A stretch of 40,998 bases of DNA, taken from the NCBI RefSeq assembly GCF_015155755.1, contig NZ_VWPI01000016.1:1-40998 (forward strand), read 5' to 3'. The notes beneath the pieces were generated by a model that did no database searches, was not told where the DNA came from, and was given only the letters and a program-made list of their open reading frames with translations. How positions within the stretch are numbered: the first letter of the stretch is position 1; the number at the start of each line of letters is the position of its first letter. Source of the DNA: Komagataeibacter sp. FXV3. Its GTDB lineage: Bacteria; Pseudomonadota; Alphaproteobacteria; Acetobacterales; Acetobacteraceae. The position numbers were made by a program, and so were the translations under genes. This document shows positions 1-40,998 of this stretch, in pieces.

Positions 1-1
1 G

Positions 2-154
2 GATCGTGGTCCCGGTGGCTGGGGCGGCGGCCCGGGATGGTATGGTGGTCCGCCGCCATATGTATATGACGGTTATGGTTACCCCGTGTATCCCGGCTAC
101 TATGGTTATCCCTATGGCGGGTTCGTGGGTGGATGGGGGTGGGGTGGCTGGTAA
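2..154 (+). CDS. Gly/Tyr-rich protein, C-terminal part only
   Basis: Reading frame 2 is open from the window start to a TAA at 152-154. It encodes about 50 residues almost wholly of Gly, Tyr, Pro and Trp, with motifs such as GYGYPVYPGYYGYPYGG and a tail ending GWGWGGW. Such tails occur on small exported or envelope proteins of proteobacteria, but this composition is too simple to assign a family. The start lies outside the window. The gene converges on the DUF3325-like gene, with 17 bases between the two stop codons. The other open frame over this stretch gives a less coherent composition, so I take frame 2 as coding. Confidence 0.6.
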   Translation, partial: DRGPGGWGGGPGWYGGPPPYVYDGYGYPVYPGYYGYPYGGFVGGWGWGGW

Positions 155-171
155 AGCCATTCCTGCGTGCT

Positions 172-429
172 TCACTTACGGCGTGACGCCAGCCACAGGG
201 CTATGCACAACCCTGCGATGGACAGGCTGGCGAACCATATGAGTACACCCGTCACCCCATCCATCCGGGTCGCCAGTGCCAGTGCGATGGTCGGGAATGC
301 AATTCGGCCAGTGATCGCCATGCGTTGTTCACGTATGGCAAGCATGGTGAAGCCGTAGCGGTACGGGTGCAACCGTGCATGGCATGAAAATGCCAGAAGC
401 CAGAGCAGAAAGGTGGCGAAAAAAATCAT
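172..429 (-). CDS. DUF3325-like small membrane protein
   Basis: An 85-residue protein with two to three hydrophobic helices: one at the N-terminus (FFATFLLWLLAF), a middle segment, and one near the C-terminus, ending in a basic tail (ASRRK). Its ATG overlaps the stop of the PepSY protein gene by four bases (ATGA), so the two are translationally coupled. DUF3325 proteins are typically the last gene in sets with DUF3649 and PepSY-TM proteins next to siderophore receptors, and the size, topology and order fit. The family call rests mainly on this context because the sequence is short. It probably belongs to an inner-membrane complex for reduction of ferric siderophores. Confidence 0.65.
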   Translation of the reverse strand: MIFFATFLLWLLAFSCHARLHPYRYGFTMLAIREQRMAITGRIAFPTIALALATRMDGVTGVLIWFASLSIAGLCIALWLASRRK

Positions 430-1898
430 TTTCCGTCGCCTTCCAGCCTGCGACGGACAGACAGGGCAATAACCGCCGCCAGCAGTCCCGTGCCATCTAT
501 CGCGGCATGAATGGCCGGCAGGTTATACACGGCCCGTGGGCAGGCCAGGATATCAAGCACGGGCAGGCCGCCCCCCAGTAACGCGATCAGGCGCAACTGT
601 GGTCCCCATGCCCTGTTCATGCATCTGCCTGATGCGCACAGGCTGGCATGTCCGGTGCACAGGATCCATATGCCCAGAAAACAGGCGACTTCCATACGGT
701 CCCGGCCCACCATGCTGGCCGGTAGCAGACGGTTGCACCATAGGAACGCCAGTATGCTGACAGGCAGGCCGGTCAGGGTGGTGATGGTCAGGCTTTCCCC
801 CACACGAAAACCGATCCGGTGTCCTGATCTGCTGCGCCGTTTCATCAGGAACAGCACAAGTCCGCTGGCGATCATGGCCGTGGCGCACAGGCCCGATACA
901 AAATACAGCCAGCGCAGGTCCAGACAGGCAAAACGCGCATAATGCAGGCCATGCATGACCTGCATGGTGTGGGCGATGTGGCCCGGCGTTGTCGTGGTGC
1001 CCAGCAGGTGACCATCCGGCAGATGAAAATCGACATGGTCACGGGTCAGGAAAGGGCCGGAGGCATCACTGGCATATATGCTCAGGTGATCAGGGGAAAA
1101 CAGGATGAAGCCCGCATCACGTCCCTGCAGGCTGTTGCGTGCTGTTGCCAGAAGCGGGGCAAGCGGTGGCAGGGGGAGCGGAATATCCGGCGCGGCCCTG
1201 GTGTCCGATGCGGGTATTGTTTGCGGCTTTTCATGAACAAACAGGTCTGTCAGCGGTGTGGCAGGCAGGATCAGGCCCACATTGACCAGTACGCCGGTGT
1301 AGATGATCATGATGGTGAAGGGCAGGAACAGTACGCCGACCAGCAGGTGGGCATCCAGCCACCCGCGCAGGCGCGCGGCGGACAGGCGCAACCTTATGAT
1401 ATCGGGAACAAGCGCACGGATATGAATGACAATCCCAGACCCGATGGCGACAAGCAGGATAACGCCGACAATATTGACGATACGGGTGCCTGTCGTCCCT
1501 TCCAGCAGGGTATAGTGGAAACTGAAGAAAAAAGTCCCCCCCATCGTGGCACGGACCGGGACGGGCGTGCCGGTGCGGGGATCAAGCAGCGTGCCGACAA
1601 ACTGTCGTCCATCATAATGCAGCACATCAATGGTTGGTGACCGGGCGGAGGGAAGGGTCAGGAAAACCGATGCTCCATGAACCTGCTGTTCATGGATCAG
1701 GCTGGATGCGGCATTCAGGGCGGTCCCGGTCAGGGGGGCATTGGCCGGTACCTGGTTTTCAGGCTGCATCCATCGCGTGATTTCCGTATCGAACACCGAC
1801 AGGGTGCCCGTCATGAAAATGCATACGGCCAGCAACCCGACCAGAAAACCTGCCCAGCCATGTAACCACCCCATGCGGGTACGCAGGGTTTCACGCAT
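426..1898 (-). CDS. PepSY-associated transmembrane protein (putative ferric-siderophore reductase)
   Basis: A 490-residue inner-membrane protein. The start is placed at MRETLRTRMGWLHGWAG because this is the family's usual opening; the frame runs about 100 codons further upstream, but that part overlaps the DUF3649 gene and has no membrane character. The ATG overlaps the upstream stop as TGATG. Helices are visible near residues 15-35, 150-175, 195-225 and 330-350, with more toward the C-terminus. His residues lie at helix ends (WLHGW, FHYTLL, DAHLLVG, MHGLHYARF), as expected for the b-type haem ligands of PepSY-TM reductases. In Pseudomonas the comparable protein FpvG reduces ferripyoverdine with small membrane partners. 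A role in releasing iron from a siderophore is inferred from the family and the three-gene set. Confidence 0.85.
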   Translation of the reverse strand: MRETLRTRMGWLHGWAGFLVGLLAVCIFMTGTLSVFDTEITRWMQPENQVPANAPLTGTALNAASSLIHEQQVHGASVFLTLPSARSPTIDVLHYDGRQFVGTLLDPRTGTPVPVRATMGGTFFFSFHYTLLEGTTGTRIVNIVGVILLVAIGSGIVIHIRALVPDIIRLRLSAARLRGWLDAHLLVGVLFLPFTIMIIYTGVLVNVGLILPATPLTDLFVHEKPQTIPASDTRAAPDIPLPLPPLAPLLATARNSLQGRDAGFILFSPDHLSIYASDASGPFLTRDHVDFHLPDGHLLGTTTTPGHIAHTMQVMHGLHYARFACLDLRWLYFVSGLCATAMIASGLVLFLMKRRSRSGHRIGFRVGESLTITTLTGLPVSILAFLWCNRLLPASMVGRDRMEVACFLGIWILCTGHASLCASGRCMNRAWGPQLRLIALLGGGLPVLDILACPRAVYNLPAIHAAIDGTGLLAAVIALSVRRRLEGDGK

Positions 1899-2173
1899 CA
1901 GGAAACCAGCAGTCCGACAATGATCGCGACACATCCGGCAATACACACGCCCGGCAGGGCCGCATATGCGCTGAAACACAGCACGATCAGCACCGGCAGG
2001 CAGGCAAGCGCAATGATCTGGCCCAACTGGACCATGGCATTGCCGCCCGGCATGCCCGCAATGTCCATCATTACGAAATGGGCAACAGGATACGAAACCA
2101 GACAGGCCATCATGATACCTGTCACCCGGTTGCGTGTCAGGCGTGTCCGGCTTTCTGTCCTGTCTGTGGTCAC
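1898..2173 (-). CDS. DUF3649-like small membrane protein
   Basis: A 91-residue protein, first of a three-gene overlapping set. I chose the GTG at 2173 because AAGGGGA lies just upstream; the frame continues to 2245 but the added residues look unstructured. It has an Arg/Thr-rich N-terminus (TESRTRLTRNR), then three hydrophobic segments, including MMACLVSYPVAHFVMM and two near the C-terminus, matching DUF3649 size and topology. The stop overlaps the next ATG by one base (TGATG). No TonB-dependent siderophore receptor lies upstream here, although one is common in this neighbourhood; the next gene upstream is a hydrolase. Confidence 0.7.
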   Translation of the reverse strand: MTTDRTESRTRLTRNRVTGIMMACLVSYPVAHFVMMDIAGMPGGNAMVQLGQIIALACLPVLIVLCFSAYAALPGVCIAGCVAIIVGLLVS

Positions 2174-2351
2174 GACGTCCCCTTTGCCTGATGGTCTGAC
2201 ACATAAATGCGACGCATTTGCATCATGTCTATGCCATGAAAGCACCGCCCATGCGAAGGGACCCGAAGCATTTTATTTTAAGGTGCGTTCTCCCCACGGC
2301 CATGCATGGGTATGGACTGACCGTTTCAGGTTTTTATCCGTGCGCCGCCAT

Positions 2352-3041
2352 CTACAGTGGAGGCGTGGTGTGTATGACAAGGGAACGGGCCAGACCATCC
2401 AGCGCCTTCATGCCATCGGGCCACAGACCAAGATGGGCATGATTGCCGATATGACCTACCGTACCCGCATTGACCAGCGTTGCCTGCCACTGCGTGGCAA
2501 GGTGACGGGCGCGGGACATTGACAGCCATTCATCATCCTGACTGGCCATGAGCATGGTAGGAAACGGCAGCGGTGTTGCTGGCAGCGGTCCAAAACTGGC
2601 CACCCGTCCTGAATCGGGGCCGTGATGGTGGTCAATATCCGCCGGTGCGACCAGAAAGGCCCCGGCGACGCCATCCAGAGCGTGTTCACGCGCCATGCGC
2701 ACGCTTAGTACGGCGCCCAGACTATGGGCCACCAGAATGACAGGCTGGTGGCAGGCGCGTAAGGTCTGTTGCAGTTGCGATTTCCAGTCCGCATAGGTCG
2801 GACGTGCCCAGTCAACCTGCCGGACACGATGCACCGTAATCCCGCGCGGGCGTAAAAACAGTTCCCAACGTGACTGCCAGTGACGTGGCCCCGATCCATC
2901 TAGGCCAGGTACGATGACAATGGAAAACCCGGCAAGGGCCTGTACCAGCGCATTTTCCACGGTTGTCCCGTGGTCGGGGGCGTGTAGTGGCATGACTGCC
3001 CTGGGCATCGGGTCCGGATGTGTGGAAAGAGGCAGGGACAT
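2352..3041 (-). CDS. RBBP9/YdeN-type serine alpha/beta hydrolase
   Basis: A 229-residue protein of the RBBP9/YdeN (DUF1234) serine-hydrolase family. The N-terminal strand-loop IVIVPGLDGSGPRHWQSRWE is the family signature. The nucleophile elbow is VAHSLG (A-x-S-x-G form), the acid is probably in ASQDDEW, and the catalytic His is probably in the GHIGNHA segment, where these proteins usually have GHIN. Length is near the family norm plus a roughly 30-residue N-terminal extension. An in-frame GTG at 3050 is an alternative start; neither has a strong Shine-Dalgarno. The gene follows the peroxiredoxin-like gene by about 115 bases on the same strand and may be co-transcribed. Substrate unknown. Confidence 0.85.
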   Translation of the reverse strand: MSLPLSTHPDPMPRAVMPLHAPDHGTTVENALVQALAGFSIVIVPGLDGSGPRHWQSRWELFLRPRGITVHRVRQVDWARPTYADWKSQLQQTLRACHQPVILVAHSLGAVLSVRMAREHALDGVAGAFLVAPADIDHHHGPDSGRVASFGPLPATPLPFPTMLMASQDDEWLSMSRARHLATQWQATLVNAGTVGHIGNHAHLGLWPDGMKALDGLARSLVIHTTPPL

Positions 3042-3157
3042 CTTCGTCACTTTCGGCAGGATGATCAGTGAATTGTGGAAACGTCGGAAATGATGGTCTG
3101 CTGGCTGTCACGCATTGCCCGGATGCGTGTGCCCACCAGACCCCGTTCGGTCTTTAT

Positions 3158-3673
3158 CTATGCCGCGCGGGGAATGTGTCTGCGTGGCGCGCAGCCAATA
3201 CCAAACCCGCGTGCTACGTGTATGACCGTAGTAAAATCCTGCTCTGTCGCTGGAGAATGGAGCAGGGTGCTGCGAACCGTATTATCGGGATCAATAATGA
3301 ACACGGCATGTTCCTCCAGTGCCGGGTTTTCTGGCCCGACATCCACTGCAACACCGCGCCACAGACTGGCAATGTGGCCTGATTCATCATGAATGACCGG
3401 GAAATCCGCCGTCGCTGGCAGCGTGATGGCGGAAGGATGGGGCAGCATATCCGCAAGACGCGGGGAACGTAGTGGTGAAAGACCCAGCAGGCGCACGGGT
3501 TGTGGGCAGGTGCGCGCCCACCGTATCCCGGCCCGCAGGCTTTGCGTGCCGTAATCCGCCGGATGGGTCAGGACAATGCGCCAGCACCCATGGCCCCATG
3601 CATGGAAACGGATCGGGCCCATGGTGGTCTCGGTCGTGAAATCCGGGGCTTTCCAGCCGGGTGAAATGGCCAT
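3158..3673 (-). CDS. Peroxiredoxin-like protein lacking the peroxidatic cysteine
   Basis: A 171-residue thioredoxin-fold protein related to 1-Cys (Prx6/AhpC-TSA) peroxiredoxins. It opens with the usual PDFTTET segment, then has LTHPADYGTQSL, which aligns with HPADFTPVCTTE of active enzymes. The threonine is Gly and the peroxidatic cysteine is Ser. Later family features remain: the PVIHDESGHIASLWRG strand and VFIIDPDNTVRSTLLHSP with its conserved Arg. Three cysteines remain at other places (GHGCWR, RTCPQ, GIGCAP). An AAGGAG site lies about six bases ahead of the ATG, so expression is likely. It is shorter than Prx6 (about 220 residues), lacking most of the C-terminal domain. A peroxidase role is therefore doubtful; a structural or binding role is possible. 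Confidence 0.75.
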   Translation of the reverse strand: MAISPGWKAPDFTTETTMGPIRFHAWGHGCWRIVLTHPADYGTQSLRAGIRWARTCPQPVRLLGLSPLRSPRLADMLPHPSAITLPATADFPVIHDESGHIASLWRGVAVDVGPENPALEEHAVFIIDPDNTVRSTLLHSPATEQDFTTVIHVARGFGIGCAPRRHIPRAA

Positions 3674-3773
3674 TGCCTGTCTCCTTGGATGGGCAGAAGC
3701 GGGTGGGCGGCAAACGGTGCGTGGGATCGTTTCGTGAGATCCGGCTGGCCGGTCTTTTTTCGATCCACGTTCA

Positions 3774-4301
3774 GGGAATCAGTTATCCTGTTTGATATGT
3801 GAATTATATAAACACATCAAACGAAATGTGCATATGAAAATTGTCATATAAAAATATAACAAAAAATTATGATATTATGAACGGGCGTTTCCTGGTTTCT
3901 GATCGCGTGGACAGGATGTGCGGCCATGCGCGGGCACATTGGCCAATGCGTGAGAATAGATAAAGAATTTATATAACATACTGTTAAAATGTAATAATTT
4001 ATTAATGACACATAAAATGCATCATATTATGATATATAAATTATTCCACTATATATATGTCATTATGTGTTGACGTATATCACCCGATGTGTATGATCCC
4101 TGTTGAAACGCCATACAGGTCAATAATCACGCGGGATGATGATCGATGATCCAGCCAGCCATGCGAATGTGTAGAACCGATCGATGTCGCACCATTGCTG
4201 CCGTCCCCATTGCGCGGGTGGCCATTCCATAAAACAGCCGGCGGAAATTCTGCCGGCAACCGTCCGCATTCCATCGCGGACATGCAAGGGCAGTCTTTTC
4301 A
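3774..4301. other. AT-rich intergenic region, no gene seen
   Basis: About 530 bases with strongly reduced GC between roughly 3780 and 4110. It is rich in ATAT and AAAATATAA runs, with stops in all frames at short intervals. Open frames at 4080-4354 on the minus strand lack a ribosome-binding site and protein-like composition. It presumably holds the promoters of the divergent flanking genes, but I cannot single out a convincing -35/-10 pair. Confidence 0.5.
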
Positions 4302-4517
4302 ATGCTTGAATCACGTATCATCGAAATCGACGGTACTTTTCTTGGTACCGTCATCCTTGAAGCGGATCGCCAGACACGCCGCTTTTACGCCACGCATGAC
4401 AGCGTGCGGGCGTTCCATAACCATACCCTGAAGGGACATGATGACGTGGCCCTGCAGGTCGCGCGGCTTTATCGCCGGGCGCATGCAGACGCGCGCATGA
4501 CTGCGAGGGCTAAATAG
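4302..4517 (+). CDS. Small hypothetical protein, 71 residues
   Basis: A 71-residue hydrophilic protein starting MLESRIIEIDGTFLGTVIL and ending in a basic helix (ARLYRRAHADARMTARAK). The central part (ADRQTRRFYATHDSVRAFHNHTL) is rich in Arg and His. Codon use and GC are typical of the genome, unlike the AT-rich sequence on both sides, which supports it being a real gene. An AAGGGCAG stretch lies about eight bases ahead of the ATG. The beta-strand-rich start and basic tail could suit nucleic-acid or protein binding, but I recognise no family and give no function. Confidence 0.6.
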   Translation: MLESRIIEIDGTFLGTVILEADRQTRRFYATHDSVRAFHNHTLKGHDDVALQVARLYRRAHADARMTARAK

Positions 4518-4716
4518 CCGCGGCCATATATTAATGGTTGAAGGGTGGAGGGGAATGATAAAGATTATTTTGGATGAATTTTTATAAATAATAAAATTTT
4601 TTGTATAACAATTTTTTCAAAAATACGATATTCCTATATTATTTAAAAAATATTACCAGAATACTTTTTACAATTTTCAGGCTATTCCACAGGCAGGTGC
4701 ATGAAAAACAGACGTG
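4518..4716. other. AT-rich intergenic spacer
   Basis: Low-GC DNA of T and A runs (4555-4690) between the 71-residue gene and a 15-bp inverted repeat. The only long open frame here is a run of Phe, Tyr, Asn and Ile codons with no ribosome-binding site and is not credible. Nothing else seen. Confidence 0.4.
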
Positions 4717-4752
4717 CCACAGCCCGGACGGAAAAACCCGTCCGGGCTGTGG
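4717..4752 (-). terminator. Strong hairpin, likely terminator after the 4794-6251 operon
   Basis: A perfect 15-bp inverted repeat: arms CCACAGCCCGGACGG at 4717-4731 and its complement at 4738-4752, with a six-base A-rich loop. It sits 40 bases past the stop of the membrane-protein gene. On the minus strand it is followed by CACGTCTGTTTTTC, so the T run is a few bases late and the terminator is imperfect. It could also work as an RNA-stabilising stem. Confidence 0.65.
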
Positions 4753-4793
4753 TTATCTGTTGTCCATGCAGGATTATGACCATTCAGTACGGA

Positions 4794-5555
4794 TCAGGCT
4801 GGCTGGCCCGCGGGAGGCATCAGCCGACCGGGATTGGCCTTCCAGTCACGCAGGGCTTCCTCGCAATAGGGCAGGACTTCGAACACGGCCATCATGCCCA
4901 GCGCGCCCAGTGCATAGGGCAGTCCCAGCGGCACGCGCTTCATCCGCAGCGGTTTTGACTGGATGACCTTGCGGCCCAGCAGCGCCTGTACCTGCGGCCA
5001 GTGCAGGACAGCGATCAGGGCGACGGCCAGCAGCGGCACCATCTCAAGGAAGCTGTGGACATGCTGTTCCATCGGCTGGACTTCCCGACGGGTCACGGCA
5101 TAGCTGACATCCCACATGGCTGTCGCTTCATGCACGAAGAATGATGCGATCATGAACGACAGGACCGGCGCATCAATTTCCAGAAACAGCCCGGCCAGAA
5201 CCGGAAATGCTGCTTCCCCCAGCATAAGCAGATGAATGCCGGTTTCCTTCAGCCCCGTAGTGTGTTCGATATCCGTCCGGCGGTGACACCACCAGTCCGT
5301 CAGGCCCGATGCCAGCCAGACGGGTATGACAAAATACTGTATGACCCGGCGCGCGACGTGACGTGTGGTATCGGTTTCCACCGGTTCGTCTTCGATCGGT
5401 CTTTTTGCCTGCATGGTGGCTGGCGGGTCTGCGGCAGCAGGTTCATTCACCCTGCGCCCGCGCCACCATGCAATGAATCCGGCCCCCAGCGTCACTGCCC
5501 CGGCACAAAGCATGGTAGACGCGTAATATCTTAAAAAAGTGCGGTTTTCCATCAT
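4794..5555 (-). CDS. Uncharacterised integral membrane protein with His/Glu-rich helices
   Basis: A 253-residue membrane protein. Features in order: an N-terminal helix (about residues 10-30), an acidic linker (EDEPVETD), then helices at about 70-90, 110-130, 170-185 and 210-230. Conserved-looking metal-ligand residues cluster between and within the helices: DWWCHRRTDIEHTTG, KETGIH, FVHEATAMWD and EQHVHSFLE. The spacing recalls four-helix di-metal or haem proteins, but I cannot name the family. It begins 18 bases after the PfpI-family gene, so the two form an operon. AAGGGG and AAGGA upstream allow either of two consecutive ATG codons as start. A hairpin at 4717-4752 follows it. Confidence 0.8.
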   Translation of the reverse strand: MMENRTFLRYYASTMLCAGAVTLGAGFIAWWRGRRVNEPAAADPPATMQAKRPIEDEPVETDTTRHVARRVIQYFVIPVWLASGLTDWWCHRRTDIEHTTGLKETGIHLLMLGEAAFPVLAGLFLEIDAPVLSFMIASFFVHEATAMWDVSYAVTRREVQPMEQHVHSFLEMVPLLAVALIAVLHWPQVQALLGRKVIQSKPLRMKRVPLGLPYALGALGMMAVFEVLPYCEEALRDWKANPGRLMPPAGQPA

Positions 5556-5573
5556 ATCCTTGCCCCTTCCATC

Positions 5574-6251
5574 CTATTGCGGGGCGTGATGGGGGGCCGC
5601 CGCGAAAAGCGCGACAATGGCTGGACAGAAGGCTTTCAGGTCATGGGGATTGCGTGATGTAACCAGTGCGCCGTCGGTGACCACTTCCTCATCCACCCAA
5701 TGCGCGCCCGCATTGGTCAGGTCCGCACGCAGGGAGGGCCATGACGTGATCCGGTGCCCCCGTACCCCGTTGGCATTGATCAGCGTCCATGGCCCGTGGC
5801 AGATGGCGGCGATCGGTTTGTCAGCCTGGACGAATTCGCGCACGAACCGCACGGCGTCGTCATCCATGCGCAGGTGATCGGGACTGGTGGTGCCACCGGG
5901 CAGTACCAGCCCATCAAAATTGCGCGCATGGGCCTGTGCTACCAGCAGGTCAACCGGATAGCGATGGGTGGGGTGAACATCCGCCTCCATGGCCTGGATC
6001 GAACCATGGGTGGGGGAGACAAGGACAGTCTGCGCCCCGGCCTGCCGCAATGCCGCAACCGGTTCGGTCAGTTCCACTTCCTCCACCCCGTTGGTAGCAA
6101 GGATGGCAATGGTCCGACCCGCCAGCCGACCGTTACGGGGCGTACCCTGTGTTGCGATATAGGGTTGCATTTTCCCATCGGGCGGCGTGGTGTCCGGCAC
6201 TGCTGCCATATTGTCTGGTGTGCGGACCGTATTGAACACATGGTTGACCAT
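5574..6251 (-). CDS. PfpI/DJ-1 family protein (type 1 glutamine amidotransferase-like)
   Basis: A 225-residue protein of the PfpI/YhbO branch of the DJ-1 superfamily. A roughly 40-residue non-conserved N-terminal extension precedes the domain, which starts at GRTIAILATNGVEEVEL (including the family's conserved Glu). The nucleophile elbow is AAICHGPWTLI, with the catalytic Cys followed by His; NGVRGHRITSWPSLRADL and VTSRNPHDL are further family signatures. Relatives act as stress-induced chaperones or as glyoxalase/deglycase-type enzymes; which applies cannot be told from sequence. The start is fixed by GGAGAACGATC directly before the ATG, a block repeated ahead of two other genes nearby. It is followed by the membrane-protein gene 18 bases on. 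Confidence 0.9.
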   Translation of the reverse strand: MVNHVFNTVRTPDNMAAVPDTTPPDGKMQPYIATQGTPRNGRLAGRTIAILATNGVEEVELTEPVAALRQAGAQTVLVSPTHGSIQAMEADVHPTHRYPVDLLVAQAHARNFDGLVLPGGTTSPDHLRMDDDAVRFVREFVQADKPIAAICHGPWTLINANGVRGHRITSWPSLRADLTNAGAHWVDEEVVTDGALVTSRNPHDLKAFCPAIVALFAAAPHHAPQ

Positions 6252-6262
6252 GATCGTTCTCC
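6249..6262 (-). promoter_or_regulatory. Ribosome-binding block GGAGAACGATCATG, copy 1
   Basis: On the minus strand the PfpI-family gene is preceded by GGAGAACGATC and its ATG. The identical 14-base block occurs at 7993-8006, and a 12-of-13 match at 7008-7020, each containing the start codon of a different protein. GGAG is the Shine-Dalgarno core, five to seven bases from the ATG. Confidence 0.7.
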
Positions 6263-6425
6263 GTCAGCTGTAAAAGGTTGCGGGGCGCGCGTTTTCTGCT
6301 GCTGTCCCGCACGCAACCTGCTGGCGTCATAACGACCGGTCCGGATGGATGTTCCCCCTGAATATGCCTGTAATGAAGAAGCAGGCATTTCTGCCCCAAA
6401 GGCTGTTGGGAAATAACTCATTGAT

Positions 6426-6516
6426 AAAAAATAAAAAGTTTTTGTATGCTGCCTTTTTTCAAAAAGGCAGTGTTCTTCGAAGCTTTTGGGGAAAAGCTTC
6501 ACCAAAAAACTTCTTT
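6426..6516 (-). repeat. Dispersed double-hairpin repeat, copy A
   Basis: Read on the minus strand this element begins AAGAAGTTTTTTGGTGAAGC and ends near AACTTTTTATTTTTTA. It carries two AT-rich stem-loops: GAAGCTTTT/AAAAGCTTC (6479-6487 with 6492-6500) and CTGCCTTTTT/AAAAAGGCAG (6449-6458 with 6461-6470). It matches copy B at 21105-21194 over most of its length and copy C at 24902-24931 over its first third. It sits in the gap downstream of the small ESFPASDPP gene. Likely a non-coding repeat used as a transcription terminator or carried as a miniature element. Confidence 0.8.
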
Positions 6517-6571
6517 ATGGTCGCAGGGATCTGCACCGCGCTGAACTGTCCGACCGTCTTCTGTTTATAAA

Positions 6572-6614
6572 AAACAGGGCGGGATGTATTCATTTCTGAA
6601 AATACATCCCGCCC
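6572..6614 (-). terminator. Rho-independent terminator
   Basis: A perfect 14-bp stem (GGGCGGGATGTATT at 6577-6590 with its complement at 6601-6614) and a ten-base loop. On the minus strand it is followed immediately by TGTTTTTTATAA. It lies about 50 bases after the stop of the ESFPASDPP protein gene and is the clearest terminator in the window. Confidence 0.9.
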
Positions 6615-6665
6615 CGGCTGTATGGATGAACATGACATATGAATTTCGTGGCCCGGACAAAGGAC

Positions 6666-7010
6666 TTATTTGTCTGGCCCCGTCGTGCGCCCCTGTGAGG
6701 GGGGGTCACTTGCAGGAAAGCTTTCATCCAGCGCTTCGTCGCGGCCTTCGTCTTCCTGTTTTTCGGCCGGGGTCTGCGGTTTTACCTTGTCGGGATCTGG
6801 TTTGTCCTGCATGGCCGTGGCTCCTTGCGGGTATGAACGCCCGTCCGCCAACCGGTAACGGGCGTTGTTGTTAAGCGGGGGCGGCGGCCGGTCCGGTGTG
6901 TCAAATGGAAGCGGGTCCCGCGGTCCCGGCGGGGGATAGTCGCGTGGGTGGGATGGACCGGGCGGTGGCAGCGGTGGCTGGCCGCAGGTATGGGGAAAAG
7001 ATGTAAACAT
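6666..7010 (-). CDS. Pro-rich protein with C-terminal ESFPASDPP motif
   Basis: 114 residues from the ATG at 7010, chosen because GAGAACGGTC precedes it, the same block as at two neighbouring genes. The N-terminal half is disordered and Pro-rich (GQPPLPPPGPSHP, DRPPPPLNNN). The C-terminal 48 residues, from MQDKPDPDKVKPQTPAEK onward, are acidic and contain ALDESFPASDPPSQ, a motif widespread in small proteobacterial proteins of unknown role. The internal ATG at 6812 has its own strong AAGGAG, so a short 48-residue product is likely and may be the main one. No enzyme fold is visible. A terminator follows at 6572-6614. Confidence 0.7.
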   Translation of the reverse strand: MFTSFPHTCGQPPLPPPGPSHPRDYPPPGPRDPLPFDTPDRPPPPLNNNARYRLADGRSYPQGATAMQDKPDPDKVKPQTPAEKQEDEGRDEALDESFPASDPPSQGRTTGPDK

Positions 7011-7020
7011 GACCGTTCTC
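7008..7020 (-). promoter_or_regulatory. Ribosome-binding block, copy 2 (one mismatch)
   Basis: GAGAACGGTCATG on the minus strand, differing at one position from the block at 6249-6262 and 7993-8006. It contains the ATG of the Pro-rich/ESFPASDPP protein and decides that start over the in-frame ATG four codons upstream, which lacks any Shine-Dalgarno. Confidence 0.6.
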
Positions 7021-7099
7021 ATCTGACTTGCGTATGGGAAACCCGGCCTGCGTCGCCTGTTTCCCTGCCGGTCGGACCGGGCGTATTTTCAGTAATGTT

Positions 7100-7453
7100 T
7101 TACTGTTCACTACTATCTGCGGGCGAAGGGGTCTTGTTTCCGCCATGGCTGCTGCGGCCGTAACTGTCGCGCATGCGCTTGTGGTGTGTTGTTTCATCAT
7201 TGGTCGGCGGTTGCGTGCCGGGCTGTTCCTGCACGGTGCGCGGGTTGTTCCATAACTTGTCCGACGGTTCCACCCGCTGGCCGTTGCGTGATGTGGCGGA
7301 AGGCGGGTTCTTGCCGACTTCCGATGCGGCGGAACCGGCCGTTGGCGCCGGGACGGTTTCCATATCGGTCTGTGCCATGGCCATGACTGGGGTCATGACC
7401 GGCATACTGGCCATGATTGTCGCCAGCAGGGCAGAACGCATTGTGTTTGCCAT
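7100..7453 (-). CDS. Small exported hydrophilic protein
   Basis: 117 residues beginning MANTMRSALLATIMASMPVM, a signal peptide with probable cleavage after AMA (AMA-QTDMET). The mature part is hydrophilic, rich in Pro, Ser, Thr and Asn (SRNGQRVEPSDKLWNNP, GTQPPTNDETTHHKRMRD) and probably disordered. I chose the ATG at 7453, which has GAAAGAA upstream, rather than the in-frame ATG six codons earlier with none. Acetic acid bacteria carry several such small periplasmic proteins of unknown role; this one lies among stress-type genes. No family recognised. Confidence 0.75.
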   Translation of the reverse strand: MANTMRSALLATIMASMPVMTPVMAMAQTDMETVPAPTAGSAASEVGKNPPSATSRNGQRVEPSDKLWNNPRTVQEQPGTQPPTNDETTHHKRMRDSYGRSSHGGNKTPSPADSSEQ

Positions 7454-7749
7454 GGTATCGTATTCTTTCATTCATGAAGATGGACTGACCACAAAAGCAT
7501 TCATGGATCGAAAGGTTGCATCCTGTTTGCAAAGACTGGGCGAATACCAGCCATACAGGTGAAGTTGATAAAGAAATCAACCATGCGGCGGGATACGAAT
7601 ACATGCGCTGATGCAACGGATTTTCCGCATGCTATCAGGTCCCGATGACGCGGGTTTTTCCCATATCCGGTGCATCTGTCCGCAGCCATGCAACATGACA
7701 GGCATGGCAAGATGACAGCTGACCGGGAAAAGGCCGTTTGCGTTGTGTG

Positions 7750-7995
7750 CTATTGGTCTTTCGCTGGTGTGTGATCGTTGGCGTGTTCGTCACAGCCGGC
7801 CTGATCCTGATGTCTGCCCTTGTGGCTGGTGGCCTCGACCCGCTCATCATTGTCGCGGGTGGATTCCGGTTCGTCCTCGCCCGCGCGGGGCTGGCCGGTG
7901 CTGGTGGTCTTGCCATCCGGGGTGTGGGTGGCATGGCCTTCGGGTGCATGCAGGGGATAAGGGCGTTGTGCATGAACATGCGGTTCACGGGACAT
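7750..7995 (-). CDS. Small very hydrophilic protein, 81 residues
   Basis: 81 residues, almost no hydrophobic residues, rich in His, Asp, Glu, Thr and Lys (SREPHVHAQRPYPLH, HATHTPDGKTTSTGQ, ESTRDNDERVEATSHKGRHQDQ). It looks intrinsically disordered, like hydrophilin-type desiccation or osmotic-stress proteins, though that is only a compositional resemblance. The start is supported by GGAGAACGATC immediately before the ATG, identical to the block ahead of the PfpI-family gene. The opposite strand is also open here, but its frames lack a ribosome-binding site. His content could allow metal binding. Confidence 0.65.
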   Translation of the reverse strand: MSREPHVHAQRPYPLHAPEGHATHTPDGKTTSTGQPRAGEDEPESTRDNDERVEATSHKGRHQDQAGCDEHANDHTPAKDQ

Positions 7996-8006
7996 GATCG
8001 TTCTCC
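7993..8006 (-). promoter_or_regulatory. Ribosome-binding block GGAGAACGATCATG, copy 3
   Basis: Identical over 14 bases to the block at 6249-6262, and containing the ATG of the 81-residue hydrophilic protein gene. The rest of the two leaders do not match, so the block is either conserved by selection or left from local duplication of leader sequence. Confidence 0.7.
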
Positions 8007-8185
8007 ATTACGGAATTGGGGCCGCCTGTGTATTCCTGTCCGGTTCATGGGAATGACAGGATGGTTCAGGTGCCCCCGTGTCCGGTTAACGGATGGCCTG
8101 TTGAATGGTTTTTCGGTTTTTCTTCCCATCCTTTCACGAATGAATATCTGGCGGATGTGGACAGGCAACGGGCGATGGCATGCAT

Positions 8186-11100
8186 TCATGTGACGGTCTG
8201 CGGGCCTAGCGTGACTGTCACATCATGGGACTGCCCATCATCCACCATGTCAATCGTGCCGGTCGCGGGCAGGGGGGTACCGTCGCATGTGACATGGTTT
8301 ATGCCACGGCAGACATGGTCAGGATTGTTTACGGTAATGTGATAGATTGCCGTGCGCCAGCGCACCGTTGCCGTGAATCCAGGCCATTCATGGGGGATGC
8401 ATGGGGTGACCAGCAACTGCGTGCCATGGATACGCAGGCCGAGTATGGTTTCGGTTCCCACGCGCTGCATCCATCCGGCCGATCCGGTGTACCACGACCA
8501 TCCACCCCGGCCCACATGGGGTGGGCGTGAATAGATGTCGGCCGCGACCACATAGGGTTCCAGCCTGTAACGGGCCACATCTTCGGGTTTGCCTGTGTGG
8601 TTGATCGGGTTCAGCATATGGAACAGGCTGTGGGCGCGATCGCCATCGCCCAGTACTGCCATGGCCATGGTGGTCCACAGGGCGGCGTGGGTGTACTGGC
8701 CGCCATTTTCGCGTATGCCGGGCGGGTAGCTGCGGATATAGCCCGGATCGGGACCAATCGCGTCAAATGGTGGTGTCAGGACAAGGACCAGTTTCTCATC
8801 AGGCCGGACAAGCCGCGCCATGGCCGATCGCATGGCATGTTCCGCCCGTTCGGGCAGTGCGACGCCCGACAGCACGGACCATGACTGTGAAATCGCGTCG
8901 ATCTGGCATTCCGCGCTGACGTGTGAACCAAGCGGGGTTCCGTCATCAAAATAGGCGCGCAGGTACCAGTCGCCATCCCATGCGGCTTCCAGCGCCGTGG
9001 CAAGGGCGCTGGCGTGGTCCTGCCATGCCTTTACCCGCGCCCCGTCCCCCCGCGCGCGCGCCAGCGGGATGAAGGTCATGAGTGCGTCATGCAGGAACCA
9101 CCCCAGCCATACGCTTTCGCCACGGCCCCGTTCTCCCACGCGGTTCATGCCGTCATTCCAGTCGCCCGTGCCCATAAGCGGCAGGCCATGCGCGCCGACC
9201 GCAAGGCTGTGGTCCAGCGCGCGGGCGCAATGTTCAAACAGTGTGCCGCTCTGGTCGGATGTCGCGGGGATCATGAAACGGTCATGCTCGGTAATGGGCA
9301 GTTCGGGTGCCTGCAGGAAGGGTATGCGCTCATCCAGCACGCCCGTGTCACCTGTCGTGGTGACATAATGTGCAACCGTGTGCGCCAGCCACGCGCAGTC
9401 ATCGGAAATATGGGTCCGCACGCCAGCACCCGTATTGGGCAGCCACCAGTGCTGCACGTCCCCTTCGACAAACTGCCGGGACGCGGCCCGCAGCAGGTGC
9501 GCGCGCACGCGGGCGGGACAGGACAGGGTCAGCGCCATGCCGTCCTGCAACTGGTCACGGAAGCCATAGGCCCCGCTGGCCTGGTAGAACCCGGCCCGTG
9601 CCTGCACCCGGCTGGCCAGCGACTGGTAAAGCAGCCAGCCATTGAGCATGATATCCATCGTGCGGTCAGGGGTCCGGACCTGTATGCAGCCCGTTACCGT
9701 GTCCCAGTGCTGTGTTACGGCTGCCAGCACATGGTCCGGACTGGTCGTGCGGTACTGGCCGATCAGGCTGCGGGCATGCTCGACATCCGTGCCTTCACCC
9801 AGCAGGAACATGATTTCCGCCCGTCCCCCCGGTGGCAGGGTCACCATGGTCTGCACCACGCCGCACGGGTCCAGCCCGGCTCCCGTCGCCCCCTGCACGC
9901 CACCGGCACGGGTGAAGGCAAGGGGATGGTCCATGTTGCCGTTGGGACCGATGAAGGCAGCCCTGTCCCCTGAGCAGGCGGTCAGGTAGCCGCCGATATC
10001 GGCAAAGGCGACGCGGTCCGCATATTCGGCGTTCCAGCGGTTGCGGGCGAACAGGGCGCCAGTTTCCCCGTCACGTTCGGTCATGACAAAGGGGGCTGCC
10101 GTGCTGCGCGCTGGCCCCAGCACCCATTCCACATAGGCGGTGACGGACAGGTTGCGCGGCTGGTCTGACTGGTTATGCAACTGTATGCGCGTGATCTTGA
10201 CCGGGTCCGATACCGGCACGTACTGCAGCAGGCAACTGGCGATCCCATGCGCCACGCGGTCCAGGCGCGTATAACCGCGTCCGTGGCGGGTGACGTAGGT
10301 GGCAGCGGCGTCACGCCGGGTGGCGGCGGTGGGGCACCACAGGGTGCCGGTGTCCTCGTCACGGAAATAGAAAATTTCGCCTGCGTGGTCACTGACCGGA
10401 TCGTTCGACCATGGGGTGATCTGGTGTTCGCGGCTGTTGCCCGACCATGTATAGCCGCTGCCTTCCGCCGAGACCTGAAAGCCGAATGTGTCATTGGTGA
10501 TTACGTTGATCCATGGCGCGGGCGTGGTCTGGCCGGGGCCAAGCACGATCACGTATTCCCGTCCGGTTTTGGCAAAGCCACCATGGCCATTGAACAGCTC
10601 CAGTTCGGGCACCGGTGGCACGTCAAATGCGGCAGGCGACGGCGGGACGGCAGGCAGGGCAGGCAGGAACTGTCGCGCCCGTGGCCTTTCCCGCTGGTCA
10701 AGCTGTGAGGACAATGTGTGGTCTGCATCCAGCACCACGCGGGCCACCGATATGATCAGGTGGCGCACGGCCGGCGTAACCAGGTCGGCGCGCAGCACGC
10801 GCACGGAACCGGCGCCGCCCGGCGCGCGCGGGGCTGTGCGTACAAGCTGGTCAAGCGAGACCTGGAGGTCCTGCAGGTAGGACGACGGGTGCTCGTTCAG
10901 GATGACAAGATCCACCGCCAGTTGCTTGAGCCGGAAATATTCATGCGCCAGCAGCAGGGCACGCACGATATCCGTGCCGGAATTTTCGCGCACGCGCAGC
11001 ACGACAATCGGCAGGTCGCCCGAAATGCCCTGTTCCCACAACAGCGGCTGTGCGCCGGCCCCACGTGCGATCTGTGCGGATGCAGCCCGCAGGCTGGGGG

Positions 11101-14100
11101 TGGCGAACAGGATATGCCCCGCCAGTCGCTGGAACAGATCCGCCATGGCGGGGACAACATCCAGATGACGCAACTGCACCTGCGCCTGTGTCCATGCCAG
11201 CGTGCGCGCGCGTTCGAACGCGGCATGGTCCTGATGCGTGTCAATCAGGTCCAGCAGGGCCGCGCGGCTTGGGGCGACCATGGTCCAGAACGTGATGCGT
11301 GCCATGGCGCCGGGGCGGATGGATGCCCGCGCACGGATGGCAAGGAGCGCATCAAGTACCGTTCCGGTCGTGCCGGACAGGGGGGCATGCGTGGTCATGG
11401 CGGCGGGACGGCGTGCGTCATGCCTGCGGCCGATGAAGCGGGCGCGGTCCGTCTCGATCTCGATGGGACTGTCACACAGGGCCAGATGGGCGACCCATAT
11501 CTCCGGCTCGTCGCCCGTGCGCCTGCGGCGGGTGGCGATCAGGGCGCGGGACTGGGGAATATATTCAGTCTGCACGAACAGCTTGGTAAAGGCGGGATGG
11601 GCAAGATCGGCATTCTGCGCCAGCAGCGCCAGTTCGGCACAGGACGTGATGTCGATATCCAGCGTTTCGCCGCCTGCGTTGAAGACCGAGACCTGTCGCG
11701 CTTCCGCATCGTCCTCGGCTGATACCAGTACATCCAGCGTGGTGGTGACCGTCCCGTCACGCCGGGCGAATTCGGCACGGTCTTCATGAAAGACCACGGC
11801 GTATTCATCCGGCGTGCTATCGGTGGGCTGCAGCCCCGCGGACCACAGGCGGCCTGTCCTGCGGTTGCGGATATACAGGTACTGGCCGTATTCATCCCGC
11901 GTTGCGTCCTCGCGCCAGCGCGTGATCGCCTGTCCCTGCCACCGGCTGTAGCCCGATCCTGCCGCCGTCAGCATGACTGCGTAACGTCCGTTGGACAGCA
12001 GGTGCGTGACCGGGCCGCCCATGTCGGCGCGGTCCACGTAACGCCCCGCAGGGGTTGCCATGGTCGGGGCGGGGGCATGGGTATCGTCCTCGGATGGCAG
12101 GGGACGGGCAACGGCGCCTGTGCGGGGCGCGCGTTCCTGCAGCAGCAGTTCAGCCGCGGCAATGACCGGGTCATCATGGAAACGCGCGCGCATGATGCCA
12201 TTCATGACCGTATCGGCCACCGCAAGGATGGACATGCCCTGATGATGGGCCATGTAGGCACGGATGACCGCGACGCGCTGGTTGTCGGGAATGCGGTCGG
12301 GCGTGTAATCCAGCGCTTCATACAGGCCATACCGCCCCAGCGCCCCGGTTCTTTCCAGTGTATGCAGGTTGGCCACCGCTTTCTGCGGGTCGATCATGGC
12401 GGCCAGCATGGTGGCGTAGGGGGCAACCACCGTCTCCAGCCCCAGCCCCCGTTTCAGTCCCAGCCCGGGGATGCCGAAATTGGAATACTGGTAGGTGTAG
12501 TCCAGATCGCGCGCGTTATACGCGGATTCCGATATGCCCCACGGAATGTCGCGGTCCTGCCCGTAGGCGATCTGGCGCTGCACGATCAGCCGGTTGGTCT
12601 GTTCCAGCAGGCTGCCCATGGGCGCGCGCATGACCAGCGAGGGCATGAGGTACTCGAACATCGACCCCGACCATGAAACCAGCGCCGCCCCGCTGCCCAC
12701 CGGCGTGATGGACCGGCCAAGGCGGAACCAGTCATGGGCGGGCATGTCGCCCTTGGCAATGGCGAAAAACACAGCCAGCCGCGCTTCGGACGCCAGCAGG
12801 TCGTAGCAGTTGGCGTCCTGCGTATCCTCCGCCACAAGATAGCCGATGGACAGCAGCTTGCGCGACGGGTTGCACAGAAAGGCAAAATCCATGTCCTGCG
12901 CCATGCGCCGCGCCTTCTGCGCCACGGCGTCCAGCCGCGCGCCCAGCGTTGCGTACAGGTCCGCATCAAGGTCGCGCAGGTGGCTTTCCAGCGTGCGCAT
13001 CGGGGCCGTGGCCCAGAACATCTGTTCGGCGGCATCCTGCCCCTCTGGACCCGATGATGGTACAGGCATCGTCGCCACGTGATCCAGAACCGTGCTGGCC
13101 TGATGGTGCAGGGCGGACAGTTCCGCCACCGACCGGCTGGCGCCAGCGGCCAGGACGGCATTCTTCAGCCCCGTCAGCAGCCGCAGCAACTGCCGTTGTG
13201 CCGGCGTATGGGCCACACGCCTGCCGTTATGGAAGGTCAGGTCGGCAATGGCGATATTCAGCGCATCCGTGATGCCCTCGCGCCATGTATCGATTTCCGG
13301 ACCGTTTTCCAGCCAACGCTGGCATGCGCTGGACAGCGCGATGAGGTGTCCGGCCAGATTGCCGCTATCGACGCTGGAAATATAGACCGGATCAAGCGGG
13401 CGCAGGTCATCGGTGGCATACCAGTTGTAGAAATGTCCCCGGTAACGCGCCATGGTTTCCAGCGTGGCGAAGGTCGCTTCCAGCCGGGCCACGGTATCGG
13501 CCAGGCCGATCCAGCCGAAATCCCGCGCACTGGCGCAGCACAGCAGGTACAGGCCGATATTGGTGGGCGACGTGCGCCGGGCCAGCACGGGGGCGGGATC
13601 TTCCTGGAAATTGTCCGGCGGCAGCATGTGGTCCGCAGGGGTGGTAAAGGTTTCAAAGAAACGCCATGTCCGCCGCGCGGTCATGCGCAGGATGCGGATA
13701 TCGGTGCGCGAAGGGCGCGAACGCGCGGCAATGACCGGCGTGCGGCTGGCCCACATCGCCACGGCGGGGGAAAGCCCCCACAGTGTCGCGATGGGCACGG
13801 ACATGAACAGGCTCCATGGCGCCCAGATGATCGTGGCCATGACGCAGCCCCCACCCAGCAGGGGGGCGGTGGCCATCCGCCCGTAATATCCCCCAAGGCC
13901 CGAATTCATGAAGCCCGCGATCTGGGCGGCGGGCACCCATTGCAGCAGGTGGCGGCGCGTGATGAGCACGCGGACCAGCGTGCGGACGATCGCATCCGTC
14001 ATGATGATGGCCTGATGGGCAAGGAAGGTGATGGTCAGGAAGGTCATCACCGCTGCCTCGGCGCTTTTCGCACCGATTACGCTGAGATAGCTGCGCAGCG

Positions 14101-16762
14101 TGATCCATTCCCGCCGGGGCACGATATCGGGCAGCACCGGCAGGAATGCTGGCAGCGCCAGCGCCAGCAGGATGAATGTGGTCCAGGCCACGGCGGCATG
14201 GAACGGCAGCAGCCACCCCACCACAAGTGTCGCCAGCGCCAGTGGCATGCACAGCGTACGGCGCAGGTTGTCCAGCATCTTCCACCGCGCGATGCCCGAA
14301 AGCCGGGCACGGACGGGCACGCTGCGTGGCGGCAGGCTGGATACGATCCATGGCAGCAACTGCCAGTCACCCCGTGTCCAGCGGTGCAGCCGTTGGGCCG
14401 CGACCAGGTAGTCGGTGGGAAATTCCTCCACCACCTCGATATCCGTCACCAGACCGGCACGGGCGAAAATACCTTCGAACAGGTCATGGCTGAGCATGGC
14501 GGAATCCGGCACCCGCCGGGCCAATGCCGCCTCGAAGGCATCGATATCGTATATGCCCTTGCCCGCGTACGACCCTTCGCCAAACATGTCCTGATACAGG
14601 TCGGACACGGCGGCGGAATAGGCGTCGATACCGCTGGCGCTGGCGAAAATGCGCTGGAACAGCGTGCTCTGGTGGCCCACGGGCAAGGACGGCGTCACCC
14701 GTGGCTGCAGGATCGCGTAGCCTTCATGCACCCGTCCCGATACAGGATCGAAGCGGGGTGTGTTGAGGGGATGGGCGATCTTGCCAATCAGGCGGCACAC
14801 GGTTTCCAGCGGTAGGCGCGTATCGGCGTCCAGCGTGATGACATAGCGTATATCCGCTGGCAGGGCATGGGCGGGGGGCAGGAAGGTCGTGTCCACAGCC
14901 CCGCGCAGCAGGTGGTTGAGTTCATGCAGCTTGCCGCGTTTGCGTTCCCACCCCATCCAGACGCCTTCGCTTTCGCACCACACGCGCCTGCGGTGCAGCA
15001 GGTAAAAGCGCATGCCGTGCGGGCCGTGCCCGTATTTCTGGTTGAGGCGTTCCATACCCGCGCGCGCCAGCGCCAGCAGGCGCTGGTCATCAGGCGCATC
15101 GGCGCTGTCATGGTCGGTCCAGTCGGTCAGCAGCGCGAAGTGGACCGCGTCATCACGCACGGTCAGATAATGGACCTCCAGCCGCGTCAGCAGTTCACCC
15201 ACGGTTTTTTCCGTCGTCAGCAGCGCGGGCACGACCACCATGGTGCGCAGGTGTGCAGGGATACCGTGCCGGAATTCCAGGCCCGGCAGGGTCGTGGCAT
15301 GCACCGCCTCCAGCGCCAGGCGGTTGACGCAGGCGACCGCTGCCTCCGAAACCGGTATGAAGGCCAGCGCGGGCAGCAGCCACGCGGCATTCATGCCGGT
15401 CTGCCATGTTAGCCACAGCGGAATGGCGATGAACAGCACGCTCAGCAGCGTGACCACGATACTGTAGGCCGCAATTCCGTATGCGCAGAACCCCCGCACC
15501 ATCCGGCGCGCCATGGTGGGCCGGAAACGGATGGCGGCTTCCAGCGCGGGCCGCCCGGCCATGAGCAGGTAATAGCCCGGGTCGGCGCGGCGCGGGTCAT
15601 CCGTACCGGTGGCCTGTGCCGTGCGTGCCATGGCCACCGCCTGTCCGGCTATGGCCATTTCGGTCAGGCTGCAGCCACGGGCCAGATCCTCTATGGCCTT
15701 GCGGTACAGGTCCCGGCTGGCGAAATCGGCCTGCGTGAAGCTGTCATACTCGGCAAAAAGTCGGTCGATGAGGCAGACGCGACCGAATGCTTCGGTCCAG
15801 TCAAGGCCCGCGATCAGCCGCAGGCTGGTGATGATGTTGCGTATGGTGGCGTTGAAGGTTCCCTGTTCATGCAGGTCATCGCGTACCGCATTGTCAATGG
15901 TGCTGCCCCGGTCCGCCAGACGCTGTTCCAGCCAGACAAGGGCAGGATCCTTTTCAGGGTCCAGCCCACGGGAACGGTGGGCCAGCTGTGCCGTAAACGC
16001 ACAGTTGAGGATATGCGGGTCAACAGCGGCCAGAAAGCCGGACATGGCTGCTGGCGTGCCCTTGCGATAGGCGTCAAGCTGGTCGGCCAGCTGGTCGGCT
16101 GCCCCCCTGCTGGCGTTATTATCCATGATCGCACCGACAACCCGGCGCAGGTTTTCGATCAGCACGATCCGCAGCGTGATCGAGACCGCCCACAGTTCCC
16201 CGATCGTAAGGGGCGTCACACTCTGGTATGCCAGCAGGTAATTATACAGGATTTCAGGCTGCAGGTTGCTGTCGGTATGGGCGATAAGCGCCCATGTCAC
16301 GCCAAAGACCCGGGGCAGCCCGGCAAAGGGGCCATTGGCCAGCTTGGGCAGGCGCGCGTAATAACCGGCAGGCAGGTCAAGATCCGTCTCGCGTATCTGC
16401 ATGTCCACCAGCGCGTAATTGTCCGCCAGCCATTGGGCCGCGGGGGTAAGCTGTTTTCCGTTCTGGATATCCTGTGCGATCCGTATGTCGGCGGCGCGCA
16501 GGAAGGCTCCGTTTTCCGCCAGTCGACGTGACAGCGGCCGACCGTGCTCACGGCCATGCCCGTGGGGGGTGATGGTCTGGGCGGCGGCAAGGCTGCGGGC
16601 ATGGGCTTCCAGCCGTTCCATGCCAAAGATCTCGCTTTTCAGCGGGGCGAAGTCGTCTTCCCATGTGGGTGGGGGCACACGGCCCAGCAGGCGTGCCAGC
16701 CATGGGTGCCGTGTAGGCCAGAATGCACGGTCGGGCTGAGGGAAGGTGGTGGTCCCGTCCAT
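8186..16762 (-). CDS. ndvB: Cyclic beta-1,2-glucan synthase (GT84 + GH94)
   Basis: A 2858-residue inner-membrane enzyme, full length for NdvB/ChvB (about 2800-2900). It makes cyclic beta-1,2-glucan from UDP-glucose, an osmoregulated periplasmic glucan. Features in order: cytoplasmic N-terminal domain; a membrane helix pair near 430-480; GT84 domain with DADTRLPL near 644, GKGIYDID, SHDLFEG near 757 and HRWTRGDWQ near 794; more helices near 840-880, 900-930 and 965-1000; a glucoamylase-like domain (about 1050-1500); carbohydrate-binding regions; and a C-terminal GH94 phosphorylase domain with GTGDWNDGMNRVGERG near 2534 (catalytic Asp), GGQYTHAALW near 2690 and YTGSAGWMQ near 2765. That domain sets chain length. 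The ATG at 16762 has GGAG six bases upstream. It lies 60 bases after a small Pro-rich protein gene, probably one operon. Confidence 0.95.
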   Translation of the reverse strand: MDGTTTFPQPDRAFWPTRHPWLARLLGRVPPPTWEDDFAPLKSEIFGMERLEAHARSLAAAQTITPHGHGREHGRPLSRRLAENGAFLRAADIRIAQDIQNGKQLTPAAQWLADNYALVDMQIRETDLDLPAGYYARLPKLANGPFAGLPRVFGVTWALIAHTDSNLQPEILYNYLLAYQSVTPLTIGELWAVSITLRIVLIENLRRVVGAIMDNNASRGAADQLADQLDAYRKGTPAAMSGFLAAVDPHILNCAFTAQLAHRSRGLDPEKDPALVWLEQRLADRGSTIDNAVRDDLHEQGTFNATIRNIITSLRLIAGLDWTEAFGRVCLIDRLFAEYDSFTQADFASRDLYRKAIEDLARGCSLTEMAIAGQAVAMARTAQATGTDDPRRADPGYYLLMAGRPALEAAIRFRPTMARRMVRGFCAYGIAAYSIVVTLLSVLFIAIPLWLTWQTGMNAAWLLPALAFIPVSEAAVACVNRLALEAVHATTLPGLEFRHGIPAHLRTMVVVPALLTTEKTVGELLTRLEVHYLTVRDDAVHFALLTDWTDHDSADAPDDQRLLALARAGMERLNQKYGHGPHGMRFYLLHRRRVWCESEGVWMGWERKRGKLHELNHLLRGAVDTTFLPPAHALPADIRYVITLDADTRLPLETVCRLIGKIAHPLNTPRFDPVSGRVHEGYAILQPRVTPSLPVGHQSTLFQRIFASASGIDAYSAAVSDLYQDMFGEGSYAGKGIYDIDAFEAALARRVPDSAMLSHDLFEGIFARAGLVTDIEVVEEFPTDYLVAAQRLHRWTRGDWQLLPWIVSSLPPRSVPVRARLSGIARWKMLDNLRRTLCMPLALATLVVGWLLPFHAAVAWTTFILLALALPAFLPVLPDIVPRREWITLRSYLSVIGAKSAEAAVMTFLTITFLAHQAIIMTDAIVRTLVRVLITRRHLLQWVPAAQIAGFMNSGLGGYYGRMATAPLLGGGCVMATIIWAPWSLFMSVPIATLWGLSPAVAMWASRTPVIAARSRPSRTDIRILRMTARRTWRFFETFTTPADHMLPPDNFQEDPAPVLARRTSPTNIGLYLLCCASARDFGWIGLADTVARLEATFATLETMARYRGHFYNWYATDDLRPLDPVYISSVDSGNLAGHLIALSSACQRWLENGPEIDTWREGITDALNIAIADLTFHNGRRVAHTPAQRQLLRLLTGLKNAVLAAGASRSVAELSALHHQASTVLDHVATMPVPSSGPEGQDAAEQMFWATAPMRTLESHLRDLDADLYATLGARLDAVAQKARRMAQDMDFAFLCNPSRKLLSIGYLVAEDTQDANCYDLLASEARLAVFFAIAKGDMPAHDWFRLGRSITPVGSGAALVSWSGSMFEYLMPSLVMRAPMGSLLEQTNRLIVQRQIAYGQDRDIPWGISESAYNARDLDYTYQYSNFGIPGLGLKRGLGLETVVAPYATMLAAMIDPQKAVANLHTLERTGALGRYGLYEALDYTPDRIPDNQRVAVIRAYMAHHQGMSILAVADTVMNGIMRARFHDDPVIAAAELLLQERAPRTGAVARPLPSEDDTHAPAPTMATPAGRYVDRADMGGPVTHLLSNGRYAVMLTAAGSGYSRWQGQAITRWREDATRDEYGQYLYIRNRRTGRLWSAGLQPTDSTPDEYAVVFHEDRAEFARRDGTVTTTLDVLVSAEDDAEARQVSVFNAGGETLDIDITSCAELALLAQNADLAHPAFTKLFVQTEYIPQSRALIATRRRRTGDEPEIWVAHLALCDSPIEIETDRARFIGRRHDARRPAAMTTHAPLSGTTGTVLDALLAIRARASIRPGAMARITFWTMVAPSRAALLDLIDTHQDHAAFERARTLAWTQAQVQLRHLDVVPAMADLFQRLAGHILFATPSLRAASAQIARGAGAQPLLWEQGISGDLPIVVLRVRENSGTDIVRALLLAHEYFRLKQLAVDLVILNEHPSSYLQDLQVSLDQLVRTAPRAPGGAGSVRVLRADLVTPAVRHLIISVARVVLDADHTLSSQLDQRERPRARQFLPALPAVPPSPAAFDVPPVPELELFNGHGGFAKTGREYVIVLGPGQTTPAPWINVITNDTFGFQVSAEGSGYTWSGNSREHQITPWSNDPVSDHAGEIFYFRDEDTGTLWCPTAATRRDAAATYVTRHGRGYTRLDRVAHGIASCLLQYVPVSDPVKITRIQLHNQSDQPRNLSVTAYVEWVLGPARSTAAPFVMTERDGETGALFARNRWNAEYADRVAFADIGGYLTACSGDRAAFIGPNGNMDHPLAFTRAGGVQGATGAGLDPCGVVQTMVTLPPGGRAEIMFLLGEGTDVEHARSLIGQYRTTSPDHVLAAVTQHWDTVTGCIQVRTPDRTMDIMLNGWLLYQSLASRVQARAGFYQASGAYGFRDQLQDGMALTLSCPARVRAHLLRAASRQFVEGDVQHWWLPNTGAGVRTHISDDCAWLAHTVAHYVTTTGDTGVLDERIPFLQAPELPITEHDRFMIPATSDQSGTLFEHCARALDHSLAVGAHGLPLMGTGDWNDGMNRVGERGRGESVWLGWFLHDALMTFIPLARARGDGARVKAWQDHASALATALEAAWDGDWYLRAYFDDGTPLGSHVSAECQIDAISQSWSVLSGVALPERAEHAMRSAMARLVRPDEKLVLVLTPPFDAIGPDPGYIRSYPPGIRENGGQYTHAALWTTMAMAVLGDGDRAHSLFHMLNPINHTGKPEDVARYRLEPYVVAADIYSRPPHVGRGGWSWYTGSAGWMQRVGTETILGLRIHGTQLLVTPCIPHEWPGFTATVRWRTAIYHITVNNPDHVCRGINHVTCDGTPLPATGTIDMVDDGQSHDVTVTLGPQTVT

Positions 16763-16822
16763 ATTCTGCTCCAGTTTCATGCACATTCAGGCCTGTGGAC
16801 AGGCTGCTGCCGGTGCTGGCGT

Positions 16823-17050
16823 TCATTTCCGGAAAAGGCTTTTCCTTGGCCGTGGCGTGGGGGCCGTGGGCCCGCGGAGTATGCTCGGTGGCGCCATGTC
16901 GGGCGGACGGGATGGCGCCGTGCGGGGGACCTGCGGCATTGTGGCCCCGTTGCGGGGGAAAGGCCCCGGCGTGTCAGGCGCGGTAGCCGGTTGCGTCCTG
17001 TCGGACGGTGTGGACTGCCCCGGCTGTGCGGGTTTTTGGGATGCACCCAT
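16823..17050 (-). CDS. Small Pro-rich basic protein upstream of ndvB
   Basis: 75 residues from an ATG with an excellent AGGAGG seven bases upstream. It is disordered in composition: MGASQKPAQPGQSTPSDRTQ, then Pro/Ala/Thr-rich sequence, and a strongly basic end (PTAPTPRPRKSLFRK). No signal peptide or membrane helix. It precedes ndvB by 60 bases on the same strand with no hairpin between, so they are probably co-transcribed; it might modulate the synthase, but nothing in the sequence shows this. A second minus-strand frame at 16777-17115 lacks this ribosome-binding site and I reject it. Confidence 0.65.
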   Translation of the reverse strand: MGASQKPAQPGQSTPSDRTQPATAPDTPGPFPRNGATMPQVPRTAPSRPPDMAPPSILRGPTAPTPRPRKSLFRK

Positions 17051-17527
17051 CCTCTGTCCTCCTCTGTGCGGGGAATACGGGGGTGGTGTTGGGTCATGTC
17101 AGCTTGCACGGGCATGGCGGCAACCGTGTGGACCGGATTGCCGACAGCCTGTCATGAACGTGCCTGCAGGGCCTGCGTTGCATCCATATTTCACGTCTTT
17201 TATTGTATTTTTAAAATATTAATCCTGATTTCATAATGAAAAATATGGAAAGTATTGGAACATCCCGGGAACTATTTTGGGCAATACTGTATACGGGAAA
17301 AACGGCCAGGCCGTTTAAGGTACGCGTCCAAGCGCGGATGTGTCTCATACGGCAGTCTTGCGGGTGGGACGCACGACCGCCCGTGTCGCGCATACCGGAC
17401 GCGGGGCGCGTGCAGGTCATATTTTATTACAGCATACGGTATGCCAGCGGCATCAGCGCAGGGCACCGAGCCCATCGTGGCGCGTTATGGACAGGGGCCA
17501 CGGCAAACGCCCGGCAACCTGACAGGT
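17051..17527. other. Divergent intergenic region between ndvB unit and antiporter gene
   Basis: Contains an AT-rich core (17195-17290) likely to hold promoters for both directions. It includes an inverted repeat AGTATTG/CAATACT (17251-17257 with 17282-17288) and a tighter palindrome at 17300-17316. The antiporter frame is open back to 17255, but the translated stretch is rich in Arg, Cys and Tyr and unlike a protein N-terminus, so I treat it as leader. Confidence 0.45.
17300..17316. promoter_or_regulatory. 17-bp palindrome in the antiporter leader
   Basis: AAACGGCC and GGCCGTTT flank a single A, giving perfect 8-bp arms. It lies about 210 bases ahead of the antiporter ATG, just past the AT-rich likely promoter. 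It could be an operator or a leader hairpin; as a terminator it lacks a sufficient T run. Confidence 0.45.
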
Positions 17528-19126
17528 ATGGCGCGCATGTCCAATGTAGGGCGGTTTGAATTCATCCTGCTGCTGATCGTCCTGATCGTGGGGCTGGAAC
17601 TGGTGGCGCGCAAGCTGCGCCTGCCGCCAGCGGCGGCGCTGGTGCTGGGGGGCATCGCCATTGCGCTGGTGCCCGGCGTGCCGGTGATCGGGATCGACCC
17701 CGATCTGGTGCTGATCGTATTCCTGCCACCGCTTCTGCTGGCGGGGGCGTATTTTTCCGTCTGGCATGCATTCCGCACGCATCTTCTGGGCATACTGCAA
17801 CTGGCGGTGGGCGGGGTTGCGTTCACCACACTGGCCGTGGCTGTGGCGACGCGCTGGCTGATTCCGTTCATGCCATGGGCTGCCTGCGTTGCTCTTGGCG
17901 CGATCGTGGCCCCACCCGATGCGGTAGCGGCGAAGGCGGTGCTCAAGCACGTGCCCCTGCCTGAACGGATGACCACGCTGCTGGAAGGTGAAAGCCTGCT
18001 GGATGACGCGGCCAGCCTGGTGATCTACCGTTTCGCCACGGTTGCGGTCATGACCGGCAGTTTCGGGGCGGTGCATGCCACGGTCACGTTTTTCTTCCTG
18101 GCGCTGGGGGGGCTGGTGCTGGGCTGCGCGCTGGCATGGATCTGGATCAGGCTGCTGGCGCGGGTGCGTGACCGTATCCTCAGCATCACCATGACATTGC
18201 TGCTGCCATGGGTGGCCTATATCGGGGGGGAGCAGATGGGCGCTTCAGGGGTCATCACCACCGTCGTGGCCGGACTGGTTCTGGGCTGGCGGCAGCATGA
18301 CGTGTTCAGTGCCGATGAACGCCTGCGCTGGGCGGCGGTATGGGAAGTGCTGGTGTTCGTGCTGGAATCCCTCGTGTTCGTGCTGATCGGCATTTCGCTG
18401 CATGCCATCGTGCTGCGTCATATGGGCACGCCATGGGTGGCGCAGGACGTGTTCCGCCCGGTGGCGGGCATCGTGGCGGTGGTGCTGGTGTCACGGTTTG
18501 TCTGGATGCTGGTGACGGAGGGCATACGCGTCACGTTCCTGCCGCGCGGCAGGCGACCGGGATGGCGGCCATATTTCAGCTTCGTCGCCATCATGGGATG
18601 GTGCGGCATGCGTGGCGTGGTCAGCCTGGCCATCGTGCTTGCGCTGCCTGCCGAAATGCCGAACCGCGACATCATGCAGATCGCGACCTTCGTGGTCATT
18701 CTGGTGACCGTTCTGGGGCAGGGGACAACCATTGGCTGGGTCATCCGCATGACGGGGGGGGAACGGGGGACGTCACGCGGGCAGCGCCACCAGTTGTCTG
18801 TGTCGCAGGCGCGCGCGCTGATTGCGCGATCACAGGAATATGCCATGCGGCAGCTGGCCTTTGCGCCCGATGGGCAGATCGTCCATTCCCGCCTGCTGGA
18901 ACAGTACGCCTACCGTGCGGAACTGGCTGAACGCTTCAGTCATGAACAGCAGGCGCTGCAAGGACGCAAGGATGCGCATTACAGGGCGCTTCTGGCGACG
19001 ATCGACGCCGGTCGGGTCGAACTGCTGCGCCTGCACCGCAGCGGGGAAATCCATGATGCCGTCCTGCATCAACTGGAACATGAACTGGACCTGCAGCAGA
19101 TGACGGCGGAAGGCGGCCTGATCTGA
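17528..19126 (+). CDS. CPA1-family Na+/H+ antiporter
   Basis: 532 residues. The start at MARMSNVGRFEFILLLIVL is chosen because the first membrane helix begins within ten residues; only a weak ACAGG precedes it. Twelve or so helices span residues 10-430. Family signatures are ALGAIVAPPDAVAAKAVL (ion-site Asp in PDAVAA), LLEGESLLDDAASLVIYR and MGWCGMRGVVSLAIVLALP. A hydrophilic C-terminal domain of about 120 residues follows (SQARALIARSQEYAMRQLAF...), as in the NhaP/YjcE-type bacterial CPA1 group. It exports Na+ (or K+) in exchange for protons, relevant to pH and salt tolerance, in keeping with the osmoregulated-glucan gene next door. Its TGA lies two bases from the stop of the convergent LysR gene, with no terminator between. 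Confidence 0.93.
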   Translation: MARMSNVGRFEFILLLIVLIVGLELVARKLRLPPAAALVLGGIAIALVPGVPVIGIDPDLVLIVFLPPLLLAGAYFSVWHAFRTHLLGILQLAVGGVAFTTLAVAVATRWLIPFMPWAACVALGAIVAPPDAVAAKAVLKHVPLPERMTTLLEGESLLDDAASLVIYRFATVAVMTGSFGAVHATVTFFFLALGGLVLGCALAWIWIRLLARVRDRILSITMTLLLPWVAYIGGEQMGASGVITTVVAGLVLGWRQHDVFSADERLRWAAVWEVLVFVLESLVFVLIGISLHAIVLRHMGTPWVAQDVFRPVAGIVAVVLVSRFVWMLVTEGIRVTFLPRGRRPGWRPYFSFVAIMGWCGMRGVVSLAIVLALPAEMPNRDIMQIATFVVILVTVLGQGTTIGWVIRMTGGERGTSRGQRHQLSVSQARALIARSQEYAMRQLAFAPDGQIVHSRLLEQYAYRAELAERFSHEQQALQGRKDAHYRALLATIDAGRVELLRLHRSGEIHDAVLHQLEHELDLQQMTAEGGLI

Positions 19127-19128
19127 CC

Positions 19129-20040
19129 CTATCCGATCGCCTGCGCCATCACCCCTGCCAGCCAGTCGGCAAAGACCTGCAACCGGTGCGACAGGTGCTT
19201 GCGGTGGGGATAGAGCAGCGCCATGGGCATGGGTTCAGCCCGATAGCGGGGCATGACCTCCACCAGTTCGCCCGCCTTGATGTGATGGCGCACGTCATAG
19301 GCCGGAACCTGTATCAGCCCAAGGCCCGCAAGGCAGCAGGCCACAAGGGCTTCGGCACTGTTGACGCTGACCCGGCCGGGCAGGGCCATGGTCCGTATCC
19401 TGTCGCCTTCCATCCATTCCCATTCCTCCACCCGCCCGTTGGAAGGCGAGGCATAGCGTACCGCCTTATGACCCGGCAGGTCGGCAGGGCTGTGGGGTAC
19501 GCCATTGCGGGCAAGATAGGCGGGACTGGCCACGTTGATGAAGGCCAGTTCCCCCATCCGGCGCGCGATCAGCCCGGAATCGGACAGGGGACCGACACGC
19601 AGCACGCAGTCGATCCCGTCTTCGATCAGGTTGATGGCGCGGTCGGTGACACCCAGTTCGATCTCGATTTCAGGGTAGCGGTCCAGAAATGCAGGCAGCG
19701 CCGGGGCAACCAGCAGGCGGCCGATCCGTCCGGGCATGTCCACGCGCAGCAGGCCGCGCGGGTTGCCGCGATCATGACGGAACAGGGCCTCGGCTTCCTC
19801 CACATCCGCCACCAGTCGTACGCAGTGGTCATAAAACGCCATTCCGTCCGGCGTGGGGGCAACGGAGCGCGTGGTGCGGGCCAGAAGCCGTGCGCCCAGC
19901 CGGGATTCAAGTTCCTGTATGGCAGTGGAAACCGTGGAACGGGGCATCTTGAGCGTATCCGCGGCCCGGGTGAAGCTGGCAGTTTCCACCACGCGGGCAA
20001 AAATGCGGAAAAGGTCGATACGGTCCACCATTGTCACCAT
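19129..20040 (-). CDS. LysR-family transcriptional regulator
   Basis: 303 residues. The N-terminal winged helix-turn-helix is LFRIFARVVETASFTRAADTLKMPRSTVSTAIQELESRLGARLLARTTR in outline (positions about 7-57). A substrate-binding domain starts near GLLRVDMPGRIGRLLVAPALP and resembles the PA0477/DmlR-type group that acts on local dehydrogenase genes. It is divergent from the SDR gene with a 132-base gap, the classic arrangement for LysR control of its neighbour and itself. An in-frame ATG three codons on is an alternative start; neither has a good ribosome-binding site. Confidence 0.93.
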   Translation of the reverse strand: MVTMVDRIDLFRIFARVVETASFTRAADTLKMPRSTVSTAIQELESRLGARLLARTTRSVAPTPDGMAFYDHCVRLVADVEEAEALFRHDRGNPRGLLRVDMPGRIGRLLVAPALPAFLDRYPEIEIELGVTDRAINLIEDGIDCVLRVGPLSDSGLIARRMGELAFINVASPAYLARNGVPHSPADLPGHKAVRYASPSNGRVEEWEWMEGDRIRTMALPGRVSVNSAEALVACCLAGLGLIQVPAYDVRHHIKAGELVEVMPRYRAEPMPMALLYPHRKHLSHRLQVFADWLAGVMAQAIG

Positions 20041-20065
20041 CAGGCTGCGAGTTTGTTCGTGTTTT

Positions 20066-20082
20066 CTGACATGTGTTGTCAG
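20066..20082. promoter_or_regulatory. Inverted repeat between LysR and SDR genes, candidate operator
   Basis: CTGACA (20066-20071) and TGTCAG (20077-20082) separated by five bases, in the 132-base divergent gap. The 17-base size and the TGACA/TGTCA arms suit a LysR-type recognition site. Function is inferred from position. Confidence 0.5.
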
Positions 20083-20172
20083 GAAAGGGAACTTTATATC
20101 CCGATTTCAACTGATAACTTATGGATATGAACAGTGCGGCATATGTCCGCGCAGCATGAATGGAGGCTGGAT

Positions 20173-20946
20173 ATGGCTGATCATAGCATCAAGGGTAAAA
20201 CGGTCCTGATCGCGGGCGGGGCAAAGAACCTTGGCGGCCTGATCGCGCGTGACCTTGCGGCACATGGCGCGAAGGCCATTGCCATCCATTACAACAGCGA
20301 GGCGACACGGCCCGAGGCGGAAAAGACCCTTGCCGACCTGAAGGCCGCAGGCGTCAACGCCGTTGCATTCCAGGCAGACCTGACGCGCGATGGCGCGGTG
20401 GCAAAGCTGTTTGCGGATACGGTCGGGGCGATCGGCCGGCCTGACATCGCGATCAACACGGTGGGCAAGGTGCTGAAAAAGCCGATTGCCAACACCAGTG
20501 AGGCCGAATTTGATTCCATGTTCGCAATCAATACGCGCGTTGCGTATTTCTTCATCAAGGAAGCGGGCATTCACCTTAATGACCACGGCAAGCTGCTGAC
20601 CATCGTCACCTCGCTGCTTGGGGCCTATACGCCGTTTTATTCCACCTATGCCGGGTCCAAGGCGGCGGTGGAACATTTTACCCGCGCCGCGTCCAAGGAA
20701 TATGGCGCGCGTGGCATATCGGTGAACGCCATCGGGCCGGGGCCGATGGATACGCCTTTTTTCTACGGGCAGGAAGCGCCAGAAGCCGTGGCCTACCACA
20801 AATCGGCCGCCGCCCTGTCACCGTTCAGCAAAACCGGCCTGACCGAAATCGAGGACATCGCCCCCCACGTCCGCTTTCTTGTATCCGACGGGTGGTGGAT
20901 GACCGGACAGACCACCCTGATCAATGGTGGCTATACAACGAAGTAA
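20173..20946 (+). CDS. SDR-family oxidoreductase
   Basis: 257 residues of the classical short-chain dehydrogenase family. Glycine-rich cofactor loop IAGGAKNLGGLIARDLAAHG near residue 12; catalytic Ser in TIVTSLLGAYTPF; Tyr and Lys in YSTYAGSKAAVEHF; the post-active-site PG motif in NAIGPGPMDTPFF; and the C-terminal WMTGQTTLINGGY. The usual NNAG is INTVG, a change seen in some family members. The acidic residue that would select NADH is not evident and HYNSEATRPEAEK suggests NADP(H). The start at 20173 has GGAGG eight bases upstream. It is divergent from, and probably controlled by, the LysR gene. Substrate unknown. Confidence 0.92.
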   Translation: MADHSIKGKTVLIAGGAKNLGGLIARDLAAHGAKAIAIHYNSEATRPEAEKTLADLKAAGVNAVAFQADLTRDGAVAKLFADTVGAIGRPDIAINTVGKVLKKPIANTSEAEFDSMFAINTRVAYFFIKEAGIHLNDHGKLLTIVTSLLGAYTPFYSTYAGSKAAVEHFTRAASKEYGARGISVNAIGPGPMDTPFFYGQEAPEAVAYHKSAAALSPFSKTGLTEIEDIAPHVRFLVSDGWWMTGQTTLINGGYTTK

Positions 20947-20978
20947 TCATACCGGTTTCACCAGGTGCCCCCGCCGTT

Positions 20979-21056
20979 AACCCACGCGTGCCGTCCCCAA
21001 CCGATCCCGTCCGCCGTCAGGGCGACGGGCAGGGAACGGGTCCACACGCGTGGGTT
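20979..21056. repeat. Long nested inverted repeat after the SDR gene
   Basis: Arms AACCCACGCGTG (20979-20990) and CACGCGTGGGTT (21045-21056) match perfectly over 12 bp. The GC-rich loop itself can fold: CCCGT with ACGGG, and an inner CCGTC/GACGG stem. It lies 33 bases after the SDR stop and ahead of repeat copy B. It could be a terminator-like or RNA-stabilising structure, though no T run follows. Confidence 0.6.
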
Positions 21057-21104
21057 GCGGGCAATGGCAGTGTCCTTGCGGGTAAAGCCTGCGTGCAATC
21101 ATAG

Positions 21105-21194
21105 GAAAGTGTTTGGTGAAGCTTTTTTCAAAAAGCTTCGGAAGAAGCTGCCTTTCTGGAGAAGGGCGACACCCAGAAACTTTTATTTTTTAGA
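21105..21194 (+). repeat. Dispersed double-hairpin repeat, copy B
   Basis: Begins GAAAGTGTTTGGTGAAGC and ends AAACTTTTATTTTTTAGA. First stem GAAGCTTTTT/AAAAAGCTTC (21118-21127 with 21130-21139); the second stem is degraded (GCTGCCTTTCTGGAGAAGGGC). It lies between the convergent SDR and ABC exporter genes, ending five bases before the exporter stop. Matches copy A (6426-6516, opposite strand) and the first third of copy C (24902-24931). Confidence 0.8.
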
Positions 21195-21198
21195 TAAT

Positions 21199-23085
21199 TT
21201 ATTGGTATCCGGCGGCCTGCAATTCAAACAGTTCCGCATACCGGCCGCCCTGAGCCAGCAGTTGTTCATGTGTACCGGCCTGCAGGACGTGGCCATGTTC
21301 CAGCACGACAATCCGGTCCGCCGTGCGCACGGTGGAAAAGCGGTGGGAAATCACCAGTGCTGCCTTGCCATGCCGGAGCGCGCGCAGGCGTTCGAACACA
21401 TCCGTTTCCGCCCGCGCATCCAGCGCGGCGGTCGGTTCATCCAGTATCAGCAGATCCGCATCGCGCATATAGGCGCGGGATATGGCGATTTTCTGCCATT
21501 CGCCACCGGACAGTTCCCGCCCTTTCGCCACGCGCTTGCCCAATGGCTGGTCATACCCCATGGGCAGTCTGGCCACGACATCGTCGGCCAAGCCTTCATG
21601 CGCCGCAGCTGCGATGCGCTGCGTGTCTGCAAGGGCCGTAATCCGGCCCACGGCTATGTTTTCCGACGCGGTCAGGCTGTAGCGGACAAAATCTTGGAAT
21701 ATGACGCCGATATGCGCGCGCAGGTCGGTCAGCTCCATGTCGCGCAGCGGCACGCCATCTACCGTGATCCGCCCTTCGTCAGGGTCATACAGCCGCGTCA
21801 GCAGCTTGACGATGGTGGTCTTGCCCGCCCCGTTTTCCCCCACCAGCGCCACGGTTTCCCCGGCAGCAATGGTCAGGTCCAGATGCCGGATGGCCCAGCG
21901 GTCCGTGCCGGGATAGCGGAAGCCCACGTTTTCAAACCGGATGCCCTGTCTTATCGGTGACGGGAAAGGCCGGGCCGTCGCAGGCGATATGATGGCTGGC
22001 CGAAGGTCAAGGAAAGCGAAGAAATCATTAAGGTACTGCGCCTGGCTGGCGGTCTGTGTAATACCCAGCAACAGGCTGGACAGCATGGAATGCAGCCGCA
22101 GGAACGATCCCGACAGGAATGTCAGGTCGCCCACCGTAAATTGCCCGCGCACCGTATCCCACACAATGACCAGGTAGACGCCGTAATAGGCGACCGACCC
22201 GATGGCTGCGAAAAAGCCGCTCCAGACAAAACGGCGCAGGGCCAGCCTGCGGTTCTGTTCCAGCACGGTTGCGGCGGCGGCGCGAAAGCGGCCAACCAGG
22301 AAATCCCCCAACCCGAACAGCTTGAGTTCCTTGGCATGTTCGGCGCTGGCGCCAACATGGCGCAGATATTCCATTTCACGCCGTTCGGCCGTCTTGGCGC
22401 GGATCAGGCGATAGCCTTCGGCATTGAAATGCGCCTCTCCCGCCGCCGAGGGCAGGAGGGCGACCAGCAGCACCAGCACCATCCACGGCGCGAACGCCAC
22501 GACACCAATCGCAAGTGTCAGCGCGGTCACGGCGGTCTGGGCAATGTTGAACAGTTGCACCAGCAGGTTGTTGCGGCCCGATGCCTGGCGGCGCGCGCGT
22601 TCCAGCAGGTCCTGCAGGGCGCTGGATTCAAACTGCTGCAGGTCCAGTGTCGCGGAATGACCCATCAAGGCAAGACTGACGGAATTGATATAGCGTTCAT
22701 TCAGCAGCCCATCGACCAGCACGATCGCGCGCGATGTCAGATCCGACAGGATGATCAGGGCGAATTCCAGCGCAATCCAGCCTTCCAGCCGGGTGGTAGG
22801 CCCATGCAGCAGCCAGTCCGGCAGGGAACCTGACGGGGGGGCGTGGGTGCTGGTGCGGATGACCTCATCGACGATCAGCTTGCCAACATACAGCGCCAGT
22901 GGCGGCTGGATCGCCTGCACCAGTCGTAGCGCGATACTGGCCAGTGTCAGGGCCGGGCTGCATTTCCATATCTGGCGGAACATGCGCGGCACATGGCCGT
23001 AAACCCCGAAGCGCGCAGCCAGTCGCGCACGCCACGATGGGGCGGGCGGGTTATGGTGATCCGGGCTGTCAGGTTCTGCGCTCAA
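21199..23085 (-). CDS. ABC exporter, fused permease and ATPase
   Basis: 628 residues. The N-terminal half is a six-helix exporter domain (about 50-370), and the C-terminal half an ATPase: Walker A GENGAGKTT, Q-loop IFQDFVRYS, signature LSGGEWQK, Walker B LLILDEPTAALD and switch His in VISHRF. One fused subunit works as a homodimer at the inner membrane and exports a lipid, drug or peptide; the substrate cannot be told. The start is a TTG at 23085 with GGAG about ten bases upstream; no ATG occurs until the first helix region, so an unusual start codon seems real. It stands alone, with repeat copy B directly after it. Confidence 0.9.
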   Translation of the reverse strand: MSAEPDSPDHHNPPAPSWRARLAARFGVYGHVPRMFRQIWKCSPALTLASIALRLVQAIQPPLALYVGKLIVDEVIRTSTHAPPSGSLPDWLLHGPTTRLEGWIALEFALIILSDLTSRAIVLVDGLLNERYINSVSLALMGHSATLDLQQFESSALQDLLERARRQASGRNNLLVQLFNIAQTAVTALTLAIGVVAFAPWMVLVLLVALLPSAAGEAHFNAEGYRLIRAKTAERREMEYLRHVGASAEHAKELKLFGLGDFLVGRFRAAAATVLEQNRRLALRRFVWSGFFAAIGSVAYYGVYLVIVWDTVRGQFTVGDLTFLSGSFLRLHSMLSSLLLGITQTASQAQYLNDFFAFLDLRPAIISPATARPFPSPIRQGIRFENVGFRYPGTDRWAIRHLDLTIAAGETVALVGENGAGKTTIVKLLTRLYDPDEGRITVDGVPLRDMELTDLRAHIGVIFQDFVRYSLTASENIAVGRITALADTQRIAAAAHEGLADDVVARLPMGYDQPLGKRVAKGRELSGGEWQKIAISRAYMRDADLLILDEPTAALDARAETDVFERLRALRHGKAALVISHRFSTVRTADRIVVLEHGHVLQAGTHEQLLAQGGRYAELFELQAAGYQ

Positions 23086-23280
23086 TCAGGAATGGCTCCA
23101 GCAGGGATGGGGAAGGTGGCTGACGGACACGCTATCCATCCCATATCACGGGCTGGCCCGGCATTGCTGCCGTGGTGCGCGGGTGATGTGGGGACCTTTC
23201 GCCACCGCGCAGCCATATCTGTGGTGGATGGCCGATCCTGAGCGCGCATCACGTCCTGTCGGGCAGACTGGCGGGGGCGG

Positions 23281-24312
23281 TCACGCGTCGTCGGGGTCGT
23301 TACCTGGTGCGGTACCGCGTTGCGTGCATGGCGTGGGCAGGCCCAGATGGTGCGTGCCCTTCTGCGTTGCAAGCTGCATCTGGCGTTCCCGTTCCGCGTA
23401 ACGCCTGCGCTGGGTTTCGGTGCGCTGGTCGGCGCAGTGGGGGCAGCTTACACCTTCCACATAGTCCGGGCTGGCGCGGTCCGCTTCACTCAGGGGGCTG
23501 CGGCAGGCGTGGCAGACGTCAAATGTGCCGGGTTTCAGCCCGTGGCCCACGCTGACGCGCTGGTCAAACACGAAACATTCGCCATCCCACAGGCTTTCAT
23601 CCTGCGGCACGGTTTCCAGGTATTTCAGGATACCGCCCTGCAGGTGGAACACGTCTTCCACCCCTTCGGCGCGGACGAAGGCGGTTGCCTTTTCACACCG
23701 TATGCCGCCGGTGCAGAACATGGCGATCTTTGGCGTGCGCCCCTGTTCCAGCAGGTCATGCCGCCGGTCGCGGAACCATTGCGGGAATTCCCGGAACGTG
23801 CGTGTGCCGGGATCAATGGCGCCGCGGAAGGTGCCGATTGCGACCTCATAATCATTGCGTGTGTCGATCACAATGGTGTCCGGATCGGAAATCAGGGCAT
23901 TCCATTCATCGGGCGCGACGTAGTGGCCGACATCACGGCGTGGGTCCAGTCCTTCGACCCCCATGGTCACGATTTCACGCTTGATGCGCACCTTCATGCG
24001 GTGGAAGGGCAGGGCAGGCGCACGGGAAAACTTGACTTCCAGATCAGCACATCCCGGCAGGGCGCGGATGATGCCCAGAATACGCTCAATCGCGTCATCC
24101 GTCCCGGCAATGGTGCCGTTTATGCCTTCATGCGCCACCAGCAGGATGCCCCGTATGCCCAGTTCATGGCAGGCGTCGAGCAGTTGGGTACGCACGGCGG
24201 CACAATCCGCGAATGGTGTGAAGTGATAGAGTGCCGCCACACGGATTGGCAGCGCGGCCGCTGTCGCGGTGTGGGCGGTGGAAGGGGAAGAATCTGTCAC
24301 AATGGCAACCAT
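23281..24312 (-). CDS. trhO: tRNA uridine(34) hydroxylase, rhodanese-domain protein
   Basis: 343 residues of the TrhO (formerly YceA) family, which uses prephenate-independent oxygen-dependent chemistry to hydroxylate uridine 34 in the wobble position of several tRNAs. N-terminal acylphosphatase-like domain with [13 protein letters not shown]; rhodanese domain about 125-225 with [15 protein letters not shown] and active-site loop [15 protein letters not shown]; then the family signature [12 protein letters not shown]; and a zinc-ribbon-like segment with CHACRSPL and CPHCADQ. The ATG at 24312 is preferred over an in-frame TTG three codons earlier; both lack a strong Shine-Dalgarno. Divergent from arsC. 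Confidence 0.93.
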
Positions 24313-24502
24313 GCGCTTCAAAAGGGATCGCTGACGAAAGCCCGTAAGTCAAACAGGACATGCCCGGGGATCCGGACACGCAACCAGCGCAGTCATAGCG
24401 GAAATCCCATGTGAATGCACGATGTCAGGCAACGGGCTGCCAACGGGGCCGGGACATGTTTATTATGTGCGCATATCGCCTGACCATATGGGAAGACCAT
24501 GG

Positions 24503-24868
24503 ATGACCGTTACCCTGTACCATAACCCTGCCTGCGGCACGTCGCGCAACGTGCTGGCCATGATCCGCGCGGCCGGGATCGAGCCGGTCGTGGTGGAATA
24601 CCTGAAAACACCACCGACCCGCGCCGACCTGGATGTACTGGCCAGCCGCCTGGTGGTGCCGGTGCGCGACCTGCTGCGCCAGCGTGGCACGCCCTATGCA
24701 GAACTGGGGCTGGATGATCCGACGCTTACGGATGGGGACATACTGGATGCCCTTGCTGCCCATCCGGTGCTGCTCAATCGTCCCGTGGTCATGACTGATC
24801 AGGCGGCGCGTCCCTGTCGGCCCAAGGAAATCCTGTTTGAAATCCTGCCACAGGCCCGTGTGGGCTGA
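24503..24868 (+). CDS. arsC: Arsenate reductase, glutaredoxin-dependent type
   Basis: 121 residues. The protein opens MTVTLYHNPACGTSRNVL with the ArsC active-site Cys in the ACGTSRN loop. Later it has VVEYLKTPPTRADL, LLRQRGTPYAELGL and LLNRPVVMTDQAARPCRP, the last holding the arsenate-contacting Arg region. It reduces arsenate to arsenite with glutathione and glutaredoxin. No arsR or efflux gene adjoins it, so it is a stand-alone member; some such proteins (YffB/Spx-like) do other jobs, but the intact motif favours ArsC. The ATG at 24503 has GGAAG nine bases upstream; the frame is open to 24422 without membrane or domain character. Confidence 0.9.
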   Translation: MTVTLYHNPACGTSRNVLAMIRAAGIEPVVVEYLKTPPTRADLDVLASRLVVPVRDLLRQRGTPYAELGLDDPTLTDGDILDALAAHPVLLNRPVVMTDQAARPCRPKEILFEILPQARVG

Positions 24869-24899
24869 CAACATGATGGATCTGAAGAACCGTTTCAGA

Positions 24900-26288
24900 T
24901 CATGAAGAAGTTTTTGGTGAAGCTTTTTTATGCATTCTGCCGCGCACGGCATGGATCACGATAAAGAACAGGGTCGTGCCAAGGCTGGCTATGGCGGTCA
25001 TGCGTTGCGTATCATTGATCAGCATGGCCACGAAAATGATGATGACACCGCCCAGCGTCGCCATATTGACCGCCGGGAAACAGGGCAGCCGGAAAAATGA
25101 CTGCCGCACCGCCGCTGCCGCCCGTCGGCGCAGCACCATGTAGGACGTGACAATCAGCGAATAGACCAGCAGGATCACGCCACCGCTGCAACTGAGCAGG
25201 AAGGCGAATACTGTGCCCGGCGCAAGAATGGATGAAAATGCCACCACGCCCCCGGCCAGCGAATTGGCCATGATGGCGTTGACTGGCGTATGCTGCCGTC
25301 CATAACGTTGCAGCAGGGCAGGCGCATCACCGTGGTGGGCCAGTTCAGCCAGGATACGTGACGTGATGTACAGGCTGGAATTCATGCATGACAGCACCGC
25401 CGTCAGCACCACAACCTGCATGCATGTGGCTGCACCCGGGATACCCATGGCCTGCATGGCGGCGACAAAGGGTGAATGACCGGGTACGATATCCGTCCAC
25501 GGCACGATCGTCAGGATCAAGGCGATGGACAGGCTGTAGAACAACGTGATGCGCGTGCCCAGGCTACGGGTGACATGGGCTACATTCCGCGCAGGCTCGG
25601 CTGACTCGCCTGCCGCAACCGTCGCGATTTCAGATCCGATCATGGTGAACAGGACGGTGGGAATGATGGAAATCATCGCCGTCATACCATGTGGGAACAT
25701 GCCGCCATGGCCCAGCACGTTCCGGGTAACCGGAACACCGGGGCCGAATATATGGGCGACATACAGGCCGCCCGCCCCGATGAACAGCACGATGCTGACC
25801 ACCTTGATCAGCGAAAGCCAGAATTCGCATTCCCCGAATATATGGACCGCCGCAAGGTTGATCAGGTTCAGCGCCACGATCAGCGCCGTTGCCAGCAGCC
25901 AGACCGGCAGGTTGATCCAGTCATGAAGCAGGATGGCCCCGGCTATGGCCTCGCTGCCCAGGGCCACAAGCCAGAAAAACCAGTATAGCCATCCCGTCGT
26001 GAACGCCGCCCCGTTACCATGGGCCATGCGGATATATTCCACGAACGACCCCTTGCCGGGGCTGGCGGTCACCATTTCGCCCAGCATGCGCATGACCAGC
26101 ATGACCAGCAGGCCCACCGCAACAAATGCCAGCAGTGCTGCCGGTCCCGCCGCGGCAATGGCGGCACTGCTGCCCACGAACAGGCCAGCCCCGATCGCGC
26201 CACCCAGCGCAATCATGATGATGTGGCGTTGCTTTAAGGTGGAAACAGGCCGGGAAGGTGGCTGGTGTGTGCCAGTCGTGTCAGACAT
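24900..26288 (-). CDS. Amino-acid permease, APC superfamily
   Basis: 462 residues from MSDTTGTHQPPSRPVSTLKQRH; AGGAAA lies about a dozen bases upstream. The frame runs 52 codons further up without protein character. Twelve helices. Signatures are MIALGGAIGAGLFVGSS in helix 1 (the substrate-binding G-x-G-x-G loop) and SEIATVAAGESAEPARNVA in helix 6, typical of the amino-acid transporter (AAT) subfamily of proton symporters such as GabP, ProY and CycA. The precise amino acid is not deducible. The last codons (KKASPKTSS and stop) lie within repeat copy C, so the C-terminus is derived from a mobile or dispersed repeat. Confidence 0.92.
   Translation of the reverse strand: MSDTTGTHQPPSRPVSTLKQRHIIMIALGGAIGAGLFVGSSAAIAAAGPAALLAFVAVGLLVMLVMRMLGEMVTASPGKGSFVEYIRMAHGNGAAFTTGWLYWFFWLVALGSEAIAGAILLHDWINLPVWLLATALIVALNLINLAAVHIFGECEFWLSLIKVVSIVLFIGAGGLYVAHIFGPGVPVTRNVLGHGGMFPHGMTAMISIIPTVLFTMIGSEIATVAAGESAEPARNVAHVTRSLGTRITLFYSLSIALILTIVPWTDIVPGHSPFVAAMQAMGIPGAATCMQVVVLTAVLSCMNSSLYITSRILAELAHHGDAPALLQRYGRQHTPVNAIMANSLAGGVVAFSSILAPGTVFAFLLSCSGGVILLVYSLIVTSYMVLRRRAAAAVRQSFFRLPCFPAVNMATLGGVIIIFVAMLINDTQRMTAIASLGTTLFFIVIHAVRGRMHKKASPKTSS
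24902..24931 (+). repeat. Dispersed repeat, copy C (partial), in the permease 3' end
   Basis: ATGAAGAAGTTTTTGGTGAA followed by GCTTTTTTATG matches the first third of copies A and B, then homology stops. On the minus strand this segment encodes the last nine residues and stop of the permease. It lies between convergent arsC and permease genes, as copy B lies between convergent genes. Confidence 0.7.
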
Positions 26289-26748
26289 GCCGTGTGTTAT
26301 TTCCTGAATGGCGAGGGGAAGTGATGTAAAGTATATCGTTTGCTGCCGTGGCTGCGGGTGGCCATGGCCATATGGTCCGGCCCCGGTCGGCCGGAACGGA
26401 CAGCCCCTGGCCCAGGTATCCTGACACCACGGGACATTCATCATGCCTGCCGGGCAGGAAGGCAGGCAGCATGCTGATATCGTTTCAGTTTCATCCCTAA
26501 CATAGGACAGGAACGCGCAGGTTATGTAAAGGGGTACCCTGTCAGCGCAGGAGATGACGGGTCATTTGTTTTGAAAAATAGAGGAAAGTTATTTTCTATT
26601 AACATAGAATAATATTTTAATTTACATAAATAAAATTACGAAAATTTATTCTGTAAATCATATCCGCTATGGCCACTGTCTGGAATGGATTGTAAACACC
26701 CGGATCATATTATTGTCTTTTGACGGATTTCAGGATTTTCCAGAAGAT
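26289..26748. other. Divergent intergenic region, permease / lipid kinase
   Basis: About 460 bases. The first 200 have normal GC and hold the in-frame upstream extension of the permease frame, which I judge non-coding. From about 26565 to 26720 the DNA is AT-rich and likely holds the lipid-kinase promoter. No hairpin or repeat of note. Confidence 0.4.
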
Positions 26749-27645
26749 ATGCCCATGCCCGACCGGAATGTAAAAGCGATCGTTATCATGAACCCAACCG
26801 CCGGGCGCCGCCGTATGGGACGTGTGGCGCGTTTTGTCGGGCTGTTGCAGCAGGCGGGCCTGCAGGTACGGATCGTGCCAACCCGTTACCGGGGGCATGC
26901 CACAACCCTTGCGCGCATGGCGGTGCAGGAACGGGCCTGTACCCATATCGTTGCCGCAGGGGGGGACGGTACCGTGGCCGAAGTGGCCGAAGGCATGGCG
27001 GGATCCGATATCATACTGGGTATTCTGCCTGTCGGCACGGCAAACGTGCTGGCCCGGGAACTGTGCGTGCCGTTTGATGATGCCAGTAATGCCCGCAATA
27101 TCTCAGGCGGTGCGTATACCATTATCTGGCCCGGACGCCTGCACTCCAGCGAAGGGGAGTGCCTGTTCGTTCAGATGGTCGGCGTTGGCTTTGATGCGCA
27201 TGTGGTGCATGTCGTATCAATCCGCCTGAAAAAGGCGATTGGCCGTGCAGCCTACGTGCTGGCGACATTGGGTTCGCTATGGAAATATACCTTTCCGGCC
27301 ATGACCGTGTCCGTTGATGGCGTTTCCCACACGGCGGCATCGGTCATTGTATCAAAAGGCGCGTTATATGCCGGGAAATACGTTCTGACGCCCCGGTCCA
27401 TGCAGGAAAGCAGGCAGTTTTCGGTTGTCCTGTTTGGCGCGGCAGGCATTGGCAGCAGTCTCCGCTATGCCATCGCGCTGTTGCGTGGGAACCTGTCACG
27501 TCAGAAGGATGTCACGATCCTGACGGCGCAGACAGTTGAAATCAGCACCCCACGCAACATGCCCGTGCAAAGCGACGGGGATGCGCGCGGCCTGACACCC
27601 ATACGGATTGATATACCCGGTCGTGCCCTGCGTATTGCCCTATAG
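26749..27645 (+). CDS. Diacylglycerol/lipid kinase family protein (YegS-like)
   Basis: 298 residues. DAGK catalytic domain: AIVIMNPTAGRRRMGR at the start, VAAGGDGTVAEVAEGMAG (the GGDGT nucleotide loop) near residue 75, and GILPVGTANVLARELCVP near 100 (family G-T-x-N-x-x-A-R/F). The C-terminal beta-rich domain ends with VQSDGDARGLTPIRI (conserved GD-E/A segment) and IDIPGRALRIAL. It phosphorylates a lipid such as diacylglycerol, undecaprenol-like or sphingoid substrates; acetic acid bacteria make sphingolipids, so a sphingoid substrate is possible but speculative. ATG codons at 26749 and 26755 are both possible starts; AGAAG precedes the first. Confidence 0.9.
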   Translation: MPMPDRNVKAIVIMNPTAGRRRMGRVARFVGLLQQAGLQVRIVPTRYRGHATTLARMAVQERACTHIVAAGGDGTVAEVAEGMAGSDIILGILPVGTANVLARELCVPFDDASNARNISGGAYTIIWPGRLHSSEGECLFVQMVGVGFDAHVVHVVSIRLKKAIGRAAYVLATLGSLWKYTFPAMTVSVDGVSHTAASVIVSKGALYAGKYVLTPRSMQESRQFSVVLFGAAGIGSSLRYAIALLRGNLSRQKDVTILTAQTVEISTPRNMPVQSDGDARGLTPIRIDIPGRALRIAL

Positions 27646-27989
27646 CGGAGCGATCGGTTTTCCATGATATGTTATGTAATTTCGTTCATGACGGGTTCGG
27701 TAAATGAGGGATGATGCCGGCCGGTGAACCATATCTACCGGATATATTCAGACGAAAAATGGTTTGTGGCTATCCCGTATCTGATTCTGTTGCGCAGGGA
27801 TGCGACACAAAACAATTATACCATAAATAAACTATTTGGCGGGGTGTATTATATGACCCGCTCCGGAATTGTGCTGGTGTGCCATGCGAGATGAGATTTT
27901 CTAACCGGATCAGCGGTCATGCTACTGGATGAAGTGGGTTGACCCACCCGCTGCCATGGATATGCACATATTTATTCATATAGTATTTC
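27646..27989. other. Intergenic region with structured stem near its end
   Basis: 345 bases between convergent genes with no credible open frame. Near 27911-27953 is a two-part stem: CAGCGG/CCGCTG (27911-27916 with 27948-27953) enclosing GTGGGT/ACCCAC (27934-27939 with 27942-27947) with a two-base loop and a bulge of 17 bases on one side. No T run follows on either strand. It may be a remnant of a repeat or insertion end. Confidence 0.4.
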
Positions 27990-28859
27990 TTAATTATTTA
28001 TATATATTTGTTCATTGTATAAAGTCTTGATATCTTTTTTGCAATAATCAGGGGGGGGCGAGGTATTTCGCAAAGTGTTTATTTCCTGTTCGGATTTTTC
28101 ATATTCTTTCTGAAACTGTTTTGTGGCATGCCAAAGGCTGACCACCGCAGACCCAAGCAATCGTCCCGACTGCACATCACTGGGATAATGAAAACCACAT
28201 ATGACGCGACTATTCCCGTAATCTATTCCGCGTCGAAGAATTGTTTCCGCATGATCGGGTACCATTTCTGCCAATATGAGTGCCCATGCCCATCCGATTG
28301 CAGCATGTCCGGAAGGATATGAACTGGTCTTTGCCAGGGCGCTTCCGTCGACGCAGGGCTGAAAATTCATGGCTACATAAGGACGTGGTCGGAAACTGCC
28401 TTCTACCTTGACACTTTTCTGGACCGTTTCGACATCAGGTAATGCACGCGCCAGCAGACGTGTCAGATGCGGTGCCTTTTCCGGGTCAAAGGAAACCCCC
28501 ACGGCGCATTCAAAGGCGGCGGGCGCTGTTGGTGGCCCCAGAATGGCATCATGTGCCGCAATATTTTTTCGCGCAGGTGTCACTGTTGCCTGTACCTTGC
28601 GTATTGTTTCCCGATCAATATTGTCCTGGGGCGATCCGGGCGTTGGTGCAGGAGAAAGAAAGGCGGATGCCCGCGCAAACGGCACCTGATCGGGATGAAG
28701 ATACCCATGTGGATAATGGGCGGCATCGTGCCATAGAACAGGCTTGCTGGTGCAACCTGCCTGACAGAACATGACACAGGAAGAGGCTACTGTGATCATG
28801 GTTTTGAAATATAGTAATTTTTTTTTATACGTAGTCATGTCATGTTTCATGGCAAACAC
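27990..28859 (-). CDS. Class A non-specific acid phosphatase (PAP2 superfamily)
   Basis: 289 residues. N-terminal export signal with hydrophobic stretch MITVASSCVMFCQAGC; the Cys could be lipidated, though the lipobox (CQAGC) is not canonical. Catalytic motifs: KVEGSFRPRPY (first PAP2 motif, one residue longer between Lys and the final Arg-Pro than usual), SSYPSGHAAIGW (second, His) and SRVICGFHYPSDVQSGR (third, nucleophilic His), as in PhoN. It releases phosphate from many organic esters in the periplasm. The GTG at 28859 has AGG about nine bases upstream; the ATG at 28850 is the alternative. It is the last gene after a TonB receptor and phoD, 72 bases on. The last ~40 residues are charged and more AT-rich. 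Confidence 0.9.
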   Translation of the reverse strand: MFAMKHDMTTYKKKLLYFKTMITVASSCVMFCQAGCTSKPVLWHDAAHYPHGYLHPDQVPFARASAFLSPAPTPGSPQDNIDRETIRKVQATVTPARKNIAAHDAILGPPTAPAAFECAVGVSFDPEKAPHLTRLLARALPDVETVQKSVKVEGSFRPRPYVAMNFQPCVDGSALAKTSSYPSGHAAIGWAWALILAEMVPDHAETILRRGIDYGNSRVICGFHYPSDVQSGRLLGSAVVSLWHATKQFQKEYEKSEQEINTLRNTSPPPDYCKKDIKTLYNEQIYINN

Positions 28860-28931
28860 ACAATATTACCTGTAGGGACGAATGGAAGCCACCATTCATA
28901 TTTCGATATATGAACAGGGGATCACTGTTTT

Positions 28932-30503
28932 TTACACGTTAATCAATCCAGGATTTCCACGCTCGACTACATAAGTCTTTTCAACCGAAACACTGGATGC
29001 AGGATCACGAATGTCCGTAATTCCCATAAGGCGCGCTGTCATGGCCTGGGGAGAAAAATCAGCGATCACATATCCTCTTTTACGGCTGTCGAAAAACTTT
29101 ATGTCAGGATTGACCGGCAGGATTTTTTGTATGTTCTCGTATGCGGGGCCTAGGGATGTAATGGATGTTCCCAGAATTTCAGAAGCAACGATTGGTTTTT
29201 TCTCATCATGAGGGCGCGTTCTGATATTGCTTGCGAAAAATGAATGATAATCTCCACTGAAAATGATGGGATTGGGTGGGCGGTAATCTGCAAGGGCCTG
29301 CGTAAGCCGGTTACGGGCTGCATGAAAGCCATCCCATGTATCAGTCCAGTAGCGATAACCTGTTCCCTTCTGGTCGGGAATACGCAGGGAAGCCACCATC
29401 AAATCCTGCGCGATGATGGTCCAGACCTTGGAATGATCACGAAAACCATCAAACAGCCACTGTTCCTGCTCGGCACCAAGGAATGTACGGCGTGGGTCCG
29501 CAAGATCTGAACAGCTTTCAGATATGACACGCCCATCCCCATATTTAGGTGGGACGGGGCAGGGTTGCCGGGAACGGTACTGGCGACCATCCAGAAGATC
29601 AATGACAGCCAGATCGCCATATTTGGCACGACGATAAATTTTCATTCCGCCATTGGGAAGACGCAACGTCCTGCGTACAGGCATGTTTTCGTACCATGCC
29701 TGCCATGCGACATGCTGTCGCCGCGCAAAGGCTTCTACGCTTTCTTCCGGTGCCGGAGCCCATATGCCCGAATAATCATCCTTGACCTCATGGTCGTCCC
29801 ATATGGGCAGCCATGGTGCAACAGCATGCGCCGCCTGCAGGTCGGGATCGGTTTTCTGCAGGGCATAGCGCCATCGGTAGCCTTCCAGATCGGTGGCTTC
29901 GGGCGCACCGTAGGAACGAACGGTTAGCGCGGCACGGGAGGGGGGGGCATTATGTTCATAAATATAATCCCCCAAGAACAGAACAATATCCGGATTTTCA
30001 GCAGCCAGATGGCGGTAGGCGGAATACCAGCCCATTTCCCAATGGGCGCACGAAGCAATGGCCACGCGCAAGGAACTGGTGGGTTGCCCGTCACGGGGGA
30101 AGGTGATTGTCCGGCCAATCTGGCTCTGGCTGCCTTCCGCCATGAAACGGTACCAGTAGGCGCGGCCTGGCTGCAATCCATCCGCTTCGACATGCACGCT
30201 GTAACCGTTTCCGGCCGTGGCCGGTATGGATCCCTTGCGCACGATATGGCGCATGTTCTCGTCTTCCGCTATTTCCCAGTAAACGCTGACGCTGGGCGGA
30301 AGGCGGGGTGCAACGCCCGGAGCCAGGGGTAAAGTACCAAGGCGGGTCCATAATACAAAGCCATCCGCCGTCGGGTCCCCACTGGCCACGCCGAATGGGA
30401 AGACAGTGTCTTCCCTACCCGACAGATTGGCTGCATGCACAATGGACGGCAGGACTAGTGCTCCCGTGGCACCCAGGAAAGTACGACGCGAAAGGGCAGA
30501 CAT
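28932..30503 (-). CDS. phoD: Alkaline phosphatase D (phosphodiesterase/phosphomonoesterase)
   Basis: 523 residues. Tat signal SRRTFLGATGALVLPS with cleavage near VHAA. A PhoD N-terminal beta domain (FPFGVASGDPTADGFVLWTRL) precedes the metallophosphatase core: VAIASCAHWEMGW (conserved Cys as metal ligand), IVLFLGDYIYEH (Asp, Tyr), WLPIWDDHEVKDDYSG (D-D-H-E), IIAQDLM and PIIFSGDYHSFFAS (D-x-H). Such enzymes need Ca2+ and Fe3+ and cleave phosphomonoesters and diesters. An excellent GGAG lies eight bases before the ATG. It starts 26 bases after the TonB-receptor stop, so they are co-transcribed, and the acid phosphatase follows. Confidence 0.95.
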   Translation of the reverse strand: MSALSRRTFLGATGALVLPSIVHAANLSGREDTVFPFGVASGDPTADGFVLWTRLGTLPLAPGVAPRLPPSVSVYWEIAEDENMRHIVRKGSIPATAGNGYSVHVEADGLQPGRAYWYRFMAEGSQSQIGRTITFPRDGQPTSSLRVAIASCAHWEMGWYSAYRHLAAENPDIVLFLGDYIYEHNAPPSRAALTVRSYGAPEATDLEGYRWRYALQKTDPDLQAAHAVAPWLPIWDDHEVKDDYSGIWAPAPEESVEAFARRQHVAWQAWYENMPVRRTLRLPNGGMKIYRRAKYGDLAVIDLLDGRQYRSRQPCPVPPKYGDGRVISESCSDLADPRRTFLGAEQEQWLFDGFRDHSKVWTIIAQDLMVASLRIPDQKGTGYRYWTDTWDGFHAARNRLTQALADYRPPNPIIFSGDYHSFFASNIRTRPHDEKKPIVASEILGTSITSLGPAYENIQKILPVNPDIKFFDSRKRGYVIADFSPQAMTARLMGITDIRDPASSVSVEKTYVVERGNPGLINV

Positions 30504-30529
30504 ATGCGGTCTCCGTGTACCAGTCGTGG

Positions 30530-32845
30530 TTAGAAATCGCCGCGCACGCGGACGTACCAGGTGGCGGGTCTGCCAGCAAGGCCGATATAGTCGCCGCTGA
30601 CAAAGTAGCCGCGCGTCACATCGTATTGCTTGTTGAAGATGTTTTCGCCAATGGCTTCAAATTTCCAGTGGCCCTGGCGTGGTGCGATGGACATGTAGGC
30701 ACCCCACAGGGTATAGCCGGCTATCGTATCAACAGGGTTGGGGCTCCAGTTGGTTGTTCTCAGGCTGTAATTCATGCCGGTATTCAGATTATATTTGCCT
30801 ATCGGCCATGTGTAATCAATCGAACCGTTGGCCATGAAATGCGGGACGGATATACCTTTCCCCGCCATGTTTTCCACGCGCGCGGTATACAGGCCGTCAC
30901 TGCCCTTGATTGCGCCGGTGATTTCAGTAAATTTATCGTATGCGCCCGTAACATAGGCACCAGACTGGGAGATGTTCAGTCCTGGAATTGGCGACCATTC
31001 AAATTCGTATTCTCCCCCATATTCATGGGACCGGGGTGCGTTGACGTATATACCGATACCGCCCGTATTCGGGTTGACGGTTTCTGCCTGTACCTGACGG
31101 TCAAAGTAATCATAGTAGAAAAAATCTGCATTAAACCGGATATTATATTTTGGTATGGTAATCTTGTTGCCAATTTCATACGAAAAAAGGTTTTCGGGCT
31201 TGAACGGTTGCGTCATCGCCGCGACATTGTTCGAATTGTATAGGGTAAACCCGCCAGATTTCACACCTTTTGAAAATGTAAAATAGGCCATATCATTATG
31301 GACCGGATTGTACTCGATGCTGAATTTGGCTGAAGGCAGGGTATAGGACTGTGTGCGTTGGCCTACATAGTTATCCGGGTTTGTAATTACGTTCTTAACT
31401 ATATAGTGGGCATATACGTTATCCAGATGTCGTGATTCATGCTCCATACGAAAGCCGCCGACAATATGCAGTTTGGGTGTGATGTCATATGTCAACTGAC
31501 CAAAACCGCTGATGGTATTTACGATCTGTGAATACCGTACATCACCATCAGTATCGTACAGATTGGTAAACCCTGACTGGTAGCGGTCATTCAGCCATTG
31601 ATGACCGTAATAAACCCCGGCGATCCAGTGTAGGCGACCGCCCGTATTGGATGAAAAACGCAGTTCATTCGAAAAGACAGATGCACGTGTCTTGAATGAG
31701 ACATCTGCAAGGGAAAGGGAGGAATCGTCAAAATTGTCATATTCGTTGCGCTGCATGTAATCATAGCTAACCAGGTCTGTAATGGTAAAACCTGGAAGCT
31801 TCTTTTCCATGCGCAGATTTGTGCCGCCGGTATCAATATGGCTAAACGGCGTGGTATTTGGAGAAATCCCGATTTCCTTGGCGAATGCCGGGGATGTGCC
31901 CCAGGTGGTGGCATAGCGGTTGGAAGACACCTGCATTGGATCCGTCTTGCTCAATGACGTGATGGGTGTCCAGGCATGCACACCATTGGCATCCGAACGG
32001 TCGATGCTGCCATGCAGGTTATACTCAAACTTCAGGGTATCCGTAGGCGTGTAATCCAGAAGCAGACGCGCGGCACCCCGGCTTACATTGCCCAGGGATT
32101 CGCGGGCTTCAGGATTGTACTGCCATGCTCCGCCCTGCTGGGTTTCAGCTGCAAAACGGAAGCGCAGTTTGTCTGTGATCGGGCCGGATATGTAGCCATC
32201 AATCTTGGTATCATTAAAGCGACCATACTGGGCGGCAATGCCGGCTTTCAGCGTATCTGTCGGTTTGTTCGTTATGTAATTGATCGCGCCGCCCGTGCTG
32301 TTGCGTCCGTACAGGGTACCTTGCGGGCCGCGCAGCACTTCGACGCGCTGCATGTCAAACATCATGCCGTTGATGCCAAACGGGACCGGATTGGCAACTT
32401 CGTCGATATAAATACCAACGGTAGGGGAGTTGTTACTGGAGTATCCGGAAAATCCTACGCCACGGATTGTATAAGTATACTGTCCGCTGCCATAGGAAGG
32501 CTGAACCTGCAATGAAGGTGTTGCGTATTGCAGGTCAAATACGTTGTTGATGTTTCTGTTTTCCAGAACCTTGCTGGAAATGACGCTAATTGAAGAAGGA
32601 ATATTTTGTGCGCTCTGTGCACGCCTTTCCGATGTCACGATGACATTTTCAATGCGCGGCTTGGGGGCGGCGGCCCGGGTGCTGGAGGGTTCCCTGGTAG
32701 TATGGGGCACGTTTTTTTTGTGGACTACGGGATGTGAACCAGAGGGAAGCGTCTGGCTATAGGCCACATTGGAAAATGGTAAGATTGCACTACCTAGGGC
32801 GAGCGCCATTCTACGATTTTTTAGTATATGACTTTTTTTGTACAT
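30530..32845 (-). CDS. TonB-dependent outer-membrane receptor
   Basis: 771 residues. Signal peptide MYKKSHILKNRRMALALGSA with cleavage near VAYS-QTL; the start is fixed by GGAAAG eight bases ahead of MYKK. TonB box ENVIVTSERR near residue 70, plug domain with LQVQPSYGSGQYTYTIRGVG and RVEVLRGPQGTLYGRNSTGG, then a 22-strand barrel ending with the usual terminal aromatic, WYVRVRGDF. It belongs to the FyuA/FecA-like group by plug sequence. Being first in a unit with phoD and an acid phosphatase, it may import an organophosphate or a phosphate-linked compound rather than a siderophore; the substrate is inferred from context only. Confidence 0.93.
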   Translation of the reverse strand: MYKKSHILKNRRMALALGSAILPFSNVAYSQTLPSGSHPVVHKKNVPHTTREPSSTRAAAPKPRIENVIVTSERRAQSAQNIPSSISVISSKVLENRNINNVFDLQYATPSLQVQPSYGSGQYTYTIRGVGFSGYSSNNSPTVGIYIDEVANPVPFGINGMMFDMQRVEVLRGPQGTLYGRNSTGGAINYITNKPTDTLKAGIAAQYGRFNDTKIDGYISGPITDKLRFRFAAETQQGGAWQYNPEARESLGNVSRGAARLLLDYTPTDTLKFEYNLHGSIDRSDANGVHAWTPITSLSKTDPMQVSSNRYATTWGTSPAFAKEIGISPNTTPFSHIDTGGTNLRMEKKLPGFTITDLVSYDYMQRNEYDNFDDSSLSLADVSFKTRASVFSNELRFSSNTGGRLHWIAGVYYGHQWLNDRYQSGFTNLYDTDGDVRYSQIVNTISGFGQLTYDITPKLHIVGGFRMEHESRHLDNVYAHYIVKNVITNPDNYVGQRTQSYTLPSAKFSIEYNPVHNDMAYFTFSKGVKSGGFTLYNSNNVAAMTQPFKPENLFSYEIGNKITIPKYNIRFNADFFYYDYFDRQVQAETVNPNTGGIGIYVNAPRSHEYGGEYEFEWSPIPGLNISQSGAYVTGAYDKFTEITGAIKGSDGLYTARVENMAGKGISVPHFMANGSIDYTWPIGKYNLNTGMNYSLRTTNWSPNPVDTIAGYTLWGAYMSIAPRQGHWKFEAIGENIFNKQYDVTRGYFVSGDYIGLAGRPATWYVRVRGDF

Positions 32846-33025
32846 CGACATGACTTTCCATATATTATAATACCTTAGTAAACCATCTACGGATACTCTT
32901 TTCCCTTTCTGCCCGCTGTGCACATGTCGCTTCATTCATCAATGCCGTCGAACCAGGTATAAAACACGAAACCAGGACGAATCATTTATTTATTTCTAAT
33001 TCTAACCTATACTATGCAACATAAC

Positions 33026-33040
33026 TACATTATTAATGTA
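33026..33040. promoter_or_regulatory. Inverted repeat TACATT-N3-AATGTA, candidate operator
   Basis: Perfect 6-bp arms around three bases, about 185 bases ahead of the TonB-receptor ATG in AT-rich promoter-like DNA. Its position suits a regulator site for the phosphatase operon. AT-rich palindromes arise by chance, so support is modest. Confidence 0.35.
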
Positions 33041-33094
33041 AAAAACATTATGAATTGCGCGATTATACATGTGGCGCTGCATGAGGGGCACATA

Positions 33095-33115
33095 TTCAAC
33101 TTTTTTGAAGTTGAA
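33095..33115. promoter_or_regulatory. Inverted repeat TTCAACTT / AAGTTGAA
   Basis: Perfect 8-bp arms (33095-33102 with 33108-33115) and a five-base loop, followed on the plus strand by GTTTTTC. It may be a terminator stem of a lost upstream gene or an operator. No gene on the plus strand ends just before it. Confidence 0.35.
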
Positions 33116-33539
33116 GTTTTTCACCTTTCCCTTCCCGACCGGCCATCATGTGGTGCCATTCTGGTTCCGTAGCTGACGCATGGATTGATTTGGCTTGGAC
33201 CCACACGAGCAAGGCACCGGCTGCATTAATTTAAACGAGAGAAGGGAAGTGCTATCGAACTTTCCACGTCATGGGAAATATAAACCAGGAATGCGACGGT
33301 TTCAATAAAAATATTCCTATAAAGAAACGATTTTCCATAAGTATAATAAATGGAATGTATTTTAAAAATACGAATGACGCGGTCTCCCTCCGGTTGACAG
33401 GAATCATCTGCATTCGGGTCAAGTCAATAAGGCCACCTGGCGCCGTCTTATCAGTATTCTCCATCTTTGACGTGTTGTCCGTGAAATGCACATGGAACAG
33501 GAAAACTCAGGATTTCTTCATAAGCGTCTATGTCGCATA

Positions 33540-34661
33540 TCAGGCGGGAAGGTCATGCCATGTCTTTCCTTGCCGATGCGGGGGCAGGGTAGCCGCATGG
33601 ACACCACGCGCGACGGCACGGGCAAGGGTATCCGCCGCGACGGATCCCAACCGGGCAATGGTCAGTTCGCGGTTCTGTCCGGGGATTTCTTTCTGCGCGG
33701 TGGACAGGGCGAATACCACATCCCCGTCAAACGGCGAATGGATGGGACGGATCGCGCGTGCAAGCCCGTCCTGTGCCATCATGGCAACACGCTTGAGTTC
33801 ATCCGCGTCCAGTCGTGCGTCCACGGCAATGCAGGCGATGGTGGTATTGGCACGCGCGCCGGGGTTCAGCTTGGCCTCACCCCAGTCTTCGCCATAGACC
33901 GATCGGGTTGACGCGCCCAGCCCGCCAAATTCATTGTCAATTTCCAGCGGTCCGGCCCAGAAATTGCGCGTGCCCGGCACCACTACCGAACCAAGGCTGT
34001 TCACACAGACCAGCGCGCCGACAGTCATACCATCACCTGTCTGGAAAGAGGCAGATCCCAGCCCCCCTTTCAGGCTGCCCGCGCTCGCGCCATATCCACC
34101 TCCTGCCGTACCCAGTGCGAATGGCCCGGCCTTGGCATGACGGATCGCCTGCTCACCCAATCGGCGATAGGGCGGATTGGTCCCCCACTGCTTGTCGCCC
34201 GCATTGGCAAGATCATACAGTACGGCGGTAGGCACGATGGGTGATGGGGGCACGCCCTTTTTGGAAATGAGGGAGAAGCCACGCCCCTGCGCTCCCAGCC
34301 AGCTTGCCACGCCATCCGCCGTCGCTAGCCCATAGACCGAGCCACCGGACAAGACGATGGCGTCTACGCTGCGAACCAGGTTGCCTGCACTGAGTGCATC
34401 TGTTTCCCGCGTGCCGGGGCCGCCTCCACGCACATCCACCGCGCAGGCCGCGCGCTGGTCAGGCACGATGACCGTAACGCCGGTATAGGCGCGGGCGTCA
34501 TCGGCCAGTCCGATTTTCAGGCCGGCCACATCCGTCATAAGGTTCAGCCTGCCCGGTGCGCCAAGGCGTGCGGGAATGGCGGCTGAAACGGCATGGGGTA
34601 CAACCGCCATGCCACCGGTGGCCAGCATGGCCTGAATCAGTTGGCGTCTATGCAATTTCAT
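33540..34661 (-). CDS. P1-family N-terminal-nucleophile peptidase/amidase, exported
   Basis: 373 residues of the P1 (DmpA/BapA/NylC) family. Twin-arginine-like signal HRRQLIQAMLATGGMAVVPH with cleavage near VSA. Family core: MTDVAGLKIGLADD, DVRGGGPGTRETDAL, IVLSGGSVYGLATADGV and ALGTAGGGYGASAGSLKGGLGSAS. The autocleavage site is ANTTIACIAVDA at about residue 270: Asn-Thr, where the exposed Thr would become the nucleophile. Relatives cleave N-terminal amino acids, beta-peptides or 6-aminohexanoate oligomers. The ATG at 34661 overlaps the symporter stop by one base (TGATG) with AAAGG upstream, so translation is coupled. Substrate unknown. Confidence 0.9.
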   Translation of the reverse strand: MKLHRRQLIQAMLATGGMAVVPHAVSAAIPARLGAPGRLNLMTDVAGLKIGLADDARAYTGVTVIVPDQRAACAVDVRGGGPGTRETDALSAGNLVRSVDAIVLSGGSVYGLATADGVASWLGAQGRGFSLISKKGVPPSPIVPTAVLYDLANAGDKQWGTNPPYRRLGEQAIRHAKAGPFALGTAGGGYGASAGSLKGGLGSASFQTGDGMTVGALVCVNSLGSVVVPGTRNFWAGPLEIDNEFGGLGASTRSVYGEDWGEAKLNPGARANTTIACIAVDARLDADELKRVAMMAQDGLARAIRPIHSPFDGDVVFALSTAQKEIPGQNRELTIARLGSVAADTLARAVARGVHAATLPPHRQGKTWHDLPA

Positions 34662-36073
34662 CACCTTTCAGTCACAGATATCTGTTTGTGGGGTTGGGAA
34701 CAGGCGGTTCCGGGCACACGGGATATGCCACCCCATACAACCAGTGCATTGATGATCAGCCCGATCATGCCGGGGTTCAGCCCGGCTGGCATGATATGAA
34801 GGAAAAACAGGCCCATCCCGACCAGATCGCCACATAACAGTCCGGCAATAATGGGAATGGCCGGCACCCTGCGGTCAAGCAGGGCAACAATAATGCCCGG
34901 CGCCAGCTGGGTCACACCGATATAATACAGGTTGTTCAGTACGACCATCAGCCCCGACAGAGACGCCCCGCCCAGTACCGAGACCACAAGATAGATGGCG
35001 ATGGTGACCTGTGCCCCGATTTTCTGCGCACGGTCCGAATGCCCGGGCATGAGGTTGCGCGAAACCAGTGGTCCCAGCGCCAGACAGACGCCCGCCAGGA
35101 TCACTAGCGCCGATAACGCGCATCCCCCCGCCACCAGTCCCCGCGCCCAGTCGGGCAGGGTGGCGCAAACCGCGACCATAAAAACGTCATTGGGTGATGC
35201 AGGTGTTGCGCCCGATGTCCGGACATACAGCGCCATCATGAACAGAAACGGGAACATAAGCATGTAAAGCGGCATGAAAATCTGATTTTTCTGCAATGTC
35301 CGGGGGGATTTTGCAGTAAACAGAAAGGCAACCGTCTGTGGTGCGATACACAGCCCGATCGATTGTAGGATGATTGTTGATACAATAAAGGCATTTCCCC
35401 CCGGCAGGCCATGCCCACCGTTATCGGGGCTGGAGAATTCCGGCACGGTGGCGGGCCAGTGCATGGCATGCATGGCTGCATAGCCACCCATCACGATGGC
35501 CGCCACCATCAGAACGTCCTTCAATATGGATACATAGGCGGGCGCCCGGATACCGGATAGCAGTATCCACGCCAGCGTCAGTGATGCGCACAGGCCTGTC
35601 ATCACCATGCCCGGGATATGCCAACCCAGGTTGCGCACCACCACCATAAGGCCTGCAAACTGCATTTCGCCAAATGGAAGGAGAAATAATGCCGTATTCA
35701 GCACAACAAGGATTTCCAGCGCCCGGCTGGCGTAATGGTTGCGAAAGATATCGGCGACGGTAATGCATGCGTACCGCTGGCCCAATGTCCATATGCGCGG
35801 GTTCAGGAAATAACCCACCGGATAGGACAGCAGGATGTAACCCAGGAACCAGAACCCAAATCCGCTGCCTTGGGTGTATATGCCTGCGGGGAAACCCAGT
35901 ACGCTGCCAATGCTGTATGTTTCACCAATGGTCAGGAAAAAAATGAGGATTGCGCCAAACTGACCCGACGCCACAAAGAAATCGCGCGCGTTTCGGGCCG
36001 CATGGCGATATCGCGAATAAACGGCGATCAGCACGGAAGCCATGATGACAGCAATGAATACGGAAATTTCCAT
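34661..36073 (-). CDS. Sodium:solute symporter family protein
   Basis: 470 residues, about 13 membrane helices, of the SSS family (APC fold), clade that pairs with DUF3311 proteins. Features include RDFFVASGQFGAILIFFLTIGETYSIGSVLGFPAGIY near residues 30-75 and ILLSGIRAPAYVSILKDVLM near 170. It should import an organic acid, amino acid or amide with Na+. It starts three bases after the DUF3311 gene and overlaps the P1-hydrolase gene, so all three form one operon. Specificity cannot be read from sequence; the flanking amidase and P1 hydrolase suggest an amide- or peptide-bonded substrate or its product. Confidence 0.92.
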   Translation of the reverse strand: MEISVFIAVIMASVLIAVYSRYRHAARNARDFFVASGQFGAILIFFLTIGETYSIGSVLGFPAGIYTQGSGFGFWFLGYILLSYPVGYFLNPRIWTLGQRYACITVADIFRNHYASRALEILVVLNTALFLLPFGEMQFAGLMVVVRNLGWHIPGMVMTGLCASLTLAWILLSGIRAPAYVSILKDVLMVAAIVMGGYAAMHAMHWPATVPEFSSPDNGGHGLPGGNAFIVSTIILQSIGLCIAPQTVAFLFTAKSPRTLQKNQIFMPLYMLMFPFLFMMALYVRTSGATPASPNDVFMVAVCATLPDWARGLVAGGCALSALVILAGVCLALGPLVSRNLMPGHSDRAQKIGAQVTIAIYLVVSVLGGASLSGLMVVLNNLYYIGVTQLAPGIIVALLDRRVPAIPIIAGLLCGDLVGMGLFFLHIMPAGLNPGMIGLIINALVVWGGISRVPGTACSQPHKQISVTER

Positions 36074-36076
36074 CTC

Positions 36077-36343
36077 TTATTCCACTGGCTTTCTGTCTGC
36101 CTTGTATTGCGCGGATGATGACAGATTCGAGCAGGTATACAGACATGCCGGAACCAGCATGAAACAGGCGAATATCCAGATTATTTCTAGCGGAACCCCG
36201 AATAGCACCATCCTTTGCGCCTGCAGGGCAAGGCCACCCCCGATAACCAGACAGAAAGGCAGGCCAAGGCCGACAGCCAGCGCGGGAAGGGAAATGGCGG
36301 GGACTGCCTGCATGGCGTCATCGCGTCCGTCCTGATCGTGCAT
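36077..36343 (-). CDS. DUF3311-family small membrane protein
   Basis: 88 residues with two membrane helices (about 20-45 and 52-72: VGLGLPFCLVIGGGL and IIWIFACFMLVPACLY), the usual DUF3311 form. Such proteins are encoded immediately before SSS transporters and are probably accessory subunits, analogous to YhdT/YhdP-type partners. An in-frame ATG ten codons in (36313) would give a 78-residue protein nearer the family norm. Stop codon three bases before the symporter start. Confidence 0.85.
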   Translation of the reverse strand: MHDQDGRDDAMQAVPAISLPALAVGLGLPFCLVIGGGLALQAQRMVLFGVPLEIIWIFACFMLVPACLYTCSNLSSSAQYKADRKPVE

Positions 36344-36504
36344 TTCTGTCTGACCCTATCCTGTTGTCATTCGTTACGATGTCATTTCAAAGTGTATGGC
36401 TGATGCGGATACGATAGAGACGCGGTCGCCCGGCAATGTCAAAGCTGGACGTTGTAAGTGGAAGTCCTGTTGCCGAACAATACGGACCTGTTCACCCCTC
36501 CAGG

Positions 36505-37893
36505 TCATGATGGGGGAAGCGGCCAGCATGGCATGGGGCCACGCGCTGTTTCATACAGGGCCGCCAGCCGGATTGCCTGCAGATCAGCAAAACGTGGGGT
36601 TATGATCTGCGCCCCGATTGGCATACCGCTGCGTGAAAAACCACAGTGAACAGACACGGCGGGCTGTTCGGACATGTTCCATGGGACAGTAAAGGCAATG
36701 TGGTCAAAAGAGCGTTCCGGGTCGTTGGTCGGCCCCGGATATTCAGCGGGGAAACTGACATTTGGCGTGGTGGGCGACAGGACAATATCAATTTTTTCAA
36801 ACAGTTGAGAACATTTCTGCCGCATGGCAAATGTCTGCCCCAGCCCGTCCACGGCGGCAACACCGCTGACCTTCTCGCCACGCTGCGCCCATGTGCGGAT
36901 GAAGGGCAGCACCTTTTCCAGCCTGTCGGGGGGAAGCTGGCTCAGTTCCGCCCAGCTTCGCGCGGACCAGTACTGGTCCAGCCCCGACAGCATCGCGGGC
37001 GTCATGACCGGATCAACAGGGATGATTTCAGCCCCCATATCGGCAAGCACGCGGGCCACGTTTTCAATCGCAACGCGGATTTCGTCATCCAGATTCAGCC
37101 CGCAGCCCGCGTCCAGCATAAGGCCGACCTTCAGGCCCCGGACATCCATGCCCTTGTAATAGCTGTCCCAGTCAATATCCGTATAGGGCAGGCTGGTGGC
37201 GTCACGTGCATCGGGCAGGGACAGTACGTTCATCATCAGGGCCGCGTCGCCTACCGTGCGGGTCATGGGGCCTGCGCAGCGGCCGATATAATAGGGATCG
37301 ATGGGAATGCGCCCGAGGGAAGGCTTGAACCCGACCAGCCCGCACCACGCCGCCGGCAGACGGACGGAACCGCCAATATCGGTGCCGACATGCAGCGGTC
37401 CGTAACCCGCCGCCGCCGCCGCCGCGGCACCCGCGCTGGAACCGCCGGGATTGCATGCCAGGTTCCACGGATTGCGCGCCAGCGGGTGAAATGTCGAAAG
37501 CCCTGATGACAGCATGGCGAAATCAGGCACCGTGGTTTTCGCGAAAATCAGTGCGCCCGCTTCCTTCAGCCGGGCGGCGGGTGGGGCATCCTGTGTCGCG
37601 GGCACCAGCTTGCTGGCGATGCTGCCCTGCGGGATGGGTTGGCCTTTGGTCGCGATCAATTCCTTCAGTGTTGCGGGCACGCCATCCAGAATGCCGCAGG
37701 GGCGACCATTTATCCATCGCTGTTCCGACTGGCGGGCTTCACTGATCAGCCTGTCGGGTTCATAGGCGTATAGCGCCCCCAGCGTGCTTTCCCAGCGTGC
37801 GATATGCGCGATCAGCGCATTGGCGTATTCAACCGGGGAAAGGGTTCTTTTGCGGTAGGAAGAAAGGAGTTCGCGAGCCGTCAGATCCATCAT
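36505..37893 (-). CDS. Amidase-signature family hydrolase
   Basis: 462 residues of the amidase signature family. Ser-cisSer-Lys triad: Lys77 in GVPATLKELIATKG, cis-Ser in CNPGGSSAGAAAA (about residue 152), and nucleophile Ser176 in GTDIGGSVRLPAAWCG. The rest follows the family (VGFKPSLGRIP, GPMTRTVGDAALMMNVL). No signal peptide, so cytoplasmic. Family members hydrolyse aliphatic, aryl or cyclic amides, including the 6-aminohexanoate cyclic dimer (NylA). It lies 160 bases upstream of DUF3311 on the same strand with no terminator between, and is divergent from a LysR gene. A perfect palindrome at 37925-37938 lies 32 bases ahead of its start. Confidence 0.93.
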   Translation of the reverse strand: MMDLTARELLSSYRKRTLSPVEYANALIAHIARWESTLGALYAYEPDRLISEARQSEQRWINGRPCGILDGVPATLKELIATKGQPIPQGSIASKLVPATQDAPPAARLKEAGALIFAKTTVPDFAMLSSGLSTFHPLARNPWNLACNPGGSSAGAAAAAAAGYGPLHVGTDIGGSVRLPAAWCGLVGFKPSLGRIPIDPYYIGRCAGPMTRTVGDAALMMNVLSLPDARDATSLPYTDIDWDSYYKGMDVRGLKVGLMLDAGCGLNLDDEIRVAIENVARVLADMGAEIIPVDPVMTPAMLSGLDQYWSARSWAELSQLPPDRLEKVLPFIRTWAQRGEKVSGVAAVDGLGQTFAMRQKCSQLFEKIDIVLSPTTPNVSFPAEYPGPTNDPERSFDHIAFTVPWNMSEQPAVSVHCGFSRSGMPIGAQIITPRFADLQAIRLAALYETARGPMPCWPLPPS

Positions 37894-38197
37894 GGGCGTA
37901 GGTTTCTTTCATTTCCCTTCACACCCTGTAATTACAGGATGGATATTGGTGGGTGTGGAAGGGATGACTTGTTTCAATAACATGATGGTATGGGTGGCCC
38001 GTAGCGTCTGAATATCCCAAATTTGTGCGCAGGGTGGAATAAAAAACGATCTACAATCGAAACGATATTGTAAACCCATGGCTTTTCTGTCAGCCAGGGC
38101 ATGATTTTTCCAGTTCTCCGACTTTTTCCTTAAAACATTACGATCAGGCGTATATATTCCATGCCACTGGCCCGGTGCGTATCAATGGGGAACATAT
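37894..38197. other. Divergent promoter region, amidase operon / LysR
   Basis: 304 bases between divergent genes with no open frame of interest. It carries the 14-bp palindrome at 37925-37938 and several T-rich stretches suited to promoters. A LysR gene on one side and an amidase operon on the other make it a likely regulator-binding region. Confidence 0.5.
37925..37938. promoter_or_regulatory. Perfect 14-bp palindrome CCTGTAATTACAGG, candidate operator
   Basis: CCTGTAATTACAGG is self-complementary over all 14 bases and contains a T-N8-A core. It sits 32 bases ahead of the amidase start and about 260 bases from the divergent LysR start. At that position it could block or activate the amidase operon promoter. 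Candidate partner: the LysR protein encoded at 38198, though LysR sites usually have a longer T-N11-A form. Confidence 0.6.
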
Positions 38198-39121
38198 ATG
38201 TCACTCAAAGCCTTGCAACTGTTCCTGATCGTGGCGCAGGCGACATCCCTGCGGCAGGCCGCCCAGCGACTGAACATGACCCCCACCGCCCTGCGCCGCC
38301 AGATCGACAGCCTTGAATATTATTTCGGATCTGAACTGATGGATCGCAACGCAGGCGGCATCCGCCTGACCGAGGCCGGCCAGCTGCTGCTGGGGCAGGC
38401 TGCGCGCATCCTGAATGATATCGCGGTGACCCGTACGCGGATCGATGACCTGAAACAGTTGAAACGTGGCACGGTCAGGATACAGGCAGGCGGTGCGATC
38501 GTGGCCGAACTGCTGGTACCCACCATCTGCACGGTTCATGAACAGTATCCCAACCTGCGCTTTCATGTGTTTGAAAGCAGGGCGTCGGGCATGGTCGCGG
38601 CCCTGACTGATGGCGGGATCGACCTGGTGGTCAGCCTGTTTACCCCCGAGGCGGCCCGGTCCTTCGTCAGCCACAGCATGCAGCTCAGGCACAGCGTGAT
38701 CGTCAGCACGGATCATCCGCTGGCCTGCCTGGCGTCCGTGACCATCCGGGAACTGTCGCGCCATGCCCTGGCCATTCCCGATGAATCCTTTGGCGTGCGC
38801 CGGGAACTCAACCGCGCGGCACAGGCCTGCGGCATTACCCTCGACCCTGTATTCGTGACGGGTTCGCTGGAGATGCAGAAGGAAGTCGCGATGCGTGGCA
38901 TGGCGGCACTGGTGCTGCCGCCCGAATGTTGCCGGCGGGAAATACAGGGCGGGCTGCTGTGCGCCGTTCCCATCCAGCCCGCCAATGCCATCAGTGCGAC
39001 ACTGGATCTGTGCTGCCTGCCGCAGCGGCGCAAATCCTTCGCCTGTCAGGCCCTGTTTGACGCGCTGGCGCAACAGATGCGCATCGGTTTCACCACGGGC
39101 GCGCTGGAACGCGTGAATTAG
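38198..39121 (+). CDS. LysR-family transcriptional regulator, divergent from the amidase operon
   Basis: 307 residues. Helix-turn-helix at the start (ALQLFLIVAQATSLRQAAQRLNMTPTALRRQIDSLE, residues 4-39 in outline). A substrate-binding domain begins near RGTVRIQAGGAIVAELLVPT, with VVSLFTPEAA and ALAIPDESFGVRRELNR. The start is supported by GGGGAA seven bases ahead of the ATG. It faces away from the amidase operon across a 304-base gap, so it probably controls that operon in response to a substrate or product. Effector unknown. Confidence 0.92.
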   Translation: MSLKALQLFLIVAQATSLRQAAQRLNMTPTALRRQIDSLEYYFGSELMDRNAGGIRLTEAGQLLLGQAARILNDIAVTRTRIDDLKQLKRGTVRIQAGGAIVAELLVPTICTVHEQYPNLRFHVFESRASGMVAALTDGGIDLVVSLFTPEAARSFVSHSMQLRHSVIVSTDHPLACLASVTIRELSRHALAIPDESFGVRRELNRAAQACGITLDPVFVTGSLEMQKEVAMRGMAALVLPPECCRREIQGGLLCAVPIQPANAISATLDLCCLPQRRKSFACQALFDALAQQMRIGFTTGALERVN

Positions 39122-39270
39122 GGGCCACGGCCATGATGGCCCATAGGCAGGGCGTGAGGATGGTGAAATGACATGGCGGCGCATGGTCATGCCGCCCTGT
39201 AGTCCGCATTGTCCGGTAATGGAAATTCACTCCCCAACCCGGTGGGGTGCGTGATACATCTTTTCCCGAC

Positions 39271-40173
39271 ATGACAACCCAGATGATGATCGAACTGATT
39301 GCCGTCCTGACGGCCGTGCGTGACGATGTACCGCAGGTCATGACGATCGACCATGGTCGCCTGCTGCCATCGGGGCCGCTGGAAAGTACCCACCGCTCCC
39401 TGCAGGCAGGGGTCAGGGCATGGGTGGAACGCCAGACCGGACACCCCATCGGGCATGTGGAACAGTTGTACACCTTTGCCGATCATGACCGCCTGCTGAC
39501 CACGGGGCAGGGCAGGCTGATTGCCATTTCCTACCTCGCCCTGACCCGTAGCCACGCAGGGGAAACAGGATGGCGGGACTGGTACGACTATTTCCCGTGG
39601 GAAAACAGCAAGACGGATGTGGGACGGGACTGCCTGGCCATTATCGAACGCCTGCTGTGCCGGTGGGTGGCGAACATGGACAACGCTGCCGTGCGCGTGC
39701 GGCAGTGGCAGCGCTGTGTTTCCCTGTTCGCCATTGGCGACATGGTGGCCTGGAATGACGAACTGGTGCTGCAACGCTATGAACTGCTGTATGAAGCGGG
39801 GCTGGTTGCGGAAGCGGGGTGCCCGCCGGAAGACGCCGTGCCGGGACAGGCAATGCATCATGACCACCGGCGCATACTGGCCACCGGCATGGCGCGGCTG
39901 CGTGCAAAGATACGTTACCGGCCTGTTGTTTTCGAACTGATGCCGGAGGAATTCACGCTGCTGCAATTGCAGCGCGTGATGGAAAGCCTGTCGGGCGTCC
40001 AGATCCACAAACAGAATTTCCGCCGCCTGATCATGCAGCAGCAACTGGTTGAGGAAACAGGCAGAATTGAAGAAAACACCGGCGGTCGTCCCGCCCGGCT
40101 GTACCGTTTCTGCGGGGAGGTCAGGCAGGCGCGGCAGTTTGTTGGCACCAAGATCCCGCTATTCCAGCCCTGA
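39271..40173 (+). CDS. NrtR/NadQ-like NAD-biosynthesis regulator with degenerate Nudix domain
   Basis: 300 residues. An N-terminal Nudix-like domain (about 1-150) has LPSGPLESTHRSLQAGVRAW and RAWVERQTG where a catalytic Nudix box would read G-x5-E-x7-RE-x2-EE; the metal-binding acidic residues are mostly gone, so it should bind but not hydrolyse a nucleotide. A C-terminal winged helix follows (about 210-290, FELMPEEFTLLQLQRVMESL and HKQNFRRLIMQQQLVEE). This pairing is the NrtR/NadQ regulator group sensing ADP-ribose or NAD-related ligands. It is followed by nadA with a 143-base gap containing a near-perfect operator. Start: the ATG at 39271; an in-frame GTG at 39247 is possible and neither has a good ribosome-binding site. 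Confidence 0.85.
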   Translation: MTTQMMIELIAVLTAVRDDVPQVMTIDHGRLLPSGPLESTHRSLQAGVRAWVERQTGHPIGHVEQLYTFADHDRLLTTGQGRLIAISYLALTRSHAGETGWRDWYDYFPWENSKTDVGRDCLAIIERLLCRWVANMDNAAVRVRQWQRCVSLFAIGDMVAWNDELVLQRYELLYEAGLVAEAGCPPEDAVPGQAMHHDHRRILATGMARLRAKIRYRPVVFELMPEEFTLLQLQRVMESLSGVQIHKQNFRRLIMQQQLVEETGRIEENTGGRPARLYRFCGEVRQARQFVGTKIPLFQP

Positions 40174-40204
40174 TGAGAAAAATGATGCCTCACGAAAAAC
40201 CTGA

Positions 40205-40210
40205 TTGACA
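40205..40210 (+). promoter_or_regulatory. Possible -35 element for nadA
   Basis: TTGACA, a perfect sigma-70 -35 hexamer, lies 112 bases ahead of the nadA ATG; a weak -10 (GCTACT, 40229-40234) follows at 18 bases. The operator at 40261-40281 would then sit just past the start of transcription, suited to repression. Confidence 0.4.
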
Positions 40211-40260
40211 AGCGGCCTGTTTGCCTTTGCTACTGTCTCCACCGGCTTCTGCTGCTTGGC

Positions 40261-40281
40261 TTATACTCAATATGAGCATAA
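40261..40281. promoter_or_regulatory. Operator-like inverted repeat ahead of nadA (NrtR/NadQ type)
   Basis: Arms TTATACTCA (40261-40269) and TGAGCATAA (40273-40281) flank ATA; eight of nine positions pair. It lies 35 bases before the nadA ATG and 88 bases after the stop of the NrtR-like regulator gene. A symmetrical A/T-rich site with CTCA/TGAG cores at this place is the expected target of a dimeric NAD regulator. Confidence 0.75.
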
Positions 40282-40316
40282 AGAATGCGGCAGGCATGGC
40301 CGAAGGGAGAACAGGC

Positions 40317-40998
40317 ATGAACCAGATTAAGCCGCGTGGCGGAACAGACGGGCTGTATGACCGGGTGCGGCATCTGGTCCCGGAAATGGAATGGGAGACC
40401 TTTGTCGAGGATATCCGCGCGATCGAAACGCTCAAGCGTGAACGTAACGCCGTCATCCTTGCGCATAACTACCAGACGCCCGAAATCTTCCATTGCGTGG
40501 CCGATATCCGCGGCGACAGCCTGGCCCTGGCCCGGGAGGCGCAGGAGACGGACGCGGATGTGATCGTCATGGCCGGTGTCCATTTCATGGCGGAAACGGC
40601 CAAGATGCTGAACCCGCACAGCACGGTCCTGATCCCCGACCTGCATGCGGGCTGTTCCCTGGCGGATTCCATTACCGGGCGCGACGTGCGCCTGCTGCGT
40701 GAACGCTATCCCGGCGTGCCGGTCGTGACCTACGTCAACACGTCAGCCGAGGTGAAGGCCGAAAGCGATATCTGCTGCACGTCCGGTAATGCGAAGCGGG
40801 TGGTGGAAGGTCTTGGCACCGATCGCGTCATCATGATCCCTGATGAATTCCTGGCCCGCAACATCGAAGCTGAAACCGGGATCAAGATGATCACATGGGC
40901 CGGCCATTGCGAGGTGCATGAACGTTTCACCCCGCAGGAAATCGAGCGCATGCGCGCCGACCATCCCGGTCTTGTGGTCCTGGCCCACCCCGAATGCC
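40317..40998 (+). CDS. nadA: Quinolinate synthase, N-terminal part (runs off the window)
   Basis: 227 residues to the window end with no stop. NadA makes quinolinate from iminoaspartate and dihydroxyacetone phosphate in de novo NAD synthesis. Seen: [30 protein letters not shown] (family opening, residues about 45-75), [17 protein letters not shown] (first conserved motif), [12 protein letters not shown] (first [4Fe-4S] Cys) and [23 protein letters not shown]. The other cluster cysteines would be downstream. AGGGAGAA seven bases ahead of the ATG fixes this start; an in-frame ATG 15 codons upstream overlaps the operator. Probably followed by nadB and nadC outside the window. Confidence 0.95.

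What the first reader, a model, noticed from the sequence alone, without database searches (positions are those of the whole stretch)
33540..38197. Amidase / DUF3311 / sodium symporter / exported P1 hydrolase locus with its own LysR regulator
Seen: four same-strand genes (gaps 160 and 3 bases, then a 1-base overlap) and a divergent LysR. Known: the amidase-signature and P1 families include NylA (6-aminohexanoate cyclic-dimer hydrolase) and NylC (oligomer hydrolase), which together take apart nylon oligomers; P1 members also include beta-peptide and D-amino peptidases. Inference: the exported P1 enzyme trims an oligomeric or cyclic amide outside the cytoplasm, the symporter imports the product and the cytoplasmic amidase finishes it. 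The combination looks like an uncharacterised catabolic system; the natural substrate could be a cyclic dipeptide, lactam oligomer or plant amide.
Basis: partly seen in the sequence, partly recalled or inferred. Interest (0 to 1): 0.7.

Follow-up and report, generated by a model that had tools for sequence, protein, structure and literature searches.

The report
Envelope-spanning amide scavenging module, possibly pantetheine
Vinegar-type bacteria carry a conserved set of genes that appears to catch an amide compound outside the cell, cut it, import the piece and cut it again inside; the gene company suggests the compound is pantetheine or vitamin B5, but this is untested.

Summary
In detail: amidase, DUF3311-like protein, symporter and P1 (S58) hydrolase lie on one strand with a divergent LysR. 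In the window an in-operon receptor gene has been deleted, leaving 24 codons in the amidase/DUF3311 gap; a second receptor lies beside P1. P1 carries an invariant twin-arginine signal and an invariant Asn-Thr site. By sequence and fold its nearest solved relative is ThnT, a pantetheine hydrolase, ahead of NylC, BapA and DmpA. The amidase belongs to family PRK07042, not to NylA or GatA. Elsewhere the same P1 and amidase families share a Dpp-type ABC transporter, an SDR and an ALDH; panB/panC lie near four P1 loci and one amidase locus. I propose pantetheine -> pantothenate (periplasm, P1), import, then pantoate + beta-alanine (cytosol, amidase). Architecture: about 0.8. Substrate: an inference, about 0.37; gamma-glutamyltransferase in 45 of 127 P1 loci keeps a glutathione-like substrate open. 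The nylon-oligomer reading is not supported.

The parts
30530..32935 (-). TonB-dependent receptor (true start probably about 32857, uncertain); 50-55% identical to receptors sitting beside P1/amidase in relatives
   Evidence: Pfam barrel and plug over cut-off; tblastn/blastp to L033, L036, L037, L038, L039, L041, L081
33540..34661 (-). P1 (S58) N-terminal-nucleophile amide hydrolase with twin-arginine signal; predicted self-cleavage at Asn272|Thr273
   Evidence: Pfam; 19-row alignment with R5 R6, N272 T273 invariant; ThnT best by sequence and fold
34661..36073 (-). SLC5/SSS-type symporter
   Evidence: No Pfam hit; NCBIfam MctP 132.7 bits, below its cut-off 625; model pLDDT 82 matches SGLT, CHT1, SMCT1, SiaT
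36077..36343 (-). DUF3311-like small membrane protein
   Evidence: Pfam sub-threshold; aligns with annotated DUF3311 next to homologous symporters
36387..36458 (-). C-terminal remnant (24 codons with stop) of a deleted in-operon TonB receptor gene, intact in Komagataeibacter diospyri
   Evidence: blastn break and alignment against L125
36505..37893 (-). Amidase-signature hydrolase, family PRK07042; candidate pantothenase
   Evidence: Pfam, NCBIfam equivalog; tight linkage to P1 in L033, L036, L037, L038
38047..38059 (.). Candidate LysR operator CGATCTACAATCG inside a 32-base stretch identical in K. diospyri
   Evidence: alignment; single exact match in the window, chance mean 0.74 at up to two mismatches; weak
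38198..39121 (+). Divergent LysR-type regulator
   Evidence: Pfam HTH_1 and LysR_substrate; a homologue lies near the module in L036, L037, L038, L040, L125

Best explanation
An envelope-spanning scavenging module. A TonB receptor takes an amide compound across the outer membrane. A Tat-exported, self-cleaving P1 hydrolase cuts one amide bond in the periplasm. An SLC5-type symporter with a DUF3311 partner imports the carboxylate product. A cytosolic PRK07042 amidase cuts the second amide bond. LysR probably controls the set. The leading substrate is pantetheine or pantethine: P1 gives pantothenate and cysteamine, the symporter imports pantothenate, and the amidase gives pantoate and beta-alanine. 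Shown: gene content, partial conservation, signal motif, catalytic residues, fold classes. Inferred: export, direction of transport, operon transcription, the order of steps, and above all the substrate.
For: P1's nearest solved relative is the pantetheine hydrolase ThnT, by sequence and fold. P1 has N-T and lacks the Glu of the DmpA-type paralogue in the same genome. Two hydrolases fit two amide bonds; among 127 nonredundant P1 loci (window not counted) 8 have the amidase and 5 the PRK13013-type M20 hydrolase, and none has both at the thresholds used. In Ensifer the amidase family lies with ALDH, SDR, Dpp-type ABC genes and a LeuB-family enzyme, the enzyme classes of pantoate breakdown (pathway recalled, no call). 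Homologous SDR (54-58% to Ensifer's) and ALDH (62-66%) lie in the P1 loci L126, L127, L199, L202, and with M20 and Dpp genes in one gene row in L215. panB/panC lie near P1 in L121, L147, L240 and panC in L196; about 0.53 loci are expected, P(4 or more) about 0.002 under a crude model; panB/panC lie near the amidase in L212. The pantothenase protein was stated unidentified in 2023 (PMC10393543, passage).
Against: No activity is shown. ThnT is only 37% identical and its place in the tree is unsure. The symporter is closer to MctP than to PanF (132.7 against 23.3 bits, both below cut-off), and its relatives also stand without P1, for instance in G135. The window genome gave no match to the SDR at E <= 1e-40. 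Among the loci examined a LeuB protein at 45% or more is seen only in Ensifer, and it passes the true leuB cut-off (444.1 against 353.2). 45 of 127 P1 loci hold gamma-glutamyltransferase, usually as the next gene, and they are spread over the P1 tree, including the branches next to the exported clade; this points to glutathione-like substrates. Some amidase loci have other neighbours (purine genes L209, 5-oxoprolinase/urea amidolyase L205). The panB/panC links are few, lie up to about 5 kb from P1, and L121 and L240 may be related by descent.
Confidence: 0.37

Rival explanations
1. Same architecture, but the substrate is a glutathione-like or gamma-glutamyl thiol peptide: P1 cuts a peptide such as a Cys-Gly-type product and the amidase a second bond.
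For: GGT (PF01019; TIGR00066 over cut-off) lies in 45 of 127 nonredundant P1 loci, usually next to P1, 36 of them inside the 74-row clade that also holds the exported P1s and 9 on other branches; Dpp-type importers carry peptides, and the SBP's second NCBIfam hit is GsiB, below cut-off.
Against: 44 of the 45 GGT rows lack the twin-arginine flag, and none of the 36 rows of the exported clade has GGT at the 40% threshold, though looser GGT relatives lie further off in L045, L047, L141, L155, L173; P1 lacks the DmpA-type Glu, which I recall as the substrate-amine anchor; the window genome's GGT genes are on other contigs.
Confidence: 0.25
2. Same architecture, but the substrate is an amide of an amino alcohol: SDR and ALDH in relatives oxidise the released alcohol amine rather than pantoate.
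For: SDR and ALDH recur with P1; the ALDH's best models are betaine/aminobutyraldehyde dehydrogenases, below cut-off.
Against: SDR and ALDH models are broad superfamily hits; does not explain the panB/panC or LeuB neighbours.
Confidence: 0.15
3. One reading: a lactam or nylon-like oligomer degrader related to NylA and NylC.
For: Same superfamilies; P1 matches Nyl50 and NylC, and NylC too is cleaved at Asn/Thr (abstract of PMC6021441, listing).
Against: ThnT outranks both nylonases; NylA is a distant amidase match and the amidase is a PRK07042 equivalog.
Confidence: 0.08
4. Exogenous hydroxamate siderophore breakdown: the TonB receptor takes up the siderophore and P1 cuts its amide bonds.
For: Receptor matches the TonB-siderophore model at 130 bits, below the 223.5 cut-off.
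Against: That match is general to receptors; LysR rather than a known iron regulator lies beside the genes; amidase, SDR and ALDH neighbours fit catabolism.
Confidence: 0.05

Closest known systems
ThnT pantetheine hydrolase (Streptantibioticus cattleyicolor thienamycin pathway)
   Same: Family, fold, N-T nucleophile, no DmpA-type Glu; best PDB match by sequence and fold
   Different: 37% identity; no twin-arginine flag; biosynthetic role (recalled)
NylC / Nyl50 nylon hydrolases
   Same: Same P1 family
   Different: Weaker matches than ThnT; their gene company was not examined
DmpA / BapA aminopeptidases
   Same: Same superfamily; the window genome holds a separate DmpA-type paralogue (C163)
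   Different: The DmpA-type paralogue has G-S and a Glu that this P1 lacks
MctP-DUF3311 monocarboxylate symporters
   Same: SLC5/SSS fold with DUF3311 partner gene
   Different: Well below the MctP equivalog cut-off; coupled to hydrolases and a receptor
Bacterial pantothenase (EC 3.5.1.22)
   Same: Proposed activity of the amidase
   Different: Protein reported unidentified in 2023 (PMC10393543); no sequence to compare
Polysaccharide-utilisation-type loci (principle, recalled)
   Same: TonB receptor, periplasmic hydrolase, importer, cytosolic hydrolase in one locus
   Different: Amide rather than glycoside chemistry; different families

Membership tests
Peptidase S58 (P1) | Pfam PF03576 over gathering score | tested here: met
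   184.5 against 23.9 bits
Peptidase S58 (P1) | Self-cleavage before Ser/Thr nucleophile | not testable with these tools
   N272-T273 invariant in 19 of 19 rows; cleavage itself needs protein
ThnT-type pantetheine hydrolase | Closest characterised homologue and fold | tested here: met
   phmmer 7e-52; Foldseek 7e-26
ThnT-type pantetheine hydrolase | Hydrolysis of pantetheine amide | not testable with these tools
   No activity data
NylC nylon oligomer hydrolase | NylC as best characterised match | tested here: not met
   NylC 1e-19 behind ThnT and Nyl50
DmpA/BapA aminopeptidase | G-S nucleophile and Glu in the VVAE-type motif (role of Glu recalled) | tested here: not met
   N-T and no Glu at that place; own DmpA-type paralogue has both
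NylA cyclic-dimer hydrolase | NylA as best characterised match | tested here: not met
   6.8e-30, eighteenth row
GatA | TIGR00132 over cut-off | tested here: not met
   196.9 against 481.1 bits
PRK07042 amidase | NF005450 over cut-off | tested here: met
   745.7 against 458 bits
SLC5/SSS symporter | Family fold | tested here: met
   pLDDT 82; SGLT, CHT1, SMCT1, SiaT top the list, TM about 0.7
MctP | NF046076 over cut-off | tested here: not met
   132.7 against 625 bits
PanF | TIGR02119 over cut-off | tested here: not met
   23.3 against 328 bits
DUF3311 | PF11755 over gathering score | tested here: not met
   16.9 against 30 bits; alignment and gene order with annotated members agree
Tat substrate | Twin arginine before a hydrophobic stretch | tested here: met
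   R5 R6 invariant in 19 of 19; export itself not tested
Pantothenase | Hydrolysis of pantothenate | not testable with these tools
   Gene unknown; only context evidence

The most novel reading that the evidence does not exclude
One locus holds gene candidates for a dedicated bacterial pantetheinase (the exported P1) and for the long-unidentified bacterial pantothenase (the PRK07042 amidase), with their own receptor and importer. In relatives the same enzyme families feed a pantoate oxidation route (SDR, ALDH, LeuB-like).
Probability: 0.28. Interest if true: 0.75.

Novelty: new variant of a known kind. Interest (0 to 1): 0.55.

Why it matters
Pantothenase activity was described in papers of 1966 and 1979 (reference list seen), but its protein was still called unidentified in 2023 (PMC10393543, passage). 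A 2025 review says pantethine enters bacteria by an unknown mechanism (PMC12570885, passages). If the reading is right, both questions become directly testable with two named genes and a transporter. Even if the substrate differs, a TonB-receptor, periplasmic-amidase, symporter, cytosolic-amidase chain is an amide counterpart of sugar-utilisation loci. It also gives P1 enzymes, now of interest as nylon hydrolases, a natural metabolic setting.

Tried and rejected
NylA/NylC system: ranked behind other families. DmpA-type aminopeptidase: rejected by motif; the genome's true DmpA-type protein is another gene. PanF membership of the symporter: not met. PhoD beside the window's TonB receptor as a phosphopantetheine step: PhoD relatives lie in 2 of 127 P1 loci (L154, L155, both Brevundimonas); too weak to use. 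GNAT genes near P1 in Serratia, Roseobacter and L244 as a cysteamine acetylase: the GNATs of the different groups are hardly alike. Operator search for LysR: only a weak candidate. Literature: ThnT plus pantetheine plus hydrolase gave 2 papers (listing); pantothenase gave 8 (listing; one read in passages); DUF3311 gave 2 (listing); nylonases 20, 15 listed; the pantetheinase, pantoate and P1-with-TonB searches (886, 154, 20 and 107 papers; 20, 15, 10 and 20 rows listed) showed no description of this module in the rows listed.
Full report
What is there. The window lies, by inference from its closest named relative at this locus, in an acetic acid bacterium: the P1 of Komagataeibacter diospyri is 94% identical and the flanking genes match. 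On the minus strand lie an amidase (36505-37893), a DUF3311-like protein (36077-36343), a symporter (34661-36073) and a P1/S58 hydrolase (33540-34661); a LysR regulator diverges at 38198-39121. The gaps are 161, 3 and -1 bases.

Each protein. P1 passes Pfam S58. Its best solved relatives are ThnT 7e-52, Nyl50 1.2e-41, NylC 1e-19, with BapA and DmpA at 3.7e-5 and 4.9e-4. The predicted model (pLDDT 71, with weak parts at 137-157 and 255-271, so the active site cannot be judged) puts ThnT first by fold, 7e-26, then Nyl50 and NylC. The alignment of 19 acetic-acid-bacterial P1s has invariant twin arginines and an invariant Asn272-Thr273. The genome holds a second P1, of DmpA type; ours lacks its Glu and has N-T in place of G-S. 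The amidase is NCBIfam PRK07042 (745.7 bits, cut-off 458), with GatA 196.9 against 481.1. The symporter escapes Pfam, but its model (pLDDT 82) matches SGLT, CHT1, SMCT1 and SiaT. The DUF3311 assignment rests on alignment and gene order rather than on Pfam.

Conservation. Of 200 family genomes, 88 have a P1 match. I fetched 18 loci with 57-78% identical P1 (L033-L050). By tblastn 12 of 18 have the symporter, 5 of 18 the amidase (L033, L036, L037, L038, L040) and 6 of 18 a TonB receptor at 50% or more (L033, L036, L037, L038, L039, L041). Amidase and P1 overlap or abut in L033, L037 and L038 and are 40 bases apart in L036 (coordinates). The gene order varies and several genomes keep P1 without these partners nearby, so the module is loose and often lost. 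Three of three other genomes of the same genus in the draw lack a P1 match; one of them has a 58% identical symporter all the same.

The receptor. K. diospyri (L125) has amidase, TonB receptor, DUF3311, symporter, P1. The window matches it on both sides of a break at 36457-36460, where 2251 bases of L125 are absent. The window keeps 24 codons of the receptor's C-terminus at 36387-36458. Another receptor, 30530-32935, with PhoD and a PAP2-like gene (by eye, not tested), stands between P1 and the next shared gene; L125 after P1 has none. This second receptor is the one that resembles the receptors of other modules (50-55%; the L125 receptor 34-39%). The own genome's best match to the L125 receptor is this second receptor, 36%.

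Export within the family. In a tree of 129 rows, one clade of 36 (local support 97) holds 33 rows flagged by my twin-arginine rule, two more fit by eye (L041, L133) and one does not (L130); among the other 92 P1 rows 1 is flagged (L193). The clade spans acetic acid bacteria, Serratia, Brevundimonas, a Novosphingobium, an Alcaligenaceae bacterium and MAGs. The importer near P1 is the SLC5 type in acetic acid bacteria, L126, L127 and L149, and a Dpp-type ABC transporter in Brevundimonas.

Substrate clues. In Ensifer (L207, annotated; L208, found by similarity) the same amidase family stands with ALDH, SDR, a Dpp-type ABC transporter and a LeuB-family enzyme. The SDR and ALDH there are 54-58% and 62-66% identical to those in the P1 loci L126, L127, L199 and L202. 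In L215 one row reads M20, Dpp transporter, ALDH, SDR, P1. SDR-linked P1s occur in at least five places in the P1 tree. In a class-wide search with this SDR (385 genomes), eight genomes had 60% identity or more; of these, 4 of 8 have P1 within the fetched stretch, 1 of 8 has the Dpp, M20 and ALDH genes without P1, and 3 of 8 have none of them. The amidase family and P1 also meet outside the module loci in L081, L191 (amidase cut by the contig end) and L223. panB and panC lie near P1 in L121, L147 and L240, panC in L196, and panB/panC near the amidase in L212. The 127-locus count shows 3 of them; L240 is a longer stretch of the genome whose short locus L214 is in that set. A crude Poisson estimate expects 0.53 such loci, P(4 or more) about 0.002, P(3 or more) about 0.017; it assumes 4-Mb genomes with one panBC and ignores relatedness.

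Interpretation. Pantetheine has two amide bonds, and the module has two amide hydrolases in two compartments. The pathway pantothenate, pantoate, dehydropantoate, dimethylmalate, ketoisovalerate (recalled, not from a call) asks for an amidase, an alcohol dehydrogenase, an aldehyde dehydrogenase and a decarboxylating malate-type dehydrogenase, the classes found in Ensifer. In the window species no SDR match was found at E <= 1e-40, so the route would end at pantoate plus beta-alanine; a panB match is present.

Against. Gamma-glutamyltransferase lies in 45 of 127 nonredundant P1 loci, usually next to P1. In the tree 36 of these 45 fall in the 74-row clade that also holds the exported P1s, and 9 on other branches; the pairing may therefore be old, which speaks for a glutathione-like substrate at least in those groups. 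The LeuB protein is scored as true LeuB. ThnT's place in the tree is unsure. The symporter is not PanF. The amidase family also appears with purine and 5-oxoproline genes, and of 50 amidase loci 17 have Dpp genes, 9 P1, 5 the symporter, 3 ALDH, 2 SDR and 1 panB/panC (this set holds the Ameyamaea locus twice, as L033 and L128). I therefore hold the architecture at about 0.8 and the pantetheine reading at 0.37.

Literature. Passages only were read of PMC10393543 and PMC12570885. A paper on MctP regulation (PMC9100948) holds the word DUF3311; I saw its listing only. The searches listed no paper that describes this module; I saw only the rows listed.

Noticed in passing
window 27990-32935: TonB receptor, PhoD phosphatase (28932-30503, RR near its start) and a PAP2-like gene (by eye) form a block between P1 and a diacylglycerol-kinase-like gene (by eye) that K. 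diospyri (L125) lacks there.
   Followed up: partly
L143 6216-8189 and other P1 loci: A gamma-glutamyltransferase gene lies in 45 of 127 nonredundant P1 loci, usually as the divergent next gene, mainly in Caulobacterales- and Maricaulales-type records.
   Followed up: partly
L203 2599-16868: A Pseudomonas P1 locus carries two luciferase-like flavin monooxygenases, a probable TonB receptor (by eye), a TPR-like protein and a Dpp-type transporter, as in organosulfur loci.
   Followed up: no
L106 1453-4065; L107 and L110; L210, L211: Relatives of the symporter stand beside other amide-type hydrolases: an AAT-type protein (L106) and an Amidohydro_3 plus CobW-type pair (L107; L110 by clustering; annotated likewise in Burkholderia and Caballeronia).
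   Followed up: partly
L186, L188, L191, L199, L203, L216, L081, L071: A conserved TPR-like protein of about 450 aa and unknown role recurs in P1 loci with the Dpp transporter (8 of 127 loci).
   Followed up: no
window 39247-40173: NrtR-type winged-helix regulator, also beside LysR in K. diospyri (L125 220-1227).
   Followed up: no
window 8186-16786: A single 2866-aa open reading frame; not identified here.
   Followed up: no
L136, L142, L145, L133: Serratia species carry an exported-type P1 next to a GNAT acetyltransferase gene.
   Followed up: partly
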